From Holdemania massiliensis AP2 (GTDB taxonomy: Bacteria; Bacillota_I; Bacilli_A; Erysipelotrichales; Erysipelotrichaceae), in contig NZ_HE998567.1 in assembly GCF_000327285.1 (NCBI RefSeq), positions 1,077,210 through 1,141,209 on the forward strand: a stretch of 64,000 nucleotides of DNA. Direction: 5' to 3'. Under the pieces are notes generated by a model, which saw only the letters and a list, made by a program, of their open reading frames with translations, ran no database searches and was not told the origin of the DNA. Numbering within the stretch: the stretch's first letter is position 1; every line of letters starts with the position of its first letter. Shown here in pieces: positions 1 through 64,000 of the stretch. The position numbers were made by a program, and so were the translations under genes.

Positions 1-1008
1 CACAGCTTGGGGGATCCGGATGCTTTGCACAGCGAGCTGACTTTGGCGCTGGGGGCGTTAAAACCGGTGCATTTGTTCAGCCGGGAACATCAGAAGCTGG
101 ATCGTTTGATCCCGATCAGCCTCGGTTTTCCTGAACCGGAAACCTCACGCTGGATTCAGATGGACGCGCTGCAGGTGACGCGGCTGCTTCCGCGTTTATT
201 TGACAATGATTATAAAAACAGCACAGGCCGGCTGACCGTCATCGCCGGCAGCGCGTGGATGGCGGGAGCGGCCCAATTTAATCTGGAAGCGGCCCAGGCG
301 ATGGGCTGCGGAATGATCCGCGCGGTTGTGGATCCGCAGATTTATCCCATTCTGCAAGCGGCCTGTCCGCATGTGGTCTTCCATTCGGCAACTCAGTCCG
401 AAGCCGACTTTCTGGCTCTATTAAGACAATCCGAAGCCGTCGCTTTGGGCAGCGGCTGCGATCATCTTGAAAAGCTTGACGCCTTATTGGAAATCGTGCT
501 GAAAAACAGCTCAGTTCCCGTCATTCTGGATGCCGCGGCGCTGCGCAGTCTGGCTCAACACCCGCAATGGCTGAGTCAGCCGCATAGTGAGATCATTTTA
601 ACGCCGCATGTCGGAGAATTCAGCGCGCTGTGCGGCCGCAGCATCGAAGAAATTCAGGCGGACCGGATTCGCTGTGCTGAGGAATACGCGGTTTCGCATT
701 CCGTAACCTTGGTCTTAAAAGGCGCGGACACGCTGATCGTTTCCCCGCAGGGTCTGCGCTGCGTCAATAAAACCGGCAATCCCAGCTTGGCCAAAGCGGG
801 ATCCGGGGATTTGTTGACCGGCATGATCGCAGCGCTGGCAGCCCGCGGATTAACCCCGATGGATGCCGCCTGCTGTGGGGTCTGGCTGCATGGCAAGGCC
901 GCGGACAAAGCGATTGAAAAAAACGCCCTGTACACCATCCATCACAGGGAAATTCTGGCAGGGCTGGACGCGTTTTTGATGGATCATCAAAAGGAGCTGT
1001 GGCGTTAA
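1..1008 (+). CDS. nnrD: NAD(P)H-hydrate repair enzyme, C-terminal part (5' end outside window)
   Basis: This is the ADP/ATP-dependent (S)-NAD(P)H-hydrate dehydratase domain, which restores NADH/NADPH from the damaged hydrated form in the cytoplasm. The reading frame is open from the first base. The first residues (ALHSELTLALGALKPVHLF) look like the end of a YjeF N-terminal epimerase domain, so the whole gene is probably the fused epimerase-dehydratase cut by the window edge. An internal TTG at base 7 is not convincing as a start. Dehydratase motifs are LTPHVGEFSALCG, LVLKGADTLIVSPQG and AKAGSGDLLTGMIAALAARG, the last being the nucleotide-binding glycine motif. The stop overlaps the next start by one base (TAATG), so the following acetyltransferase is probably co-transcribed. 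Confidence 0.88.
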   Translation, partial: HSLGDPDALHSELTLALGALKPVHLFSREHQKLDRLIPISLGFPEPETSRWIQMDALQVTRLLPRLFDNDYKNSTGRLTVIAGSAWMAGAAQFNLEAAQAMGCGMIRAVVDPQIYPILQAACPHVVFHSATQSEADFLALLRQSEAVALGSGCDHLEKLDALLEIVLKNSSVPVILDAAALRSLAQHPQWLSQPHSEIILTPHVGEFSALCGRSIEEIQADRIRCAEEYAVSHSVTLVLKGADTLIVSPQGLRCVNKTGNPSLAKAGSGDLLTGMIAALAARGLTPMDAACCGVWLHGKAADKAIEKNALYTIHHREILAGLDAFLMDHQKELWR

Positions 1009-1493
1009 TGGAAATCCGCCGGATTACCCGTCAGGATCTGCCGGCCCTGACCGAACTGTTCAAACGCAGCGTTTTTGAAATTGCCGGCCGTGATTATACG
1101 CCGGCGCAATGTGCCGCTTGGACTCTAAACGCAGAGAATCCGCAATGGGCCGAGCGTTTTCTGTCCACCTGGACCATCGGGGCTTTTATTGCCGATCAGC
1201 TGGCCGGCTTTGCCAATCTTAAAAGTCCGACCCAGCTGGATTGTTTCTATGTCCATCCCGATTTTCAGCGGCAGGGCGTCGGTTCCGCCCTGTTCAAGGC
1301 TGTGAGCGAGCAGGCGCAAAAGGCGAAAGCCGCTTTTTTGGAAAGTGATATTTCATTAACTGCCGAACCCTTTTTCCGCGCTCAGGGCTGGATGGCTCTG
1401 CATCGCAACAAGATCCAGCGTGAGGATCAGATTCTGATCAATACAACGATGCGCTTCACTTTTCCCAGGATGGAAAATACCGCTGTCTTTTAA
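1008..1493 (+). CDS. GNAT family N-acetyltransferase
   Basis: Small acyl-CoA-dependent acetyltransferase of about 161 residues; the substrate cannot be told from sequence. The GNAT core is visible: an N-terminal strand (MEIRRITRQDLPALTELF), the beta4 strand LDCFYVHPDFQ, and the acetyl-CoA pyrophosphate loop RQGVGSALF, followed by a C-terminal EPFFRAQGWM segment typical of the YafP-like subgroup. I chose ATG 1008 because AAGGAG at 991-996 lies 11 bases upstream; a GTG at 999 is too close to it. It overlaps the stop of the NAD(P)HX repair gene, so translational coupling is likely. Confidence 0.85.
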   Translation: MEIRRITRQDLPALTELFKRSVFEIAGRDYTPAQCAAWTLNAENPQWAERFLSTWTIGAFIADQLAGFANLKSPTQLDCFYVHPDFQRQGVGSALFKAVSEQAQKAKAAFLESDISLTAEPFFRAQGWMALHRNKIQREDQILINTTMRFTFPRMENTAVF

Positions 1494-1989
1494 TAAGCCT
1501 GCGGAATATGCTTTATTTCATTCTACCCGTTTCAGGGATCGTGCGCTGTCCGGGTATTGTGATTAGCGAATCATTTCCCTGATCGAACCGGATTTACAGC
1601 GGGGACAGAACATTTTTTATCTTGCCAACAAGGTCGTCATACAGTGGCAATCCCGCAGAAGCAACCGAAACTCTGCGCATTCGCAAAGACACGGTTCTGC
1701 ATCGAATGGCTTTAGCACTTTCGAATACCGACAGTTTCAGATCAAGCTGATTCTTAAAATCATAGGATAGGGTTGAGCCAAATTAATTTATAATTTTCTT
1801 CATTCTTTATCAAAGCTTTCTATCCGAGCAACTTCAATTAGAAGCTCAAACCGCAAAAAACAAAGAGGAATGTCCTGGCCAAGCACCATGTTGTCAGCCG
1901 GATTATTCCTCTTTTTCTGTTTATCTCGATTTTTTGGTTATGAAATAAGTCGCGGATGATTTTTCTGACAAATCAGAAATGATCGTTGT
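1494..1989. other. intergenic region without a recognised gene
   Basis: About 500 bases between convergent genes. I see no ORF with start, ribosome site and family resemblance. On the minus strand a very short frame near 1565-1615 reads MFCPRCKSGS before running to a stop; it could be a relic of a zinc-ribbon protein but is too short to call. The only clear element is the terminator at 1855-1915. Confidence 0.6.
1855..1915 (-). terminator. rho-independent terminator of the S9 peptidase gene, probably bidirectional
   Basis: A 10-bp stem, AAAGAGGAAT at 1862-1871 pairing with ATTCCTCTTT at 1905-1914, closes a long loop that has some pairing of its own. On the minus strand the stem is followed by GTTTTTTG, and on the plus strand by a short T-rich stretch. 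It sits just beyond the stop of the peptidase gene. Confidence 0.65.
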
Positions 1990-4035
1990 TTATTCCGCTT
2001 CGCTTTCCCTTTCCTCTTCCGGATCCAGGACGCTGAGATGATCGGTGTACTGATCAAACCACTGCGTCATTTCTTTCAGTCGGCGAATGCGGTGGATCGG
2101 CTTGCCGGAACGGCTCAGTTCATGATTTTCCCCATGGAACAAACAGATCCGGGAATCCACGTTATGCAGCTTGAGGGCCTGGAACATCTGTAAGCCTTCC
2201 GCCATCCAGCAGCGGTAATCCTGGTCGGAATGAATGAACAACGTCGGCGTTTTCGCCTGATCCGCATATTTTAACGGAGAGAAGCTCCACATCTTTTCCG
2301 GATTATCCCATGGGGTGGAATCCATTTGACTCATATTGTGATAGTAGCCGATATCCGTTGTCAGGGACTTGGAAAACCAGTTGGAAATCGAACGCTGACT
2401 GGCCGCGCAGGCAAAGCGGTCGGTATGTCCGATGATCCAGTTTGTCATAAATCCGCCGTAGCTGCCACCGGTAACCGCTACCCGCTTGGCATCGATCATC
2501 GGATAGGCTGCAAGCACCCGATCCGTAAAGGTCATAATATCGGAATAATCAATGGTTCCATATTTTCCCCGCAGATCCATGAAAGCATTGCCCCGGCCGT
2601 CTGAACCGCGCGGATTGCAGAAGAAGACAAAATATCCCTGCGAAGCCCAATACTGCATCTCATGCATAAAGATTTCACCATAAGCCGCCTTCGGTCCGCC
2701 ATGGATATCTAATACCGCCGGATAGGTCTTTGTTTCATCAAAATCAATCGGCTTCAATACCCAGCCGTCAATCCGCACGCCGTCATTAATAAAGCTTAGC
2801 TTTTCCGGCTTCGCCACATACTTTCCCGCCAAAGCCGCGTCATTGCTATGTGTCAGCTGAATCTCAGCGCCGGCCTTCAGCTCATACAGCTCCTGCAGCC
2901 GCATATCGCGCATCGCACCGATGACAACCCGGCCAGCCTGCACGTCAAAGAAATCAACTGAACCTTCTGCCGTGGTTAATGCCCGGCGCTGTCCCTGAGC
3001 GTCAAATACGGTCAGTTCAGAATGATTATCCCAAGTTAAAAGCGTCCAGATCTCACCATTGACAATTTTCCAGCTGCGGCCGCCGTACAGTTTAGCATCG
3101 CTTCCGACGGAACTGCCCCAGGACAGATCCTCACCGTTGAGCAGCTTCATTTCGCCGCTATTGCAGTCGAGGGTATACAGCTTCGCATTTTCGCTGGAAC
3201 CCCAGGTCTGATAGTCGGTAGCGGTCAGGGCTAACAGATGATCGTTCAGCCAACCAAGATGGCCGAAGTTCCACTTTCCAGACGGCACCAACGTCGTCCG
3301 CTGACCGCTGTTTCGATCCACAATATACAAAACCGAAGTCTGGCTGTTGACGCTGTCGAATTCCGGACCGGCAATCGCAATCTTGGTTTGATCCGGGCTG
3401 ATCTCCAGATGTCTTACATCCATGAATTTGGGTGACAAAATCTGGACTGACTCCGTTTGCGGCTTGACCAGAACTGCCCAAGTCCGTTTTTTATTAATAA
3501 AACCGCGGCCGTTAAACCAATACGGCAGCTCGTCTAAAACCTCATAATCTTTTTCTTCTTCCCGCTGAGCCAGAGCCTTATCCAACGCCTTGCCTTCCAG
3601 TCCCTCGAGGGGAAGCTCATTGAGATCCTTGGATACCAGCGCTGCCAGCGTTTCCCCATCAACCTTTTTCAGCGCCGACACTTTCCAGGGCAGGGTGAAG
3701 GCTTTCTGAGCTTCCCCACCGTTCAGACTCAGGCGGTAAAACGTCGTCTGCGCTTTTCCCTTTTTCGCCGCTTCGGCATCCTCGCCGGACCGGTCGGCGG
3801 GAAATAGGATATGATTCTGATCCTCAAACAGGAAGTTGCGCTCAGAATGACTGGATGTCAGAAAATAACTGCGTCCGCTGTCAAAGCTGTAGCAGGCCAG
3901 ATCATGCTCATAGCCAGTACCTTCCGGATTGCTTCGGCTCTGCACGTAAACACAGGACTTTCCATCGTCGGACAACGCCGCTTCCGACAGATACTGATAC
4001 GTTTTAAACGTATCGATTTGAATAGGTTTTGCCAT
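1990..4035 (-). CDS. S9 family peptidase (prolyl oligopeptidase / acylaminoacyl-peptidase type)
   Basis: Cytoplasmic serine peptidase that trims short peptides or releases blocked N-terminal residues. The protein is about 681 residues with no signal peptide: an N-terminal beta-propeller (roughly residues 10-400) and a C-terminal alpha/beta-hydrolase domain. The nucleophile motif is GGSYGGF, the acid is in HSDQDYRCWM, and the histidine is in FHGENHELSRSG; together these form the usual Ser-Asp-His triad. A frame opens upstream at 4059, but the ATG at 4035 has AGGGGGAG just upstream and gives MAKPIQIDTF, so that start is preferred. The gene stands alone on this strand with a terminator downstream. 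Confidence 0.92.
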   Translation of the reverse strand: MAKPIQIDTFKTYQYLSEAALSDDGKSCVYVQSRSNPEGTGYEHDLACYSFDSGRSYFLTSSHSERNFLFEDQNHILFPADRSGEDAEAAKKGKAQTTFYRLSLNGGEAQKAFTLPWKVSALKKVDGETLAALVSKDLNELPLEGLEGKALDKALAQREEEKDYEVLDELPYWFNGRGFINKKRTWAVLVKPQTESVQILSPKFMDVRHLEISPDQTKIAIAGPEFDSVNSQTSVLYIVDRNSGQRTTLVPSGKWNFGHLGWLNDHLLALTATDYQTWGSSENAKLYTLDCNSGEMKLLNGEDLSWGSSVGSDAKLYGGRSWKIVNGEIWTLLTWDNHSELTVFDAQGQRRALTTAEGSVDFFDVQAGRVVIGAMRDMRLQELYELKAGAEIQLTHSNDAALAGKYVAKPEKLSFINDGVRIDGWVLKPIDFDETKTYPAVLDIHGGPKAAYGEIFMHEMQYWASQGYFVFFCNPRGSDGRGNAFMDLRGKYGTIDYSDIMTFTDRVLAAYPMIDAKRVAVTGGSYGGFMTNWIIGHTDRFACAASQRSISNWFSKSLTTDIGYYHNMSQMDSTPWDNPEKMWSFSPLKYADQAKTPTLFIHSDQDYRCWMAEGLQMFQALKLHNVDSRICLFHGENHELSRSGKPIHRIRRLKEMTQWFDQYTDHLSVLDPEEERESEAE

Positions 4036-4102
4036 ATTTACTCTCCCCCTTGACTTCAATAAGAGTCCCTTGCTTTTATTTTACCGCCGCATTGGCGCAG
4101 CG

Positions 4103-5002
4103 TCAATTTGGTTGTGATCCTTCTTTCTTTTCCATTTTCAAATGAATGTCCTGCTGCGGATACGGAATCCCGATACCCGCTTCATCCAGCGCTTCCTTCA
4201 CCGCCAGCCGCAGGCCTCGTTCTACTTCCCAATGACGGCACGGCAAGGTACGGCAGACTACCGTAATATTGACAGAAGAATCAGCCAGATCGGTAATCCC
4301 TTGAATTTTCGGCTGTTCAACCAGAATATCCTTCACTTCTTCGGCATAGGCCTTGACGGCCTGATCCAGAACTTCCATAACCTGCCGCGTATCCGCTTCA
4401 TACGGCGTGCCGACTGTGATTTTTGCCAGCGAATCCGTTCGCGAATAATTGATCACCCGGCCGATCGATCCATTGGGAATGATGATCTGCTGACCGGCAA
4501 AGTTTTTCAGATAGGTCACACGCATGGCGGTTGCCGTCACCGTCCCTTCAACATCATCCAGCTTAACATAATCGCCAACGGAAAACTGTTTTTCAAACAT
4601 CATGAAAAAACCGGTGACCACATCTTTAATCAGACTCTGCGCCCCGATGCCTAAAGCCAGCGAGCCGATCCCAGCCGATAACAACAGATTGTTGATCGCG
4701 TTGCCAAAGCCCAGCTGCGCCAGAATCATCAGCGCGCAGATGCCGTAAACGATATAGCGGAATGTGCTGCGGGTCATCGTCATCATCGTCTGTACGCGGC
4801 GGGCCTGCATTTCCGGCATATCCTCGGATTTTTTGATCTGTCTGGCCGTCATTCTTGAAATCAGATCCAGCACCAGCTTGCCGCCTAAAATGACAAGCAA
4901 AATCCCAACGCCTTTCCAAAACAAAAGGCCGCTGTTCTCTGCGAGCGTGCTTAGAAAACCATTGAAATACTCAGTGATCGTTTTACCTAGAATACCAGTC
5001 AT
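4103..5002 (-). CDS. mscS: MscS-family small-conductance mechanosensitive channel
   Basis: Membrane channel that opens on hypo-osmotic shock to release solutes. The 299-residue protein fits the small MscS class: N-terminal hydrophobic helices (about residues 22-45 and 78-100), a pore-lining TM3-like helix rich in Gly/Ala (AINNLLLSAGIGSLALGIGA), then the soluble beta/alpha-beta domain beginning FEKQFSVGDYVKL. The conserved FMMFEKQFSVGD and IIIPNG segments are present. GGGGGA precedes the ATG. It lies behind the S9 peptidase gene on the same strand but with a 67-base gap, so linkage is uncertain. Confidence 0.92.
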   Translation of the reverse strand: MTGILGKTITEYFNGFLSTLAENSGLLFWKGVGILLVILGGKLVLDLISRMTARQIKKSEDMPEMQARRVQTMMTMTRSTFRYIVYGICALMILAQLGFGNAINNLLLSAGIGSLALGIGAQSLIKDVVTGFFMMFEKQFSVGDYVKLDDVEGTVTATAMRVTYLKNFAGQQIIIPNGSIGRVINYSRTDSLAKITVGTPYEADTRQVMEVLDQAVKAYAEEVKDILVEQPKIQGITDLADSSVNITVVCRTLPCRHWEVERGLRLAVKEALDEAGIGIPYPQQDIHLKMEKKEGSQPN

Positions 5003-5104
5003 GAATATCCCCCTATCATGTGGATAAGTTTAACGAAATTCGCCGGCTTATTCAATCCTTCTTCATTGAATTGAAAGATTTCTGATCCTTCTCAGGCAAA
5101 ATCC

Positions 5105-5134
5105 TTGTTTTCTTTTGTTTTTTGCGCCTATAAT
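5105..5134 (+). promoter_or_regulatory. sigma-A-type promoter of the thioredoxin operon
   Basis: TTGTTT at 5105-5110 and a perfect TATAAT at 5129-5134 are separated by 18 bases, 32 bases before the thioredoxin ATG. AAGGAGG immediately precedes that start codon region. Confidence 0.6.
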
Positions 5135-5165
5135 GAAACCAGAATCAAGGTAAGGAGGATTCGTT

Positions 5166-5486
5166 ATGGCAACAGTGATTACAAAGGATAATTTCGATCA
5201 GGAGGTCATGGGCTCTCAGCTGCCCGTCATCCTGGATTTTCAGGCACCTTGGTGCATGTACTGCCGGCGCTTAGCCCCGGTCATCGCCAAGCTGGAAAAA
5301 GAGCTGGAAGGAAAGGTGCGGATTGGAACGGTCGACATTGATGAACAGCCGGAGCTGGAGGAACGCTTCGATATCAGCACCATTCCATCCCTGATCTTGT
5401 TTCAGGCAGGAAAAAACGGTTCAACCTTAGTCAATCCGCCTTCCCGCGGTGCGATTATGAATTGGTTGAAAGAGCAGGGAATTTAA
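5166..5486 (+). CDS. thioredoxin-like protein with CMYC active site
   Basis: Cytoplasmic disulfide reductase of 106 residues, the normal thioredoxin length. The fold is recognisable: DFQAPWCMYCRRLAPVI holds the redox pair at Cys30 and Cys33, and the cis-proline segment is STIPSLILF. The two residues between the cysteines are Met-Tyr rather than the canonical Gly-Pro, which should change redox potential and partner choice. The stop and the thioredoxin reductase start are only a base apart (TAATATG), so the two form an operon and this protein is the probable partner of that reductase. Confidence 0.93.
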   Translation: MATVITKDNFDQEVMGSQLPVILDFQAPWCMYCRRLAPVIAKLEKELEGKVRIGTVDIDEQPELEERFDISTIPSLILFQAGKNGSTLVNPPSRGAIMNWLKEQGI

Positions 5487-5487
5487 T

Positions 5488-6402
5488 ATGGAACATGTTC
5501 AAGTCGCTGTTTTAGGCGGAGGTCCGGCCGGTTATACCGCGGCCTTGTACTGCGCGCGGGCCGGTTTCCGCACAGTTATTTTAGAAAAGCTGTCGGCGGG
5601 TGGACAGATGGCCACAACTTCTCAGATCGACAATTATCCAGGGTTTGACGAAGGCGTCGACGGCTTCGAGCTGGGGATGAAAATGCAGGCTCAGGCAGAA
5701 CGATTCGGGGCTGAATCGTTTCTGGAAGAAGTGATTTCCGTCGATTTGAATGCCGTTCCGAAAAAAATCGTAACTGACAGCCGAGAATTAACAGCGGACG
5801 CGGTCATTCTGGCTACCGGAGCTTCTGCACGGAAGTTGGGTGTGGCGGAAGAAGATTCGCTTGTCGGACGGGGTGTGGCTTATTGCGCAACCTGTGACGG
5901 AATGTTTTACAAAGGCAAAACCGTGGCGGTCATCGGCGGAGGCAACACCGCGGCGGCGGACGCGCTGTTTCTATCAAGAATTTGTGAAAAGGTGATTTTG
6001 ATCCACCGCCGCGATACGCTGCGGGCCGATCGGGTTTATCTCAATCCGCTGCAGAGCTGCGATAACCTGGAATTCATTTGGAACAGTACGGTGGATGCGA
6101 TTCTGCATGAGCAGAAGGTCACCGGTCTGCGGCTGCGTGACCAATTCAGCGGCGAACTGCAGGAAATTGCCTGCGACGGCGTCTTTGTCGCAGTCGGCCA
6201 GCTGCCCAACACAGCCTTATTTGAAGGTCAGCTGACATTAGAACATGGATACATTGCGGCGGATGAAACGACACGAACTTCGGTGCCGGGGGTTTTCGCA
6301 GTGGGCGATGTGCGGACCAAAGCGCTGCGGCAGGTCATTACGGCGGCCAGCGACGGCGCCGTTGCCAGTCACTACGTTGAAGAATACCTCGCTTCCTTGT
6401 AA
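5488..6402 (+). CDS. trxB: thioredoxin reductase
   Basis: FAD/NADPH enzyme that reduces thioredoxin. The length of 304 residues is typical of the low-molecular-weight bacterial type. The FAD motif GGGPAG is at about residues 10-15, the redox-active CATC is at 133-136 in AYCATCDGMF, the NADPH-binding GGGNTAAADA follows, and the second FAD motif GVFAVGDVRTK is near the C terminus. It is translated right behind the thioredoxin gene and is closed by a strong terminator. Confidence 0.95.
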   Translation: MEHVQVAVLGGGPAGYTAALYCARAGFRTVILEKLSAGGQMATTSQIDNYPGFDEGVDGFELGMKMQAQAERFGAESFLEEVISVDLNAVPKKIVTDSRELTADAVILATGASARKLGVAEEDSLVGRGVAYCATCDGMFYKGKTVAVIGGGNTAAADALFLSRICEKVILIHRRDTLRADRVYLNPLQSCDNLEFIWNSTVDAILHEQKVTGLRLRDQFSGELQEIACDGVFVAVGQLPNTALFEGQLTLEHGYIAADETTRTSVPGVFAVGDVRTKALRQVITAASDGAVASHYVEEYLASL

Positions 6403-6427
6403 GCTTCTGGATTGCATTAACTCAATC

Positions 6428-6457
6428 AAAAGGCTGCGGTTTCCCGCGGCCTTTTTT
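6428..6457 (+). terminator. rho-independent terminator of the trx operon
   Basis: The arms AAAAGGCTGCGG and CCGCGGCCTTTTTT pair around a TTTC loop, leaving a run of T residues. Confidence 0.85.
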
Positions 6458-6598
6458 ATGAAAGATCAAAACTGATTCACCTCCGGTGAAGGCAAGCTGC
6501 CTCAAAATCTGTCTAAAATTACGACACAAAGCGCAAACTGCTCATAGGCAAAAATCCTTTCTTCGGTTATTCTAAGATCAGAAAGCAAGGGATAGGAA

Positions 6599-6832
6599 AT
6601 GTCACTAGACGCTAAGCTGAAACAATCCTTGTTGGAAACCGCCGCCCGTCATCGGCTGCGCCGCGGCAAATCCGGCCGGCAGACAGCCCGTAATCTTGTC
6701 GATTTAGCCTGCACGCTGAAAAAAAAGGATCTGCCTGAATATGACCGATCCCAAATCAGTGAAGAATGTTTTAGCCTCTTGAAAAAAACCAGCATTGAAG
6801 ACACGACAAACTGGCTGATCCAACGGATTTAG
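6599..6832 (+). CDS. small hypothetical protein, 77 residues
   Basis: I do not recognise a family. The predicted protein is basic in its N-terminal half (RHRLRRGKSGRQTAR) and ends in a short acidic/hydrophobic segment; there is no signal peptide or membrane helix. A purine-rich AGGGATAGG precedes the ATG. It converges on the TetR gene with only 13 bases between stops. It may be a real small gene because the frame is clean and the start has a plausible ribosome site, but evidence beyond that is lacking. Confidence 0.5.
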   Translation: MSLDAKLKQSLLETAARHRLRRGKSGRQTARNLVDLACTLKKKDLPEYDRSQISEECFSLLKKTSIEDTTNWLIQRI

Positions 6833-6845
6833 CCTTTTTCTTAGC

Positions 6846-7403
6846 TTAAAACTGCCCCTGCAAGCGCAGGCTTGCCATCTTCTCACTGTCGTTGGCTAAT
6901 TTACGGATGCGCAGGGATAAGGACTTCGGGCTTTCCTTCATTCCACAGCGAACCCAGTCGCGGATAATGCCGCACATGCCGTAGCTGTAAAAACGGGAAT
7001 ACAGCTTGACATCGTCTTCCTTCAGCCGCAGACTGCCGTCCAGACGCCGAATCGCTTCTTCAAAAAGCGTGCAGGTTATTTGAAACAGATAGTCCTCAAA
7101 ACACTGCGGGGAAGCGCTGATCGTATTTTCATAGAAGATCTGATTCTCCCGCATCATTTCAAGCAGCTTTTCCATATGTTCGTGCCAGTTGTCAAACGTG
7201 ACGTCGCTGGCTAAGTAAACAAAACCTTCCTGATAATAAATCCAGTCCAGCAATTCATATTTATCCTGAAAATGATAATAAAATGTCTGACGATTCAGTC
7301 CGCATTGCTCCGTGATATCCCGTACTGATATTTTATTAAAGTCTTTGTGATGACATAATTCTTTTAAGCCTTCCGCAATCGCTTTTTTTGTCAGATCTGC
7401 CAT
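6846..7403 (-). CDS. TetR/AcrR family transcriptional regulator
   Basis: DNA-binding repressor of about 185 residues. The N-terminal TetR helix-turn-helix is clear: KKAIAEGLKEL, then KISVRDITEQCGLNRQTFYYHFQDKYELLDWIY. The C-terminal ligand domain resembles the TetR_C_8 type found in DhaS-like regulators. The frame extends to 7466, but the ATG at 7403 has CAGGAGGCAAG upstream and starts MADLTKKAI, which fits the family. The nearest possible target is the adjacent membrane protein gene at 7678-8133, but no operator was found and the ligand is unknown. Confidence 0.88.
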   Translation of the reverse strand: MADLTKKAIAEGLKELCHHKDFNKISVRDITEQCGLNRQTFYYHFQDKYELLDWIYYQEGFVYLASDVTFDNWHEHMEKLLEMMRENQIFYENTISASPQCFEDYLFQITCTLFEEAIRRLDGSLRLKEDDVKLYSRFYSYGMCGIIRDWVRCGMKESPKSLSLRIRKLANDSEKMASLRLQGQF

Positions 7404-7677
7404 ATCTTGCCTCCTGGATTCGGCTTGCTTGAAACCTACCGCTAATCGCTTATTCGTTAAGATCATTGTAAGCTATTTTCGCAAAAAGGAAAAGCAGGAA
7501 GCCTTCCACAGACTCATAATTAAGATCATCGTTCCAAGAATTTATTTCACGCTTTTATTACTCGAAGAGTTTATGTCATAGGCGGGCAATAAAAATGAGG
7601 ATGTCGACGATGCGTGAGATTATAGGCATGACTCATCCCCTGCCGATACTTTTATTCAATCAGCTGGATACAGCAAA

Positions 7678-8133
7678 TTAAAACCGGTCTCTTCTTTTCA
7701 TCAAACCGCCAATCTGACAGAGTATAAATAGAATTATCCATTCGCAAAGATACAGCGGCCAAAACCGCACGGCCTCTGTTGCGGAAAAAAGAAATGGGGA
7801 TAAAATAAAGGAAGTTATCGATAAACCCGGCAGAAAGTAAAGCTGGCAGCTCACACCCAGAATATTCAGCCACATATGCCCGACAGCAAACTCCTGGAAT
7901 AACAGAAGCAGCAGCATAAACAAGCCAAACACACACATCAGAAAAGATTGAATAAAAAGATTTCGATGTTCGTCAAACAGCCGATAAGCCAAACGGTACC
8001 ACAAGAAATACAGGATTGTGCTGATCGGCAGCAGCATCCACCCGGTGATCGGTAAAAGCATGAACAGGCTCAGTCCTTTCCCAATGACCAGCGGAAGGAC
8101 TCCGGCAAAGCCTAACTGAGTTGTTTTTTTCAT
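7678..8133 (-). CDS. hypothetical integral membrane protein, 151 residues
   Basis: I do not recognise the family. The protein has four or five hydrophobic stretches (about residues 8-26, 30-48, 63-83, 86-108 and 120-141) and a positively charged C terminus (KRRDRF), as in small polytopic membrane proteins. GAGGGC lies ahead of the ATG. It is followed by the TetR gene on the same strand after about 270 bases without an obvious gene. A competing frame (7652-7936) lacks this pattern and is shorter. Confidence 0.6.
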   Translation of the reverse strand: MKKTTQLGFAGVLPLVIGKGLSLFMLLPITGWMLLPISTILYFLWYRLAYRLFDEHRNLFIQSFLMCVFGLFMLLLLLFQEFAVGHMWLNILGVSCQLYFLPGLSITSFILSPFLFSATEAVRFWPLYLCEWIILFILCQIGGLMKRRDRF

Positions 8134-8202
8134 TGTTCTGCCCTCTTTGTTTTCATTTTATCATAGTCGGATCTGATCGCCAAATCGCAGTTTGGACAAA
8201 AT

Positions 8203-8231
8203 AAAAACGGCATAGCATCTAAGCCATGCCG
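8203..8231 (-). terminator. terminator of the uronate operon
   Basis: On the minus strand CGGCATGGC pairs with GCTATGCCG (one G-T pair) and is followed by TTTTTATTTTG. It lies just beyond the stop of the SDR gene. Confidence 0.8.
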
Positions 8232-8263
8232 CTTCAGCATTCTTTTTGAGTTGTTGATCAGCC

Positions 8264-9031
8264 TTAACGTGCCAGCCAGCCGCCATCCACTGGGATCGTT
8301 GCGCCGCAGATATAATCAGAAGCTTCACTGGCTAAGAAAACCACCGGTCCCTGCAGAACGGAAGGATCTCCCCAATAGCCGATCGGCAGCCGGTCGAGAA
8401 CTTCCTTGTTGCGAACTGGATCGTCCTGCATGGCCTGCGTCAGCGGAGTCTTCATATAACCCGGAGCAATCGCGTTGACGTTGATGCCCTGACTTGACAA
8501 TTCGTTGGCCATTTCTTTGGTCAGCCCCATGATCGCTGACTTGCTCGCAGTATAAGCCGGAACAAGAATTCCGCCGGTAAAGGAAAGCATGCTTGCAATA
8601 TTGATAATCTTGCCGCGGGTTCCCTGCTTCACCATCTGGTTCGCCGCACTCTGCGAAAGCAGGAAAACTTGTTTCAGATTCAAATTCAGCGTGTAGTCCC
8701 AATCCGCCTCGGCATATTCCAAAAACGGAGCACGGCGGTTGACCCCGGCATTGTTCAGCAGAATATCCAGATGACCGTAAACCGCGACGACTTCCGCAAC
8801 GATTTCATCGGTCAAAGCTTTAGTTGGCTTAGACAAATCGGCCTTCATATAATGATAACGGCGGCCTAGTTTTTCAATCGCCTCACGAATTCCGGTGTCA
8901 TCGCCATGGCCGATATTGAAAATATCCGCGCCGTTTTCCGCCAGTCCGACGCACATTGCATAACCCAAACCGCGGTTGGCTCCTGTGACCAGAGCCACCT
9001 TGCCTTCCAGCAAGCCTTCTTTATAAATCAT
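8264..9031 (-). CDS. SDR family oxidoreductase, KduD/DhuD-like
   Basis: NAD(P)-dependent short-chain dehydrogenase of 255 residues. The Rossmann motif is TGANRGLGYAM, the NNAG motif is DILLNNAGVNR, and the catalytic YTASK is in VPAYTASKSAIMGLTKEM with the Ser in INIASMLSF. In this context the likely reaction is reduction of 3-deoxy-hexodiulosonate to 2-keto-3-deoxygluconate (KduD/DhuD role); gluconate 5-dehydrogenase is a close alternative. AGGAGG touches a first ATG at 9037 with no spacing and is 6 bases from the second ATG at 9031, so 9031 is the better start. It is the last gene of the minus-strand uronate operon. Confidence 0.85.
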   Translation of the reverse strand: MIYKEGLLEGKVALVTGANRGLGYAMCVGLAENGADIFNIGHGDDTGIREAIEKLGRRYHYMKADLSKPTKALTDEIVAEVVAVYGHLDILLNNAGVNRRAPFLEYAEADWDYTLNLNLKQVFLLSQSAANQMVKQGTRGKIINIASMLSFTGGILVPAYTASKSAIMGLTKEMANELSSQGINVNAIAPGYMKTPLTQAMQDDPVRNKEVLDRLPIGYWGDPSVLQGPVVFLASEASDYICGATIPVDGGWLAR

Positions 9032-9110
9032 GTTCATCCTCCTTCACTCATCTGTTCTAACAATAGCACAAAAATCAGCTTTTGTATCATTCATTTATTT
9101 TTTCACAACT

Positions 9111-10718
9111 TTATTGAAGCTGTTCGTACAGCACCTTTCGCACTGCCCCCGGTGCCTGGAGCATCATCACAAATAAAGCTTCTATCCGATTCGCTAATCC
9201 AGCGATCTCCAAATCCAAACCAAAGATTGTCGGATTCTTCAAAATTGACCGAACCCCGTCAAGCTGCGGATCACGCTGACCTAACTGAATCCCTGCCAAG
9301 TGTTCTCGGAGCTGATCCAACAAAGGATCGGGGCTAATCGGCATCGGCTGACCTTGATCATCCACCCCCAACAGATAGCGTAACCATCCAGCGTACACCA
9401 ATGGAATCGCTTTTAAATCAGACAGCGGCCGGCCCTCGTTCAGATAGGCCTTGACCGTTTCGCCAAACCGGACGCCCAGTTTCTGCGAGGTATCTGTCGC
9501 AATCCGCTGCGGCGTATCCGGCATAAACGGATTCGGAATCCGCAGCGTCAGTACTTCGTCCAAAAACTGCCGCGGTGAGAGAATCTTGGGATCGGTGACC
9601 ACTGGCAAGCCTTCAATCCGGCCAATTCGATTGGCCAGCTGATTTAAATCAATATCCTGCATCTCATCACTGATCTTGGTAAATCCCAGCAGACAGCCGA
9701 ACACCGCTAACCCGGTATGGACAGGATTCAGGCAGGTGGACACCTTCATGCGTTCCACCTTTTCAACGGTCTGCCGATCCGCAAACATCACGCCGGCTTT
9801 TTCTAACGGCGGCCGGCCGTTTGGAAAGCGATCCTCAATCACAAGATATTCGCATTCTTCAGCGTTGACAAACGGCGCGATGTAGGTGTGCTTGGAGGTT
9901 ATGATTGGTTCTGCCTGTTCCAGTCCATCCTGCCGCAGCCTTTCCTCAATCGTCGGATCAGGCCGCGGTGTAATCTTATCGATCATCGTCCATGGGAAAC
10001 TGACGCGCTGTTCATCCTGCACATAATCCAGAAAGCCCGGCTCTACCTGACCCGATCTGACCCAGCCTTCGGCCAGCGTCACCATCGCTTTTTTCAATTT
10101 TTCACCATTGTGCGAACAGTTATCCATGCTGACCATCGCGATCGGCAGCGCCCCGTTTTGGTAACGGCAGTAAAGCAGCGCGGCGACCCGTCCAATATAG
10201 CTGCGGGTAGCCTGCGGCTGACGGTTAAATTCAGCAATGATCTCCGGCAGGATTTCTCCGTTTTCATCACTGACACGATAGCCTTTTTCCGTGATCGTAA
10301 AGCTGGCCATCTGCAGGCTGGGCTGCTGAAACAAATGCGATAACACCGTGAAATCCGAACTGTCCGGATTCAGCTTCAAGGCCGCGGCCAGGCTGCCGAT
10401 AACGGTTTTTTCCACGCTGCCTGAGGCTTTCAGCGTGACCAGGATATTCAGCTCATCGTGCGGCTTAAGCATCTTGTCAACAATCTCATCATCATAGCCC
10501 TCCGCCGCGATCAGACCTTCCGCTGCAAGTCCCGCATTCAACAACTTCTGCATCAGCATCATCGGATAAGCCCGAAAGAGATTGCCGGCGCCAAAATGAA
10601 TCCAGCGAGGAGTCTTCAAAGTTGCCTGACGCAGGGACTCACGATCAAACTCCGGCAGCGCATAGCCCTGCTTCAGCCAGACCTGACGGTCTTTCAGCCC
10701 TTCATCAGTTAATCGCAT
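9111..10718 (-). CDS. uxuB: D-fructuronate reductase (D-mannonate oxidoreductase)
   Basis: NAD-dependent enzyme interconverting D-fructuronate and D-mannonate in glucuronate breakdown. The 535-residue protein is a mannitol-dehydrogenase-family member with the N-terminal nucleotide-binding motif IHFGAGNLFRAYPM and the conserved VSMDNCSHNG and KVSTCLNPVHTGLAVFGC segments of the C-terminal domain. Family members include mannitol dehydrogenase and tagaturonate reductase, but the adjoining mannonate dehydratase makes UxuB the best call. Its start overlaps the end of uxuA by 10 bases, implying coupled translation. Confidence 0.9.
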   Translation of the reverse strand: MRLTDEGLKDRQVWLKQGYALPEFDRESLRQATLKTPRWIHFGAGNLFRAYPMMLMQKLLNAGLAAEGLIAAEGYDDEIVDKMLKPHDELNILVTLKASGSVEKTVIGSLAAALKLNPDSSDFTVLSHLFQQPSLQMASFTITEKGYRVSDENGEILPEIIAEFNRQPQATRSYIGRVAALLYCRYQNGALPIAMVSMDNCSHNGEKLKKAMVTLAEGWVRSGQVEPGFLDYVQDEQRVSFPWTMIDKITPRPDPTIEERLRQDGLEQAEPIITSKHTYIAPFVNAEECEYLVIEDRFPNGRPPLEKAGVMFADRQTVEKVERMKVSTCLNPVHTGLAVFGCLLGFTKISDEMQDIDLNQLANRIGRIEGLPVVTDPKILSPRQFLDEVLTLRIPNPFMPDTPQRIATDTSQKLGVRFGETVKAYLNEGRPLSDLKAIPLVYAGWLRYLLGVDDQGQPMPISPDPLLDQLREHLAGIQLGQRDPQLDGVRSILKNPTIFGLDLEIAGLANRIEALFVMMLQAPGAVRKVLYEQLQ

Positions 10719-11791
10719 CTGTGTTTCGCCTCACTTTTAACAATCGCTTCCCACAGACCGTTGAGATAAGTTGCGCCTAAAGCCCGGTCGTACAGTCCAT
10801 AACCCGGCATCGCCTTTTCATCCCAGATCATCCGGCCATGATCCGGCCGAATCGGGCCGTCAAAGTCGATATCGTACAAAGCCTTCATGATCTCATACAT
10901 ATCAAAGCTGCCGTCGCTGGACAGATGCGCGCTTTCCTCAAAATCATCCGGTGAATTGAATTTCAGATTGCGGACATGCGCAAAGTGAATCCGGCCTTTG
11001 AGCGATCGGATCATGTGCGGCAGATCATTTTCCAGGTTTGTCCCGTAAGACCCGGAACAGAACGTCACGCCGTTATGCGGATTATCGACCATGTTCATCA
11101 TGCGCTGAATGTTGCTTTCGTTGATGATGATCCGCGGCAGACCGAAAACGCTCCAGGCTGGATCATCCGGATGAATCGCCATATTGATATTGTACCGATC
11201 ACAAACCGGCATGATCGCTTCCAAAAAGATTCTGAGATTTTCAAACAGCTGTTCTTCATCAATACTGCGGTACAGCTCAAACAGCTCCTGAATCCGCGCC
11301 ATCCGCTCCGGTTCCCAACCCGGCAGAATAAAGCCGTTGGTATCCGCGCCGATCGAGGCAAACATTTTTTCCGGATTCAGTGCGTCGACGGCTTTTTGGG
11401 TATACGCCAAAACCGTTGACCCATCAGCCCGCTGACGTGCCAGTTCAGTTCTTGTCCAGTCAAATACCGGCATAAAATTATAACAAACCATGTGAATATC
11501 GGCTTCGCCAAGATTCTTTAATGTCTGGATATAGTGATCGATCATTTCATCGCGCTCAGCGGTTCCGGCCTTGATCGCATCGTGCACATTGACGCTTTCA
11601 ATACCGCTGACGCGCAGTCCAGAAGCCTCAACCTCCTGCTTCATCGCCGCAATTCTTTCCGGCGTCCAGATTTCACCTGGCAGCGTATCATAGAGCGTAG
11701 TGATGACGCCGCTGACGCCTGGAATCTGACGGATTTGTTTTAATGTGACTGAATCATAACCGGTGCCATACCACCGTAATGTCATTTCCAT
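10709..11791 (-). CDS. uxuA: mannonate dehydratase
   Basis: Dehydrates D-mannonate to 2-keto-3-deoxy-D-gluconate, the committed step of the glucuronate branch. The length of 360 residues fits UxuA. Recognisable segments are MTLRWYGTGYDSVTLKQIRQIPGV at the N terminus (TIM barrel), NMAIHPDDPAWSVFGLPRI, FCSGSYGTNLENDLP, IHFAHVRNL and PIRPDHGRMIW, containing the conserved His/Cys metal-site residues. AAGGAGG is 10 bases ahead of the ATG. It overlaps uxuB downstream. A hairpin at 11818-11843 lies between it and the upstream alcohol dehydrogenase gene, so expression relative to the first two operon genes may be tuned. Confidence 0.94.
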   Translation of the reverse strand: MEMTLRWYGTGYDSVTLKQIRQIPGVSGVITTLYDTLPGEIWTPERIAAMKQEVEASGLRVSGIESVNVHDAIKAGTAERDEMIDHYIQTLKNLGEADIHMVCYNFMPVFDWTRTELARQRADGSTVLAYTQKAVDALNPEKMFASIGADTNGFILPGWEPERMARIQELFELYRSIDEEQLFENLRIFLEAIMPVCDRYNINMAIHPDDPAWSVFGLPRIIINESNIQRMMNMVDNPHNGVTFCSGSYGTNLENDLPHMIRSLKGRIHFAHVRNLKFNSPDDFEESAHLSSDGSFDMYEIMKALYDIDFDGPIRPDHGRMIWDEKAMPGYGLYDRALGATYLNGLWEAIVKSEAKHRCD

Positions 11792-11817
11792 AGATCTTAT
11801 TCCTCCTTCTTTATAAA

Positions 11818-11843
11818 AGAAAAGGGACGGCTTGTCCCTTTGT
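11818..11843 (-). terminator. intra-operon terminator-like hairpin before uxuA
   Basis: AAAGGGAC at 11821-11828 and GTCCCTTT at 11834-11841 form a perfect 8-bp stem; on the minus strand it is followed by TCTTTTAT. It lies between the alcohol dehydrogenase stop and the uxuA ribosome site, so it could lower readthrough or protect the upstream mRNA end. Confidence 0.55.
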
Positions 11844-11854
11844 TTGCAGACTAT

Positions 11855-12919
11855 TCAGCCGGCGTACTGTTCAAGATCTTCAATCGCCTTACGGATCAAG
11901 GCCTGCGTCACCGGATATGGAACATGATTTAGTTCCTGATTCTTTTCCGCCATTTCCAGCACATCGCACAGCGGATCCTCGATCGTCAGCTCCAGATCAG
12001 CCAAACAAACCGGCAGACCGATCTGACGATGGAAGGCGTAGGCTTTTTTCAGCATATCCATCTGGCCGTCCATCATCAGCTGAACCAGCGTGCCGTAAGA
12101 AACGACCTCGCCATGCAGATGCTTTTTCTCGATATGCTCGCGAACCGTCAGTCCATAGAACAGCGCATGCGCCAATGCCGAATTGTAATCCGGATGCACC
12201 AACAGCGATACACTGCCGGTAGAAATCAGAATGTTCTGGATGATCTGTTCCAGATCATCGCTGACTTCCTGCTTCTTCGCGGACTGCAGGGCGCTGGCAC
12301 CATGGGCAATCACCGGCTCAAAGCACATCGCACTGATCGTTCGACCTAATTCACTGGCATAATCGAGCTGATCATTTCGGGCTGAGAACGTACATTCCAC
12401 ATGCTTCGCCATCGTATCACCGATCCCGGCCCACAAGTATTGGATCGGGGCTTCGGCAATCACTGAGGTGGGAATCAGGCAGTGCACCGGAGCGGATTTC
12501 AGCTTCGGAATATCCTTAAACGAACCGTCAGCGTTATAGAGGATGCTGATCTTGGTGACCGCGGCACAGGTCGAAGCAATCGTCGCAATCGTAACAACTG
12601 GTTTATCCAGCTGATCGCCGACAAGCTTAACCGTATCCAGGCATTTGCCGCCGCCGATGCCAACCAAGACATCCGCACGCTGAACATCCTCGTCCTGAGT
12701 CAGTTTGGCCACATTCTCATACGTCGCTTCATGGCCATAAACGACTTCTTTGACGACTTCCAATGAACCCAATGCTGGAATCAACAAGGCTTTGCATGCG
12801 GCATAAGCTTTTTCACCATGAATCAGTGCCACCTTGCGGCCATACGGCAAAACGACATGTTCAAGATCCTTTAGCGCATCCGCGCCGATCGTGTAGCGTG
12901 GAAGGGTCACCTTTTTCAT
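11855..12919 (-). CDS. iron-containing alcohol dehydrogenase family protein (glycerol-dehydrogenase-like)
   Basis: NAD-dependent dehydrogenase of 354 residues in the GldA-like branch of group III alcohol dehydrogenases. The NAD-binding GIGGGKCLDTVKLVGD motif and the TIASTCAAVTKISILYN segment are typical. Metal ligands are suggested by GIGDTMAKHVE (Asp, His), HALFYGL and KKHLHGEVVSYG. The substrate is not known; in a uronate operon a sugar acid, keto-deoxy acid or polyol is more likely than glycerol. Its start is one base from the stop of the upstream isomerase gene, so the pair is translated together. Confidence 0.82.
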   Translation of the reverse strand: MKKVTLPRYTIGADALKDLEHVVLPYGRKVALIHGEKAYAACKALLIPALGSLEVVKEVVYGHEATYENVAKLTQDEDVQRADVLVGIGGGKCLDTVKLVGDQLDKPVVTIATIASTCAAVTKISILYNADGSFKDIPKLKSAPVHCLIPTSVIAEAPIQYLWAGIGDTMAKHVECTFSARNDQLDYASELGRTISAMCFEPVIAHGASALQSAKKQEVSDDLEQIIQNILISTGSVSLLVHPDYNSALAHALFYGLTVREHIEKKHLHGEVVSYGTLVQLMMDGQMDMLKKAYAFHRQIGLPVCLADLELTIEDPLCDVLEMAEKNQELNHVPYPVTQALIRKAIEDLEQYAG

Positions 12920-12920
12920 G

Positions 12921-13598
12921 TTATTTGCCTAAGACTTCACGAACGTAAGCTTCCAGCTCAGCATTCTGGCAGCCGGCAAAGAAGCAGTCCTGGAAACGCT
13001 GAGTCAGGGCTTCCTTCACCATGTTCTGATCCAAAGCCTTTAAGCCTTCCAGAACCGGCTTGCCTACAGCAGCCTTGACTTCATTCAACAGTGCTGCATT
13101 GCGGTTCTGCGATTCTTTGCGGCCTGGTTCATTCGGATAACCCATGCCCTTCGGAGAACCAAAGGCTTTCTCAAAAATCGTGTGAATGTTCAGTTCACCG
13201 CCCCAGCCGAAGCCTTTGGCATATGGAATCGACAGTGCGTTGCCATTGTTGATCTGCAAGAACAGATACGCATCCGATGGTTCGATGCAGTAGCCGCAGA
13301 CAACACCCGGATAGGCATTCAGCGACATCAGCGCACCCTGGCCTGTGCCGCAGCCGGTGACGACGAAATCCACTGCGCCGCTGTTGAGCAGCAGGCAGGC
13401 TTGAATGCCCAGATGCAGATAAGTTAAGCGCGGATTTTCTTCCGTATACGCTTCCGGAACATCCTTGTCCAGCAGCGGTTTTGCCATCGCGGTGTTATAG
13501 ACGGTATGGCCCATCGGTTCGACGACGTCTTTCAGCTGTTCCAGAATAATCGTGTTCTTTGGAGCCTGGCTGAATTCATTCATTAATGCAATTTTCAT
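12921..13598 (-). CDS. RpiB/LacA/LacB family sugar isomerase, DhuI-like
   Basis: Cytoplasmic isomerase of 225 residues. The family signature is VVTGCGTGQGALM, with the conserved Cys and Gly residues of the RpiB/LacAB active site, and the N terminus MKIALMNEFSQAPKN plus a long C-terminal extension set it apart from plain ribose-5-phosphate isomerase B (about 150 residues). The same length and N-terminal style are found in streptococcal DhuI, which isomerises 4-deoxy-5-hexosulose-uronate from unsaturated glucuronate. I favour that role because an SDR of the DhuD/KduD type ends the same operon. The start at 13598 has AAAGGAG upstream; a longer frame to 13703 would cover the leader hairpin and promoter. 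Confidence 0.78.
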   Translation of the reverse strand: MKIALMNEFSQAPKNTIILEQLKDVVEPMGHTVYNTAMAKPLLDKDVPEAYTEENPRLTYLHLGIQACLLLNSGAVDFVVTGCGTGQGALMSLNAYPGVVCGYCIEPSDAYLFLQINNGNALSIPYAKGFGWGGELNIHTIFEKAFGSPKGMGYPNEPGRKESQNRNAALLNEVKAAVGKPVLEGLKALDQNMVKEALTQRFQDCFFAGCQNAELEAYVREVLGK

Positions 13599-13625
13599 GT
13601 GTGTGTTTCTCCTTTTCTTCTTTTT

Positions 13626-13649
13626 AACAGGAACATTGGTTTTCCTGTT
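13626..13649 (-). promoter_or_regulatory. perfect inverted repeat in the leader of the uronate operon
   Basis: AACAGGAA and TTCCTGTT (8 bp each) are separated by 8 bases, downstream of the predicted -10 and about 30 bases upstream of the first start codon. It could be a repressor operator or an mRNA hairpin. No T-run follows, so it is not a terminator. Confidence 0.5.
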
Positions 13650-13664
13650 CCTGTCTATAAAAGT

Positions 13665-13693
13665 ATCATAAACGATTCGTGCGGGATTATCAA
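13665..13693 (-). promoter_or_regulatory. sigma-A-type promoter of the uronate operon
   Basis: On the minus strand TTGATA (13688-13693) and TATGAT (13665-13670) are exactly 17 bases apart, about 67 bases before the start of the DhuI-like gene. Confidence 0.6.
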
Positions 13694-13803
13694 TCCTCGT
13701 CATTTTAATGTGGTAAATTGTCGTTTATCCAACTGTCAAAACGAAGGATCCAAAATCCTTATTTCCATGAACGATCAAACACCTCCCCAGCTGGAATTTC
13801 CTG

Positions 13804-14330
13804 CTACAATACCGATACCGGACAGTACTAAGACTGGCGATTCATTGAATCAGCTCATCGCTCAGGCAAAGAATGATCCCAGACTGGACATCGAGATAAA
13901 ATTGCTGCAAAACTTGAAAATTCTTATCTGGTTATGCGGGCTCCTTCTCCTTTTTAATCTCGATGGCCGTGCTCTTATCTCCCCTGACAACAAGCAGGTC
14001 GATTTCTTTCTTATCCATATCCCGATAGATAAAACAAATCTACTGGCTTGCCGGCATTGTAATAACTCTTAACAATTTCCGTTACAGCATAGGTTGCAAA
14101 GAAGGCGCCATCCATCGCTCCATTCGCCAAAGTTTCAGCATTGGGCCACCGGCATAAATACGCTGCCAGACCTGTGTCCATAAAATAAACTTTCAAAGTT
14201 TTAACCAACTGTTTAGAAATATTGGAAGAATAGGGCCGCAAAATAGAAATTACCCCTGACCGTTCTAAAATTGATATCTAAGACTTGGCGGTTGGCAAGG
14301 AAACGCCGATCGTCTTGGCGAATATACATA
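13804..14330 (-). pseudogene. decayed ATP-binding protein, DUF4143 C-terminal part
   Basis: Pieces of a DUF4143-type AAA ATPase can be read in order across frames on the minus strand: IGVSLPTAKS, a TAG where this family usually has Trp (KSWISILE), then ISILERSGVISILRPYSSN, the intact stretch KVYFMDTGLAAYLCRWPN with the family-typical GAMDGAFFATYAVTEIVKSYYNAGKP, a frameshift, RDMDKKEIDLLV, a stop, PDKNFQVLQQF, and finally LNRQS and CPVSVL before the terminal TAG. The N-terminal P-loop half is missing. At least one nonsense codon and two or more frameshifts show it is dead. It sits at the edge of the AT-rich PTS region. Confidence 0.85.
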
Positions 14331-14515
14331 CCAGCACTTTCTTTCGATAATTTCTAAGACTAACTTTACTTTACCCAAAAATTCTAAGCAAATCAAATAT
14401 GGAAAATCGAGTTGGAGTCTGTTCAGCATCCTTTATGATTCGTCAAGATCCTATAATCCAGCGCAAATTTAAACTCAATTCCAGTGTTCATTTTTCCCTT
14501 TCATTCCATTTACAT
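14331..14515. other. AT-rich spacer, no gene seen
   Basis: Between the decayed ATPase and the beta-glucosidase terminator I find only AT-rich sequence with stops in all frames. It may hold further relics of the ATPase, but none can be aligned by eye. Confidence 0.5.
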
Positions 14516-17251
<2,736 letters not shown>

Positions 17252-17255
<4 letters not shown>

Positions 17256-17581
17256 TGACTCTCCTTTTTCTCCTCAAATAAATTCAGGGCTTCTTTAAAT
17301 ACAGCCTCTCCATCTAACATTGCATAATTTTCCCGGTCAATAATTTTGACTACGACCGGTAAATTCTTCTCCGCAATATATTTTTCAATACTTGGCAGAT
17401 TATAGGCAAGATGCGGTCCAAGCATAAGCACATCGTAATTTTCAATGCAATTGAAAATATCCGGGTCTCCGATCGCTTTAATTGCGGATTCCAGTCCCTT
17501 TTTCTTTGCATATTTTTTCATTGACTGAGCAATCAATCCGCTGGAGCATCCAGCTCCGCAGGCTAACAAAATTTTTATCAT
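17252..17581 (-). CDS. PTS sugar transporter subunit IIB, lactose/cellobiose family
   Basis: Cytoplasmic phosphocarrier of 109 residues passing phosphate from IIA to the sugar at IIC. It starts MIKILLACGAGCSSGL; Cys8 at the end of the first strand is the phospho-acceptor position of this family. A second Cys at 12 follows. It overlaps the IIC gene by 4 bases and follows IIA by one base. Confidence 0.93.
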
Positions 17582-17582
17582 T

Positions 17583-17936
17583 TTAACTTTCCTCTTTAAT
17601 CCTGTTCTCCAAGACTTCTAACCGCTTATTATAATTTTCAAATATTTCAATAAATCTGGTTGTAAGATTGATTTCTGTGTTGATTGTCATTAATGTATCC
17701 TGAGCATGTGCAAACAACATTGAATAGGTATCAGCTTTCTTTTCCATCGAAGCTTGAAGACAAGCTGTATGGACTCTGTGAGCTTCCACAATCATTCGTT
17801 TAGCCTCTGTTAACCTCATTTTTGCAGATTCAACATTTCCTTCGCTGACTAATTCCAATGCTCTGAAGCATTCTTCTCTTGCATCACCCGCCTTTAATAA
17901 TATTTCCATAGAACTTTGAGCTAACTGATCTTCCAT
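17583..17936 (-). CDS. PTS sugar transporter subunit IIA, lactose/cellobiose family
   Basis: Helical phosphocarrier of 117 residues accepting phosphate from HPr. The active-site signature is HAQD, with the phospho-His at residue 77 and the metal-site Asp at 80 (MLFAHAQDTLMT). The GDAREECFRAL and EGNVESAKMRL segments are the usual helices 1-2. It is the first gene of the four-gene minus-strand operon, divergent from the PRD regulator. Confidence 0.93.
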   Translation of the reverse strand: MEDQLAQSSMEILLKAGDAREECFRALELVSEGNVESAKMRLTEAKRMIVEAHRVHTACLQASMEKKADTYSMLFAHAQDTLMTINTEINLTTRFIEIFENYNKRLEVLENRIKEES

Positions 17937-18087
17937 AACAATACCTCACTTTCATTCAATCGATTGATTATCTATATTCTGCTCTATTGGCAGATTTCTT
18001 TCATCTGTCTTTTTTCCCATAGACAGTGAAAATTTTAAGCCATAACTTTTTTCATCCTGTATCAGTGAAAAAATAAGATTTACAGAA

Positions 18088-18106
18088 TTCACCAATAATT
18101 GGTGAA
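18088..18106. promoter_or_regulatory. perfect 19-bp palindrome between PTS operon and its regulator
   Basis: TTCACCAAT-A-ATTGGTGAA, 9 bp arms around a single base. It lies in the divergent intergenic region, just upstream of a candidate promoter for the regulator (TTAGAC 18115-18120, 18 bases, TATGAT 18139-18144). Likely operator for the PRD protein. Confidence 0.6.
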
Positions 18107-18162
18107 AGAACCTATTAGACAATGAAATATAAATCTTATATGATGGTAACAGGTAAAAATAT

Positions 18163-20067
18163 ATGAAAATAAGTACAAATAAACTCATGGACTATCTCAA
18201 AGAGAATAGTCCTTGTACAAGCAATCAACTTGCAAAAATTTTTAACGTTTCTTCACGAACCATTAAAAATTATATTAAATCCATTAATACAGAGCATCCC
18301 GATTCTGTTCTTTCATCACGCAATGGATATTCAATCAATGAAAAAGTAATTATTTCTGATAAACAGGATGAACTTGTTCCTCAGACCTCCAATGAAAGAG
18401 TTTCATATATTTTAAATGAATTGTTAAATCTTGAATCAAATTCTTTTCTTAGTCTTTACGATATTTGTGACATGCTCTATATCAGTTATTCAACTTTAAA
18501 AACAGAACTGTCCAAAGTAAAGATTAAGATTAATGATTGCGGTCTTGAGTTAGAAACAAAAAAAGATGCAATTCGACTGATTGGAAATGAAACGAACAAA
18601 CGAAAATTGATCAACAATATGATGGTTGAGGAATCTTCTGCCAATTTTGTAGATTATTATACAATCCAAACTAAATTTCCGGATATTGATATTTTTTTCA
18701 TCCGCGATGTCTTCATTGAAAGTTTAAATAATTCAGGTTATTTCATCAATGACATCTCACTGACTGATCTGGTACTTCATACCGCTATTGCAATTGACAG
18801 GATCATGAATAATTATTCGGAAGTGTTAATCAAACAGAATAATCCAAGAATCAGTGCTCATGTATATAATATTGCGAAAAAAGCAGGAAAACAATTTTCA
18901 GATTATTTCAATATTGAATACACAGACGTCGAAATTTATGAATCAGCCTTATTGATCATGTCAAGGTCAACTCCGGTTAACTATTCACAGTTAACTGACA
19001 CAAATGTCAGCAAGTATATAAAAGAGAAATATCTTAGCCTTTCACAAGAAATCCTTGAAGAACTTGATAACAGCTATGGTTTGAGAATTCAAGATGAAAA
19101 AGCACTACATTGCTTTGCATTGCATCTTCAGAGTTTGTTCATCCGTTCTAGCAATAATCGTCTTAATAAAAATCCGCTAACTGTTACAATTAAAACAACA
19201 TGTCCCTTCTTCTTTGATGCCGCTGTTCATATTTCGTCATTAATTAAGAAAAAAACAGGTGTTGCTATTACCGATGATGAAATTGCTTATATTGCTATTC
19301 ATATTGGCTTCATGATGGATAAAAATAAAAAAGCTGAGAATAAAATAGCTACCGTTTTATATTGTCCTAGGTATTACGATGCCATTGGGAAGCTAATCGA
19401 ATCATTAAACAAGCAATATCAGGAAGAAATAGCACTGATTCAGGTTGCAACTGCTGAAGATCAAATTGGTTCATTTTCTGATGTTGATCTGATTATATCC
19501 ATACTTCCTATCAAACGTCCAATAAATATTTGCCATGTTCAGATCAGTATGTTCCTGACAAACGTGGACAAAAGCAAGCTTCAACAGGCTTTAGAAACTA
19601 TCCAAGTTCAAAAACAAAAACTTGCCTTTGAAAAAACAATAAGAGCGCTGTGTCCACCATCTTTATTCCAGATTAAAGAATCATTTCCTTCCCCTTATAA
19701 ATGCATCAGCTTCATGTGCAGCGAATTGATAAATAAAGGTTTTGGTAATGCTAATATCCTCGGTGAAATTTTGGAAAGAGAAGCCCTGTCTTCGACTGCA
19801 TTTGGTTCTTTCGCCATTCCGCACAGTCCCATGATGCAGGCTGTGCAAACCACAATTTCTATCGTTATTACCCGCAAAGCCATTACTTGGAGTAAACATC
19901 CTGTAAAACTTGTTATTATGATGTGTTTCAGCAAACAGGATAGAAGTTCTTTTCAATCAATTTATGAAATGATCAGTTCAGTTCTCATTGAACCCGATAA
20001 AGTTGATGCCCTTATAAAATGCAATGATTATGAAAATTTCATCCAGATGTTTATAAGTTTGATCTAA
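18163..20067 (+). CDS. PRD-domain transcriptional regulator with PTS IIA-like domain (BglG/LicR type)
   Basis: DNA-binding activator controlled by PTS phosphorylation, 634 residues. Domain order: N-terminal winged HTH (CTSNQLAKIFNVSSRTIKNYIKSI), a second HTH/Mga-like part, PRD1 with LTDLVLHTAIAIDRI, PRD2 with DDEIAYIAIHIGFMMD, a degenerate IIB-like domain, and a IIA-like domain whose phospho-His is H554 (FAIPHSP). HTH at the front points to DNA rather than RNA binding. It is transcribed away from the beta-glucoside PTS operon, the usual arrangement for a local regulator. The ribosome site is weak (ACAGGT), and the codon use is AT-rich like the PTS genes. Confidence 0.9.
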   Translation: MKISTNKLMDYLKENSPCTSNQLAKIFNVSSRTIKNYIKSINTEHPDSVLSSRNGYSINEKVIISDKQDELVPQTSNERVSYILNELLNLESNSFLSLYDICDMLYISYSTLKTELSKVKIKINDCGLELETKKDAIRLIGNETNKRKLINNMMVEESSANFVDYYTIQTKFPDIDIFFIRDVFIESLNNSGYFINDISLTDLVLHTAIAIDRIMNNYSEVLIKQNNPRISAHVYNIAKKAGKQFSDYFNIEYTDVEIYESALLIMSRSTPVNYSQLTDTNVSKYIKEKYLSLSQEILEELDNSYGLRIQDEKALHCFALHLQSLFIRSSNNRLNKNPLTVTIKTTCPFFFDAAVHISSLIKKKTGVAITDDEIAYIAIHIGFMMDKNKKAENKIATVLYCPRYYDAIGKLIESLNKQYQEEIALIQVATAEDQIGSFSDVDLIISILPIKRPINICHVQISMFLTNVDKSKLQQALETIQVQKQKLAFEKTIRALCPPSLFQIKESFPSPYKCISFMCSELINKGFGNANILGEILEREALSSTAFGSFAIPHSPMMQAVQTTISIVITRKAITWSKHPVKLVIMMCFSKQDRSSFQSIYEMISSVLIEPDKVDALIKCNDYENFIQMFISLI

Positions 20068-20177
20068 GCTATATCATTATAAAGGTTAAGGTTATTATTT
20101 CAACGTCTTAACGTCAACTGAATAAACTGCTTTCGATACCTTCATTACATAACAAGAGATCACACCGTTTTTATTAT

Positions 20178-20525
20178 TTGAAATTTTATACTTTGATTCG
20201 CATGCCGATTATTTTTTTAGGCAGTATCAGCGAACTTCTTTTGACGTTATCCTTGGTAGGCCGCGGCATGCCGCCGATTTACAATTTTTATGCCGTTCTT
20301 GCGATCATTTATTTCTTGAGCTGGCTACTTTTGTTTTGGAACACCCTTTTTGTAAAAGCTAAGACTAAACAAGCCTTTGTAGCCAAGTGGATCCTTACAA
20401 TTCTAAATTGGTCTGTTTATACTGTAATTACGAAAGATTCCCATCTCTGGATCATCTATAACGCGCTTGATATTTTTTCTATTCCTGCTTATTTGCGTTA
20501 TTTTAAAATAACAGACATTCAATAA
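20178..20525 (+). CDS. hypothetical small membrane protein
   Basis: About 115 residues with four hydrophobic stretches (roughly 8-27, 36-56, 68-86, 92-105); no family recognised. The first in-frame start is a TTG at 20178 without a good ribosome site, and an ATG a few codons inside (CGCATGCCG) is an alternative. A solid terminator downstream and coherent membrane topology argue that it is expressed. Being next to the PRD regulator it may have come with the same AT-rich block. Confidence 0.5.
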   Translation: MKFYTLIRMPIIFLGSISELLLTLSLVGRGMPPIYNFYAVLAIIYFLSWLLLFWNTLFVKAKTKQAFVAKWILTILNWSVYTVITKDSHLWIIYNALDIFSIPAYLRYFKITDIQ

Positions 20526-20542
20526 AATATTTAAATACAATC

Positions 20543-20584
20543 TTGGCAATCCTTCTCCCTTGATGATTGGGGATTGCCTTTTAT
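20543..20584 (+). terminator. rho-independent terminator after the small membrane protein
   Basis: GGCAATCC pairs with GGATTGCC around a 17-18 base loop and is followed by TTTTATTTTT. Confidence 0.75.
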
Positions 20585-20654
20585 TTTTCTCTTTATCCTT
20601 GAATTTTGATCTTATAATAAGCTTCTTCAAGACAAACACTGAAATCGAGAAACA

Positions 20655-20687
20655 GAAAAACGGACACTCTTTTTCAGAATGTCCGCC
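20655..20687 (-). terminator. rho-independent terminator of the fructose-type PTS operon
   Basis: On the minus strand CGGACATTCT pairs with AGAGTGTCCG (one mismatch) and is followed by TTTTTC, about 20 bases after the aldolase stop. Confidence 0.8.
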
Positions 20688-20706
20688 AATTTGATCCTGG
20701 GAGGAT

Positions 20707-21591
20707 TTATTCGTTGCCTGTCGAAACAGACTCACCATAGAAATACTGATTATTGGAGCCGATCACTCTGATGTACTCCTTCACAAACTGCTTTACGGCA
20801 GCTTCGGCCGTCATGCACAGTTCCAGATAATCGGCATTCGGTTTTGCTTCCAGCTTTTCCAGCATGGCATTTTTTGCGGCATGGAAAGCATCGGTGCAGA
20901 CGTTGATCTTATTGATGCCGCCTGCCACGGCCTTGCGGATATTTTCTTCGCCGCTGCCGCTGCCACCGTGCAGAACCAACGGCATATCCAATGCCTTTTT
21001 CAGTTCAGCCAGACGTTCAAAGTTCAGCACTGGGACATAACCCTTCGGATAATCGCCATGGGCCGTTCCGATCGCCACCGCCAGAGCATCACAGCCAGTA
21101 TCCTTTACGAACTGCTTTGCTTCTTCGACATTGGTATACAGATCAACCTTACTGTTGTCGCCATCAGCTGCCTGACCGACGTGTCCCAGCTCTGCTTCGA
21201 CACAGATTCCATGCGGATGAGCTAAGGCGCAGACCACTGAAGTCCGCTTGACGTTTTCTTCATAAGGATAGGAAGAAGCGTCAATCATCAGACTGGTGAA
21301 GCCGTTATGAATGGCCGTAACCATATCTTCCAGCTTTCCGCCGTGATCCAGGTTTAAGGCAACCGGGATGCTGGCACGTTCAGCCAGTTCTTTCACTAAC
21401 GGAACGATTTCCGTCAGATGCGCATGCTTGCCGATCTGGCCTGGGCCCATCTGAACGATAATCGGGGAATGTTCTTCCTCGGCGGCGCTGATCACAGCGC
21501 GGGCCATTTCCATATTGATGCTGTTGACTGCCATCACCGCGTAATTATGCTGATGCGCGTGCTGCAGGATATCCTTCATCGAAACTAACAT
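20707..21591 (-). CDS. class II fructose-bisphosphate aldolase family (ketose-bisphosphate aldolase)
   Basis: Zinc-dependent aldolase of 294 residues that would cleave a ketose phosphate to DHAP and an aldehyde. Zinc-ligand segments are visible: ALNLDHGG, VEAELGHVG, AIGTAHGDYPKG and LVLHGGSGSG, and the DHAP-binding NINVCTDA-like part reads INKINVCTDAF. The family includes FbaA, GatY/KbaY and IolJ, which cannot be separated by eye. As the last gene of a fructose-type PTS operon it probably cleaves the PTS product after a second phosphorylation, or a deoxy-keto-acid phosphate as in IolJ. Confidence 0.9.
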   Translation of the reverse strand: MLVSMKDILQHAHQHNYAVMAVNSINMEMARAVISAAEEEHSPIIVQMGPGQIGKHAHLTEIVPLVKELAERASIPVALNLDHGGKLEDMVTAIHNGFTSLMIDASSYPYEENVKRTSVVCALAHPHGICVEAELGHVGQAADGDNSKVDLYTNVEEAKQFVKDTGCDALAVAIGTAHGDYPKGYVPVLNFERLAELKKALDMPLVLHGGSGSGEENIRKAVAGGINKINVCTDAFHAAKNAMLEKLEAKPNADYLELCMTAEAAVKQFVKEYIRVIGSNNQYFYGESVSTGNE

Positions 21592-21653
21592 ATGACTCCT
21601 TCTTTCTTTCCTTCTATAATCTTGCTGAATGGTTTAGCGATTTAAGCTCAGGT

Positions 21654-22748
21654 TTACAGATTGATGTCCAGGTCGACGATTTCTTCTTCCTCTTCCTGAC
21701 CTTCTTCACTTGGCTTTTTGATTGCTGAATAGATGACGCCGGTCGCAACCGAGCCCACGATCAGCGCAATGACTGCCCACATCCAGTTGGTCATCATCGG
21801 GAAGACGAAGATTCCGCCGTGTCCGGCAACCGATTCAACACCCATGGCAACGGCAATGCCGCCGGCCAGCGCTGAACCGATCATGGAAGCTGGAATGAAG
21901 CGTGCCGGATCGGCCGCAGCAAACGGCAGTACGCCTTCAGTAATGAAGCACAAGCCCATTGGGAACGCCGTTTTCGCTGTTTCTTTTTCTGTCGCTGAGA
22001 ATTTCTTCGGCGTCAGCAAGGTCGAAACGAAGACTCCGCATGGAGGCGTCATGCCGCCGATGATCTTCGCGGACATTGGGCCATAGATGCCGTCAGCACC
22101 CAGCGCATTGGCTGCCATGGAAGCTGTCTTGTTGACCGGGCCGCCCATATCGAAGCCCATGCCAGCGCCGATAACCGCACCGATGATGAATTTGGAACCG
22201 CCGTTGAGGCTCATGATCCAGCCCTGCAATGCATTCATCGCAATCGCCATTGGCTTAGCCACAATCGCGAAGAAGGCAACACCGCAGACGAAGGTCGCAA
22301 TGACTGGAATAATCATAACCGGCATCAGACCAACCATCCACTTCGGAAGTTTCCAGGTCTTCATCCACTGAATGAAATAACCGATCACAAAGGCCATCAG
22401 CAAGCCGCCCAAGAAGCCGGCTTTCGACTGGTTTGCCGCATAACCGATAATGAAGCCCGGAACAATGCCTGGACGTTCAGCAATCGAGTAGCACACACCG
22501 GCCGTCATGACCGCCACGCCGAAGCTCATCGCATAGTCAGATAATTTGGAAATCATCCACCAGAACTGTTTCCAATCGAAGCAGTTCAGGTTGGTGAAGA
22601 TGGTAGCGCCCGCTTCCGGAGCGTAGTTGCCGACTTCCCATCCGCCGAAGCCTTTCGCTAAGGCACCCAGGATACCACCGGCCACGATCATCGGAATCAT
22701 GTACGAGATGCCGGTCATCATGTGTTTTTTAAAGTTCAACTTTTTCAT
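21654..22748 (-). CDS. PTS fructose-type transporter subunit IIC
   Basis: Membrane channel subunit of 364 residues with eight to ten helices. The fructose-family features are MMTGISYMIPMIVAGGILGALAKG at the start, GFDMGGPVNKTA (the conserved GGPVNK loop), and PPCGVFVSTLL. The C-terminal tail is acidic (EEGQEEEEEIVDLD), unusual but outside the membrane part. It follows IIB with an 18-base gap. The sugar is unknown; fructose, mannose-like or a modified ketose are possible. Confidence 0.94.
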   Translation of the reverse strand: MKKLNFKKHMMTGISYMIPMIVAGGILGALAKGFGGWEVGNYAPEAGATIFTNLNCFDWKQFWWMISKLSDYAMSFGVAVMTAGVCYSIAERPGIVPGFIIGYAANQSKAGFLGGLLMAFVIGYFIQWMKTWKLPKWMVGLMPVMIIPVIATFVCGVAFFAIVAKPMAIAMNALQGWIMSLNGGSKFIIGAVIGAGMGFDMGGPVNKTASMAANALGADGIYGPMSAKIIGGMTPPCGVFVSTLLTPKKFSATEKETAKTAFPMGLCFITEGVLPFAAADPARFIPASMIGSALAGGIAVAMGVESVAGHGGIFVFPMMTNWMWAVIALIVGSVATGVIYSAIKKPSEEGQEEEEEIVDLDINL

Positions 22749-22766
22749 GGATTCATCTACCCCTTT

Positions 22767-23078
22767 TTATTTTTGGATCTTCTTTTCGATCGTCGCGATC
22801 AAGCTCTTTGGATTCTTCATCGCCACGCTGATCGGAATGTCAACGGTCGGCTTGCCGGCGAAACGTTCCATTCCGCCGACGGCGATATCATGAGCGACGA
22901 TGACAACGTCGGCCGCGGCGATCTCTTCCGCTGTCAGTTTGTTCTGCGCGCCGATCGTCCCCTGCGTTTCGATCTTGCACTGATGGCCTGCCGCCTCGGC
23001 TGCATTCTGAATTTTTTCAGCCACGATATAAGTGTGAGCGATGCCTGCAGTACAAGCTGTAATTCCTACAATCTTCAT
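22767..23078 (-). CDS. PTS fructose-type transporter subunit IIB
   Basis: Phosphocarrier of 103 residues. The phospho-Cys is Cys9 in ITACTAGIAHTYIVAE, the classical fructose IIB loop. A short leader of about 140 bases carrying a cre-like site and two palindromic operators separates it from the IIA gene, so it may have its own regulated start in addition to readthrough from the PRD-IIA part. Confidence 0.94.
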   Translation of the reverse strand: MKIVGITACTAGIAHTYIVAEKIQNAAEAAGHQCKIETQGTIGAQNKLTAEEIAAADVVIVAHDIAVGGMERFAGKPTVDIPISVAMKNPKSLIATIEKKIQK

Positions 23079-23133
23079 TTGGGTTCACCTCCCATCCGTT
23101 TCTCTTCCTTTGGCATGATCATAATTTATCATG

Positions 23134-23149
23134 TTGCAAGCGCTTTAGC
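23134..23149 (-). promoter_or_regulatory. cre-like site (CcpA catabolite control)
   Basis: TTGCAAGCGCTTTAGC contains the AAGCGCTT core of cre sites and differs little from the TGWAARCGYTWWCW consensus. It is 55-70 bases upstream of the IIB start. Confidence 0.5.
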
Positions 23150-23167
23150 TTAACAACTGCGGGAACT

Positions 23168-23215
23168 TTATTACGGTAATTTTTTGATTAAGTAACGATT
23201 AAATTACGGTAATTT
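23168..23215 (-). promoter_or_regulatory. pair of palindromic operators upstream of PTS IIB
   Basis: AAATTACGGTAATTT at 23201-23215 is a perfect 7-1-7 palindrome, and a second copy with core ATTACGGTAAT lies at 23170-23180. Their centres are 33 bp apart, about three helical turns. Half-matching copies occur upstream of the PRD gene (25755-25767) and of uxaB (37968-37980). Confidence 0.55.
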
Positions 23216-23221
23216 TGATCA

Positions 23222-23674
23222 TTAGTTGAGGAATAAATCAATCAATTCCTGCTTTGTTGAAACTTTCTGCAGTTTTTCAACGCGTTCGTCGTTGCCCAGC
23301 TTGCCTGCCAGCTCCGCTAACAGCATCATGTGGTTGGAGGCAAAGTCCGCATCGTCGCTGACGCAGAATAAGAAGACGAGGTTGATCGGCTCATCATCAT
23401 AGCTTTCCCATTCAATTTCATTCTCACAGCGGCCGATCGCAATCCCGATTTTCTTCACCGCATGGCTTTTGCCATGCGGAATCGCAATGTGGTTTCCCAT
23501 TCCGGTGATGCCTTCGGCTTCCCGAATATAGATGTCTTTGACAAACTGTTCGATATCCTCAATGTAGCCGGCTTCGAATAAATGCTGGCTCAAGTCATGC
23601 AACACCTCATCCTTCGTTGTGCTTTTTAAATGCAGGTCGATGATGTTTTCATCCAAAATATCCGCTAATGCCAT
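23222..23674 (-). CDS. PTS fructose-type transporter subunit IIA
   Basis: Phosphocarrier of 150 residues, PTS_EIIA type 2. The active-site His is H67 in GMGNHIAIPHGKS. The rest follows the family pattern (REAEGITGMGNHIAIPHG, then LVFLFCVSD). It lies between the PRD regulator gene (36-base gap) and IIB, so the regulator and its cognate transporter form one transcription unit. Confidence 0.94.
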   Translation of the reverse strand: MALADILDENIIDLHLKSTTKDEVLHDLSQHLFEAGYIEDIEQFVKDIYIREAEGITGMGNHIAIPHGKSHAVKKIGIAIGRCENEIEWESYDDEPINLVFLFCVSDDADFASNHMMLLAELAGKLGNDERVEKLQKVSTKQELIDLFLN

Positions 23675-23710
23675 ACGTTTTCTCTCCTTATCCTCAATGG
23701 GTTTTCTCGC

Positions 23711-25678
23711 TTACTTGATTAAATACTTGTAAAAATCAACGTTGGTCTGAAAATTGCGCAGGATGTTCACCTGTTCATCCGTTCCGACCAGCTTGATATA
23801 CTGCTTATAGAATGCCTGGGTCCTACGGATCTCAAAGTCGTTGGTCATCTTGACGACTAACAGAAAGATCACATCGACGCTTTCGCTGTCCCACAGAATC
23901 GGTTTTTCCAGCGTGGCGATCACCACCCGGGCTTCATTGATCTCATTTTGATCGCCATGCGGAATCGCGACGCCGTTGCCGATCGAGGTCGGCGTAAATG
24001 CTTCACGGTCCAATACGGTCTTCACATATTTGCGCGTGACATAGCCTTTGCGGACCAAGCGTTCACAAAGGAATTTCAGCAGAGCCGGTTTATCCTCGAT
24101 CTGCAGGTGCGTAAAGATTAAATCCGGCTCGAACAGCTGATGGCAGTCGGCATCGAACTGAGCTTCACTGACTTTGTTGAGAATTGTTTTGCGGATCCAG
24201 TGATTGATCTTCTGAATCGAAGCATCCGACAGGAAATCGTCGATTTCCACGATCCGCGGATCCTGGACATTCAGCTGGCGCGTAGTCAGAATCAAATCGA
24301 CATCGGTGACCTTTTCAATCTTGAAGTCATGAACACTGACCACCTTAACCGAATGAATCAGACTGAACGAGCGGCAGATTTTATCGCACAGCATCTGGTT
24401 GATGCCCATCCCCGACGCGCTGACCAGAATCGTTCTGACCGGATTTTCATTGCGCTCCAAGGCCGATTGAATGTAAAGAACGATATAGCCGAGTTCATCC
24501 TCACTGACCTTCAGGTCAAAGTATTCCTCAAACAGCACGGAGATCAGCCAGGCGACGCGGAATGTCTTTTTGTATTCGGTCTTAATATAATTGGTTAAGC
24601 CGTTGGTATGTCCGCGTTCATAGCGCAGCCTGAACAAGGTCGGCCGCATGTGAATCAATAAGCCGTGGTACAGCGCGTCATCATGGTTCAGATCAACATT
24701 GAGAACGTTGCTGACAACGGAGATGATCTTGCGGACAAACTCCTGCAGCTTGTTGTCATATTCCCTTAATACCTCGCCGCTGTCGGCGCTGTAGCCGCTG
24801 TCGATCAGCTTGGAGCATAGAATTTGAATTGACAGAAACGCTTTTTCCTCAGCCGGCAGCGTCATGTTGAAATGCGTGCCGAGCTTTTTGAAGATCGCTT
24901 CGGCAAAGCTGTATTCGTTGTACTTTTGAAGCATCGTCAGCTCCTCATCCGAAAATTTCAGCCGGCGGCTGTTTTTCTGCTGATTCTGATAGATCGCCAG
25001 GGACGCATAGACGAGCACCTCATTAAACGATTCCTCGGCGAATTCAAAGCTCCATTCCTTTTCTGTTTCAATAATGCCGCGGCGCACAGCGTCGAGGTCC
25101 AGTCCCGGCATGAAGAATAAAATACTTTCATCGACATTCGTTTCTGTATCGAATTTCAGAATGAAATGTTTCAGCGCCAGCCGGTAAGACACCTCGTTAT
25201 ACGCCAGCTCCAGCCCCTTATTGCGCACAACATTCAGTTCAATATTGAACAGCTTCAGCCAGCTGCGGCAGTCGTTGATCACCTTGAGTGTTGTCGGGAC
25301 GCTGAGATAAAGCTGAGAAGCCAGCTGCTTTGTCGTCAGGGTGTTGTTTTTCGTACTTTTTAAGACCAGCTTCAGCGCGGTTGCCGTGCGGATCTGATCG
25401 TTCTGCAGCACATCCATGTTATCGGAGTTGCTGATTAGAGAATTCAGTTTCAGCCGCTGCTGTTCATTGGCGTCCAGCCAGATTCCAATGCGTGGTTTCT
25501 TGCATATCTCACCGAGCTGATTGTCCAGCAGCATGTTGTTGATGACTTCCACTTTCGTGCGGATCGTTTTTTCTGACAGTCCAATTTCTTCCGCCAGCTG
25601 ACCGGTCGTCACCATGTCTTTATTTAACAGCGCCTTCAAAATCAGCTGGGTATAGTAATTAGACTTTTGATCATTCAT
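23711..25678 (-). CDS. PRD-domain transcriptional regulator with PTS IIA-like domain (MtlR/ManR type)
   Basis: 655-residue regulator. Order: N-terminal HTH (VTTGQLAEEIGLSEKTIRTKVEVI), a second HTH-like part (LTTKQLASQLYLSVPTTLKVIND), PRD1, PRD2 (SEDELGYIVLYIQSALER), a IIB-like domain and a C-terminal IIA-like domain with phospho-His H574 (GNGVAIPHGD). The IIB-like loop reads LVSASGMGINQ: the phospho-Cys of active IIB domains is absent here, so this domain may sense without being phosphorylated. PRD2 has Tyr where a second His often stands. It is the first gene of the operon it presumably controls, and a terminator-like hairpin precedes it. Confidence 0.9.
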   Translation of the reverse strand: MNDQKSNYYTQLILKALLNKDMVTTGQLAEEIGLSEKTIRTKVEVINNMLLDNQLGEICKKPRIGIWLDANEQQRLKLNSLISNSDNMDVLQNDQIRTATALKLVLKSTKNNTLTTKQLASQLYLSVPTTLKVINDCRSWLKLFNIELNVVRNKGLELAYNEVSYRLALKHFILKFDTETNVDESILFFMPGLDLDAVRRGIIETEKEWSFEFAEESFNEVLVYASLAIYQNQQKNSRRLKFSDEELTMLQKYNEYSFAEAIFKKLGTHFNMTLPAEEKAFLSIQILCSKLIDSGYSADSGEVLREYDNKLQEFVRKIISVVSNVLNVDLNHDDALYHGLLIHMRPTLFRLRYERGHTNGLTNYIKTEYKKTFRVAWLISVLFEEYFDLKVSEDELGYIVLYIQSALERNENPVRTILVSASGMGINQMLCDKICRSFSLIHSVKVVSVHDFKIEKVTDVDLILTTRQLNVQDPRIVEIDDFLSDASIQKINHWIRKTILNKVSEAQFDADCHQLFEPDLIFTHLQIEDKPALLKFLCERLVRKGYVTRKYVKTVLDREAFTPTSIGNGVAIPHGDQNEINEARVVIATLEKPILWDSESVDVIFLLVVKMTNDFEIRRTQAFYKQYIKLVGTDEQVNILRNFQTNVDFYKYLIK

Positions 25679-25732
25679 CCTGTCACCGCCCTTCCCTCGT
25701 CAATAAAATAACATACTTTCCAAGTCCGGCTG

Positions 25733-25781
25733 AAAGAAAAACGGAAACAAAAATCCGGTAATTTTTTGCTTGTTGTTTCCG
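25733..25781 (-). terminator. terminator or attenuator upstream of the PRD-PTS operon
   Basis: On the minus strand CGGAAACAA pairs perfectly with TTGTTTCCG and is followed by TTTTTCTTT, some 55 bases before the PRD start. The loop contains the ATTACCGG element. Since a separate terminator closes the deoR-type gene at 25935, this one may attenuate the PRD-PTS transcript. Confidence 0.55.
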
Positions 25782-25932
25782 CACATCCTGCAAAAATTGA
25801 AAATTATCCCTTTATAAAGGCTTATTTAACCTTTTCATCACAAAACCATAAGTTACTCAAGTTGGCCAATACATTCTCATCACCATGTTGACAACCTGAT
25901 CATCAAACACTATGATAAACATGTCAAGCCGA

Positions 25933-25957
25933 TAAAAAAGTCCGAATATCGGACTTA
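25933..25957 (-). terminator. terminator of the DeoR-family gene
   Basis: AAGTCCGA (25938-25945) and TCGGACTT (25949-25956) form a perfect 8-bp stem with a 3-base loop, followed on the minus strand by TTTTATCGG. It overlaps the stop codon. Confidence 0.85.
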
Positions 25958-26707
25958 GTCAATCAGCTGGATTTTGAGATTTTTGAAATACTGCCGGTAT
26001 TTTTCACTGGGCTGTTCATCGGTGATCACCCCGGTAATGCCTTCAAGATCGAAAAATTTATTAAACGCCACCGTACCGAATTTCGAGTGATCGGCAACAA
26101 TCCAAACTTCCGCAGAATTCTGGATGACATGCCGTTTGATCACGCCTTCGCTGAAATCGGTATTCGTCAGTCCCTTGGAAATCGACAGGCCGACCGTCGA
26201 GATGAACGCTTTATTATAGTAGTACGGATAAAACGAGGTATCGGAAAAGAAGGTCTGGGTTTCCCTTCGCAGCTTCCCGCCCAGACAGATCCCCGTCAGA
26301 TTCTCAGCTTCGATTAACGCGTTCATGACATGCAGGCTGTGGGAGATCACGGTGACTTCCCGCTGATGAAGATACGGGATCATCGTAAAAGCCGTGGATC
26401 CGGAGTCCACAAAAATCACATCGCCGTCCTGCACAAGTCCTGCGGCCAGCTGACCGATTCGGTTTTTGGCTGCCGCGTTGGTCTGTAGCCTGGAAGAAAG
26501 GGTCGGCAGGGTTGCCGCGCTGATCTTTTCCGGCTTGGCCAGGACGCCGCCGTACACCTTGGTGATCACATTGCGGTCTTCCAGCTCCTTCAAATCCCGG
26601 CGCAGTGTCTGCACGGAGATGTTGAACAGCTTTTGAAGCTCCTCATTGCTCACCGAGCGGTTTTTGCGGATATAGGCTTCCATTTCCTGCAAACGATTGT
26701 ATTTCAT
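25955..26707 (-). CDS. DeoR/GlpR family transcriptional regulator
   Basis: Repressor of about 250 residues responding to a sugar phosphate or related effector. N-terminal HTH: VSNEELQKLFNISVQTLRRDLKELEDRNVITKVYGGVLA; C-terminal DeoR sensor domain with VIFVDSGSTAFTMIPYL and WIVADHSKFGTVAF. The frame opens at a TTG (26728), but GGGGAG lies inside that stretch and is well placed for ATG 26707. It is divergent from the isomerase-transaldolase operon, and a perfect inverted repeat lies between them, so it most likely represses that operon and itself. Confidence 0.9.
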   Translation of the reverse strand: MKYNRLQEMEAYIRKNRSVSNEELQKLFNISVQTLRRDLKELEDRNVITKVYGGVLAKPEKISAATLPTLSSRLQTNAAAKNRIGQLAAGLVQDGDVIFVDSGSTAFTMIPYLHQREVTVISHSLHVMNALIEAENLTGICLGGKLRRETQTFFSDTSFYPYYYNKAFISTVGLSISKGLTNTDFSEGVIKRHVIQNSAEVWIVADHSKFGTVAFNKFFDLEGITGVITDEQPSEKYRQYFKNLKIQLID

Positions 26708-26722
26708 GGTTTCTCCCCGACC

Positions 26723-26764
26723 TTTCAACTTTATTCATTATAGACAAGTTGAATCCATGTGACA
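26723..26764. promoter_or_regulatory. divergent promoter region with inverted-repeat operator
   Basis: TTCAACTT (26723-26730) and AAGTTGAA (26745-26752) form a perfect inverted repeat with a 14-base spacer. On the minus strand TTGTCA (26759-26764), 17 bases and TATAAT (26736-26741) make a consensus promoter for the DeoR gene, with the repeat bracketing the -10. A direct repeat GACAAG also occurs. Confidence 0.6.
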
Positions 26765-26782
26765 AGCAGAAAGGAGTTCACG

Positions 26783-27571
26783 ATGTTAAGAAAAAATGAA
26801 GATCTGCATCCGGGTTTCAATCTGATCTGCGATGAGGAAAAAGATCAGATGTTCATGCACATTCAGCTGCTGATCGGCCGCCGGGGTGAGTCCTGGCCGA
26901 TTGAATCCGAACAACAGGAAACGGCGCTGCTTTTGTTAAGCGGAACCCTCACCTATCAATATGAGGGAAAAACCGTCACAGCGAAGCGGCAGGATTTGTT
27001 TCACGATGATGCGACCTGCCTGCACGTCTGCCGGAAAACCCCGGTGGTGCTGACCTTTGAGGAAGACGGCGAGGTTTTAATTCAGCAAAAGATAAATCCC
27101 CAGACCTTTCCCAGCATGCTGTATGACAAATCCAACATTGACAAACAGTTCTTCGGCGAAGGCAAGCTGGCCGCGACGACCAAGCGCCAGGTGACGACGA
27201 TTTTAGATTATGAGCGGACGCCGTACTCGAAGATGGTCTTGGGTGAAATCACTAACTTCCCCGGCATCTGGAGCAGCTATCCGCCGCATCATCATCCTCA
27301 GCCGGAAGTTTATTTCTACAAATTCGATCATCCGCAGGGCTACGGCAGCTGCTTCATGGGCGAGGACGTCTATAAAATCACGCACAACAGCGTCGCCATG
27401 ATTCCCGGCGGACTGACGCACCCGCAAAACGCCGCGCCGGGCTATGCGATGTTCTATGTCTGGATGATTCCGCATCTAGAAGGCAATCCTTGGATTAAGA
27501 CACGAACCTTCGATCCGGATCATGAATGGGTCAACGATGAAAACGCTGAATTCTTCCAGCTTGAACAATAG
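26783..27571 (+). CDS. KduI/IolB-family isomerase (5-deoxyglucuronate isomerase-like)
   Basis: Cupin-fold metal isomerase of 262 residues. IolB hallmarks: an N-terminal MLRKNEDLHPGFNLI part, the metal-binding cluster PPHHHPQPEVYFYKF and the second cupin motif IPGGLTHPQNAAPGYAMFYVWMI. Start 26783 has AAAGGAG upstream. Classical IolB acts in inositol breakdown, but none of IolC, IolD, IolE or IolG is nearby; instead a transaldolase and an iron alcohol dehydrogenase follow. From memory, sulfoquinovose isomerase of the Firmicute sulfofructose-transaldolase pathway belongs to this KduI/IolB family, so that is an alternative function worth weighing. Confidence 0.85.
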   Translation: MLRKNEDLHPGFNLICDEEKDQMFMHIQLLIGRRGESWPIESEQQETALLLLSGTLTYQYEGKTVTAKRQDLFHDDATCLHVCRKTPVVLTFEEDGEVLIQQKINPQTFPSMLYDKSNIDKQFFGEGKLAATTKRQVTTILDYERTPYSKMVLGEITNFPGIWSSYPPHHHPQPEVYFYKFDHPQGYGSCFMGEDVYKITHNSVAMIPGGLTHPQNAAPGYAMFYVWMIPHLEGNPWIKTRTFDPDHEWVNDENAEFFQLEQ

Positions 27572-27594
27572 AAAAGAAAAAGGAGAAACACAAC

Positions 27595-28650
27595 ATGAAT
27601 AAACTATATGAAACCGTCACGCAGTTTCCGCAGACCGAAGTCTGGAACGACTCCTGCAGCTGCGCGGAACTGCAGTACGCGATCGACAACGGCGCCAGCG
27701 GTGCGACCACCAATCCAGTCATCGTCGGCAATGTCCTGAAGAAAGAACTGCCGCAATGGGAAGAAACGATCAAAACGATCATCGCTGACCATCCGGCTTA
27801 TACTGAGGATGAAGTGGCCTGGGATGTGATCAAAGCCCTGGGCGCCAAGGCCAGCAAGCTCTTACTGCCACTGTTTGAAGCCAGCCAGGGTCAGAAAGGC
27901 CGGATTTCCTTTCAGACCAACGCCAAGTTCTATCGCAGCAAGGACAAGATGGTTGAGCAGGCCTGCGAGTTAGCGGCGGTCGTTCCCAATTCCCAGATCA
28001 AAGCTCCGACATCGAAAGCCGGCGTCGAAGCATTCGAGGAATTAACCTATCGCGGCATCAGCATCAATGCGACGGTTTCCTTCACCTGCGCCCAGGCGAT
28101 TGCGGTGGCGGAAGCGGTTGAGCGCGGATTGGCCCGACGGGAAGCTGAAGGACTGCCGACCGCCGAAATGCATCCGGTCTGCACGATCATGGCCGGCCGA
28201 ACTGACGATTACTTAAAAGCCTGGGTGAAGCAGCATGACGTGCTGATCAGTGCTGAAGCGTTAGACATGGCCGGGGTCGCGGTGGTCAAGAATGCTTATC
28301 GCTTATATCAAGAACGCGGTTACCGCGCCAAACTGTTAGTGGCAGCCTTCCGCAATCAGCATCATTGGGAAGAATTCATCGGCGGGGATATCGTGCTGAC
28401 GATCACCAGCGACTGGCAGCGCAAGTACAACGGCAGCGATGTGGAAATCAAAAACAACATCGACACGCCGGTGGAATCCAAACTGATGGAGGAGTTAATG
28501 AAGCTGGATGAATTCAAGAAAGCTTATTTGGAAGACGGACTGAAACCGGAAGAATTTGAGCATTACGGAGCATTCTTAGCGACGATGAACCAGTTTTTGG
28601 GCGGCTATGACGATTTAGTCAGGCTGATCCGCAGCTATATGATTAAATAA
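27595..28650 (+). CDS. transaldolase family protein
   Basis: 351-residue TIM-barrel aldolase that makes a Schiff base with a ketose. N-terminal VWNDSCSCAELQYAI, NGASGATTNPVIVG (the TTNP signature) and QIKAPTSKAG hold the expected Asp and the Schiff-base Lys (K136). It is longer than the about 220-residue FSA-type enzymes and has an extra C-terminal helical part. It could transfer a C3 unit from a sugar or from 6-deoxy-6-sulfofructose to glyceraldehyde 3-phosphate. It lies 23 bases behind the isomerase and 11 bases before the alcohol dehydrogenase, in one operon. Confidence 0.88.
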   Translation: MNKLYETVTQFPQTEVWNDSCSCAELQYAIDNGASGATTNPVIVGNVLKKELPQWEETIKTIIADHPAYTEDEVAWDVIKALGAKASKLLLPLFEASQGQKGRISFQTNAKFYRSKDKMVEQACELAAVVPNSQIKAPTSKAGVEAFEELTYRGISINATVSFTCAQAIAVAEAVERGLARREAEGLPTAEMHPVCTIMAGRTDDYLKAWVKQHDVLISAEALDMAGVAVVKNAYRLYQERGYRAKLLVAAFRNQHHWEEFIGGDIVLTITSDWQRKYNGSDVEIKNNIDTPVESKLMEELMKLDEFKKAYLEDGLKPEEFEHYGAFLATMNQFLGGYDDLVRLIRSYMIK

Positions 28651-28661
28651 GGAGAAAAAAC

Positions 28662-29813
28662 ATGGCTAATCCCTTTTTAACTCCGGCCAAAATTATCAGC
28701 GGTTCTGCAGCGCTGGAAGATGCCGGATCATCCCTCGCCACGCTGGGTAAAAAAGCACTGATCGTCACCGATCGGATGATGGTTCAGCTTGGCAATCTGG
28801 ACAAAGTTCTGAACATTTTAAAGCAACATCACATCGCTTATTCGATTTATGCTGAAATCAACAGTGAACCGTGCGATACGATGATCACCGCAGGTTTAAA
28901 ACAATATCAGACAGAACAGTGCGATTTCTTCATCGCATTGGGCGGCGGATCCCCGATTGATTCGATGAAGGCGATCGCGATGATGAGCGTCGAACCGGAT
29001 CGTCCGCTCAACACCTATATGGGCCACCCGGTCGAAGTCCCGCTGCCGAAAAAGGTCGCGATTCCGACAACCGCCGGCACAGGCTCTGAAGCAACGCAGT
29101 TTACGATCATCACCGACACAGAGAACGACGTCAAGATGCTCTTAAAAGGTGGCAGCCTGATTCCCGATCTGGCGATCATTGATCCGCAGTTTACCATGAC
29201 CGCTCCTAAGGGCGTTACCAGTGCGACTGGCATTGACGCGCTGTGCCATGCCATTGAAGCTTACACATCCCGACAGGCTCAGCCGTTATCGGATACCTTT
29301 GCCCTCAGTGCCGTCAAGCGCATCTTCAACAATTTAGTGGAAGCTTACGAACATGGCGATAACGAGGAAGCTCGGATTCAGATGTCATTGGCAGCCTTGG
29401 AAGCAGGGATCGCCTTCAACAATTCTTCGGTTACGATCGTCCACGGCATGAGCCGTCCGATCGGCGCGCTGTTCCATATCGCCCATGGGTTAAGCAATGC
29501 GGTGCTTTTGGAGGTCTGCATGAACTATGTCAAAGACGGCGCTCTTGACCGATTCGCGGATCTGGCTCGGTATTGCGGCATGACGCAGACGGAAGATGAC
29601 CAACAGGCCGCTGATCTGTTTATCGAAAATCTGACTGCTCTGCTGGCAAAACTCAATGTCCCGACACTGGCGCAGCTGAACGTTGATCGTGATCAATTCT
29701 TCAGCGCCTTAGAAAAAATGGCGCATGACGCCGCAGTATCTGGTTCCCCGGCCAATACCCGCAAACCGATTACTGAAGCGGCGATGATCGAACTGTATCG
29801 TCAGCTTTGGTAA
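28662..29813 (+). CDS. iron-containing alcohol dehydrogenase (FucO/1,3-propanediol dehydrogenase type)
   Basis: NAD(P)-dependent, metal-dependent dehydrogenase of 383 residues, reducing a small aldehyde. GGGSPIDSMKAIA binds the nucleotide; PTTAGTGSEATQF is the family signature. Metal ligands are D192, H196 (GIDALCHAIEA), H261 and H275 (VHGMSRPIGALFHIAHG). At residue 265 there is Arg where FucO-type enzymes have His (HGMAHP). A cationic residue here might suit an anionic substrate such as sulfolactaldehyde, which is speculative. Last gene before a terminator; ribosome site AAGGAG. Confidence 0.9.
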   Translation: MANPFLTPAKIISGSAALEDAGSSLATLGKKALIVTDRMMVQLGNLDKVLNILKQHHIAYSIYAEINSEPCDTMITAGLKQYQTEQCDFFIALGGGSPIDSMKAIAMMSVEPDRPLNTYMGHPVEVPLPKKVAIPTTAGTGSEATQFTIITDTENDVKMLLKGGSLIPDLAIIDPQFTMTAPKGVTSATGIDALCHAIEAYTSRQAQPLSDTFALSAVKRIFNNLVEAYEHGDNEEARIQMSLAALEAGIAFNNSSVTIVHGMSRPIGALFHIAHGLSNAVLLEVCMNYVKDGALDRFADLARYCGMTQTEDDQQAADLFIENLTALLAKLNVPTLAQLNVDRDQFFSALEKMAHDAAVSGSPANTRKPITEAAMIELYRQLW

Positions 29814-29832
29814 ATTGCAATTTCCCGCGCAT

Positions 29833-29870
29833 CCCCCGGATTTCCGCTTGGTTCCGGGGTTTTCCGTTTC
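29833..29870 (+). terminator. rho-independent terminator after the alcohol dehydrogenase
   Basis: CCCCGGA and TCCGGGG pair around a 12-base loop, followed by TTTTCCGTTTCTT. The aldo/keto reductase gene downstream therefore depends on readthrough or its own promoter. Confidence 0.75.
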
Positions 29871-29895
29871 TTATTAAAAATACGTTAAAGAAAGG

Positions 29896-30867
29896 ATGAT
29901 GAAACCTATGCGAATGACTCATTTCAACAATGCTAACGTGGACGTCAGCCAGTTAGCGGTCGGAACCTGGGGCCTGGACAGTCTGCGCTGGAATGGCGCA
30001 ATGAGCGAGACCGAAGCGATTGAAGCCATCCATGCGATGGTAAAAGGCGGCGTCAACCTGATCGACACCGCTCCCAATTACGGCAATCACAGCTCAGAAC
30101 AGATTGTCGGCCGAGCGATTCAGGGCTTAGATCGGTCAAAAATCTTCATTTCCACCAAGTTCGGCACCCACAACGATCTGTTTACCGGCGGTGTCTTCCG
30201 CGACGCGCGCTTCGGCACTGTCATGGAAGAAATGGCCAGCTCCCTGCGCAATCTTCAAACTGATTATGTCGACTTCTATTTCCTGCATTGGCCGGATACA
30301 CATACGCCGATTGCGGAAACGATGTGCGCTCTGAACTTTCTAAAGCAACAAGGCAAAATTCGATTTATTGGTTTATCCAACTGTGATCAGGCTTTATTGG
30401 AAGAAGCGATGAAATACGGTCAGGTTGATGTTATTCAGCCGCCGTTCTCAATGATCGATCAGCGGTATAAGTCCTTGATGAGCTGGTGTCACAAACACGG
30501 GATTGATACGATGACCTACGGTTCTTTAAGCGGCGGCATTCTGACCGGACAATTCCGCGAAATTCCTGACTGGCCTGCCAACGACGTGCGGTTATCCTTT
30601 TATAAAGGATTTCGTCCGGATGTCTTTCCGCGGGTTATGGAACTAATGAGAACGCTGGATGAAATCGCTGCAGCTCACAATGCGCCTGTCAGCCAAGTCG
30701 CCATCAACTGGTCAACGCAGAAAACGTATGTATCCACTGCCTTAGTCGGAGTCCGCAGCGTTCGGCATGTCGCAGAGAACATCGAGACCTTTGCCTGGAA
30801 GCTCAGTGACAACGAAATGCAGAAAATCGACGCCAAGCTTGAGGCACTTCAGCTGGATCAGCTTTGA
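29896..30867 (+). CDS. aldo/keto reductase
   Basis: NADPH-dependent carbonyl reductase of about 323 residues, AKR TIM barrel. The catalytic tetrad is visible: Asp and Tyr in NLIDTAPNYGNHSSE, Lys in IFISTKFG and His in DFYFLHWPD; the cofactor end has IRFIGLSNCD and VALVGVRSVRH-like sequence. Several in-frame ATGs follow AAAGG at 29891-29895 (29896, 29899, 29908), and 29908 (MRMTHF) may be the true start. It follows the isomerase-transaldolase-dehydrogenase set and may reduce a product of the same pathway. Confidence 0.9.
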   Translation: MMKPMRMTHFNNANVDVSQLAVGTWGLDSLRWNGAMSETEAIEAIHAMVKGGVNLIDTAPNYGNHSSEQIVGRAIQGLDRSKIFISTKFGTHNDLFTGGVFRDARFGTVMEEMASSLRNLQTDYVDFYFLHWPDTHTPIAETMCALNFLKQQGKIRFIGLSNCDQALLEEAMKYGQVDVIQPPFSMIDQRYKSLMSWCHKHGIDTMTYGSLSGGILTGQFREIPDWPANDVRLSFYKGFRPDVFPRVMELMRTLDEIAAAHNAPVSQVAINWSTQKTYVSTALVGVRSVRHVAENIETFAWKLSDNEMQKIDAKLEALQLDQL

Positions 30868-30945
30868 TTTCTTCGTCATTGCAGAAAACGATTGTAAACA
30901 CCACGTATAAATCATTGTTGTTTTGCGCAACAAAACTCAAAAGAG

Positions 30946-30974
30946 TTGCTTAAATAACGTTGCTGAGTTATACT
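30946..30974 (+). promoter_or_regulatory. strong sigma-A promoter for the small RNA
   Basis: TTGCTT (30946-30951), exactly 17 bases, TATACT (30969-30974). The predicted start, about 7 bases downstream, coincides with the first base of the closing stem of the RNA. Confidence 0.65.
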
Positions 30975-30980
30975 AAAAAG

Positions 30981-31114
30981 GGAAAGCCGGGGTCAATCTC
31001 TTTCTATCGGGCATTCGTATTCAACGCCCTTGCAGCGTTTCTTCTTAAAAGTTCCTATCTTTTAAGATTCTTCCCATACCCTGCCTTTTAGAAAAGAAGG
31101 CTCTGCGGCTTTCC
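30981..31114 (+). ncRNA. candidate structured small RNA, about 134 nt
   Basis: No ORF fits here. GGAAAGCCG (30981-30989) and CGGCTTTCC (31106-31114) form a perfect 9-bp closing stem. Inside are three hairpins: AACGC/GCGTT (31023-31039), TCTTAAAAG/CTTTTAAGA with a 7-base loop (31043-31067), and GCCTT/AAGGC (31083-31101). An alternative GGGC/GCCC pairing competes with the first. Together they give a multi-branched layout, unlike rod-shaped 6S RNA, and the conserved SRP RNA loops are absent. A consensus promoter starts at the right place and a long hairpin follows. I do not recognise the RNA family; it may be a trans-acting RNA, since no gene follows on this strand. Confidence 0.5.
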
Positions 31115-31137
31115 TCGTCAAAAAATAAGAACGATGA

Positions 31138-31186
31138 TAAAAATAAAACGAAACTCCGCATTGGAATTTCGTTTTATTTTTAAAAA
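31138..31186. terminator. bidirectional terminator between the small RNA and the flavoprotein gene
   Basis: A perfect 15-bp stem, AAAAATAAAACGAAA with TTTCGTTTTATTTTT, has a 13-base loop and A- and T-runs on both sides, so it can serve both converging transcripts. Confidence 0.85.
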
Positions 31187-31215
31187 CTTTAATTTAAATC
31201 GATGCTTGTTTGCGT

Positions 31216-33762
31216 TTACTGATGATCAGCTGCGATACTGTTGGCTGCGGTCCGGCCGGAAACGAAGATCTCAACGATCGCGTTGCCGCCCAGACGATTG
31301 CCGCCGTGGATACCGCCGGTAACTTCGCCTGCCGCATATAAGCCTTCAATGACGCTGCCATCCGCATTCAGGACATGCCGGTCTGTATCAATCGTCAAAC
31401 CGCCCATCGTGTGATGCGTTGACGGAGCCATGATTCTGATTCGCAGCATAACGCCATCCAAGGTATACGTGTCAGCCTTGTAGTTGCCCTTTTCATCTTT
31501 TTCCGCCGAACCGATAATATCGCTGGCCTGGCTCTTAGCGACATCCGCAGGCTGTTCGCCGGCCATGATCGCTTTGTCGTAAGCTTCAATATTCGCGTAA
31601 ATCGTCGCCGGATCAGCCTTCATGCCGAACTGATCCAGAATCGTTTTCAGTTCATCCTGACTGGAAGCGAAGTAAACCCGGTTTTCAACGTCCTCCTTGC
31701 CGGAAACGTTGTTGGCATAATCATCATACGGATAAGGCCGTCCAACCATCACATCGGCATTGGAGATTTCTAAGAAAACACCCTGGGAACCCTGAAGTTC
31801 AATCCCATTTTCAAATTCACCTAACGACAGAACATCGCGTTCTGCGGATTCGTTGACGAAGCGATTGCCGGTTGTCGGATTGATATAAACCGCATAAGTT
31901 CCTGCACCAAAGGCCAGGTTGCCGTTGTCAATCCAGGAAATCGGCATCATCTGTGTCCAGCCTTCGCCTGTCGTTGCCGCACCGACTTCTTCGCCCATCG
32001 TGATGCCGTCGCCGACTAAGGATGAACGATTGGTTGTCTTGGTATTGGAAGTAATGAACTGCTTGTTCCAATATTCATTGGTGTCGATGACTTTCTGAAT
32101 GTTCGCCGCATAACCGCCGGTCGCCAGAACCACGCCCTTGTTGGCATGCGCAATCACTTTGGTGCCGTCATACATCGTTGCCTGAACACCGGTAACCTTG
32201 CCGTCTTCAAGGATCAGATTTTCCGCCTTGGTGCGCGTCATAATCTGATTCTCACCGGCCGTTGCCGAAGTTTTCAAAACCGTATTCTTGGTCGTTGCGA
32301 AATATGTTCCCCACTGTGCGGGTTCCTCAGCTTTTCCATCGCCGTCCAGATCACCGCCGCCGAAGCCGTTTTCACGATACCACAGCGCCCCGATCAACGT
32401 CGGCTGGCTGGCATCATCAAATAATGCACCCTGATCTTCCAGCCATTCTTTTAAGCCCTGGCCGTCATTGATAAACTGGCTGACCAGATCATAATCACCG
32501 TAAATCCACTTTGTCATATCTGAATTCGCCCGCAGACCGCCGTAGTAAGTCTGGAAAATATGCAGGTTGACCGTTGAGAACAACGTGATTTCATGTTCCT
32601 GAACACCTTTGTCCAGCTGCGGCTGCGCCCAGTCCAGATAAGCCTGAATTTCTTTTTTCAGCGCCTTTAATGTTGGCAGATATTCCTGATGCACGCCATG
32701 CTTGCTCAGCTCTTCAATATCCCCGGCGACATATTCATGATCTTTGTAATAAGCTTCATCGAACGGTTCTTCCGACCAGTTCAGAATCGTCTTTAACGTA
32801 TCAATGCAGCCTTGAGTTGACATGACTTTATCATAAGTCTGTCCATTGTAATCCCAGACGGCAGTCTTGGCATCCGGATTCTTGGCATCCCAAACCAGAT
32901 ACGGCATAACGGACTGGAACGCACCGCCGGAAACCAGCGTATTGCCGCCGATTTCAGCATTTTCTTCCAGCACGAGCACAGTTTCGCCATTCTGCGCTGC
33001 CTGGGCTGCGGTTCCCATTCCCGCGCCGCCTGCGCCGATGACAACGACATCATAGGTCAGATCAATATCGGCCTGAGCCGGATGGTCCACGGTATTCTTC
33101 TTGAATGCGTTCATGTTTGTCGCTTCCGCCTGAGTAGCAGCGTCATTTAAAGCGTCTTTGATCGCACGGCTGGTGAACGTCGCACCGGAAACCGAATCTA
33201 TGCCTGAACCGTTGGCGGCAATCGCATCCGCAAACAGGATATCAAAGGCCGGTGTGCCAACGTGCGCAGTTTCACCGGAGGTCTTGATCTGGATATCCGT
33301 GATCGCTTTGTCGCTGAATGTGACATCCAGTTCAACCGGTCCATTGTAGCCTTCGGCGGTGCCGGTATACGTTCCCGCTTTATAAGTCAGCTCGCCGCCA
33401 ACCTCAGCGCCTTCGCCCTTGGCTGCGGCAATGGCTGCCGCGGCCGCTTCCTTAACGCCGCCGGAAGTTAACGTGGCCCCCGAGACCCCATCAATTTCCG
33501 CACTCTGCGCCGCCAGAATCTGATCTTTCAGCGTTTCCAGCTGAGCTCCGCCGATGGCCGGCGTTTCATTCTCCCCGGCAACGACAACCTCGGTGATCTT
33601 GTCTTTGTCAGTTGTGATCGTAACAGAAACGGTGCCGCCGAAGCCCTGACCTTCGCCGGTGTAACTGCCTGGAGTATAGGTGCCTGCCTGATTGGATGTG
33701 TTCGAGCACGCGCTCGTCATCATCAACAATCCCGCAAGCAGCAGTGGTAGTAATTTTTTCAT
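31216..33762 (-). CDS. exported FAD-dependent oxidoreductase with two FMN-binding domains (fumarate/urocanate reductase-like)
   Basis: Cell-surface lipoprotein of 848 residues. A lipobox ends at Cys19 (MMTSAC). Two FMN_bind domains follow; their flavinylation motifs are DGVSGAT (Thr97) and DSVSGAT (Thr195), where ApbE-type transferases attach FMN. From about residue 235 comes a FAD_binding_2 flavoprotein (DVVVIGAGGAGMG), with the active-site HHTMGG and the C-terminal GLYAAGEVTGGIHGGNRLGG. Such proteins act as extracellular reductases of fumarate-like or other acceptors fed by membrane electron transfer. AGGAGG precedes ATG 33762; a longer frame to 33789 overlaps the promoter. The electron acceptor is unknown. 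Confidence 0.92.
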   Translation of the reverse strand: MKKLLPLLLAGLLMMTSACSNTSNQAGTYTPGSYTGEGQGFGGTVSVTITTDKDKITEVVVAGENETPAIGGAQLETLKDQILAAQSAEIDGVSGATLTSGGVKEAAAAAIAAAKGEGAEVGGELTYKAGTYTGTAEGYNGPVELDVTFSDKAITDIQIKTSGETAHVGTPAFDILFADAIAANGSGIDSVSGATFTSRAIKDALNDAATQAEATNMNAFKKNTVDHPAQADIDLTYDVVVIGAGGAGMGTAAQAAQNGETVLVLEENAEIGGNTLVSGGAFQSVMPYLVWDAKNPDAKTAVWDYNGQTYDKVMSTQGCIDTLKTILNWSEEPFDEAYYKDHEYVAGDIEELSKHGVHQEYLPTLKALKKEIQAYLDWAQPQLDKGVQEHEITLFSTVNLHIFQTYYGGLRANSDMTKWIYGDYDLVSQFINDGQGLKEWLEDQGALFDDASQPTLIGALWYRENGFGGGDLDGDGKAEEPAQWGTYFATTKNTVLKTSATAGENQIMTRTKAENLILEDGKVTGVQATMYDGTKVIAHANKGVVLATGGYAANIQKVIDTNEYWNKQFITSNTKTTNRSSLVGDGITMGEEVGAATTGEGWTQMMPISWIDNGNLAFGAGTYAVYINPTTGNRFVNESAERDVLSLGEFENGIELQGSQGVFLEISNADVMVGRPYPYDDYANNVSGKEDVENRVYFASSQDELKTILDQFGMKADPATIYANIEAYDKAIMAGEQPADVAKSQASDIIGSAEKDEKGNYKADTYTLDGVMLRIRIMAPSTHHTMGGLTIDTDRHVLNADGSVIEGLYAAGEVTGGIHGGNRLGGNAIVEIFVSGRTAANSIAADHQ

Positions 33763-33787
33763 ACTTTCCCTCCTTTTCGGTTTCACC

Positions 33788-33819
33788 ATTATAAACCTGT
33801 TAGCGGCTTACAGGTCAAT
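33788..33819 (-). promoter_or_regulatory. promoter of the 848-residue flavoprotein with an inverted repeat in its spacer
   Basis: On the minus strand TTGACC (33814-33819) and TATAAT (33788-33793) are 20 bases apart. Between them ACCTGT (33795-33800) and ACAGGT (33810-33815) form an inverted repeat, well placed for a repressor. The long spacer could make the promoter activator-dependent. Confidence 0.45.
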
Positions 33820-34025
33820 TGCTTTGTGAAAGTTTTATTGCTTTCATTGACCTTTTTTGCAGGATTTCTCCAAGCTCTGACTGCTTGATTCCTGGAAGAT
33901 CCTCGTTTTCTGGTCAGAATCCTCTGTTTTTGTGCATAAATGGACAATATTACAAAGAATACAGAAGATAATCCATTCAAACTGCTTCCGGCGTTCTATA
34001 AAATAAGAACCAGGAGGAAGGAAAA

Positions 34026-35816
34026 ATGAAAAAAATTGTTAAACTGATGCTTTCTGTCATGATGATTGCTTCGATGGCTGCGTGCAGCTCGGCACCGAAG
34101 AATGATCAGGGCGGGGAAGGCAAATTCAAAGCCGGTACCTACACGGGCACAGCCCAGGGAAATAATGGGGATGTGACCGTCGAAGTCACCTTGAGTGCCG
34201 ATAAGATTGAAAAGGTTGAGGTCACAGAACACAAGGAATCCGCAGGAATTTCCGATGCGGCTATCGCCAACATTCCAGCAACGATTGTTGAATCCCAATC
34301 ACTGAATGTCGATACAGTTTCTGGGGCAACGCATACTTCGGACGCCATTCTGGATGCGGTCAAAGCGGCATTAACAGAAGCTGGGGCCGATATTGAAGCC
34401 CTGATGAGCGGTGAAGGTGCAGCCAAAACGACCGTCACTTTGGAAGATAAGACCTATGACGTCGTCGTATTAGGCGCTGGCGGAGCAGGTCTGTCGGCAG
34501 CGATTGAAGCGCAGGCTGCGGGAGCCAATGTCGTTGTCATCGAGAAAATGCCGTATGTCGGCGGCAACACGATTTTGTCCTATGCCGAACTGGCCTGCCC
34601 GAACAACTGGCTGCAGGAAGAACAGGGCATCGAAGACAGCCCGGAACTGATGGCCAAGGAAATGTGGGAAGGCGGCGGAAAGGTCGCTAAAAAGGAAATG
34701 GTCGATATCGTCGTCAACAACGCGACGGCAGCCGCGGAATGGCTGCGTGACGAAATCGGCGTCAAGTATCAGGATTATCTAGTACAGGAAGGCGGCCACA
34801 GCGTACCGCGTGCCGTTGAACCAATTGAATTAGGCCCAGGCATGATCAATCCGTTAAAGGACTATGCTGAAAGCCACGGTGTTGAAATTATGCTGAACAC
34901 CAAAGCAGAAGAGTTGATCCAGGATGAAACCGGCAAGGTTGTCGGTGTTCAAGTTTCTCAGGGTGATCAGACCGCTACGATCTCCGCGAACAACAGCGTT
35001 GTTCTGGCGACCGGCGGATTCGGCGCCAACGTTGAAATGCGCGAACACTACAACACCCGCTGGGAAACCTTAGACGCTTCTGTCAAAACAACCAATTCCC
35101 CGGCGATTGTCGGCGACGGTATCGTCATGGCGGAAAAGATCGGAGCCCATCTGATCAATATGGAACATATTCAGCTGTACCCGTTCAACAATCCGATCAC
35201 CGGTGTTTTCTATGGTATTGAAGCACCGAGCTGGTCAAGTGAAGGTCTGATCTACGTCAACAAAGACGGCAAGCGTTTTGTCAACGAAGTCGCGATGCGT
35301 GATGTCCGTGCCGAAGGCATTCTGGCTCAGGGCGGTCTGGTCTATGCAATCTACAACCAGGAAGTCGCGGATCGGCTGAACCTGGAAGAAAAGTTCGCGG
35401 ATGAATATGCCCGCTGCTTGGAAGATGGTGTCTTCTTCAAGGCCGATACACTGGAAGAAGTCGCTGACCATTACGGCATCAATGCCGAGAACCTTGTTGA
35501 AACGATGGCGAAGTACAATGAAGGCATCGAAAACAACAACGATGAATTCGGACGGACAACCAGCATGGTTACAATGAAGGAAGGCCCTTGGTTCATTCTG
35601 GAAGGCGTCGTTTCCGTTCACCACACCATGGGCGGCGTTGAAATCAATGAAAATGCCGAAGTTCTGGATGTCGAAGGCAACGTTATGCCGGGTCTGTTTG
35701 CGGCAGGTGAAGTCACCGGCAGCATCCATGGCAACAACCGTGTCGGCACCTGCGCGATCGCTGATATCACCGTCTTCGGACGGATCGCCGGCCGCAATGC
35801 CGCCGCTGCGAAATAA
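34026..35816 (+). CDS. exported FAD-dependent oxidoreductase with one FMN-binding domain (fumarate/urocanate reductase-like)
   Basis: Lipoprotein of 596 residues, lipobox to Cys20 (ASMAAC). One FMN_bind domain has the DTVSGAT motif (Thr102); a FAD_binding_2 domain starts near residue 143 with DVVVLGAGGAGLSAAIEA, and the catalytic region has HHTMGGVEIN and the C-terminal AAGEVTGSIHGNNRVGTC. The domain order matches urocanate reductase and soluble fumarate reductases of anaerobes. It is divergent from the larger flavoprotein at 31216, and AGGAGG precedes the ATG. Natural acceptor unknown; candidates are unsaturated carboxylates such as fumarate, urocanate or cinnamate derivatives. Confidence 0.93.
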   Translation: MKKIVKLMLSVMMIASMAACSSAPKNDQGGEGKFKAGTYTGTAQGNNGDVTVEVTLSADKIEKVEVTEHKESAGISDAAIANIPATIVESQSLNVDTVSGATHTSDAILDAVKAALTEAGADIEALMSGEGAAKTTVTLEDKTYDVVVLGAGGAGLSAAIEAQAAGANVVVIEKMPYVGGNTILSYAELACPNNWLQEEQGIEDSPELMAKEMWEGGGKVAKKEMVDIVVNNATAAAEWLRDEIGVKYQDYLVQEGGHSVPRAVEPIELGPGMINPLKDYAESHGVEIMLNTKAEELIQDETGKVVGVQVSQGDQTATISANNSVVLATGGFGANVEMREHYNTRWETLDASVKTTNSPAIVGDGIVMAEKIGAHLINMEHIQLYPFNNPITGVFYGIEAPSWSSEGLIYVNKDGKRFVNEVAMRDVRAEGILAQGGLVYAIYNQEVADRLNLEEKFADEYARCLEDGVFFKADTLEEVADHYGINAENLVETMAKYNEGIENNNDEFGRTTSMVTMKEGPWFILEGVVSVHHTMGGVEINENAEVLDVEGNVMPGLFAAGEVTGSIHGNNRVGTCAIADITVFGRIAGRNAAAAK

Positions 35817-35832
35817 GCTGCTTTCCCTCTAG

Positions 35833-35864
35833 GAATCTCAGTCAAAGGACTGAGGTTCTTTTTT
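35833..35864 (+). terminator. rho-independent terminator after the flavoprotein gene
   Basis: CTCAGTC and GACTGAG pair around an AAAG loop, followed by GTTCTTTTTT. Confidence 0.8.
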
Positions 35865-35924
35865 ACGCCATGAGTTTACATTTGTAGACTTTAGTGTTAA
35901 ACTTTCTTTATTGAGGTGATCTCT

Positions 35925-37364
35925 ATGCGTTCCCGCTTATTTCGCTTTCTGCTTTTCCCCTTCTGCCTGCTGATGCTTCTTTCCGGCTGTCAAAAAAACT
36001 TAGATACCTATGACTACGATTGGGAAAACGAGCTGGTCATTGTCGGCAATCCCATTCCCAGCTTAATCGCGGCGATTGAAGCGCATGATCAAGGAATGGA
36101 TGACATTTTAGTCGTAGTTCCGTTCCTTAAGGATCAATTCTATCCCTTTCACAACGAATGGCTGCCTCAATCGCCTGAAGTTCTGCCGCCGGAATATGAT
36201 CGCTATGCCGCCTGGGAAGCAACCGATCAGCGTAACGATCCGACTCTGCATCATTACGAGCTGGAAGAAATCATGGACTTTTATACGGATTATTACACCT
36301 CGCGTTATCATTACAAATACAGTTATATCTCAGACAGTCTATTTTCAACCACAGTCGAACATTCAGGAGTTGACGTCGACTGGCTGAGAGATCGCTGCGG
36401 TGTACCTTTTGCTTCACCCGTGGAAAATTTGCTTCCTGACTATAAACTGATGATGATGCCGGAGGATGAAAACGAGAATGGACGTCCAGTTCTGCTCTCT
36501 TCGTTGCTTCAAACCGTAAGTGAGCTTGGAATTCAAATCATGAACAACGCATCGCTGACCAACATTATCCTCGATCAAGACAACACCAAAGTCGAAGGTG
36601 TGGAAGTCACGCAATTCTTTACTGAAAACAAAAACGACCGCAGTTTAAGCTATTCTCCGAAAATTAAAACACAGGCTTTAATTGTTGCCCCCGATCATTT
36701 TTCTAAAGAAGATTTTGATTTTCACCTTAGCGGCAACACTTCAAGGCTAAAGTTAGATAACTGGGAAGGTGCGGCGTCCTTGCAGGAAGATTATGATTAC
36801 TTCACCTTGCCCAATATTATCCTGATTAATTCTGATGGCCGGCGTTTTTTGAATGAGAAAGATCCCGAATTAAAATTTCATGATCTGATTTTCTTCATTT
36901 CCCAACAAGAACCGATCTATGCCCTCAGTGATCTTCGTCATGTTGAAGCCGCAAAAATTTCTCTAAATACGTATTACGCCTGTTTAGATGATCTTGATTC
37001 CGTAGCCTTAATCATCAACCAGGATTATCCTCAAGTCGTTAAAAAGACCATCCTTGAATATAACGAATACGCTAAACTGGGCAAAGATTTAGAATATGAT
37101 CGTGCGGCAGAAACGATGAGCGAGCTGGTTCCTCCCTATACTGTTATTCAATACCGGACGATGGATTGGAATATCTTTACAACGTTAACCTCTGCCTATT
37201 GGCCTATTGACGAACATGGGCAGGTGATTTACCGCTACAGTCCTTCAAACAAGATTGACGGGCTCTATGCCATATATGGTCAGTATACCGCGATTCCAGG
37301 CTGGGAGCTGACATCAGAGCTGGTCTGGGCCAGGATTGCCGCCCAAAGTGCCGCCAATCAGTGA
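35925..37364 (+). CDS. lipoprotein related to the flavoprotein reductases, degenerate FAD and active sites
   Basis: 479-residue lipoprotein: hydrophobic N terminus then LMLLSGC lipobox. There is no FMN_bind domain. The rest is alignable with the neighbouring flavoproteins but the hallmark residues are gone: the dinucleotide loop GAGGAG reads VGNPIPSLIAAIEA, the HHTMGG region reads FTTLTSAYWPIDEHG, and the C-terminal AAGEVTG reads AIYGQYTAIPG. Length and frame are intact, so it is not a simple pseudogene; it looks like a paralogue recruited as a non-catalytic partner or sensor. GAGGTGA precedes ATG 35925. It follows a terminator, with possible own promoter. Confidence 0.72.
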   Translation: MRSRLFRFLLFPFCLLMLLSGCQKNLDTYDYDWENELVIVGNPIPSLIAAIEAHDQGMDDILVVVPFLKDQFYPFHNEWLPQSPEVLPPEYDRYAAWEATDQRNDPTLHHYELEEIMDFYTDYYTSRYHYKYSYISDSLFSTTVEHSGVDVDWLRDRCGVPFASPVENLLPDYKLMMMPEDENENGRPVLLSSLLQTVSELGIQIMNNASLTNIILDQDNTKVEGVEVTQFFTENKNDRSLSYSPKIKTQALIVAPDHFSKEDFDFHLSGNTSRLKLDNWEGAASLQEDYDYFTLPNIILINSDGRRFLNEKDPELKFHDLIFFISQQEPIYALSDLRHVEAAKISLNTYYACLDDLDSVALIINQDYPQVVKKTILEYNEYAKLGKDLEYDRAAETMSELVPPYTVIQYRTMDWNIFTTLTSAYWPIDEHGQVIYRYSPSNKIDGLYAIYGQYTAIPGWELTSELVWARIAAQSAANQ

Positions 37365-37385
37365 TTAGCTTAAAATTCAGATAAC

Positions 37386-37414
37386 TTGCGATCTTCTACG
37401 AAACCGTTTACAAT
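37386..37414 (+). promoter_or_regulatory. sigma-A-type promoter of the VOC protein gene
   Basis: TTGCGA (37386-37391), 17 bases, TACAAT (37409-37414). Confidence 0.55.
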
Positions 37415-37446
37415 AAAGACAAACAGAGAAAATGGAGGTTCTTCTT

Positions 37447-37815
37447 ATGACAAATGAAGTTCGTTTAGCCGATTTGATTATCGACTGCCCCGATGCCCAA
37501 AAGCTAAGTCAGTTCTATCATGAACTCTTGGGATGGAAAACCGCAGAATTGTTTGGCAATCCTGCCATCGTCAGTGAAAACGGCGTGATGCTGGTGTTTG
37601 TGCAGGAGGCGGATTATGTCCCGCCGGTCTGGCCGGAAGTTGAAGGTAAACCGCAGAAGCAGGTACATTTCGATTTCCTCGTTCAGGATTTAAATGCGGT
37701 GATCAATCAAGCAGAAAGTCTGGGCGCAAAGAAGGCGGATACCCAGTTTGGCGGCAGCCAGTTTGTCACGATGATTGATCCGGCCGGGCACCCGTTCTGC
37801 CTGGTTCAGGCTTAA
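37447..37815 (+). CDS. VOC family protein (glyoxalase/bleomycin-resistance fold)
   Basis: 122-residue single VOC module pair: LADLIIDCPDAQKLSQFYHELLGW at the start, FDFLVQDLNAVINQAESLGAKK, and MIDPAGHPFCLVQA at the end are standard for the family. The metal and substrate cannot be read from sequence; members include glyoxalases, dioxygenases and antibiotic-binding proteins. ATGGAGG precedes ATG 37447. It stands between the flavoprotein group and the hexuronate genes with its own promoter and terminator. Confidence 0.85.
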   Translation: MTNEVRLADLIIDCPDAQKLSQFYHELLGWKTAELFGNPAIVSENGVMLVFVQEADYVPPVWPEVEGKPQKQVHFDFLVQDLNAVINQAESLGAKKADTQFGGSQFVTMIDPAGHPFCLVQA

Positions 37816-37831
37816 TTTCCTTTTCTATGAT

Positions 37832-37866
37832 AAGGGTATCTCTCTGAGTGGAGATATCCTTTTTTA
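37832..37866 (+). terminator. rho-independent terminator of the VOC gene
   Basis: AAGGGTATCTC pairs with GAGATATCCTT, followed by TTTTT. Confidence 0.85.
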
Positions 37867-37967
37867 TGTGATCTGCTGAACCGTCGTTTTGCGGTAAGAT
37901 AAAAGCGCAAGAAACAGAAGAAACAAGTCAGCGCAAGGCCACGCCGCATAAAAAACAGCGAAAACTT

Positions 37968-38000
37968 AAAAAATTACCGGAATAAACTGCCTGCTTGACA
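37968..38000 (+). promoter_or_regulatory. operator half-copy and -35 region upstream of uxaB
   Basis: The minus-strand element CCGGTAATTTTTT (37968-37980) repeats the sequence found upstream of the fructose-type PTS genes, in the same orientation to the downstream gene. TTGACA at 37995-38000 is a perfect -35, but a matching -10 at the usual spacing is not obvious (TAAAAT is too far downstream). Confidence 0.4.
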
Positions 38001-38056
38001 AGCGTGGACATTCGTTAAACATGATAAAATGGTAAAAAAGAATGGAGTAATCAAAG

Positions 38057-39490
38057 ATGAAATCTCTTAATCGTCAAAATTATCCGCTGCCGCAGCGGCC
38101 AATTCGCATTCTGCAGTTCGGCGAGGGAAATTTCCTGCGCGCCTTTGTCGATGATTTCATATCTCAGTTAAATGAAAAAACCGACTTTAACGGCAGCGTC
38201 TGTGTCGTGCAGCCGCGGCCGCACGGACGAGTTCAGGATTTAATGCAGCAAGATGGCTTATATACGCTGCTGCTGGAAGGAAAAAAGCAAGGGCAGCCAA
38301 TCCGTGATGTGCGGATGATCGATGTGATCGAACAGGGCATTGATCCCTACACTGACTACGCCGCTTTATTGCAGCGGGCCGCTGATCCGCAGTGTCGGAT
38401 CCTTATATCCAATACGACAGAAGCCGGAATCACCTATGTTGACGAACCGGTAACGCTGAAAACCTGCCCGCAGAGCTTTCCGGGCAAGATTCTCGCCGTA
38501 CTGAAGCAGCGTTATCAAACCTTCCACGGGCAACGGGATCAGGGCTTTGAGATTCTCTGCTGTGAACTGATTGAAAACAACGGTGATACCTTAAAAGACA
38601 TTGTTTGCCGCAAAGCCCGTGAACAGAGTGAGCCGCAGGCGTTTCTGGATTGGATTGAAGCAGCCAATCATTTCTACAATACGCTGGTTGACCGCATCGT
38701 TCCCGGTTATCCCAAAGAGCTGGCCGCCGCCTTGGAAGCAGAACTGGGCTATCACGACGCTTATCTGGTGAAAGGCGAAATTTATCACAGCTGGGTCATT
38801 CAGGGTGATCCTTCTTTAACCTCCGTTCTGCCGCTGGACAAGCTGAACGAGAACATTATTTTTACCCGTGATCTCACGCCATACCGCGACCGCAAGGTCG
38901 CGATCCTCAACGGATCACATACGTGCATGGTGCCCTTAGGCTTGCTGGCAGGGCTGGAAACGGTGAAGGAAACAGTCGAAGATCCGCAGATCCGTGCCTT
39001 CCTTAAAGCTTTCTTAAAAGAAGAAGTCTGGCCGTCGCTGAATTTCAGTGAAACGGAGCTGGCAGCCTTTACTGCCGACGTCTTTGAGCGCTTTGAAAAC
39101 CCGGATATCCGGCATGAACTCATGAGTATTTCCCTGAATTCCATTGCCAAGTTCAAGACGCGAGATCTGCCGGCGATGCAGCATTATGTTAAAACACACA
39201 AGACCTTGCCGCCGCACGGCTGTTTCGCCTTAGCTGCGCTGATCGTTTTAATGAGCCGGCGCCAAGCTGACGGCACGCCGCTGGTCAGCGAAAGCAATGA
39301 AGTGCTGGCCTGTTGGCAGGCTTGGGATGAGCACCAACCGGAAGACACAGTGCAGGCAATGCTGAATCTGCCGTTATGGAAAACCGAATTTTCCGCCCTG
39401 GAAAATATCGCTGAACGCTTATCCGCGATCATCCGCTCCATTACCACGCTCGGTCTGCGCGAAGCGATGACCAAGGAGGTTCATGCATGA
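38057..39490 (+). CDS. uxaB: tagaturonate reductase (altronate oxidoreductase)
   Basis: Interconverts D-tagaturonate and D-altronate with NAD(H) in galacturonate breakdown. 477 residues, mannitol-dehydrogenase-like superfamily: ILQFGEGNFLRAFVDDFI nucleotide-binding start, CCELIENNG and ILNGSHTCMVPLG in the catalytic domain. Close to the UxuB family but distinguished by the N-terminal QFGEGNFLRAF sequence and by the following altronate dehydratase gene, with which it shares a 4-base ATGA overlap. A GGAG-type ribosome site precedes the ATG. Confidence 0.93.
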   Translation: MKSLNRQNYPLPQRPIRILQFGEGNFLRAFVDDFISQLNEKTDFNGSVCVVQPRPHGRVQDLMQQDGLYTLLLEGKKQGQPIRDVRMIDVIEQGIDPYTDYAALLQRAADPQCRILISNTTEAGITYVDEPVTLKTCPQSFPGKILAVLKQRYQTFHGQRDQGFEILCCELIENNGDTLKDIVCRKAREQSEPQAFLDWIEAANHFYNTLVDRIVPGYPKELAAALEAELGYHDAYLVKGEIYHSWVIQGDPSLTSVLPLDKLNENIIFTRDLTPYRDRKVAILNGSHTCMVPLGLLAGLETVKETVEDPQIRAFLKAFLKEEVWPSLNFSETELAAFTADVFERFENPDIRHELMSISLNSIAKFKTRDLPAMQHYVKTHKTLPPHGCFALAALIVLMSRRQADGTPLVSESNEVLACWQAWDEHQPEDTVQAMLNLPLWKTEFSALENIAERLSAIIRSITTLGLREAMTKEVHA

Positions 39491-40962
39491 AAAAAACACT
39501 GCACATTCAGCCCAACGATAATGTAATCGTCGCCCTGGAGCCGCTCTATGCCGGGGAAACCGCTGCCGGCATCACACTGCTTGAAGATATCCCTTCCGGC
39601 CATAAGTTTGCCTGTCTATCCATTGCTGCCGGTCAGCCCGTCATCAAATATGGTCAGCCGATCGGACACGCGACGGTTTCCATTCAACCTGGACAATGGG
39701 TTCACAGTCACAATTTGAAAACCTCCCTGTCCGGAACGCTGGATTACCAATACAATCCGGTTTCCATTCCGATCGAGGCCCGGCCCGGCAGCCGTCCGGT
39801 CATGGCCTATCGCCGTGAGAACGGCACGATCGGCATCCGCAATGAATTATGGGTCATCGTGACAGTTGGCTGCATCGGCGATACTGCCCGCAATATCGTC
39901 AACACCTTCCGGCAGCGTCATCCGCTGGACGACATCGACGGCATCTTCACCTTTAATCATCCGTTCGGCTGTTCCCAGATGGGACAGGACCATCAGAATA
40001 CCGTGAAGATCCTGCAGGATATCGTCACCCATCCCAATGCCGGCGGTGTGCTTGTGCTGGGGCTGGGCTGTGAGAACAATCAGCTGAAACCCTTCTATGA
40101 CCGCCTGGAACAGATCAATCCGCAGCGCGTGCGCTGTCTGAATTGCCAAGACGTGGAAAATGAGGTTCAGAGCGCGGTTGAGCTGCTCGAACAGATTTAC
40201 CAGGCCATGCGTCATGACCGGCGTGAAGTCTGCGATCTCAGCGAATTCTCCTTCGGCTTAAAATGCGGCGGATCGGATGGCTATTCCGGCATTACCGCGA
40301 ATCCTCTGCTGGGGCGCTTCTCGGATAACCTTGTTCGCTATGGCGCCAACATTGTGCTCAGTGAAGTCCCGGAGATGTTCGGGGCTGAACAGCTGTTGAT
40401 GAACCGGGCTGCAGACAGGGCAACGTTTGATAAGCTGGTGGCGATGATCAACCGCTTTAAGGACTACTTCCTGTCCAATCATCAGGTCGTTTATGAAAAT
40501 CCATCGCCGGGCAACAAAGCCGGCGGCATTACCACGCTGGAGGAAAAGAGTCTGGGCTGCATCCAGAAAGCCGGCACGTCGCAGATCAACGATGTGCTTG
40601 ATTACGGAGAGAGGATTCAGAAAAAAGGCGTCAGCCTCGTGTATGGGCCAGGCAATGACCTCGTATCCACAACCACGCTGGGCGCCTGCGGCTGTCAGGT
40701 TGTCTTGTTTACAACCGGCCGGGGAACCCCGTTCGGCGGCTTTATTCCAACTTACAAAATCGCGACCCATTCTGAACTGGCGGCTCGAAAACCGCATTGG
40801 ATTGACTTCAACGCCGGCATTCTGACCGAAGGTGTCACGCTGGATGAAGCGGCAGAGCAGTTAGTAGAAGATCTGATCACCGTGCTGGAAGGGAAGAAAA
40901 CCCGCAACGAAATCAGCGATCTGCGCAGCATCGCGATCTTCAAGCAGGGGGTTATCTGTTAG
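39487..40962 (+). CDS. uxaA: altronate dehydratase
   Basis: Converts D-altronate to 2-keto-3-deoxygluconate; iron-dependent enzyme. 491 residues, with the N-terminal SAF domain (ALEPLYAGETAAGITLLEDIPSGHKFA) fused to the catalytic part (GYRRENGTIGIRNELW-type, FNHPFGCSQMG, LGLGCENNQL, LKCGGSDGYSGITANP and STTTLGACGCQVVLFTTGRGTPFGG). This full-length fusion is the typical bacterial UxaA. It completes the galacturonate arm, while UxuA/UxuB at 9-12 kb complete the glucuronate arm. Confidence 0.95.
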   Translation: MKKTLHIQPNDNVIVALEPLYAGETAAGITLLEDIPSGHKFACLSIAAGQPVIKYGQPIGHATVSIQPGQWVHSHNLKTSLSGTLDYQYNPVSIPIEARPGSRPVMAYRRENGTIGIRNELWVIVTVGCIGDTARNIVNTFRQRHPLDDIDGIFTFNHPFGCSQMGQDHQNTVKILQDIVTHPNAGGVLVLGLGCENNQLKPFYDRLEQINPQRVRCLNCQDVENEVQSAVELLEQIYQAMRHDRREVCDLSEFSFGLKCGGSDGYSGITANPLLGRFSDNLVRYGANIVLSEVPEMFGAEQLLMNRAADRATFDKLVAMINRFKDYFLSNHQVVYENPSPGNKAGGITTLEEKSLGCIQKAGTSQINDVLDYGERIQKKGVSLVYGPGNDLVSTTTLGACGCQVVLFTTGRGTPFGGFIPTYKIATHSELAARKPHWIDFNAGILTEGVTLDEAAEQLVEDLITVLEGKKTRNEISDLRSIAIFKQGVIC

Positions 40963-41577
40963 ATGGACGTCATTCTGTATGGATTGATTACCGTTGTGCT
41001 GTCGCTGACCTTATTTCAGGCCTTTCGGCTGCGCAAACATTATCGGGGTACATTGTATCCAGCACTGTTCGCCAATTATCTGGAATACTTCTGGCGCTAT
41101 CAGTTCCGTCAGGATTTATCCTTCAGCAGCTGGCTGAAACAGGAGCTGGGGGTTCATCGGTTATTGTATAATTCTGTAGTAGATCAAAATGGCCATGTGG
41201 AACAGACTTATGTCACCCTGCTTTGTACGCGCGGGGTGTTCGTGATCCGTGATGTGCGCAGCGAGGGACAGATCAGCGGCAAGCAAAACGACAAGCACTG
41301 GATTGTCCGCCGTCAGGCTCAGGATGAAACCAAAAACTATCGAATTGCCAATCCTGCCGCCGGCCTGCACCAATACAGCCGCTATCAAAGTCAGGCGTTG
41401 GGCGGGGTAACCTGCAAGGAAATCTTAGCCTTTCCCGATCCAGCCGATCTCACACAGGCTAAAAGCGACGTTTGCCTGCTGCATTATAATGAGGTTGTCC
41501 GCTGGATCAAGCAGCAGCCGGAAAGCTTCAGCGAGCCGCAGATCCTGACAGCATTTGAAAAAGTGTCAAAGAAATAA
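40963..41577 (+). CDS. membrane-anchored NERD-like domain protein
   Basis: 204 residues: one N-terminal membrane helix (about residues 4-22), then a soluble domain with GVFVIRDVRSEGQISGKQNDKHW, close to the NERD (nuclease-related) signature in which the YGIFVIEVKN-type strand precedes an acidic site. The usual catalytic Glu-x-Lys of NERD is replaced by Arg-Asp-Val-Arg here, so nuclease activity is doubtful. Its ATG abuts the uxaA stop, so it is co-transcribed with the hexuronate genes though no link in function is evident. Confidence 0.6.
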   Translation: MDVILYGLITVVLSLTLFQAFRLRKHYRGTLYPALFANYLEYFWRYQFRQDLSFSSWLKQELGVHRLLYNSVVDQNGHVEQTYVTLLCTRGVFVIRDVRSEGQISGKQNDKHWIVRRQAQDETKNYRIANPAAGLHQYSRYQSQALGGVTCKEILAFPDPADLTQAKSDVCLLHYNEVVRWIKQQPESFSEPQILTAFEKVSKK

Positions 41578-41692
41578 CATGCAGCAATCCTTTCAACGGC
41601 TTGCTTATTTGTCAGAGCTGTTTCTCATCGCTGTGAATAGGGCGCTGAGCACACCGCTGCAGGTGTTGTCCGTTTCAGTATAAAGGAGAAAA

Positions 41693-41878
41693 ATGAAGAT
41701 GGCATTTCTGTTATTGGCGCTGGGTCTGGCACTCGTCATCGCCTCTAAAATTGTATATAACAAGCGCTGTATCGCCGGTCAGGGGATTCCCTACAATCAA
41801 AAGGAAAAGCTTCTGCTTTATGGCGGTTATGGGCTGTTGGGCATTGCCTTTGTGCTGGCCGTATTCAATTTAGCTTAG
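41693..41878 (+). CDS. small membrane protein, 61 residues
   Basis: Two predicted helices (residues 3-21 and 42-60) joined by a short basic loop (NKRCIAGQGIPYNQKEK). AAAGGAG is well placed before ATG 41693. No family recognised; the clean ribosome site and two-helix hairpin shape support a real gene. It sits between the uxa operon and the CorC/HlyC gene. Confidence 0.6.
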   Translation: MKMAFLLLALGLALVIASKIVYNKRCIAGQGIPYNQKEKLLLYGGYGLLGIAFVLAVFNLA

Positions 41879-42016
41879 GTTCACGTTTCACCAGGGGCGT
41901 CTCTGTGGTTTCATGCGGACGTCCTTTTTCTTATTCAATTAGACAAACTCGCTCAGCTGTATTTGCGGTTTTGGCTTAACTCTGCTATACTTGCAATCAA
42001 GTTTAGGAGGATGATT

Positions 42017-43360
42017 ATGGCATCAGATCCCGGCGGCAACGCCATCGCCATGCAGCTGTTGCTGCTGGTACTTCTTACGTTAGTCAACGCTTTCTTTGCA
42101 GGCGCTGAAATGGCTATCGTTTCCGTGAATAAAAACAAAATTAAAATGCTGGCTGAGAAAGGAAACAAGAAAGCCCGGCTAATTGAAGGTCTGTTTGATG
42201 ACTCAACGAAATTTCTGTCAACCATTCAGGTCGCGATCACCTTTGCCGGCTTCTTCTCCAGTGCCTCCGCCGCAACCGGTATCTCTCAGGTGCTGGGGGC
42301 GTGGATGGCGCAGTACGGCATTCCGTACAGCTCTACAATCGCGGTCGTTTTCGTCACGATTATTCTTTCGTACTGTACGCTGGTTTTCGGTGAATTGGTT
42401 CCCAAGCGCATCGCGCTGCAGAAAGCCGAACAATTCAGTTTGATGTGCGTGCAACCGATCTTGATTATTTCCCGTGTCCTTTCTCCGTTTATAAAGCTGC
42501 TTTCCTTATCGACCAACGGCTTTTTACGCCTGCTCGGCATGCAGACTGAAAATCTCGAAGAAGAAGTCAGTGAAGAGGAAATTCGCTCGCTGGTCCACAG
42601 CGGCCGCGCCAGCGGTGTCTTTGATGAGTCGCAGACGGAGATGATCGATTCGGTCTTTACCTTTGATGATAAAACTGCCCGTGATGTTATGGTGCCGCGG
42701 CAGGAAGTCGTCATGCTGGATATGGATGAGCCAATCCGGCCGCAGTTAAAAGAGCTGCTGAGTACCCGTCTGAGCCGGTTTCCGGTCTATCGTGAAAACA
42801 GTGATAACATTATCGGCATTTTGAATATAAAAGACTTGATGATTGCCATTTCGGAAGGAAAAACCGAACAGCTGGAACTGGAGTCGCTGCTGCAGAAGCC
42901 TTATTTTGTCCCTGACAGCAAGCCGACGGCTGAACTGTTTCGAGAAATGCAGAAAACCCAGTACCGCATGGCGATTCTGATTGATGAATTCGGCGGATTC
43001 AGCGGGATTACCACAACAGAGGATCTCGTGGAAGAAATTGTCGGTGATCTGTATGACGAATATGATCAGGAAGAACCGGAGCTGATTCAGTTAAGCGCCA
43101 ATGAATATCAGATTGACGGACTGATGAATCTCGATGAGTTGAATGAAGAACTCGGTTTAAATCTGGAAACTGAATATTACGATACGATTTCGGGTTATTT
43201 AATCGAACAGCTGGGCCAGATTCCGCAGCCGAACGAACATCCGGAAATTCAGATTGGTTCCCTGCGCTTTACCGTTTTGTCCATGACCGGTAAGCGCATC
43301 GCCAAGATCCGCCTGATGCTGGATTCCAGCTCTGATTCAGAGAGGACAGAATCCAATTAA
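42017..43360 (+). CDS. hemolysin-family membrane protein with CBS domains (CorC/HlyC, DUF21)
   Basis: 447-residue protein of the CNNM/CorC class, implicated in divalent-cation transport or efflux. Order: DUF21 membrane domain with three to four helices (AGAEMAIVSVNKNKIKMLAEKG is the conserved stretch), a CBS pair (ARDVMVPRQEVVMLDMD and LSRFPVYRENSDNIIGILNIKDL), and a C-terminal CorC_HlyC domain (YQIDGLMNLDELNEELGL). AGGAGG is 6 bases before ATG 42017; a longer frame to 41963 overlaps the promoter region. Confidence 0.92.
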   Translation: MASDPGGNAIAMQLLLLVLLTLVNAFFAGAEMAIVSVNKNKIKMLAEKGNKKARLIEGLFDDSTKFLSTIQVAITFAGFFSSASAATGISQVLGAWMAQYGIPYSSTIAVVFVTIILSYCTLVFGELVPKRIALQKAEQFSLMCVQPILIISRVLSPFIKLLSLSTNGFLRLLGMQTENLEEEVSEEEIRSLVHSGRASGVFDESQTEMIDSVFTFDDKTARDVMVPRQEVVMLDMDEPIRPQLKELLSTRLSRFPVYRENSDNIIGILNIKDLMIAISEGKTEQLELESLLQKPYFVPDSKPTAELFREMQKTQYRMAILIDEFGGFSGITTTEDLVEEIVGDLYDEYDQEEPELIQLSANEYQIDGLMNLDELNEELGLNLETEYYDTISGYLIEQLGQIPQPNEHPEIQIGSLRFTVLSMTGKRIAKIRLMLDSSSDSERTESN

Positions 43361-43364
43361 TTTT

Positions 43365-43398
43365 AAAAAGTTCGTCTGAACACAACAGCGAACTTTTT
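43365..43398 (+). terminator. rho-independent terminator of the CorC/HlyC gene
   Basis: AAAAAGTTCG pairs with CGAACTTTTTT around a 14-base loop; T-run included. Confidence 0.8.
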
Positions 43399-43456
43399 TA
43401 TTTCAGCTCTGGCTCACTCGCTACGGGATAGTTCAAAAAAGCGCATACTTAATCAA

Positions 43457-43574
43457 TTAAACGATTCTGATTGCCTTTTTAAAACCGGCGTCCTTAATCC
43501 ATGCGCCCAGTGAAAAATACTCATTCATCCGATCCTGCATCACCATAAACCAATGGAAATGAAGGTCAAATTAA
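43457..43574 (-). pseudogene. orphan C-terminal fragment of an unknown protein
   Basis: A minus-strand frame of about 37 codons reads FHWFMVMQDRMNEYFSLG and then AWIKDAGFKKAIRIV before TAA. It looks like a natural protein C terminus, but a stop lies directly upstream and there is no ribosome site. Probably a relic; I do not recognise the family. Apart from this, the 43361-43676 gap shows nothing clear. Confidence 0.3.
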
Positions 43575-43676
43575 CACCCTGCAACGCAAAGTTGACAATG
43601 TGCATTTCAAGAGTGATAGATAAGAACATCGCTATTTGATAAAATTTGATTATTAAATAGCTGGGAGGAAATGAAA

Positions 43677-44430
43677 ATGACATTATGAGAGAAACTATTT
43701 AAATTAAGAAAAGAAAAAGGATTTTCACAAGAAGCCTTAGCGGAGAAGCTCAATACGACCAGACAGGCAATTAGTAAGTGGGAAAATAATCAAGGCTATC
43801 CAGAAACAGAAAAATTACTTATGCTTAGTAATATATTTGAATTGTCTGTAGACGATTTACTTAAAGAAAACACTGGGTCTCTCTCTTCCAATGAAAATGG
43901 ATATTATGTGAGTAAAGAATGTGCAGAGGGTTTCTTGAGTTTTCACAAAAAAAACAACGAAGCGTACGGCTGCGGGTGTTGCAATCATGGTGTTCGGCGG
44001 CGTTCCCTATTATCTTTTTATTGATCATCGCTTGGTATCTGTAACGCTTGCCAGTATGTTTCTTATTGCTGGACTTGCATTTCTAATGAATATGTCGTTG
44101 ATAGAAAATCCGTATAAGAAACTAAAAAGTGAGCGCCTGCTTTTTGACCCGGCTTACTTTTCGAGTTTAGCAAAGACGTATGAAACCTATAAAAGAAAGT
44201 ATATCGCCCTTATTCTTTTAGCTATATGTCTGATACTCCTAGCTGTTATCCTGGAATTTGCGAATATCGCTAACTTCCCTTTGGTTGAAATTCAATGTAT
44301 CTTAGTTGCAAGTTCGGTTTACTTATTTATATATGGAATTGGAATTATCGATGCTTATGATGTATTGTTGCGAAATGAAGAACGTATGGAATCCCTTTAT
44401 TGGAAATTCATTAAAAAGCTAAAGAAATAA
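43677..44430 (+). pseudogene. HTH (XRE) regulator with membrane domain, broken by a stop and a frameshift
   Basis: GGGAGG is 8 bases before ATG 43677, but codon 4 is TGA (family usually MTLGEKL). Beyond it the frame reads KLFKLRKEKGFSQEALAEKL, TTRQAISKWENNQGYPE and so on, a clear XRE DNA-binding domain. In the run of eight A residues near 43950 one base too many shifts the frame; dropping it restores FHKKTTKRTAAGVAIMVFGG and the downstream membrane part (two or more helices, to KFIKKLKK at 44430). TGA is used as a normal stop elsewhere in the window, so recoding is unlikely. AT-rich compared with its neighbours. A fragment starting at 43987 remains open. Confidence 0.85.
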
Positions 44431-44718
44431 GTGATTTCCCTATGCTGCGCACAGTGGCAGGGAGTTCGCGTTCAATATCCCTTATGGACATCCGTATTAA
44501 CGAACTGCTTTAAGCAGCGGACAGCGCACGGTCATTTTATCGGAAGGAAAGGTTCCCGGAATAAAACAAACGGTCATACCAGCCTTTCTTTTTTCACTTG
44601 TTAGGAATTCTGTTTTCTTTTCTTACGAAATTCTTCATAAGTTTTTCCGATTGTTTTTCAATAAATCTGATATACTGTATCTACAAAAGCAATTAAGATG
44701 CACAGGAGGACAGCCCTT
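44431..44718. other. spacer before the TM2 gene
   Basis: No gene seen. The 3' part has AT-rich sequence that likely holds the TM2-gene promoter (for example TATACTGTAT near 44670), but no repeat or RNA structure stood out. Confidence 0.4.
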
Positions 44719-45405
44719 ATGAACGATCGTGAAGATTTTGATCCGATTCTTATGTTTTTTATCACCTTCTTTTTCGGAGGTTTTGGTGTTCATCATTTTC
44801 TGCGCCGGCACTATGGCTTAGGCGTGCTTTATTTCTTTACGTTTGGTTTGATGGGGATCGGCTGGTTCATTGATACGATTCGCGCCTTTATCGCGATGTT
44901 TAAAACGTCGGATGAACCGCGCCGTGACGGGCGGCGCTGCCGCCAGTGCGGGCGCCGGATCGAACCGAGCCGCAATTCCACATTATGCGCGCATTGCGAA
45001 GAAAAAATGGAACAGGAATATCTGCAGATTTCCAAACATTTCACGCGCGTGATCGATGAAGTTGAAAAAGGCCAGCCGCATTTAGAGGGTTATCTGCGCC
45101 GCTTTGATATTTTGAATAAAGATGTCGAACAGATGTGGGATCTGGCTCAGGACATTGATGTTGAACCGCCGTTTCATCAGCGTGATCTGCGGCAGGCCAT
45201 GGATCGTAAATTCGTAGAAGCGGTGAGTATGCGGATTTCGATGGCACTGGAGAAATCTCAGATCACAATGGATGCTGCAAAGTTAAGACAGGAGTTAATG
45301 GGATTGACTGAAGAATTGATCGACTGCAAATACCATTTTCCTAAATATGCTGAACTGATTACCCCGATGATCGAAAAGACCAAAGAAACGTTGAATAAAA
45401 TTTAG
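44719..45405 (+). CDS. TM2-domain membrane protein with zinc ribbon and helical C-terminal domain
   Basis: 228 residues. An N-terminal TM2 domain has two helices (FFITFFFGGFGVHHFL and YGLGVLYFFTFGLMGIGWFID). A zinc ribbon follows with paired CxxC motifs (CRQCGRRIE and CAHCEEK), then a mostly helical, charged C-terminal part recalling XpaC-like proteins. AGGAGG precedes ATG 44719; the longer frame from 44698 starts inside the ribosome site. Function unknown; TM2-zinc ribbon combinations are common in Firmicutes as membrane-linked small modules. Confidence 0.75.
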   Translation: MNDREDFDPILMFFITFFFGGFGVHHFLRRHYGLGVLYFFTFGLMGIGWFIDTIRAFIAMFKTSDEPRRDGRRCRQCGRRIEPSRNSTLCAHCEEKMEQEYLQISKHFTRVIDEVEKGQPHLEGYLRRFDILNKDVEQMWDLAQDIDVEPPFHQRDLRQAMDRKFVEAVSMRISMALEKSQITMDAAKLRQELMGLTEELIDCKYHFPKYAELITPMIEKTKETLNKI

Positions 45406-45412
45406 ATTCGGC

Positions 45413-45443
45413 AAAGAAGGCGGCGATTTGCCGTCTTTTTTTC
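45413..45443 (+). terminator. rho-independent terminator of the TM2 gene
   Basis: AAGGCGG and CCGTCTT pair (one G-T) with a following T-run of seven. Confidence 0.75.
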
Positions 45444-45541
45444 TGCGTATTTAATGAAGAAATCCCGGCTGGAAAACCATGGGTTTCATAGTTTTTATTT
45501 CTTTGCCATGGCTCAGAAAATTCAGAAATTTTCTAAAACCT

Positions 45542-45570
45542 TTGACAAGCACTGAGGTATCCGCTATAAT
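45542..45570 (+). promoter_or_regulatory. consensus promoter of tRNA-Ser
   Basis: Perfect TTGACA (45542-45547), 17 bases, perfect TATAAT (45565-45570), 12 bases before the tRNA. Confidence 0.85.
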
Positions 45571-45582
45571 ATAAAAGCACTT

Positions 45583-45672
45583 GGAGAATTGGCCGAGTGG
45601 TTTAAGGCACCATCTTGGAAAGGTGGCGAAGTGGCAACGCTTCCGTGAGTTCGAATCTCATGTTCTCCGCCA
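45583..45672 (+). tRNA. tRNA-Ser (anticodon GGA)
   Basis: GGAGAAT acceptor arm pairs with GTTCTCC; discriminator G; encoded CCA end at 45670-45672. The anticodon arm CCATC-TTGGAAA-GGTGG gives GGA. A long variable arm and GTTCGAATC T-loop are present, as expected for serine tRNA. Confidence 0.96.
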
Positions 45673-45679
45673 TGTGTAA

Positions 45680-45705
45680 ATAAAGGCTTAATCAAGCCTT
45701 TTTTC
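45680..45705 (+). terminator. terminator after tRNA-Ser
   Basis: AAGGCTT-AATC-AAGCCTT stem followed by TTTTTC. Confidence 0.85.
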
Positions 45706-45796
45706 TTTGTTTTTACTGATATTTTTTAATAATTCTTCAGAATTATCAGTCAGCTTTTGTGTTATGCTAAGAACAGTTTTCAAAGGAGGCGCCCTC

Positions 45797-46333
45797 ATGG
45801 ATTTAACCATTATGCATTGGATTACTCAGGCTTTTCAATCGCCGGTGATGACCGCTGTCATGCGATTTATTACCGGTTGGGGAAATCTGGGCGCCCTGTG
45901 GATTGGTTTTGCATGTTATTTCTATTTTATTAAAAAGGATCGGCGGACAGCGGTATTTTTGCTTTTAGCCGTTGTGCTGACCTGGACGCTGAATGATTTA
46001 CTGATCAAACAGCTTGTCGACCGGCCGCGGCCGTTTATGACGCATACGGAGCTGCCGGCGCTGATCACACAGCCGACATCCAGTTCCTTTCCTTCCGGTC
46101 ATACAGCAACCTCTTTTGCGGCGATGATGATTTTATTTGCCTGCGGCGGTCATTATCGCTGGCTGGGCTTAGGCAGTGCCGTGCTGATCGCTTTTTCCCG
46201 CATCTATCTGCATGTTCACTATCCATCGGACGTTCTGGCAGGCTGCCTTGTCGGAATTTGCGTCGGAGCCTTATGCGTACGGCTGATGAAGCAGTACCGT
46301 TTAACCCCGGCGCGTGACACCTCTGAAAAGTGA
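45797..46333 (+). CDS. PAP2 superfamily membrane phosphatase
   Basis: 178-residue membrane protein with about five helices. The phosphatidic-acid-phosphatase-2 motifs are all present: KQLVDRPRPF, SSSFPSGHTATSFA and SRIYLHVHYPSDVLAG, holding the Lys/Arg, Ser-Gly-His and Arg-His catalytic residues. Candidates are undecaprenyl pyrophosphate or lipid phosphate dephosphorylation at the outer membrane face. AAGGAGGC precedes ATG 45797; a longer frame from 45707 overlaps the tRNA terminator and is rejected. Confidence 0.92.
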   Translation: MDLTIMHWITQAFQSPVMTAVMRFITGWGNLGALWIGFACYFYFIKKDRRTAVFLLLAVVLTWTLNDLLIKQLVDRPRPFMTHTELPALITQPTSSSFPSGHTATSFAAMMILFACGGHYRWLGLGSAVLIAFSRIYLHVHYPSDVLAGCLVGICVGALCVRLMKQYRLTPARDTSEK

Positions 46334-46343
46334 TAATTTCTAC

Positions 46344-46372
46344 TTGATTTCAGCTTGGGGATCGGATATAAT
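46344..46372 (+). promoter_or_regulatory. promoter of tRNA-Leu
   Basis: TTGATT (46344-46349), 17 bases, TATAAT (46367-46372). Confidence 0.75.
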
Positions 46373-46389
46373 AAATAAGCACATGAATT

Positions 46390-46476
46390 CCCCAGGTGGC
46401 GAAATTGGTAGACGCAAACGACTCAAAATCGTTCGGTAGTGATACCATGCCGGTTCGAGTCCGGCCCCGGGGACCA
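46390..46476 (+). tRNA. tRNA-Leu (anticodon CAA)
   Basis: CCCCAGG pairs with CCCGGGG except for one A-C at position 5-68; discriminator A; encoded CCA ends at 46476. Anticodon arm AACGA-CTCAAAA-TCGTT gives CAA. The GTGGCGAAATTGGTAGACGC D-arm and long variable arm are leucine-specific features. Confidence 0.95.
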
Positions 46477-46486
46477 TTGATAACTC

Positions 46487-46515
46487 AATCAGACGTTTGT
46501 CTGATTTTTTTTATG
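46487..46515 (+). terminator. terminator after tRNA-Leu
   Basis: AATCAGAC-GTTT-GTCTGATT with a run of T residues. Confidence 0.88.
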
Positions 46516-46614
46516 TTGATTCATGATCCTGTTTAACTCAAAGATGCAAATTTCAATGAGACCTTACTCAAATCGTTTCTCTTTTGTCTGGCTGAAGTGA
46601 GTTTTTTTCACTGC

Positions 46615-46641
46615 AAATAAAAAAGTCCCGCAGGACTTCTA
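46615..46641 (-). terminator. terminator of the phnD-C-E-E operon
   Basis: AAGTCC-CGCA-GGACTT stem, followed on the minus strand by TTTTATTTGC. It overlaps the stop of the last permease gene. Confidence 0.75.
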
Positions 46642-47493
46642 GCGGGCGGAACGTTGTTTCAGCCGGGTCAGAATCAATTCAAAGACCAGCGCGGTCAGAA
46701 AGACACAGAACAATGAAAATCCCAAACCGCTGTAATCGCCGACCCGAGAATAACCGTTGATGACCGATCCAATTGTGCCTGCGACTCCAACTGCCGGACC
46801 GATGACCACAGCGACCGCAAAGTTAGTTTCACTGCGCATGGCAATCCACGAGATTATGCGGGTTGCAGCACTGGGAATCACCGCACTGCTGATCACCTGA
46901 AAGGACGTACAGCCGGTCGAGCGCAGCGCTTCAATCGTCCCTGGATCGACTTCCTCAAAGGATTCACCATAGCTTTTAACAAAGAATGCCCAGCTGTGAA
47001 AAACCATGCCGACAATCGCCGTGGTGGATGTCAGGCCATAACCGGAAATAAACAATAACACCCAGATAATCGTCGGAACCGCCCGGACAAAGCTGGCCAG
47101 CGCTTTAATTAGATTGGAAAGCCACGGCCAGGATAGATTGCGTGCGGCCATCAAACCAAACGGCAGGCCAATCAAGGCTCCCAGCACGGTAGTGATAAAA
47201 CCAAGGATTACCGTATTGATTAACAATGCCAGGATGGACAGCTGATCTGCAAACGCAATCTTATCAAAGCGGAAAAACTCAGTGGCAATCTTTGCCGCGA
47301 CTGCCGGTGAAAATTGATCCCATTTATAATTAGCAGCAAAGCCAAGAAAGAAAATCAAGGAAAACAGAAATGTGACTCCTACGGCCAGCACCAGCCAGGA
47401 AGAAACGTCTTTTTGACTCAGCTGGTAGCGGCCGCTCCGCGTTTTCTTCAGCGGCACTGCAGGCGCCTGAATGTTGGAAGCTAACGTACTCAT
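46639..47493 (-). CDS. phnE: phosphonate ABC transporter permease
   Basis: 284 residues with about six helices and the BPD_transp_1 EAA-type loop VDPGTIEALRSTGCTSFQVISSAVIP, the typical PhnE permease segment. It is the second of two permease genes. Its start overlaps the first permease by 4 bases, so both are made together and probably form a heterodimer in the phosphonate importer. Confidence 0.92.
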   Translation of the reverse strand: MSTLASNIQAPAVPLKKTRSGRYQLSQKDVSSWLVLAVGVTFLFSLIFFLGFAANYKWDQFSPAVAAKIATEFFRFDKIAFADQLSILALLINTVILGFITTVLGALIGLPFGLMAARNLSWPWLSNLIKALASFVRAVPTIIWVLLFISGYGLTSTTAIVGMVFHSWAFFVKSYGESFEEVDPGTIEALRSTGCTSFQVISSAVIPSAATRIISWIAMRSETNFAVAVVIGPAVGVAGTIGSVINGYSRVGDYSGLGFSLFCVFLTALVFELILTRLKQRSAR

Positions 47494-48266
47494 TGCAGAA
47501 TCCTCCTCCGTATTTGAGCTGAAATCTGATCAAAAATCAAGACTGCCGCGACAACCAGGACAATCGCAACCAGCAGCGACTGAAATTGGCGGAAATGCCG
47601 GTAATTGCCGATCAGATATCCAATTCCTCCCCCTGCCAGCATGCCGATAATCGTTGAGGACCGAATGTTGTTTTCTGCGGCGTACAAACTCCAGGAAATC
47701 AGGGCCGGCAGCGTTTCCGGAACCACGGCATTGAAAATAATCTGCCAGTAGGAAGCCCCGGTGGCTTCCAAGGCTTCGATACAATCCATACTCGTTTCAT
47801 CCATCGCATCCGCATACACCCGGGCCAGAAAACCAAATGAAATAATGCTCATGACCAGATAAGCAAGAAATTCGCCATACCAGAAACACATCAATAGGAC
47901 AATCGCCCATACCCCTTCCGGGATATTGCGGGTGAGTGACGCCAGCATCCTGATTATTAGGGTTAGGGTCTTATTCTTTGACGTTCGTGCTGAAATCGCC
48001 AAAGCCGCAAAGAAAGCCAGAATCATCCCCGTTGCGGCGGCTGCTAGGGCAATCAGAACCGTAACGCCCATTTCCTGAATCATCCGCCCTAATTCACTGA
48101 AATCCGGCGGCAGATAGAGCTGGATAAAACGCGTAATCGCGGCTGGAAAGTGAGTGATCATCAAGATCCAGTCAAACTGAATGCGCTGAGATCCCGCCAC
48201 CGTCAGCAAGAACCCGACGATGAGAAAAGCCGCAGTACGGATGCGTTTTTCCCGAAAGTAACTCAT
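47490..48266 (-). CDS. phnE: phosphonate ABC transporter permease
   Basis: 258 residues, about six helices. The EAA-like loop reads MDCIEALEATGASYWQIIFNAVVP. It lies between the ATPase gene (4-base overlap) and the second permease. Sequence around SLYAAENNIRSSTIIGMLAGGGIG is characteristic of PhnE. Confidence 0.93.
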   Translation of the reverse strand: MSYFREKRIRTAAFLIVGFLLTVAGSQRIQFDWILMITHFPAAITRFIQLYLPPDFSELGRMIQEMGVTVLIALAAAATGMILAFFAALAISARTSKNKTLTLIIRMLASLTRNIPEGVWAIVLLMCFWYGEFLAYLVMSIISFGFLARVYADAMDETSMDCIEALEATGASYWQIIFNAVVPETLPALISWSLYAAENNIRSSTIIGMLAGGGIGYLIGNYRHFRQFQSLLVAIVLVVAAVLIFDQISAQIRRRILQ

Positions 48267-49042
48267 GCCTGACCTCCATGTCTGAGCAAATCCTCTAATC
48301 CTTTACCATAAATCTTTTCAATGACCGCATCATCCAAGTCCTGAGGTCTGCCAAAGAACACCACTTCCCCCTGATGCATACCGATAATCCGGTCTGAGTA
48401 ATGCAGCGCAACATCCACCTGATGCAGATTGACCAGACACGGAATGTTCATCGAGGTTGCAATATCCCTGAGATATTCCATGATCACTTTTGAGGACTGC
48501 GGATCCAGTGAAGCGATCGGTTCATCGCACAGGATCATCTTCGGATGCTGAAGCAGAGCGCGGGCAATCCCGACCCGCTGTTTCTGCCCGCCGGAAAGCT
48601 TAGAGCACTTCTCATACAGGCGATCCTGCAGACCCAGCATCTGCAGCAGCCGCTGAGCCTCCTCAACATCCTCGCGGCGGTACAGCCCGAGCGTGCTTTG
48701 CAAGGTGGAATAGCTGCCCAGCCGGCCATGCATGACATTTTCCAACACGGACAGACGATAGACCAGATTGTAATTCTGAAAGATCATGCCGATATTCTTC
48801 CGAACCTCTTTCAGCTGCTTTTTGTCAGCTGCCGTTACATCCTGATCCAAAAACAGAATCTGTCCTTCGCTGGCTTCGATCATGCGGTTTATGCAGCGAA
48901 GCAAAGTCGATTTTCCCGCTCCGCTGGGTCCAATGATCGAAATCAGTTCACCTTGACGGACATCGAAGCTGACGTCATGCAGGGCCTGAACGCGATTATC
49001 ATACACTTTGGATACATGCTTCAGCGATAAAATTTCAGTCAT
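48263..49042 (-). CDS. phnC: phosphonate ABC transporter ATP-binding protein
   Basis: 259-residue ATPase. Walker A is GPSGAGKSTLL, signature LSGGQKQRVGIARAL, Walker B ILCDEPIASLD, and the switch His is in CLVNLHQVD. Full-length PhnC. It follows phnD by 20 bases with AAAGGAG before the ATG. Confidence 0.95.
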   Translation of the reverse strand: MTEILSLKHVSKVYDNRVQALHDVSFDVRQGELISIIGPSGAGKSTLLRCINRMIEASEGQILFLDQDVTAADKKQLKEVRKNIGMIFQNYNLVYRLSVLENVMHGRLGSYSTLQSTLGLYRREDVEEAQRLLQMLGLQDRLYEKCSKLSGGQKQRVGIARALLQHPKMILCDEPIASLDPQSSKVIMEYLRDIATSMNIPCLVNLHQVDVALHYSDRIIGMHQGEVVFFGRPQDLDDAVIEKIYGKGLEDLLRHGGQA

Positions 49043-49062
49043 GCGGCGTTCTCCTTTCGCGA

Positions 49063-50055
49063 TTAACCTTCATCCTTATACATTTCAAACAGGAAGTCAT
49101 AGAAATCTGCCGGCTGCTGGACAAAGCGGTTCAGCGCCGGATTGTCGGTTTCATAGAAGAAGCCGTTTTCCGCATCAAAGAAGTTCTCAACCGCATTTTC
49201 CGGTGTCAGATTCACGAAGTGATCGATCAAGGCTTTCTGCTGATCAGCGTTAATATAATCTGAGTTCACCCACAATGGGCCATTGGGAACATCGACCGTA
49301 TCAATGATATACAGCTGATCCAGGTACTCATCCCCATACTGGCAACAGAACGCACCGGCATAAACCTTATCCGTAACGATCAGCTGAACACTACCCGGAT
49401 GATTGCCGCCGAACTGGACTTCCGAGAACAGTCCGCCTTCCTTCTCTGTTTTTTCAAAAATCTGGGCTTTCTCCGTCACTTTTTTCAAGCCGTCAGGTCC
49501 GAATACCATATACAGTGAGGTTGTCGGAACTAAGCGGCCGGATGTGGAAGTGGCACTGACAAAGGAGAAGCTCTTGCCTAAGAGCTGCTCAAACATTTCA
49601 TCACGGCTCTTGCCTTCAAAATCTGCTTTATTTTTGATATCGGTTGCGATGTAGGCTTTGTAGACCGCATGATCCAGATCACCTTTGCCATCTCCATCGG
49701 CATCTTCGCCATAGGTAAACAGCGGAATCACTGCATCATCTGCCATATGCGCGGCGGCAAAGGTCGCGCCTGACTCCCAGGCAATCTGAGCCGTACCGGT
49801 CAGAATCGCTTCCGATACTGCGGAATAATCATCGCAGACGATGCCTTCGACTTTGACGTTTTCTCCTAATGCATTCTGGATTTCAGCGACCAGCATTTCA
49901 TTGGTTTTCGACAGACCTGTCGATTGTTCGTTCGGCAAAAAAGCAACTGTGATTTTTTCCGGTGCCGATCCGCCGTTCCCTGTCGATGGAGCTGCCGAAC
50001 AGCCGGCTGTCCCCAGCAGACAAGCTGCCAAGACTATCGTTGTGAATTTTTTCAT
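49063..50055 (-). CDS. phnD: phosphonate ABC transporter substrate-binding lipoprotein
   Basis: 330-residue extracellular binding protein with a lipoprotein signal (LLGTAGC, Cys19). Family segments include KITVAFLPNEQSTGLSK, AQIAWESGATFAAAH, FVSATSTSGRLVPTT and GNHPGSVQLIVTDKVYAGAF. The binding pocket Ser/Thr cluster ATSTSG matches phosphonate/phosphate binders. First gene of the transport half of the locus; a PhoP-box-like array precedes it. Confidence 0.93.
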   Translation of the reverse strand: MKKFTTIVLAACLLGTAGCSAAPSTGNGGSAPEKITVAFLPNEQSTGLSKTNEMLVAEIQNALGENVKVEGIVCDDYSAVSEAILTGTAQIAWESGATFAAAHMADDAVIPLFTYGEDADGDGKGDLDHAVYKAYIATDIKNKADFEGKSRDEMFEQLLGKSFSFVSATSTSGRLVPTTSLYMVFGPDGLKKVTEKAQIFEKTEKEGGLFSEVQFGGNHPGSVQLIVTDKVYAGAFCCQYGDEYLDQLYIIDTVDVPNGPLWVNSDYINADQQKALIDHFVNLTPENAVENFFDAENGFFYETDNPALNRFVQQPADFYDFLFEMYKDEG

Positions 50056-50150
50056 TCTTGTCCTCCTCGTGTCTTCTTCGCTTCTTCAATGAAGACAGGC
50101 CTATTTTATCAAGGGATCAAGGAGTCAGGATTGAGTCACCGTTTCTTCTC

Positions 50151-50186
50151 GGTTAAGCTTTTTAAACAAATGTTAATGGATATTAA
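50151..50186 (-). promoter_or_regulatory. PhoP-box-like array upstream of phnD
   Basis: On the minus strand four hexamers follow with exact 10-bp period: TTAATA, TTAACA, TTTAAA, TTAACC, each separated by 4 bases. They resemble the Bacillus PhoP direct repeat TT(A/C/T)A(C/A)A. A -10-like TAAAAT occurs at 50103-50108, somewhat far downstream. Confidence 0.6.
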
Positions 50187-50223
50187 CAGAGCCCGAATAA
50201 TAAAACCTTGCCTATTGCTTCCC

Positions 50224-50497
50224 ATTGGAACTTAAACCAACGGCATTCAAACGGATTAGCTGAATTCTCAGTTAAGCTAAAATTGAAAAAGGCTAAAAAT
50301 CGCTGATTCTGCCTGACTCTTGCCATTCATTTCAATAAGAACAGGCTGAAGAAGCCATCACAGCCTGTCATCCTCCGTTCTTATCGTAAACTGATTGCTG
50401 CCTTTTGATTCACCTTATCAAACGGATGCGACGTCAGACTTCGTTTTACGTTTCCGTTGCTTCTCGTTTTCTTCATTCTTATCGGCATGATCCCCAC
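50224..50497. other. intergenic region between the two halves of the C-P lyase locus
   Basis: No ORF is evident. One structure stands out: ACAGGCTG (50341-50348) and CAGCCTGT (50361-50368) pair around 12 bases, flanked by AAGAAC and GTTCTT. There is no T-run, so it is not an ordinary terminator. Confidence 0.4.
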
Positions 50498-50519
50498 AAA
50501 GAAAGCCGCTTTCGCGGCT
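50498..50519 (-). terminator. terminator of the phnG-to-phosphatase operon
   Basis: AGCCGC-TTTC-GCGGCT stem; on the minus strand followed by TTCTTTG, about 35 bases after the phosphatase gene. Confidence 0.6.
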
Positions 50520-50551
50520 GATTCTCTATTCTTGAGCATGCCGATCTGCCG

Positions 50552-51355
50552 TTAAATCCGGTTGACCGTCAAAAATTTATTTACAATCTGGGTATATAAG
50601 TCCCGGCTGCCGGCTGCTAAAAAAGGAACTGAGGTGCTGTACAGCGCCTGCCGGTCATGAAACGGCAAACCCCAGGCCCCGCCGGTTTCATTGATCAGAA
50701 TTGCCGCTGCAGCATAATCCCACGTCTTCAAATGGGCGGAAAGATAGACATCCAGCTCCCCGGCCGCAAGCCGGCAGAGGCACAGGGAGGCACAGCCGCT
50801 GCTGCGGTGTCCGCGGATATGCGACGCCAGTTTTTCCAGCTGAATCCCATACTTGCTTTTTAACAGCGCTATGCTTTTCAGGCTGACATCGGCTACACAT
50901 CTGGACAGCGGCTTATCCTGCGGCAGCTTTGCCAATCGTTCCCCGTTTTTCCACGCTCCGCCGCCGGTAATGCCCAGATACAGATCATCCGTTTCAACAT
51001 CGTAAACCAAACCAAAAACCGGACGTTCTTCCTCATAATAAGCAATGGAAATCGTATAATCCCGTTTCCAGGTAACAAAATTAGTCGTTCCGTCAATCGG
51101 ATCAATAATCCACGTCTGCGTTTTCGGCTTATAGCTTACCCATTTTTCTTCCGTCAGAAAGCTTTGGCCTTTAAAACGCTTGCGGATCGCAGAAACCAGC
51201 AGTTTTTCCGTCTGCTTGTCCGCATCGCTGACCAGATCGCCGACATCATGATTTTTTAAATGGATCTTTAACTCATTCCGTGAACGGCTGCGCAGCTGGG
51301 CGCCGGCTTCGCGAATCAAAGCCTGTGCAAAGATTAGTTTTTCTTCCGTCGACAT
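50552..51355 (-). CDS. inositol monophosphatase family protein
   Basis: Mg-dependent sugar/inositol phosphatase fold, 267 residues. Metal-site motifs: the IIDPIDGTTNFV signature, a GDLVSDADKQTE segment upstream, and HLKTWDYAAAAILINETGG near the C terminus. It overlaps the PHP gene by 22 bases and ends the C-P lyase operon. It may dephosphorylate a ribose- or inositol-phosphate intermediate of the phosphonate pathway; SuhB-like inositol-1-phosphatase is the generic alternative. Confidence 0.88.
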   Translation of the reverse strand: MSTEEKLIFAQALIREAGAQLRSRSRNELKIHLKNHDVGDLVSDADKQTEKLLVSAIRKRFKGQSFLTEEKWVSYKPKTQTWIIDPIDGTTNFVTWKRDYTISIAYYEEERPVFGLVYDVETDDLYLGITGGGAWKNGERLAKLPQDKPLSRCVADVSLKSIALLKSKYGIQLEKLASHIRGHRSSGCASLCLCRLAAGELDVYLSAHLKTWDYAAAAILINETGGAWGLPFHDRQALYSTSVPFLAAGSRDLYTQIVNKFLTVNRI

Positions 51356-52143
51356 AATCGGTCCCCTTTCCAGCTGATGGTTCCGATCGGCGGCTCTTTG
51401 CCGTAACGGCCATGATTGTCGCTGCCGGCGGTTTCAATCAACCCTAAGGCCATGGCTATTTCATGCAGCTGCATCACCTGGCTGAAAGAATGGGAACTAT
51501 GCCCTGTTTCAATTCCATCCAGGCCCAAATCCTTCCATTTCCAGATCTGTTCGATGCAGCCTGAAAGACCGGGATGTGCCAAAACAGCGAGTCCATGATC
51601 GGCGTGGATGGCTTCCATCGCCTCCTGCACCGATGGAAAGAGGATCGCCCGTTCGCAAATTCCACCGTTTTTAAAGGTTTTCCTGTAGAAATCACCGTGA
51701 AGACTTTCGGCAATACCTTTTTCCGTCAGGACGTCCATAATATGCTGCTTATAAATCCACATGCTGTGACCCAGCCGTTCGATCACTTCCTCAACCGTGA
51801 TCGGATATCCTGCCCGCTGCAGCTGTTCAATCTGCCACATTGAGCGCTCCTGCTGCTGAAGCAGCGTCTTATGGCAAAGTCGGCGCAGGTGAACAGCCTC
51901 CGGATCAAAATCATAGCCCAAAACATGGATGGGACGTCCCTGTTCGTCCTGCGCGCTGACTTCAACGCCCAATACGATTTCCAGATCCGGACTCAGCTTT
52001 GCCGCCTGCAGCGCCCCCTCTACGCAGTCATGATCGGTCAGGGCGATCGCTTCCAGATTTCGCTGACGTGCCTGATTCAAAATTTGTTTTAAAGTCTGGT
52101 CTGAATCTGAGTAATCCGAATGAATGTGGTAATCCCAGCTCAT
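51334..52143 (-). CDS. PHP-domain phosphoesterase, PhnPP-like (cyclic ribose phosphate dihydrolase candidate)
   Basis: 269-residue PHP protein with trinuclear metal site: HIHSDYSDSD, ALTDHDCVEGA, a VLAHPG loop and GSDNHGRYG. The PHP protein of Eggerthella C-P lyase operons (PhnPP) hydrolyses 5-phosphoribosyl 1,2-cyclic phosphate twice, giving ribose 5-phosphate and phosphate. Being inside the C-P lyase operon and without phnP or phnN in the window, this gene fits that role. It overlaps phnL by 4 bases (ATGA) and the phosphatase by 22. Confidence 0.82.
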   Translation of the reverse strand: MSWDYHIHSDYSDSDQTLKQILNQARQRNLEAIALTDHDCVEGALQAAKLSPDLEIVLGVEVSAQDEQGRPIHVLGYDFDPEAVHLRRLCHKTLLQQQERSMWQIEQLQRAGYPITVEEVIERLGHSMWIYKQHIMDVLTEKGIAESLHGDFYRKTFKNGGICERAILFPSVQEAMEAIHADHGLAVLAHPGLSGCIEQIWKWKDLGLDGIETGHSSHSFSQVMQLHEIAMALGLIETAGSDNHGRYGKEPPIGTISWKGDRLCRRKKN

Positions 52144-52850
52144 GCATCCATCGCTCCCGACTGCATGTTATAACGGCGGTCGCAGAGATTCTCCATGAAC
52201 TCCAGGTCATGAAAAATCCCCAGCATTGTCGTCCCTTCCTGCTTCAGCTGTTCAATCAGATTGCGTACCTTGCGTTTGGAATGTTGATCCAAAGAAGCTG
52301 TCGGTTCATCCAGAAGCAATAACCGCGGATGCTTGACCATCGCCGAAGCGATATTTAAGCGCAGCTTTTCACCGCCTGAAAAGGTGTTGGGATAGGTATC
52401 CCATAAGCTTTCATCGAGTTCAAAATGACGTAGGATCGCTTCGGCTTCACGCAGCGCTTCCTCGGCTTTACCGCCCATTTCCAGCACCGCATTTTCAACG
52501 ATCTGACGCGCTGTCGTGCGCGGCATCAGCTGTAAGAATTGTGAAACGTAGCCAATTTCATAACGCCGCAGATAAAGGATTTGGCGTTCTGACGCCTGAC
52601 ACAGATCGATCCAGCCATATTTCTCGCTGGCATACCAGATTTCGCCGGTCTGCGGCAGATTCGTGCGGTAGATGCCTTTGAGAATCGTTGATTTCCCGCT
52701 GCCGCTCTTTCCGGTAATGCCGATAAACTCGCCTTTGTTCAACGTCAGACTGACATGTTGGCAGGCATGGATCGTCTTGCCGCTGTTGTAAATCGTAAAT
52801 TGTTTTGACAGATCGCGGATCTGCAGACAAATCTGTTCATTGTGTTTCAT
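52140..52850 (-). CDS. phnL: C-P lyase system ATP-binding protein PhnL
   Basis: 236-residue ABC ATPase without a membrane partner. Walker A GKSGSGKSTIL, signature FSGGEKLRLNIASAM, Walker B LLLLDEPTASLD. PhnL is required for the assembly that makes ribosyl phosphonate triphosphate. Its start is 57 bases after phnM and its end overlaps the PHP gene. Confidence 0.93.
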   Translation of the reverse strand: MKHNEQICLQIRDLSKQFTIYNSGKTIHACQHVSLTLNKGEFIGITGKSGSGKSTILKGIYRTNLPQTGEIWYASEKYGWIDLCQASERQILYLRRYEIGYVSQFLQLMPRTTARQIVENAVLEMGGKAEEALREAEAILRHFELDESLWDTYPNTFSGGEKLRLNIASAMVKHPRLLLLDEPTASLDQHSKRKVRNLIEQLKQEGTTMLGIFHDLEFMENLCDRRYNMQSGAMDA

Positions 52851-52907
52851 ACGTATCTCCTCGCCTTGTGGCTGAATCTGTTCTTCTGTCCGTTGAGGCC
52901 TTGCCGA

Positions 52908-54077
52908 TTAAATTCGATAGTGGGTTTCACTGACGACAACGCCGTCGACCAGCACATGCGTGATCGCCGGGAAATGGTTCGGCAGCTCCTGAACAATCAA
53001 CAGATCCGCTTTTTTCCCGACTTCAATGGAACCCACCCGATCCTCAATGCCGACCGCTTTCGCCGGATTCAGCGTGGCCATCCGCACCATTTTCGGGAGT
53101 GTCTGGCCCTGATGTTCCATCATGAAGATCGCATGCAGAATGCTGGCCGGATAGTAATCCGAGCACAGGATATCCGCAATTCCGGCTTCAATGGCCTCAC
53201 TGGCCGTGAGATTGCCGGCATGCGAGCCGCCCAACAGAATATTCGGAGCACCGACTACCGTCGCCATGTTGCGGCGATGGGCTTCAGCACAGACCTCCAT
53301 CGTAATCGGAAATTCTGAAATCGTCGCGTGGAAATCCTGAACCACATCCAGCTTTTCAATCGTATCGTCATCATGGGAAGCAATCGCAATTCCCTTTTCA
53401 AAGGCTTTGTCAGCGGCGGCCTGAATCTTGTCGAGCGTCAGTGTTTCATGGTGCATGCGGCGGCGGAGTTCTTCCTCCACCTGCGCTTCACTCAGACCTT
53501 CGTCCGCAATGTAGGACAATTTATAAATCTCCAGGTTACGATACTGGCCCTGACCTGGTGTGTGATCCATAAAGGAAAGCAGATGCACATAGCCTTTATC
53601 AATAAAATCCAGTACGTCTTCATAAGCATCGATATTATCCAGCTCAAACCGCAGATGAAAACGATGGTGAATTAAATGCAGCTGATTGTGACTGCGGTCG
53701 ATCAGCTCCATCAGTCGGCGGACATTTTCCGGACGGCGCATCGCCTTTTTGCCGGTGTTTTTTAATAACGAAATGGAATGAAACATCGTCGTGATGCCAT
53801 GCGCCATCAGTTCTTTTTCATATTCGTATAAGGCCAGCTCAAAGTCGATCACACTGGTTACACGTGGGGCGATCATCTGTTCGACGTAATCGGAATGAAT
53901 ATCGACAAAGCCGGGAATCAGCCAGCCGCCGTAGCCGTTAATCTGTTCGTCAATTTCCCCTTCGACAGGAGAACCTTCCGGCTGAATTCTGAGGATCTGA
54001 TCTTCGCGGATCACAACCTGGCAGCCGTCGAGAATTTCTTCGGGCGTCACAATGCGGACGTTCGTAATCAGTTTCAT
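52908..54077 (-). CDS. phnM: alpha-D-ribose 1-methylphosphonate 5-triphosphate diphosphatase
   Basis: Amidohydrolase fold, 389 residues, removes pyrophosphate from the triphosphate intermediate. Motifs: GFVDIHSDYVEQMIAPR (metal His/Asp), HRFHLRFEL, IAIASHDDDTIE and ILCSDYYPASILHA. Placed between phnK (12-base gap) and phnL. Full length. Confidence 0.95.
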   Translation of the reverse strand: MKLITNVRIVTPEEILDGCQVVIREDQILRIQPEGSPVEGEIDEQINGYGGWLIPGFVDIHSDYVEQMIAPRVTSVIDFELALYEYEKELMAHGITTMFHSISLLKNTGKKAMRRPENVRRLMELIDRSHNQLHLIHHRFHLRFELDNIDAYEDVLDFIDKGYVHLLSFMDHTPGQGQYRNLEIYKLSYIADEGLSEAQVEEELRRRMHHETLTLDKIQAAADKAFEKGIAIASHDDDTIEKLDVVQDFHATISEFPITMEVCAEAHRRNMATVVGAPNILLGGSHAGNLTASEAIEAGIADILCSDYYPASILHAIFMMEHQGQTLPKMVRMATLNPAKAVGIEDRVGSIEVGKKADLLIVQELPNHFPAITHVLVDGVVVSETHYRI

Positions 54078-54089
54078 TCAACTTTCCTC

Positions 54090-54935
54090 CTAAAGCAGTG
54101 AATACACTAACTGCTGAGTGTAGGGATGCTGCGGATCTTCCATGATCTGATCGGTCAGCCCCTGCTCGATGATCCGGCCTTCGAGCATGACGATCGTGCG
54201 GTCTGCCAGCATCCGAATGACAGCCAGATCATGCGAAACGACAATCATCGAAACACCGCTTTCCCGCTGGATTTGTTTAATCAGATCGAGAACATTCGCC
54301 TGAACGGACAGATCCAGGCCGGTTGTCACTTCATCCAGAAGCAGCACCGGCGGGTTGTTGGACAGGGCTTTGGCAATCTGGACACGCTGCTGCATACCGC
54401 CGGAGAACGTCTTCGGTTCATCCTTGCGGCGATGGGCGGGAATATTGACGCGATCCAGCAGCGTCACGCCGCGGTTTTCCATCAGAGCCACATTGCGGCA
54501 GCCGGCGGCGATCAGTTTCTCCGCAATGTTGCCGATCGAGGAGAAATTCATTTTGAGACCGAGATACGGATTTTGATAAACCATGCCCAGCACGGTATTG
54601 CGGATAAACCGCTGCTGCTGGGAAGATTCAGTAAACAGATTGGTGCGGCCGTCCTTATACGTTCGGATCGTTGCCGAACCGCTGCTGACCTCCTGGTCAA
54701 AATACAAACAACGCATCATCGTGGATTTCCCGCTGCCTGATTCCCCGACCACACCGAGAATTTCACCGTCGTACAGATCAAAGTTCAGATCGCGGCAGGC
54801 ATAGACCGTACCGCAGTGCGGACAATAATTGCCGACTAACGCGTCGGTTCTGCCATCCTGACAATGGATGCAGCCCGTACCGAACTGCTTGTAAAGATGA
54901 CGCACGCTCATGAGCGGTGTTTCCATGACTTCCAT
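54090..54935 (-). CDS. phnK: C-P lyase system ATP-binding protein PhnK with N-terminal zinc motif
   Basis: 281 residues. Walker A GESGSGKSTMM, signature FSGGMQQRVQIAKAL, Walker B VLLLDEVTTGLD. Between the first strand and Walker A there is a paired CxxC insertion (CIHC and CPHC), probably a structural zinc site that adds about 25 residues compared with the E. coli protein. PhnK binds the PhnGHIJ core. Overlaps the phnJ stop by one base. Confidence 0.93.
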   Translation of the reverse strand: MEVMETPLMSVRHLYKQFGTGCIHCQDGRTDALVGNYCPHCGTVYACRDLNFDLYDGEILGVVGESGSGKSTMMRCLYFDQEVSSGSATIRTYKDGRTNLFTESSQQQRFIRNTVLGMVYQNPYLGLKMNFSSIGNIAEKLIAAGCRNVALMENRGVTLLDRVNIPAHRRKDEPKTFSGGMQQRVQIAKALSNNPPVLLLDEVTTGLDLSVQANVLDLIKQIQRESGVSMIVVSHDLAVIRMLADRTIVMLEGRIIEQGLTDQIMEDPQHPYTQQLVYSLL

Positions 54936-55777
54936 TAGTTTTCCTCCCTGCGGTTGCGGCGGTTCATACAGTAACTTGTATCATTGCATTGATAGCGAAC
55001 GGTGCCGTCTGCATCCAGAATTTCATCCAGATAGACATGTTCTGCCCCGCACAAGCTGCACTTCTTCCCCTCAAAGCTTTCCGCTTCAAAAGGAGCGTCC
55101 TCAAAGTCGAGCGAAACAACTGAGGTGTACGGCGGTACGGCATAGATTTTTTTCTCCCGGCCGGCTCCCAAAAGAATGAGAGCTTCGCTGTGATCCATTT
55201 TCGGATTGTCAAACTTGGGAATCGGCGAAGGCGCCATGACATACCGTCCGGCTGTACGAACCGGGTGATCGGCGCCGGTGGCCATCCGCCCGTATTTCAT
55301 GATCTGTTCAAAAAGCATCAGCCAGGCTCCGCTGTATTCCGCCTCCGCATGCAGCTTTTTTGTCAGTCTTTCACTTGGCTCCACAGACCGCAGCGGCTCC
55401 GGTGTCGGAACCTGAAGAACCAGGATTTGTCCGGCACTTAACGGCACTTCCGGAATTCGATGGCGCGACTGGATCAGCGTGGCCTGCTCGGTATCCTGGG
55501 TAATCTGAACCCCGGTCGTGGAGGTGATCAGATTTTTAATGGAAATCGCATTCACGCTTTCATCACTGCCCTGATCAATGACTTTCAGATGATCTTCCGG
55601 CAGGATGCAGGACAGCGTCAGCTGCAGTCCGCCGGTGCCCCAGCCGCGGGCAATCGGCATTTCCCGTGAAGCAAAAGGAACCTGATATCCCGGAATCGCG
55701 ACAGCCTTCAAGGTAGCCCGGCGAATCTCACGCTTGCTGCCTTCGTCAAAAAAGGCAAAGTTGATATGCTCGTTCAT
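54935..55777 (-). CDS. phnJ: alpha-D-ribose 1-methylphosphonate 5-phosphate C-P lyase
   Basis: 280-residue radical-SAM enzyme breaking the carbon-phosphorus bond. Cluster cysteines at 240, 243 and 264 and the thiyl Cys at 270 (CSLC, then YQCNDTSYC) match the spacing known for E. coli PhnJ (241/244/266 and 272). The N-terminal FAFFDEGSKREIRRATLKAVAIPGYQVPFASREMP is typical. Overlaps phnI by 4 bases. Confidence 0.97.
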   Translation of the reverse strand: MNEHINFAFFDEGSKREIRRATLKAVAIPGYQVPFASREMPIARGWGTGGLQLTLSCILPEDHLKVIDQGSDESVNAISIKNLITSTTGVQITQDTEQATLIQSRHRIPEVPLSAGQILVLQVPTPEPLRSVEPSERLTKKLHAEAEYSGAWLMLFEQIMKYGRMATGADHPVRTAGRYVMAPSPIPKFDNPKMDHSEALILLGAGREKKIYAVPPYTSVVSLDFEDAPFEAESFEGKKCSLCGAEHVYLDEILDADGTVRYQCNDTSYCMNRRNRREEN

Positions 55778-56874
55778 GCTTTTTCCTCCCTGACTTTCCG
55801 GGCGCTGTTCAGTTTGGCCTGGAATGTAACGTAATGCGGCAGTTTTAAATGAGAAATGAAACCGGTCGCCTCGATGCTGTCGACATGATAAAGGACGAAT
55901 TCCTCATCCGAAGTCGCAAAGCTGCTCTCCGGATGCATTAAGCATTGATCCAGAATGCTCATTGCGATCGCTTTGGTTTCGTTCTGACCGGCCGCGATGC
56001 CGTAGCCAATTTCAAAACTGATCTGCTTCCTGCCGTCCTCAGTCCGACGGGTCACCGGAATTAAACTTTCCACTTCCGTCACTTTGATCTCGCCGATCAC
56101 ATACTCGTTTTCTTCATCATCCCCATTGGCCGGGTCCGCTATCGTAATCGGCAGCCGGCCGACACGCAGCTCGCACACCGTCGGATGGGCTACACCGTAT
56201 CCGCGCAGCGAAGCATAGCCCAAGGCTGTCACGGCCTGGGTCATGCCGCGGGTCAGAATCTGCAGCCGCATTGAACGCGGGCAGGGAAAAGTCAGTGTTT
56301 CCTTGGTCGCATCCTTGGGTTCGCTGTCATCCGGCTCGATCGGGTCAATGAATCCCTGTGAGCGCAGATAATCCGTCACTTTCGGCATCTGCATCGATTC
56401 CGGTGCGATGATCGTGTCCGTGTCCGCTTCTTTGAACTGCTGAAGAATTTTTTGAATTTGTTCATCGGATTCCTCCAACAGATCAAAATCCAGAAGCCGA
56501 TGGGTATAATCATAAGAAGTTCCCAAAATCTGACCGCCGGGAATATCTTTAAATGCCGCTGAGATCCGGCGTTCAATCTGCATGTCTGCACTCTCAACCG
56601 TCGTTGAATAATAACGGCGCGGCAGCGTGGAACGGTATGCCCGCAGAAGAAATATGGCTTCCTCCATTGAGCCTTCCGCCTGCTTGATCGCTAAAGCGGC
56701 CAACGATGGACAATAAATTGAGCCTTCACTCATCACCTGATCCACTAACAGGCGCATTGAGTTCTCAATTGTTTTGACAGAGGCGGCCTTACCGGAGCGC
56801 AGCCGTTCCTGCTTTAAACGGAGAATACTTTGTTCAATGGCGATCTTCCCGCCCTTTACGGCTACATAGGCCAT
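55774..56874 (-). CDS. phnI: carbon-phosphorus lyase complex subunit PhnI
   Basis: 366-residue core subunit with nucleosidase activity that joins phosphonate to ribose triphosphate. Start MAYVAVKGGKIAIEQSI is the family signature, with conserved RGMTQAVTALGYASLRGYG and FEIGYGIAAGQNETKAIAMSILDQ. Overlaps phnH by 13 bases and phnJ by 4. Confidence 0.96.
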   Translation of the reverse strand: MAYVAVKGGKIAIEQSILRLKQERLRSGKAASVKTIENSMRLLVDQVMSEGSIYCPSLAALAIKQAEGSMEEAIFLLRAYRSTLPRRYYSTTVESADMQIERRISAAFKDIPGGQILGTSYDYTHRLLDFDLLEESDEQIQKILQQFKEADTDTIIAPESMQMPKVTDYLRSQGFIDPIEPDDSEPKDATKETLTFPCPRSMRLQILTRGMTQAVTALGYASLRGYGVAHPTVCELRVGRLPITIADPANGDDEENEYVIGEIKVTEVESLIPVTRRTEDGRKQISFEIGYGIAAGQNETKAIAMSILDQCLMHPESSFATSDEEFVLYHVDSIEATGFISHLKLPHYVTFQAKLNSARKVREEKA

Positions 56875-57461
56875 GTTTCTGCCTCCTTGCTTATTTGAGT
56901 CGTCCGCGGCAGACAGAGAATTTGCCCTTGGGGATCAACAAATATGAGATCCACCCCTAACGGAAATTCAGCATTCTTTTCTGCCCGGGCTTCAATCCAG
57001 CCAGCTCGGGTTTCAATCTGACAGCGGGTAACATCCCGGATTCCCGGCCCTTTCAGCACCAGCTCCCCGCCGCTTTTCAAAGCGCTGCATTCCACGATCA
57101 GCGTCGCACCCAGCTGCGGATCTTCCAGCGTTCCGCCGCTGACCTGCTCCATCACCGAGGGCAGAGCTGCGGCTACCGATTTCGTAAGCAGCACATACGC
57201 CGCCTTTTCCATCGGACGGATCGGACAGTAAGTCAGCTGGCTGATTTTTCTTTCGAGAGCTTCATCCGCACTGAAAGCACAGAAGGTCGTATCCGCATCC
57301 AGCAAAAGCTGAATCAGACATTGGGCTGCAGGCAAACACCCTAGATCCAGACGGATCATCGCTGCCTCTTCCGACAGCGACTGGATTGTTCCGGGCCGCG
57401 CCATCGCATCCAGTACCTTGCGGTAAACGCGGTGAAGACTGTAAACCTGATCTTTATTCAT
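56862..57461 (-). CDS. phnH: phosphonate C-P lyase system protein PhnH
   Basis: 199-residue core subunit. The HRVYRKVLDAMARPGTIQSL start is the standard PhnH segment; PGIRDVTRCQ and FPLGVDLIFVDPQGQILCLPRTT close it. GAGGAG is 6 bases before ATG 57461; a longer frame to 57494 overlaps phnG. Sits 10 bases after phnG. Confidence 0.95.
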   Translation of the reverse strand: MNKDQVYSLHRVYRKVLDAMARPGTIQSLSEEAAMIRLDLGCLPAAQCLIQLLLDADTTFCAFSADEALERKISQLTYCPIRPMEKAAYVLLTKSVAAALPSVMEQVSGGTLEDPQLGATLIVECSALKSGGELVLKGPGIRDVTRCQIETRAGWIEARAEKNAEFPLGVDLIFVDPQGQILCLPRTTQISKEAETWPM

Positions 57462-57471
57462 TGACTTCTCC

Positions 57472-57897
57472 TCATTCCTTGTCCATGGTTTCAAAGCTGA
57501 CGCGGGTCTTTAAGATCTGCTTGTTCTCCTGAATTCTTTGTTTTTGCTGCAGCTGTCCCTGTTCGCGGATCATTGCGGTGAGCTGTTCGCAGCATTTCAA
57601 AGAAGCATTGTAGGCGGCGTCAATCACAGCCAGACAAAGACTTTTTTCTAGCTGATTTTCCTGCAGAATTCCGATTCCCAGAACTCCTTCCACCTCTGCC
57701 TTGCACTCGCTGACCACCATTTCCGTCAAATAGAACAGACTGCTTTGAGCACTCTCCCGCATTTTGACCATAACCAGGGACAGCTGCGGATCCTCAACGA
57801 TCCGCACTGGATGTTCGCTTTCAATTTTCTGTTTCAGCAGAGTCAGAAAATCCAGCGGACAATGAATCAGAATTTGTGTGCGTTCTTTTCGTTTCAT
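57472..57897 (-). CDS. phnG: phosphonate C-P lyase system protein PhnG
   Basis: 141-residue core subunit. ERTQILIHCPLDFL at the start, VMVKMRESAQSSLFYLTEMVVSEC and GVLGIGILQEN match PhnG. The frame is open to 57951, but a promoter -10 (57929-57934) and a PhoP-like array lie inside that extension, so start 57897 with AGGAAAGG upstream is preferred. First gene of the C-P lyase operon. Confidence 0.92.
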   Translation of the reverse strand: MKRKERTQILIHCPLDFLTLLKQKIESEHPVRIVEDPQLSLVMVKMRESAQSSLFYLTEMVVSECKAEVEGVLGIGILQENQLEKSLCLAVIDAAYNASLKCCEQLTAMIREQGQLQQKQRIQENKQILKTRVSFETMDKE

Positions 57898-57928
57898 TCT
57901 CCAAGTCCTTTCCTCAGATAACATCGCC

Positions 57929-57993
57929 ATTGTATCCCATTTCGCAAACACCTTTGTAAACCGCCCGTTAAGAGTTGTTTAAGTTTAAATCAA
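57929..57993 (-). promoter_or_regulatory. PhoP-box-like array and promoter upstream of phnG
   Basis: On the minus strand four hexamers with exact 11-bp period: TTGATT, TTAAAC, TTAACG, TTTACA (57955-57993), as in Bacillus PhoP boxes. TACAAT at 57929-57934 lies 20 bases beyond the last repeat, the expected place for a PhoP-activated -10. Confidence 0.65.
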
Positions 57994-58025
57994 CGCTTCC
58001 CGCTGACAAACGGGAGAGTGAAAAA

Positions 58026-58039
58026 TGAAAGCGCTTGGC
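58026..58039. promoter_or_regulatory. cre-like site
   Basis: TGAAAGCGCTTGGC matches the cre consensus TGWAARCGYTWWCW at 12 of 14 positions. It lies between phnG and the lipoprotein gene, so either could be the target. Confidence 0.35.
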
Positions 58040-58177
58040 TTGGGATTGTGTAGATTGATGAAAGTAGATAGCAGCCAGCCTTTGCGGATTCTTTGCCATT
58101 TTGTTTCTTTTTCTTAACATTTTATGAATTCTGATTTTCGGCTTCTGTTTCCTGTTAAAATTAAACTAGAAAGGCAG

Positions 58178-58912
58178 ATGATCACGATGAATTTCATAGA
58201 AAAAGGCACTGCGGGCATACTCTGTTTGACGCTGCTTGGAGCCTGTTCCTTTAGAACCGCCTCCGATGATCTTAAGGGTTCCAAGCCATTGGATGGGGAT
58301 CCTTGTCTTTATACGGATGCTTACGCACAGCTGGATCCGCAGACGATTGAGCTTCAGGAAAGACAGGTTGAACTCATGCCGGAAGCGTTCACTGCTGAAA
58401 CCCTGGCCACGCAGAGCACCGATATCGTACTGGCTTCTGTATGTTCGATTACCGGAGGCAGTAATTTCAATGAAGCAGCGCAAAGCTACGTTTCGCCTTT
58501 TACGCAGGGACAGCTGAAAATTATCAGAAGTCTGAAAGGCAGCCTGGAGGAACGGCAAGTTATCGCTTATGCCCGTCCTGGCGGGATCGTCAGTCACACG
58601 GACTGGCTTTTAGCCAATCCTGCATCAAATCACGTAAAAACAGATCAGCCTGAACCCGCTTATATTTATGAAAAGATCGCAGAGGACATCGACGTGGAAG
58701 TTGGAAAAGTTTATCTTCTCTATCTGTCCCGTTCCGATGAAACTGCACTGGATCCTGATGCTTATACCATCCTGGGCTATCAGGGAGGGATGCGCGAAAT
58801 TCAAAGCCAAGGTCAGGCTGAAATTTCAGCGGAAACACCGCTTTCTCAAATTGAAGTGTACTCCAATGTGGATCAGCGCTGGGAACGGCTGGATTCCTAT
58901 TTCCCTGGCTGA
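58178..58912 (+). CDS. hypothetical lipoprotein
   Basis: 244 residues with a lipoprotein signal (ILCLTLLGAC) and then a soluble, acidic protein with no family I recognise. The middle contains TDIVLASVCSITGGSNFN and a YVSPFTQGQLKIIRSLKG segment like small surface proteins that form beta-barrel or OB-like folds. Starts at 58178 or 58187 are both possible, neither with ideal ribosome spacing (AAAGG at 58170-58174). Confidence 0.68.
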   Translation: MITMNFIEKGTAGILCLTLLGACSFRTASDDLKGSKPLDGDPCLYTDAYAQLDPQTIELQERQVELMPEAFTAETLATQSTDIVLASVCSITGGSNFNEAAQSYVSPFTQGQLKIIRSLKGSLEERQVIAYARPGGIVSHTDWLLANPASNHVKTDQPEPAYIYEKIAEDIDVEVGKVYLLYLSRSDETALDPDAYTILGYQGGMREIQSQGQAEISAETPLSQIEVYSNVDQRWERLDSYFPG

Positions 58913-59021
58913 TTTCCGATAACTCTGATTTCGCTAATAAAAGAAGAAGCCTAACGGCGATGAACATTAACAATCCGGTTTATCCGAGAATCAGCCTTTC
59001 CTGCTCACCCAACGATTTTAC

Positions 59022-59050
59022 TTACGAAAATCCCTTAAAAATGGTAAAAT
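59022..59050 (+). promoter_or_regulatory. sigma-A-type promoter of the CarD gene
   Basis: TTACGA (59022-59027), 17 bases, TAAAAT (59045-59050). Confidence 0.45.
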
Positions 59051-59089
59051 AGAAGTAACCATTGACCTTTTGAAAGGGGAGTGAGTCTC

Positions 59090-59584
59090 ATGTTTCAAGT
59101 TCAAGATTATGTCCGGTATGGCGCACGAGGTATTTTTCAGGTTGAAGAAATAATCAAAAAAGAACTGCGGCCACGGCATAAGGAAATCTGTTACGTACTC
59201 AATTCTGTTTATGGAATTAATACGAAGATCGTGACCCCAGCTTCTAATCCAATGCTGCGGCCTGTTATGAAGCGGGAAGAGATCGAGCAGATGATCGAAG
59301 AAATGCCGCGGTTGGAGTCTGAGTGGATTGATGATAAACGCACTCGGGAAGAGGTCTACCGCAAGATTTTAGCTGAAGGCGACGGCCGGAAGCTGGCGCA
59401 GCTGATCAAATCCATCTATACGCAGAAACAGGATAAACTGCGGGACCGAAAATCCATTTCCCGCAGCGATGCTGAAATTTTAGAACAGGCAGAAGAGCTG
59501 CTTCATGAAGAAATTTCCCTGTCTTTTCAAATAAAAAAAGAAGAGGTCGCTGACTACCTCCTCTGCCGATTAAAAGATCAATAA
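59090..59584 (+). CDS. CarD family transcriptional regulator
   Basis: RNA polymerase-binding regulator of 164 residues. The N-terminal RID/Tudor part starts MFQVQDYVRYGARGIFQVEEI and the C-terminal helical part contains RKILAEGDGRKLAQLIKSIY, as in CarD/CdnL proteins that stabilise open promoter complexes. GGGGAG precedes ATG 59090. It is monocistronic with a strong terminator. Confidence 0.88.
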   Translation: MFQVQDYVRYGARGIFQVEEIIKKELRPRHKEICYVLNSVYGINTKIVTPASNPMLRPVMKREEIEQMIEEMPRLESEWIDDKRTREEVYRKILAEGDGRKLAQLIKSIYTQKQDKLRDRKSISRSDAEILEQAEELLHEEISLSFQIKKEEVADYLLCRLKDQ

Positions 59585-59592
59585 ATCAGCTC

Positions 59593-59633
59593 ACGGAAAA
59601 ATTGCGTCTGACGCAGGATTTTCCGTTTTTTTA
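59593..59633. terminator. rho-independent terminator between CarD and the HTH gene
   Basis: Outer stem ACGGAAAA/TTTTCCGT and inner TGCGTC/GACGCA, with a run of T residues on the plus strand. It overlaps the stop of the convergent HTH gene. Confidence 0.85.
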
Positions 59634-59909
59634 CGCCCGGAAGACGGATTTTTTTCTTTCTTCATCCTCTTCTTCAAATGCATAATCATTCAGCTCTGGG
59701 AAATCCAGAAACTCGGTCAGCGTCATATTAAAACCCAAAGCGATGTGATGCAGCGTGCTGATGCGAGGATCTTTTGTGTTGCCCCGCATGATGTTATCCA
59801 GCGTCGATTGGCGCAGAGAGGACATTTTCGCTAAGCGGTGAATAGTGACTCCACCTCGTTGGCGGCACAAAGTTTTGATTCGATTTACAAGCATCTGCGA
59901 ATATTCCAT
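59631..59909 (-). CDS. small XRE-family HTH protein
   Basis: 92-residue DNA-binding protein: RIKTLCRQRGGVTIHRLAKMSSLRQSTLDNIMRGN is a complete XRE helix-turn-helix, followed by an acidic tail (FEEEDEERKK). AGGAGAGGGG precedes ATG 59909; the longer frame (to 59981) lacks a ribosome site. Its target is unknown. Confidence 0.85.
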   Translation of the reverse strand: MEYSQMLVNRIKTLCRQRGGVTIHRLAKMSSLRQSTLDNIMRGNTKDPRISTLHHIALGFNMTLTEFLDFPELNDYAFEEEDEERKKSVFRA

Positions 59910-60402
59910 AGACAATTCCCCTCTCCTTGTTGATTTACTTGAAAAAGACTCGATTTCTATCATATCAAGTAAACGGTTCAATTATACCCGTATTCGGTTA
60001 ATTCACCACTTTCCCTGCTCAAAAAACAAGAAGGATTCTGAAAATATTTTCAATTCAGCCGACTTTGTTCTCCTGACGTAAAAAGATTAGCCTGCCATTC
60101 CAAAGATGAACATGCAAGATTTTTCCATCAAGTTCCCAAACAAGCTGCATTCTGCTGAATCTCATCGCGAAAAAGACACTTGATTTGTCCTCCATCCTCT
60201 CTTTAGCATTCTCACTAAAAAGGATCCGGTTAATTTAAGCTCTGCCGTTTATCTGCTTTCTGACCGTGCGTGCAGTCAGTTTGAAAAAAAACCGGTGCAT
60301 TTTGCATCAACACATCGGCTTCTTCATTTGACCACACAGGTCATATTCAGTAGTAGGAGATTGCGGGCAATCCGCAAATCGGCAAAGCAATATAAAGTAA
60401 AT
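59910..60402. other. intergenic region, no gene seen
   Basis: About 490 AT-rich bases. It holds the promoter of the small HTH gene and short imperfect hairpins (for example TTGCGG/CCGCAA near 60362-60377), but no ORF with a start and no repeat array. Confidence 0.5.
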
Positions 60403-61446
60403 TTATTTCTTTAATATAGGCACCCACATTCTAAATCCGTCGGGAACACCCCCCTGCTCAAACCATCTTTCAGAAAAAATGTGTTCTTCGAAGAAAATAC
60501 CTTTGCCACAGTCAAACTCATACTGATCTGTTTTATTCATAAATTCACCAAAGGACTCCGATGCTTTCATCATGCTAAGGGCTATATCCAAGTCTCCATT
60601 TTCATCGTATTGATTCAATACAACATCATTAACCAAAAACAGACCTTCTGGAGCCTCTTCAACTTGAAGTCCATGAAATACCTCTTTTTCACATTCATCT
60701 CCTATCAAAAACATCATAGCTACATATGGATGCGTTTCCAGTTCAGAAGCATTTTGATGTGGTGCTCCATTGGGATGATGGCCGATTGGCGCGAATCCTA
60801 CATAGCGTCTGCCTGTTCTGTCACTCATGTTCTCAATGCACCATTCAGACATAAGTCCCCATGCTGCACTCTCGGGATTTTCACAGTCTACCCTAAACGC
60901 AATGACTTTCTCCTTGTGATGTTCTTCAATTTTGACGATAGGTGTTTTGTTCATAATTAATTCTCCTCCTCTAAGGCTAACTTTAATAGAAAGCTTGGGA
61001 AAACAAAAATCAGAACCATTTTGCCGTATTTCGCTGGGCTTCTTTCCAGTCAGCTTTTTTACTGAACGGCTAAATGCAGCCGCCGAATCGTAGCAATATT
61101 TCGCCGCTATATCAATAATTCTTTCATCAGTATTACAGAGGTCAAAAACTGCACCGTCCATTCTTCTTTGTCTAACATATTCAGAAAAAGTCATATCTGC
61201 GACAAGAAGAAAAAAGCGCTGAAAACTGCTCCTTGACATTCCTGCACATTGCGATGCCTGATCAAAATCAATCGCTTCCAAAATATGCTCTTCCACATAT
61301 TCAATTGCATTTGTTAATCCTTGAAAATAGTTCACTCTTATCACCTGGAATTGATTATACCATGCCAGTCTGCTTATTTCTTTGCAGGAAAAAGCAAATC
61401 TTGCATATTCTTGCCTAATGTCTAGATCATCGATTCTATTCTCCAT
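60403..61446 (-). CDS. AraC family regulator with GyrI-like C-terminal domain
   Basis: 347-residue activator. The DNA-binding part is N-terminal (IDFDQASQCAGMSRSSFQRFFLLVADMTFSEYVRQRRM, then IDIAAKYCYDSAAAFSRSVKKLTGKKPSEIR), and the C-terminal half is a GyrI-like effector domain (MMFLIGDECEKEVFHGLQVEEAPEGLFLV, EHIFSERWF). ATG 61446 has AAGGGAG upstream and gives about 37 extra residues before the usual family start. A GTG at about 61335 (VNYFQGLTNAIEYVEEH) has AGGTGAT upstream and fits the family start better. AT-rich compared with the neighbours. Confidence 0.82.
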   Translation of the reverse strand: MENRIDDLDIRQEYARFAFSCKEISRLAWYNQFQVIRVNYFQGLTNAIEYVEEHILEAIDFDQASQCAGMSRSSFQRFFLLVADMTFSEYVRQRRMDGAVFDLCNTDERIIDIAAKYCYDSAAAFSRSVKKLTGKKPSEIRQNGSDFCFPKLSIKVSLRGGELIMNKTPIVKIEEHHKEKVIAFRVDCENPESAAWGLMSEWCIENMSDRTGRRYVGFAPIGHHPNGAPHQNASELETHPYVAMMFLIGDECEKEVFHGLQVEEAPEGLFLVNDVVLNQYDENGDLDIALSMMKASESFGEFMNKTDQYEFDCGKGIFFEEHIFSERWFEQGGVPDGFRMWVPILKK

Positions 61447-61544
61447 AATGAACTCCCTTTTTCGTTGAAAGGGAAGCCAGCTTGCAAATATATTATACCT
61501 CTGCACCCCGATTCAATATCGATGCTGCAATTTCCCATGTACGC

Positions 61545-61579
61545 AAAAACGCCGCCCATGGTTTCCAAGGGCGGCGTTT
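61545..61579 (-). terminator. terminator of the yhfS-yhfW-like operon
   Basis: An 11-bp perfect stem, AAACGCCGCCC with GGGCGGCGTTT, is followed on the minus strand by TTTTGCG. It lies about 80 bases after the mutase-like gene. Confidence 0.8.
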
Positions 61580-61656
61580 CGTCGTAGGTTGGCGACGGTA
61601 TTTTTGAATAAGTTTCTTAGAACTTACAACTCGGGTCAAAGTTCATCTTTTTCTGA

Positions 61657-62868
61657 TTATTGAAGGTATTGAAGATAGGATGTGCCGTTTTCCGGAGCAC
61701 TGACGCCAAAGAAATCGCAGCACGTGGCTCCGTTGTCAGACATCGTGCGCCGTGTACCGATCCGGACGCCGGATAAGCCCTTGCGATAGATCAAAAGCGG
61801 GACACACTCACGTGTATGCCGGCTGCTGCCGATATTCGGATCATTGCCATGATCCGCCTGAACGATCAGAATATCCTCCTCGGTTAACAACGGCAGGATC
61901 CGCGCCAGTCCCGCATCCGCCTGTTTCAGGATCCGCACATATTCGGCACTGTCCTGCGAATGTCCGGCAAGATCTGTTTCCTGAACATTGGTGCAGATAA
62001 AGCCCGTATCCATCTTCTGCAGTGCTTCATAGGTCAGCCGCAGACATTCTTCGGTCGGAACACAGGATATACTCGTTCCCAAGTCATTGGCGACAATGTC
62101 CGCAACCTTGCCGATCAGCATGCAGGGAATTTGCGCCTTTGTCAGAATCGTCGGTACCTGCACCGCTTTGTTGACGCCATAACCCAAATGACGGCATTGA
62201 TAACCTTGTTCATAGGATTTGGATTTGGCTGAAGCGATGCCGATGTACCGCCCCTGCTTCATTTCTTCTGCCTGATAGAGATCCTGCATCGTATTGCCGG
62301 TTCCGCCGAAGACGATCACCCGGCCGACTGTGACCACCTCGCGCACTCGCTCGGCAATTTCAACCTCGGATTCAAAAGAGATGAAATCCAAAGGGGCTGT
62401 CACGTTGTAGCACATGCCCAAATCGGCTTCCAGGTTATCCGCAATCGTGACGAATTCATCGCAGACGACATACCGCAAGTTCTGCCGATGAATGATCTTG
62501 ACCTGATGTCCATGATCTTTCAGATGTTGAGCGACAAGATCCACCTTTTGCTGGAAGGGGTGCACCTCCGGTTGTCGGGGCAGCGTCCCCATGATTTCCT
62601 GATGTCCCATAAATGTATCCGCGCCGAAGTGCATCAGTTCACTCTTCCCAAAATTGGCTTGGTGATTGAATTTCATCTGGGCGCTTTCCGCTCCATAGGC
62701 ATTCATCAGACCCAGTTTTTCCAAGGTGGGCAGCTTCAGCTCAGGATGATCGTGCAGAAGGCTGCGAAGTGTATTAGCCTTTTCATCGCCTGGCCGCACG
62801 GCTTTGGCATCCGCCATCGCGCCGATACCGAAGCCATCCAGCACGATAATAATAAATCGTTTACTCAT
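61657..62868 (-). CDS. alkaline-phosphatase-superfamily mutase, YhfW-like (phosphopentomutase family)
   Basis: 403 residues. The metalloenzyme core is visible: VLDGFGIGAMADAKAV (Asp metal), DTFMGHQEIMGT (phosphoacceptor region), FICTNVQETDLAGH, VQADHGNDPNIG and HTREC. DeoB phosphopentomutase shares the fold, but the central part (ADNLEADLGMCYNVT, VTVGRVIVFGG, GYGVNKAVQVPTIL) recalls E. coli YhfW rather than DeoB. Its partner in this operon resembles YhfS. The true substrate is not known. Confidence 0.78.
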   Translation of the reverse strand: MSKRFIIIVLDGFGIGAMADAKAVRPGDEKANTLRSLLHDHPELKLPTLEKLGLMNAYGAESAQMKFNHQANFGKSELMHFGADTFMGHQEIMGTLPRQPEVHPFQQKVDLVAQHLKDHGHQVKIIHRQNLRYVVCDEFVTIADNLEADLGMCYNVTAPLDFISFESEVEIAERVREVVTVGRVIVFGGTGNTMQDLYQAEEMKQGRYIGIASAKSKSYEQGYQCRHLGYGVNKAVQVPTILTKAQIPCMLIGKVADIVANDLGTSISCVPTEECLRLTYEALQKMDTGFICTNVQETDLAGHSQDSAEYVRILKQADAGLARILPLLTEEDILIVQADHGNDPNIGSSRHTRECVPLLIYRKGLSGVRIGTRRTMSDNGATCCDFFGVSAPENGTSYLQYLQ

Positions 62869-62886
62869 GGCTGGATTCCTGCGTCT

Positions 62887-63987
62887 TCAGGCAGTTTGGG
62901 CATCCTGAATGCTCTCCGCCAGAATTCTTAAAACTGTTTCTGCCCCGGCCCGATTCGGATTGATGCGGATCATCGTATCAGCATAGGTCGGATCGGAGCG
63001 AAGGAAGGTTCCGGACACCCGGTAGAACATCGGCGCTAATTCATATTTGGATTCGGCACCGACAGGATTAGGCAGGGCGCCATGTTTTTCAGCAGCCGCC
63101 AACACCTTTTTCGCAATCGGTTCCCTCAGCTCGATCAGCAAGACTTTAGACTGGGCGTTGGCCAAGTAGGCATTTTTAATACCTGCGATTTCCCCTGCTT
63201 GAATCCGGCTCAGCGCTTCTTTGGCCGCCTGATCTGCCAAGGCAAGCATGACCGGCGCTAGGGTGAGCCCGCGCAGAACCTCCAGCGCTTCCCATCCCTG
63301 TGTTTGACTGCCGCCGGAATAGTGCATCTTCCGAATCCGTTCAATATATTTTTGCTTTCCGACCACGCAGCCGATGCCTTCCGGCCCCTGCAGCTTAAAG
63401 GTGGAAAAGCAGGAAAGATCCGCACCGCATTCACAGCCGATCCGATCGACTTTCATTACGCCGTAATTATCATCGATCAGCACCGGAATGTCCGCCATTT
63501 GTTTGATTACGGTGATGACTTCTGTCAGATCATACCGGTCGTCGATCTTCTGACGGCTGTGCTGAACCAGCGCGCCGCAGATATCCGGATTTTCCTTCAA
63601 TGTCCTCACGATCGCTTCCTGGTCATTGAAATTCGCCTCCACCGCAATCAGACCAAACATTTCAAAGCTGGTCTGCGTTGTCGAATAGGCCGGTGCCTGA
63701 TGAATCAGAATTTTGGCCTGTGGTTTCACCATCGCGCTCAGACCATAGCGAATCGCACCGGTTCCGCTGCCGCGGACTAAAATGCAGTCTTCCGCACCGA
63801 AGAAGGCGGCGATCGCCTGTTCGGCCTTCTGTGTCGTCAGCGGTTGATTGCCGGGCTGGCGGACGCCCAGATCTCCGCGCGTCAGACTCTCGGATCCGCT
63901 GAAATACCGGGTGATGCAGTCGACCAGCCGGAATTGTTTCTGCATGGCCTGCTGCAAGGTAATATTCTCTAATGGATAAACGTTCAT
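62887..63987 (-). CDS. PLP-dependent enzyme, YhfS-like
   Basis: 366 residues of fold-type I PLP enzyme. The PLP-Lys lies in FSTFKLQGPEGIGCVVG, Asp in IPVLIDDNYGVMKVD, and the phosphate-binding loop is VRGSGTGAIRYGLSA. The architecture and neighbour recall YhfS of the E. coli yhf/php cluster, an uncharacterised aminotransferase-like protein. AGGAGG (63993-63999 region, minus strand) precedes the start. Its operon upstream is cut by the window edge. Confidence 0.8.
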   Translation of the reverse strand: MNVYPLENITLQQAMQKQFRLVDCITRYFSGSESLTRGDLGVRQPGNQPLTTQKAEQAIAAFFGAEDCILVRGSGTGAIRYGLSAMVKPQAKILIHQAPAYSTTQTSFEMFGLIAVEANFNDQEAIVRTLKENPDICGALVQHSRQKIDDRYDLTEVITVIKQMADIPVLIDDNYGVMKVDRIGCECGADLSCFSTFKLQGPEGIGCVVGKQKYIERIRKMHYSGGSQTQGWEALEVLRGLTLAPVMLALADQAAKEALSRIQAGEIAGIKNAYLANAQSKVLLIELREPIAKKVLAAAEKHGALPNPVGAESKYELAPMFYRVSGTFLRSDPTYADTMIRINPNRAGAETVLRILAESIQDAQTA

Positions 63988-64000
63988 ACACTTCCTCCTA

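Follow-up and report, generated by a model that had tools for sequence, protein, structure and literature searches.

The three-gene operon at positions 26783-29813 of the stretch analyzed here (64,000 nucleotides of contig NZ_HE998567.1 of Holdemania massiliensis AP2, hereafter the window) probably encodes, as judged from sequence and gene context, a module for lower inositol (5-deoxyglucuronate) breakdown, where a transaldolase-family enzyme (TAL) would replace both the kinase IolC and the aldolase IolJ. Together, IolC and IolJ convert 2-deoxy-5-keto-D-gluconate (DKG) to DHAP and malonate semialdehyde. On a wider scale, it appears reasonably likely that there is a kinase-free inositol branch leading from DKG and glyceraldehyde 3-phosphate (G3P) to fructose 6-phosphate (F6P) and malonate semialdehyde, that an island of the Erysipelotrichaceae switches between TAL and IolC, and that genomes may import DKG or 5-deoxyglucuronate.

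The isomerase, TAL and iron alcohol dehydrogenase (Fe-ADH) genes are all located on the + strand and are separated by spacers of 23 and 11 bp in an operon-like arrangement. The isomerase reading frame starts with an ATG at 26783, just downstream of an AAAGGAG motif. The preliminary description had assigned these three genes to one operon; the open reading frames match its coordinates exactly, and Pfam agrees with the families it named. The operon and the surrounding genes are as follows:

20707-21591, - strand: class II ketose(-bis)phosphate aldolase, possible IolJ-type partner of the PTS (F_bP_aldolase, 319 bits)
21654-22748, - strand: PTS EIIC, fructose type (TIGR01427, 268 bits, cut-off 158)
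22767-23078, - strand: PTS EIIB, fructose type
23222-23674, - strand: PTS EIIA, fructose type
23711-25678, - strand: PRD/EIIA-type transcriptional regulator, part of the PTS group (synteny in L056, L057, L061, L063, L065 and others)
25955-26728, - strand: DeoR-family regulator, divergent from the operon (DeoRC, 149 bits)
26783-27571, + strand: IolB-like (KduI/IolB family) isomerase, predicted 5-deoxyglucuronate isomerase (Pfam KduI/IolB, 163 bits)
27595-28650, + strand: long transaldolase-family enzyme (TAL), predicted DKG transaldolase (Pfam TAL_FSA, 137 bits)
28662-29813, + strand: Fe-ADH, predicted malonate semialdehyde reductase (Pfam Fe-ADH domains, 164 and 150 bits)
29896-30867, + strand: aldo-keto reductase following the operon (Pfam Aldo_ket_red, 223 bits)

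The gene order of the operon is kept in two further Holdemania genomes (locus L022, which equals L056, and locus L157), and the aldo-keto reductase gene downstream of it is likewise kept in L056 and L157. The DeoR gene is flanked on the - strand by a promoter-like site (26765-26737) and a terminator-like stem (25956-25938), both of which are consensus matches only. Elsewhere in the window, two uronate-type gene groups (9111-13703 and 38057-40962) comprise mannitol-dehydrogenase family, LacAB_rpiB/DUF3666 isomerase, tagaturonate-reductase-like and altronate-dehydratase-like genes, and similar genes were also found near several TAL islands.

In the proposed pathway, the IolB-like isomerase would convert 5-deoxy-D-glucuronate to DKG. 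Drawn as a ketose, DKG is 5-deoxy-D-fructuronate, and its C3/C4 configuration, derived by hand from the structures, is that of fructose 6-phosphate and sulfofructose. Judging from the genomic context, TAL would form a Schiff base via Lys136, cleave the C3-C4 bond of DKG (ketose numbering) and pass the dihydroxyacetone unit to G3P, yielding F6P and freeing malonate semialdehyde, which the Fe-ADH is predicted to reduce to 3-hydroxypropionate. Since F6P would be returned to G3P through phosphofructokinase, the net ATP cost would equal that of the route via IolC and IolJ.

A second TAL copy was identified on the same contig, about 527 kb from the window operon. The two copies share 99% amino acid and 95% nucleotide identity, and the homology stops at the gene ends. 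The second copy belongs to an operon with the order IolD-IolE-IolG-MMSDH-TAL, followed by an ABC transporter ATPase gene, in which IolD (861 bits), IolE (392 bits) and IolG (472 bits) all score above their NCBIfam equivalog cut-offs, while MMSDH falls slightly below its own (430 bits, cut-off 448). The MMSDH of this operon would oxidise malonate semialdehyde to acetyl-CoA. The operon contains no IolB, IolC or IolJ gene, and the best match to IolC in the whole genome (G000) reaches 185 bits at a cut-off of 300. The earlier statement that no other inositol gene is present thus holds for the window and fails for the genome. A simple k-mer comparison revealed no DeoR operator shared by the two TAL promoters.

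Both loci are also present in a second Holdemania genome (G455), where both TAL copies contain assembly gaps, while G456, a sister genome (Holdemania sp. Marseille-P2844), has the window-type locus only and no IolD above the cut-off. In line with the proposal, H. massiliensis has been described as inositol-positive on API 50CH (PMC4062643). Genes for a PfkB kinase, a GH4 glycosidase, amidohydrolase-like and deacetylase-like proteins and an ABC sugar transporter adjoin the inositol operon (L003, 16602-19900; L160, 1-5239) and possibly serve the use of an inositol glycoside. G455 has in addition a third TAL (64% identity; L080, 9112-15220), whose operon encodes PTS EIIB and EIIC, a class II aldolase, a regulator and EIIA, and neither Fe-ADH nor IolB.

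A TAL profile search of 273 genomes of the family revealed a copy at at least 50% identity in about 30 of them. True IolD above the cut-off was found in only three of the 273 (G000, G455 and G439). In all three, TAL lies in the IolD operon, and neither IolC above its cut-off nor a DUF2090 aldolase was found in any of them. This co-occurrence and the second TAL copy in the IolD/IolE/IolG operon support the predicted replacement of IolC and IolJ by TAL. The G439 operon runs IolB (292 bits), MMSDH, TAL, IolD; its MMSDH also lies slightly below the cut-off, and the low MMSDH scores of G000 and G439 count against the proposal.

The island shared by the relatives comprises the DeoR gene, TAL and Fe-ADH, a fructose-type PTS and the class II aldolase gene, which is a constant member; an RpiB-like and a glycerol-dehydrogenase-like gene are often added, and sometimes IolB. 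In most islands, the gene after Fe-ADH or MMSDH encodes a protein of 213-228 amino acids without a Pfam match (for example L024, 11661-12347, and L060, 4615-5256). MMSDH instead of Fe-ADH stands next to TAL in L058, L081, L083, L084 and L003, and in L024/L058 it is a bona fide MMSDH (547 bits) above the cut-off. True IolB adjoins TAL in L081, L083 and L084. Both the Fe-ADH/MMSDH neighbours and these IolB genes support the replacement of IolC and IolJ. However, most island-bearing genomes lack IolD, and the proposed reaction does not account for two constant members, the PTS and the class II aldolase; both points count against it. Our guess is that the PTS imports DKG, or a ketose acid like it, phosphorylating it beside the keto group, and that the class II aldolase cleaves this product to the same aldehyde, while TAL or IolC serves unphosphorylated DKG.

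A search of 395 genomes of the class at an E value of 1e-25 gave no TAL beyond the family, and viral contigs gave nothing beyond 24%-identical matches. A plasmid of Clavibacter carries a 45%-identical TAL beside iolC, iolB and iolD, and sugar-phosphate isomerases and a Gfo/Idh dehydrogenase are annotated there as well; among the matches listed in the plasmid search, none was annotated as IolJ. The Clavibacter cluster supports the link of TAL to inositol, but having both IolC and TAL it also counts against a replacement of the kinase.

Within the family, TAL and a bona fide IolC (322-379 bits, cut-off 300) take turns in the same island and never occur in it together. IolC without TAL was found in the island, or in its contig-end remains, in G307, G349, G400, G401, G403, G409 and G416. 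Among the 32 genomes with Fe-ADH, TAL and IolC co-occur in only one (G483), in which IolC stands alone elsewhere (Fisher p = 5e-5 for the alternation, uncorrected for descent). Both states are found within each of the genera g4 and g8. This alternation supports the proposal that TAL does the work of IolC and IolJ, while the islands of G399 and G394, with neither TAL nor IolC, count against it; in G394, an IolC gene is located about 38 kb from the island.

The isomerase reaches only 95 bits against the IolB model TIGR04378 (cut-off 205), which counts against the proposal, whereas its predicted fold supports it: the nearest structure is Salmonella IolB (2qjv, Z 29.9), ahead of KduI (Z 23.7). The expected His/Glu metal residues are kept. 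The IolB model matches no other protein of this genome, which encodes a separate KduI-family protein elsewhere. We take the window isomerase to be a diverged IolB and regard its substrate as the least certain step of the pathway. Its divergence would also fit another ketose acid, fructuronate or tagaturonate, being split to tartronate semialdehyde, which the Fe-ADH would reduce to glycerate, with inositol use being secondary. The many islands without IolD and the tagaturonate-reductase-like and altronate-dehydratase-like genes near several islands and at 38057-40962 of the window are in line with this scheme. We nevertheless consider it improbable: it is IolC, of the DKG kinase family, that takes the place of TAL in the same island, MMSDH takes the place of Fe-ADH, and true IolB is found in three TAL operons. 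The use of 6-deoxy sugars with release of lactaldehyde, lactaldehyde reductase being a close relative of the Fe-ADH, was set aside in view of the MMSDH swap and the links to IolD and IolC, and a literature search for this version gave no paper.

With the Bacillus-type iol pathway (IolG-E-D-B-C-J-A), the proposed module shares IolD, IolE, IolG and an MMSDH slightly below its cut-off, all four in the second operon, and, as a predicted product, malonate semialdehyde; its isomerase is IolB-like. It differs from it by a transaldolase in place of IolC above the cut-off or DUF2090 and by the Fe-ADH that the window operon has where the second operon has MMSDH. Among the products of dietary phytate, inositol is a major one, and whether it ends up as acetate, propionate or 3-hydroxypropionate matters in the gut. 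In annotation, the inositol pathway is deemed broken when IolC and IolJ are missing; some of these gaps could be filled by a transaldolase with both functions. Both IolJ and the DUF2090 aldolase are missing from 8 of 26 inositol users (PMC9007349). Another way past the IolJ step is the IolC-DUF2090 fusion route (PMC9007349), which, unlike the one proposed here, keeps the kinase; DUF2090 is absent here. Our search, which left most subscription journals outside so that a description elsewhere is possible, found no paper joining inositol catabolism with a transaldolase.

Among solved structures, the 351-residue window TAL comes closest in sequence to the classical long transaldolases of Corynebacterium and Neisseria (E about 1e-15). 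Its AlphaFold model (pLDDT 95.9) superimposes on the Neisseria and Corynebacterium enzymes (3clm, 3r5e) with Z scores of 37.8-39.5. Fold and Schiff-base lysine are shared with these proteins, but the identity is only 22-23%, the catalytic Glu is replaced by Gln, and the context is catabolic and linked to inositol. In a tree, long and short transaldolases are separated with full support. The iolD-linked copies do not form one clade, and those of Clavibacter and G439 are on long branches. Within the TAL clade, Lys136 is invariant, and conservation extends to Arg202 and Arg253, whose positions in the alignment correspond to the site where TalB binds the phosphate of G3P. Where TalB has its catalytic Glu (E96), the clade has an invariant Gln107; all long enzymes examined, those of Clavibacter and Shinella among them, share this Gln, while the short transaldolases of the class retain Glu.

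Gln107 counts against a transaldolase function. The E-to-Q change shifts TalB and the Thermoplasma transaldolase toward aldolase activity, and such variants of both enzymes are among the solved structures. Owing to this residue and these variants, direct aldol cleavage stays a rival within the same pathway: in the manner of fructose-6-phosphate aldolase, the enzyme would split DKG into dihydroxyacetone and malonate semialdehyde, and dihydroxyacetone would then be reduced or phosphorylated, in keeping with the glycerol-dehydrogenase-like gene of many islands. We judge such a cleavage unlikely given that the two arginines at the phosphate site are kept and that TAL has Met199 where fructose-6-phosphate aldolase typically has Tyr. 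A classical pentose-phosphate transaldolase was set aside on account of Gln107 and the restriction to catabolic islands. Remoter TAL paralogs (26-41% identity; L085-L095) in the family have lost Arg202, and several of them have as neighbours PTS genes, a class II aldolase gene and one for a protein of about 220 amino acids. On Shinella plasmids (L171 and L172, 6796-18313), a TAL of 32% identity that likewise has Gln is accompanied by genes for E1/E2/E3-type dehydrogenase components, class II aldolase and triose-phosphate isomerase, which points to a further, unassigned pathway.

The preliminary description had favored sulfoglycolysis, in which an isomerase, a sulfofructose transaldolase and a sulfolactaldehyde reductase act in sequence (sulfo-TAL). 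The evidence agrees with the order of reactions it assumed (aldose to ketose, C3 transfer to G3P, then reduction of the aldehyde set free), and sulfofructose shares the C3/C4 configuration of DKG. The search for DUF4867, which we take to be the known sulfoquinovose isomerase family, gave no match, and its control was likewise silent. The same types of reaction occur in the same order in the known pathway, with an isomerase (SqvD/SftI), a transaldolase (SqvA/SftT) and then YihU or SlaB (PMC12890257). Sulfoglycolysis was rejected because of the type of TAL, the missing GH31 and the operon context. The sulfofructose transaldolase BmSF-TAL (226 residues) is distant from the long window TAL both in the search (E 3e-6, against about 1e-15 for the classical long enzymes) and in fold (Z 22.7, against 39). 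The isomerase is IolB-like, the predicted substrate is a carboxylate, and the partner following TAL is Fe-ADH here and MMSDH-type in some relatives, neither being of the YihU or SlaB type. No GH31 sulfoquinovosidase was found in the genome, which is about 97% complete, while the control was positive in six genomes. TAL, moreover, sits in an inositol operon and alternates with IolC. A sulfoquinovose pathway is accordingly very improbable, and the 5-deoxyglucuronate pathway that had been named as the alternative comes close to the reading reached here. By analogy, the proposed TAL route is best read as the carboxylate counterpart of sulfo-TAL; if true, the sulfo-TAL strategy would also serve carboxylated ketoses. 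In genus g156, G403 and G416, a split transketolase (N- and C-terminal halves; L075, 11407-13298; L076-L078, L169 and L177) joins the island beside an IolB-like gene, an arrangement reminiscent of the bifurcated transketolase/transaldolase route found in users of sulfoquinovose.

Follow-up and report, generated by a model that had tools for sequence, protein, structure and literature searches.

A probable new small RNA gene restricted to Holdemania, with a conserved palindrome at its promoter

The locus and its promoter region

The window analyzed here is a 64,000-nucleotide stretch of the Holdemania massiliensis AP2 genome, and all positions below refer to it unless stated otherwise. By blastn, the region of interest was found in three of four Holdemania genomes, including the window's own (G000) and two congeners (G001 and G002); it was absent from a fourth, smaller Holdemania genome (G003). 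In each of the three genomes, the region is downstream of the same aldo-keto reductase (AKR) gene; the cluster to which this gene belongs (KduI/IolB family, transaldolase family, Fe-ADH, and AKR) is conserved as well. On the other side of the region in the window, an 857-aa FAD/FMN-binding reductase-like gene with two FMN_bind stretches (31216-33789, reverse strand) is convergent with it and separates it from the next reductase gene (34026-35816). The features of the region are as follows.

30934-30947, no strand: 14-bp palindrome AACTCAAAAGAGTT, centered near -40 and overlapping the -35 box; probable operator
30946-30951, forward strand: -35 box TTGCTT, weak (3/6 to consensus)
30969-30974, forward strand: -10 box TATACT, inside the conserved TGAGTTATACT; identical in all three species
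30980-31115, forward strand: RNA body, candidate small RNA of 136 nt; fold z -4.83; matched by the covariance model in three Holdemania genomes
30980-30994, forward strand: 5' arm of the closing stem P1; 15 pairs kept in all three species
31043-31067, forward strand: 9-bp hairpin with the loop TTCCTAT; such pairing in the window's species only
31053-31074, forward strand: conserved C/U-rich segment TCCTATC-N5-AGATTCTTCC, partly loop or single strand; proposed pairing region
31099-31115, forward strand: 3' arm of P1; 15 pairs kept in all three species
31138-31182, forward strand: intrinsic terminator, AT-rich hairpin with a T tail; not conserved beside the RNA in the congeners

The initial annotation described a consensus promoter at this place. 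The sequence TTGCTT-N17-TATACT is indeed present, with 17 nt between the boxes and GGGAAAGCCG beginning at 30980, but TTGCTT agrees with TTGACA at only three of six positions, and a consensus promoter scan of 30700-31400 listed no site, compared with 1.0 expected in shuffles. The best support for the promoter is conservation, not consensus: 23 of 30 columns of the -35 to -10 region are identical in the three-species alignment, where the counterparts of the -35 box are TTGTTT and TTGTAT. As read from the -10 box, the RNA would start at 30980/30981, at the G of GGAAAGCCGGG, which is the base of the closing stem.

The palindrome is identical in 14 of 14 columns among the three species, compared with 1 of 12 in its upstream flank, and it occurs once in the window's genome. 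Its center lies 39.5-40.5 bp upstream of the putative start. Class II activators commonly bind with a center near -40; a repressor at the palindrome would fit as well. The lengths of the half-sites and spacer resemble those of the CRP/FNR family, and the palindrome does not resemble a Rex site. At least one protein exceeded the cut-off for HTH_Crp_2 in each of the four Holdemania genomes; because all 14 control genomes have such proteins too, these matches say little. Further AACTC-N4-GAGTT sites in G001 and G002 differ in their spacers. Use of the palindrome as a regulon marker was rejected. The pair found in G003 has the look of a hairpin terminator: at about 4371-4401 of locus L064 (G003:C8:35370-35400), two tandem AACTCATTTGAGTT-type palindromes are followed by T's.

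Fold and conservation of the RNA body

The predicted fold of the body (-46.7 kcal/mol, z -4.83) was equalled by none of 200 shuffles, and z was -6.22 for the body together with the terminator. In the best predicted fold, two hairpins cap an interrupted rod. The perfect 9-bp closing pairing reported initially is there (30981-30989 with 31106-31114), whereas the three hairpins drawn inside it are not the best fold: the simple three-hairpin drawing reached -32.4 kcal/mol, compared with -46.8 kcal/mol for the unconstrained best, and imposing the third hairpin (GCCTT/AAGGC) on a full fold gave -40.0 kcal/mol, which is 6.8 kcal/mol worse. The GGGC/GCCC pairing, taken initially as a hint of a switch, is not supported as one: its bases are not conserved, and imposing it makes the fold 4.5 kcal/mol worse (-42.3 kcal/mol). 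On reading the body, no ATG was found between 30980 and 31115.

All 15 pairs of P1 are standard in all three sequences: nine are invariant, three have one-sided changes, and three have two-sided changes, the outermost of which involves G-U pairs. The closing stem shows some of the compensatory changes that the initial annotation had asked for. In the whole 28-pair structure, there are seven two-sided changes, compared with a shuffle mean of 3.4, and only 1 of 500 shuffles was as high; sliding the structure along the alignment as a control gave zero to two pairs with two-sided changes. Three sequences make for thin covariation, and the alignment tested is also the one that yielded the structure; these figures support P1 and the structure rather than prove them. 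Inner helices 2 and 3, which keep only about 80% of cells, are not established.

Conservation is concentrated in the promoter, the palindrome, P1, and the C/U-rich segment. Scoring gap columns as not identical, we counted identical columns among the three species as 11/14 in the 5' arm of P1, 11/51 in the 5' half of the interior, 22/28 in the C/U-rich segment with its flanks, 8/26 in the next segment, 11/16 in the 3' arm of P1, and 1/17 in the downstream flank. The C/U-rich segment is the best-conserved piece of the interior and, by unpaired probabilities, is largely unpaired in the predicted folds, in which it is partly paired in G002 and part of it also pairs in G001 and in the window's species; in G002 and G001 the pairing takes in part of UCCUAUC.

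Distribution and known RNA families

A covariance model built from the three Holdemania sequences found these genomes at 114-130 bits, with a single copy in the genome at the model cut-off. Nothing else credible was found in 195 family genomes or 294 order genomes (the sets overlap), in searches that, above 40 genomes, used stricter filters by which weak relatives may be lost. The sole match outside Holdemania (G141, E 0.007) was rejected, as by eye it appears to lie in an ABC-transporter reading frame and is at chance level for the number of genomes. Homologues of the AKR gene at E <= 1e-90 occur in 13 of the 195 family genomes, the three Holdemania included, and an unfiltered model search at nine AKR loci of other genera (L105-L113) gave 10.2 bits at best. 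Although family-wide blastn yielded 'matches' at E <= 1 in 145 of 195 genomes, those listed outside G000-G002 were short, and one of them (L012) was judged by eye to lie inside a reading frame. The core motif was found in 24 stretches of the genome collection, two of them in Holdemania; the other 22 either went unmatched at E <= 10 or scored no higher than 19.2 bits. Five stretches in viral contigs also carry the core motif, and a search of viral contigs for the promoter pattern gave no hit; plasmids and phages gave none. The RNA is restricted to Holdemania as far as the search tools reach.

An Rfam scan had been proposed as a check. With Rfam 15, the whole window gave two tRNAs only at the gathering score and nothing at the RNA. 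The tRNAs are tRNA-Ser(GGA) at 45583-45672 and tRNA-Leu(CAA) at 46390-46476. At E <= 10, the best match (E 0.15) was to a plastid 3' UTR family; it lay at the terminator but on the opposite strand and was below gathering. The lax matches look composition-driven, and none reaches the gathering score. No family thus matches the RNA at gathering, or meaningfully at E <= 10. Together with the promoter and body conserved in three species and some compensatory changes, this result supports the description of the locus as an unrecognised structured RNA.

The RNA had also been judged not to be 6S RNA, and we agree: RF00013 does not match it at gathering or at E <= 10, and there is an Rfam-level 6S RNA elsewhere in the genome. 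That gene, the only 6S match of the genome, is outside the window at G000:C1:1048039-1048200 (reverse strand) and scores 53.6 bits, above gathering. The candidate is like 6S RNA in its long closing stem, rod-like shape, and own promoter, but it is shorter and without a match to the model.

Among the RNAs included in Rfam is RsaA of Staphylococcus aureus. The candidate's C/U-rich segment is comparable to the C-rich sequence of RsaA, but the candidate has no Rfam match and belongs to another genus. According to PMC3961350, RsaA is a Gram-positive small RNA whose C-rich pairing sequence acts at the Shine-Dalgarno sequence and by loop-loop contact. RoxS/RsaE of Bacillus and Staphylococcus is, according to PMC5419742, a trans-acting Firmicutes small RNA with C-rich regions and a promoter under a dedicated transcription factor; the candidate differs in having no Rfam match and the motif UCCUAUC/UUCUUCC. 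The main text of a structured-RNA survey (PMC8040213) does not mention Holdemania, and the sole mention of Erysipelotrichaceae in the available text of PMC11109978 is the idnO motif, which lies between manX and idnO, a different place. Our literature search found no study of this RNA and no Holdemania small-RNA study; a large microbiome candidate list could contain the RNA.

Hfq (PF17209) was found in none of the four Holdemania genomes (G000-G003), whereas 5 of the 14 reference genomes searched as a control gave a match. Holdemania seems to be without Hfq.

Downstream genes, possible function, and targets

Beyond the RNA, each of the three species has a different arrangement. In the window, no credible forward-strand gene lies just downstream, and the 857-aa gene is at this place in the window's species only, both congeners being without it. 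In G002, about 222 nt separate the RNA from the ATG of a same-strand reductase homologous to that at 34026-35816. The first gene after the RNA in G001 is a same-strand 115-aa ORF with no Pfam match, and a promoter-like TTGACA-17-TAAACT follows the RNA. The initial argument that no gene is downstream, so that the RNA is not a riboswitch, is true of the window but does not carry over to the congeners, in both of which a same-strand gene follows. The hairpin terminator is likewise a matter of one species: a strong AT-rich hairpin with a T tail stands at about 31138-31182, but in G001 the nearest strong hairpin-plus-T is 670 nt from the RNA start, and in G002 none was found before the next gene. 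A terminator of its own, as looked for in a stand-alone small RNA, is present in the window and was not found near the RNA in G001 and G002. The window's terminator probably works in either direction and so would serve the convergent gene 31216-33789 too. Because the downstream arrangement differs in three species while the promoter and body stay, selection seems to act on the RNA itself as a unit. Keeping the promoter and body whatever follows favors a gene of its own.

We place the probability at about 0.5 that the locus encodes a stand-alone, Hfq-independent, Holdemania-restricted trans-acting small RNA, whose C/U-rich segment pairs with ribosome-binding sites and which is controlled by a regulator at the palindrome. 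Like a stand-alone small RNA, it has its own conserved promoter, no coding capacity, and a conserved body. We infer the transcription, regulator, target, and effect as follows. A regulator bound at the palindrome near -40 would control the promoter with the weak -35 box, and transcription would begin at the first base of the closing stem, giving an RNA of about 136 nt, or about 205 nt with the terminator. The closing stem would protect and frame the RNA, while UCCUAUC...AGAUUCUUCC is predicted to be displayed in loops and single strands. This segment is complementary to purine-rich ribosome-binding sites, and the RNA would most likely block or otherwise modulate the translation of at least one mRNA in trans without Hfq.

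An unlikely alternative is that the RNA is the 5' leader of a downstream gene, probably the FAD/FMN-binding reductase, and acts in cis in the manner of a riboswitch or by binding a protein; ancestrally, the RNA would then have stood between the AKR gene and the reductase, and its separation from the latter in the window's species would be secondary. The main argument for this reading is that no terminator was found close to the RNA in G001 or G002. The same-strand ORF after the RNA in G001 also speaks for it, as does the reductase of G002, with no terminator found between it and the RNA. A constant same-strand downstream gene, expected of a riboswitch or cis-acting leader, was not found: three species have three arrangements. 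In the window, the terminator and the convergent 857-aa gene part the RNA from the reductase, and still the promoter and RNA are conserved; the G001 ORF has its own promoter-like site after the RNA. The reductase also keeps about 100 nt of upstream DNA (33923-34026) strongly conserved in all three species, which suggests a promoter of its own. Within this stretch are TTTTTGTGCAYAAA, which forms a palindrome in the congeners, and, immediately ahead of the ribosome-binding site, a TTCTATAAAATAAGAA inverted repeat.

A structured RNA that works without base pairing, whether as a protein ligand or in a housekeeping role (6S-2-like, or a different decoy), appears rather improbable. The rod-like fold with its long closing stem and open tip, the own promoter, and the single copy at the model's cut-off would suit it, but the RNA matches neither 6S nor any other Rfam family, the genome has an Rfam-level 6S RNA elsewhere, only one genus carries the candidate, and its interior is best conserved in a C/U-rich piece that is for the most part unpaired. 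That the palindrome is the best-conserved piece would fit a conserved DNA element, consisting of a regulator site and promoter, with a downstream structure of no RNA function; we regard this as very unlikely, given that P1, with its paired changes, and the C/U-rich segment are conserved up to 135 nt past the start.

Within the small RNA reading, a more daring and rather doubtful version can be drawn from the CRP/FNR-like geometry (5-bp half-sites, 4-bp spacer, center near -40 over a weak -35 box): in an Hfq-less gut Firmicute, a dimeric activator may switch on a genus-specific RNA gene that governs a redox or sugar regulon in trans, with only the stem and seed under strong selection. The locus is probably a new, genus-restricted small RNA gene whose general kind is already known; a large class gains one more candidate, and no new principle is involved. 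A conserved small RNA whose control site can be identified would offer a way into post-transcriptional control in Holdemania, a gut genus.

No supported target emerged from tests of the reductase mRNA, GATAGGARC, and GGAAGAAT. The complements of the segment, GATAGGA and GGAAGAATCT, resemble ribosome-binding sites. The mRNA of the nearby reductase was set aside as a target, ranking 37 of 60 window genes, and GATAGGARC near ATG was about as frequent as a reversed control. GGAAGAAT near ATG exceeded its control, but such letters abound in ribosome-binding sites in any case. Among 10 GGAAGAAT stretches that we read, only one orthologous pair is a gene start: GGAAGAAT-N7-ATG, identical in G000 and G001, stands at the start of an ORF (L126, L127) that looks permease-like by eye. 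With an 8-nt complement of the conserved segment of the RNA, which may be due to chance, this ORF would be a weak target lead.
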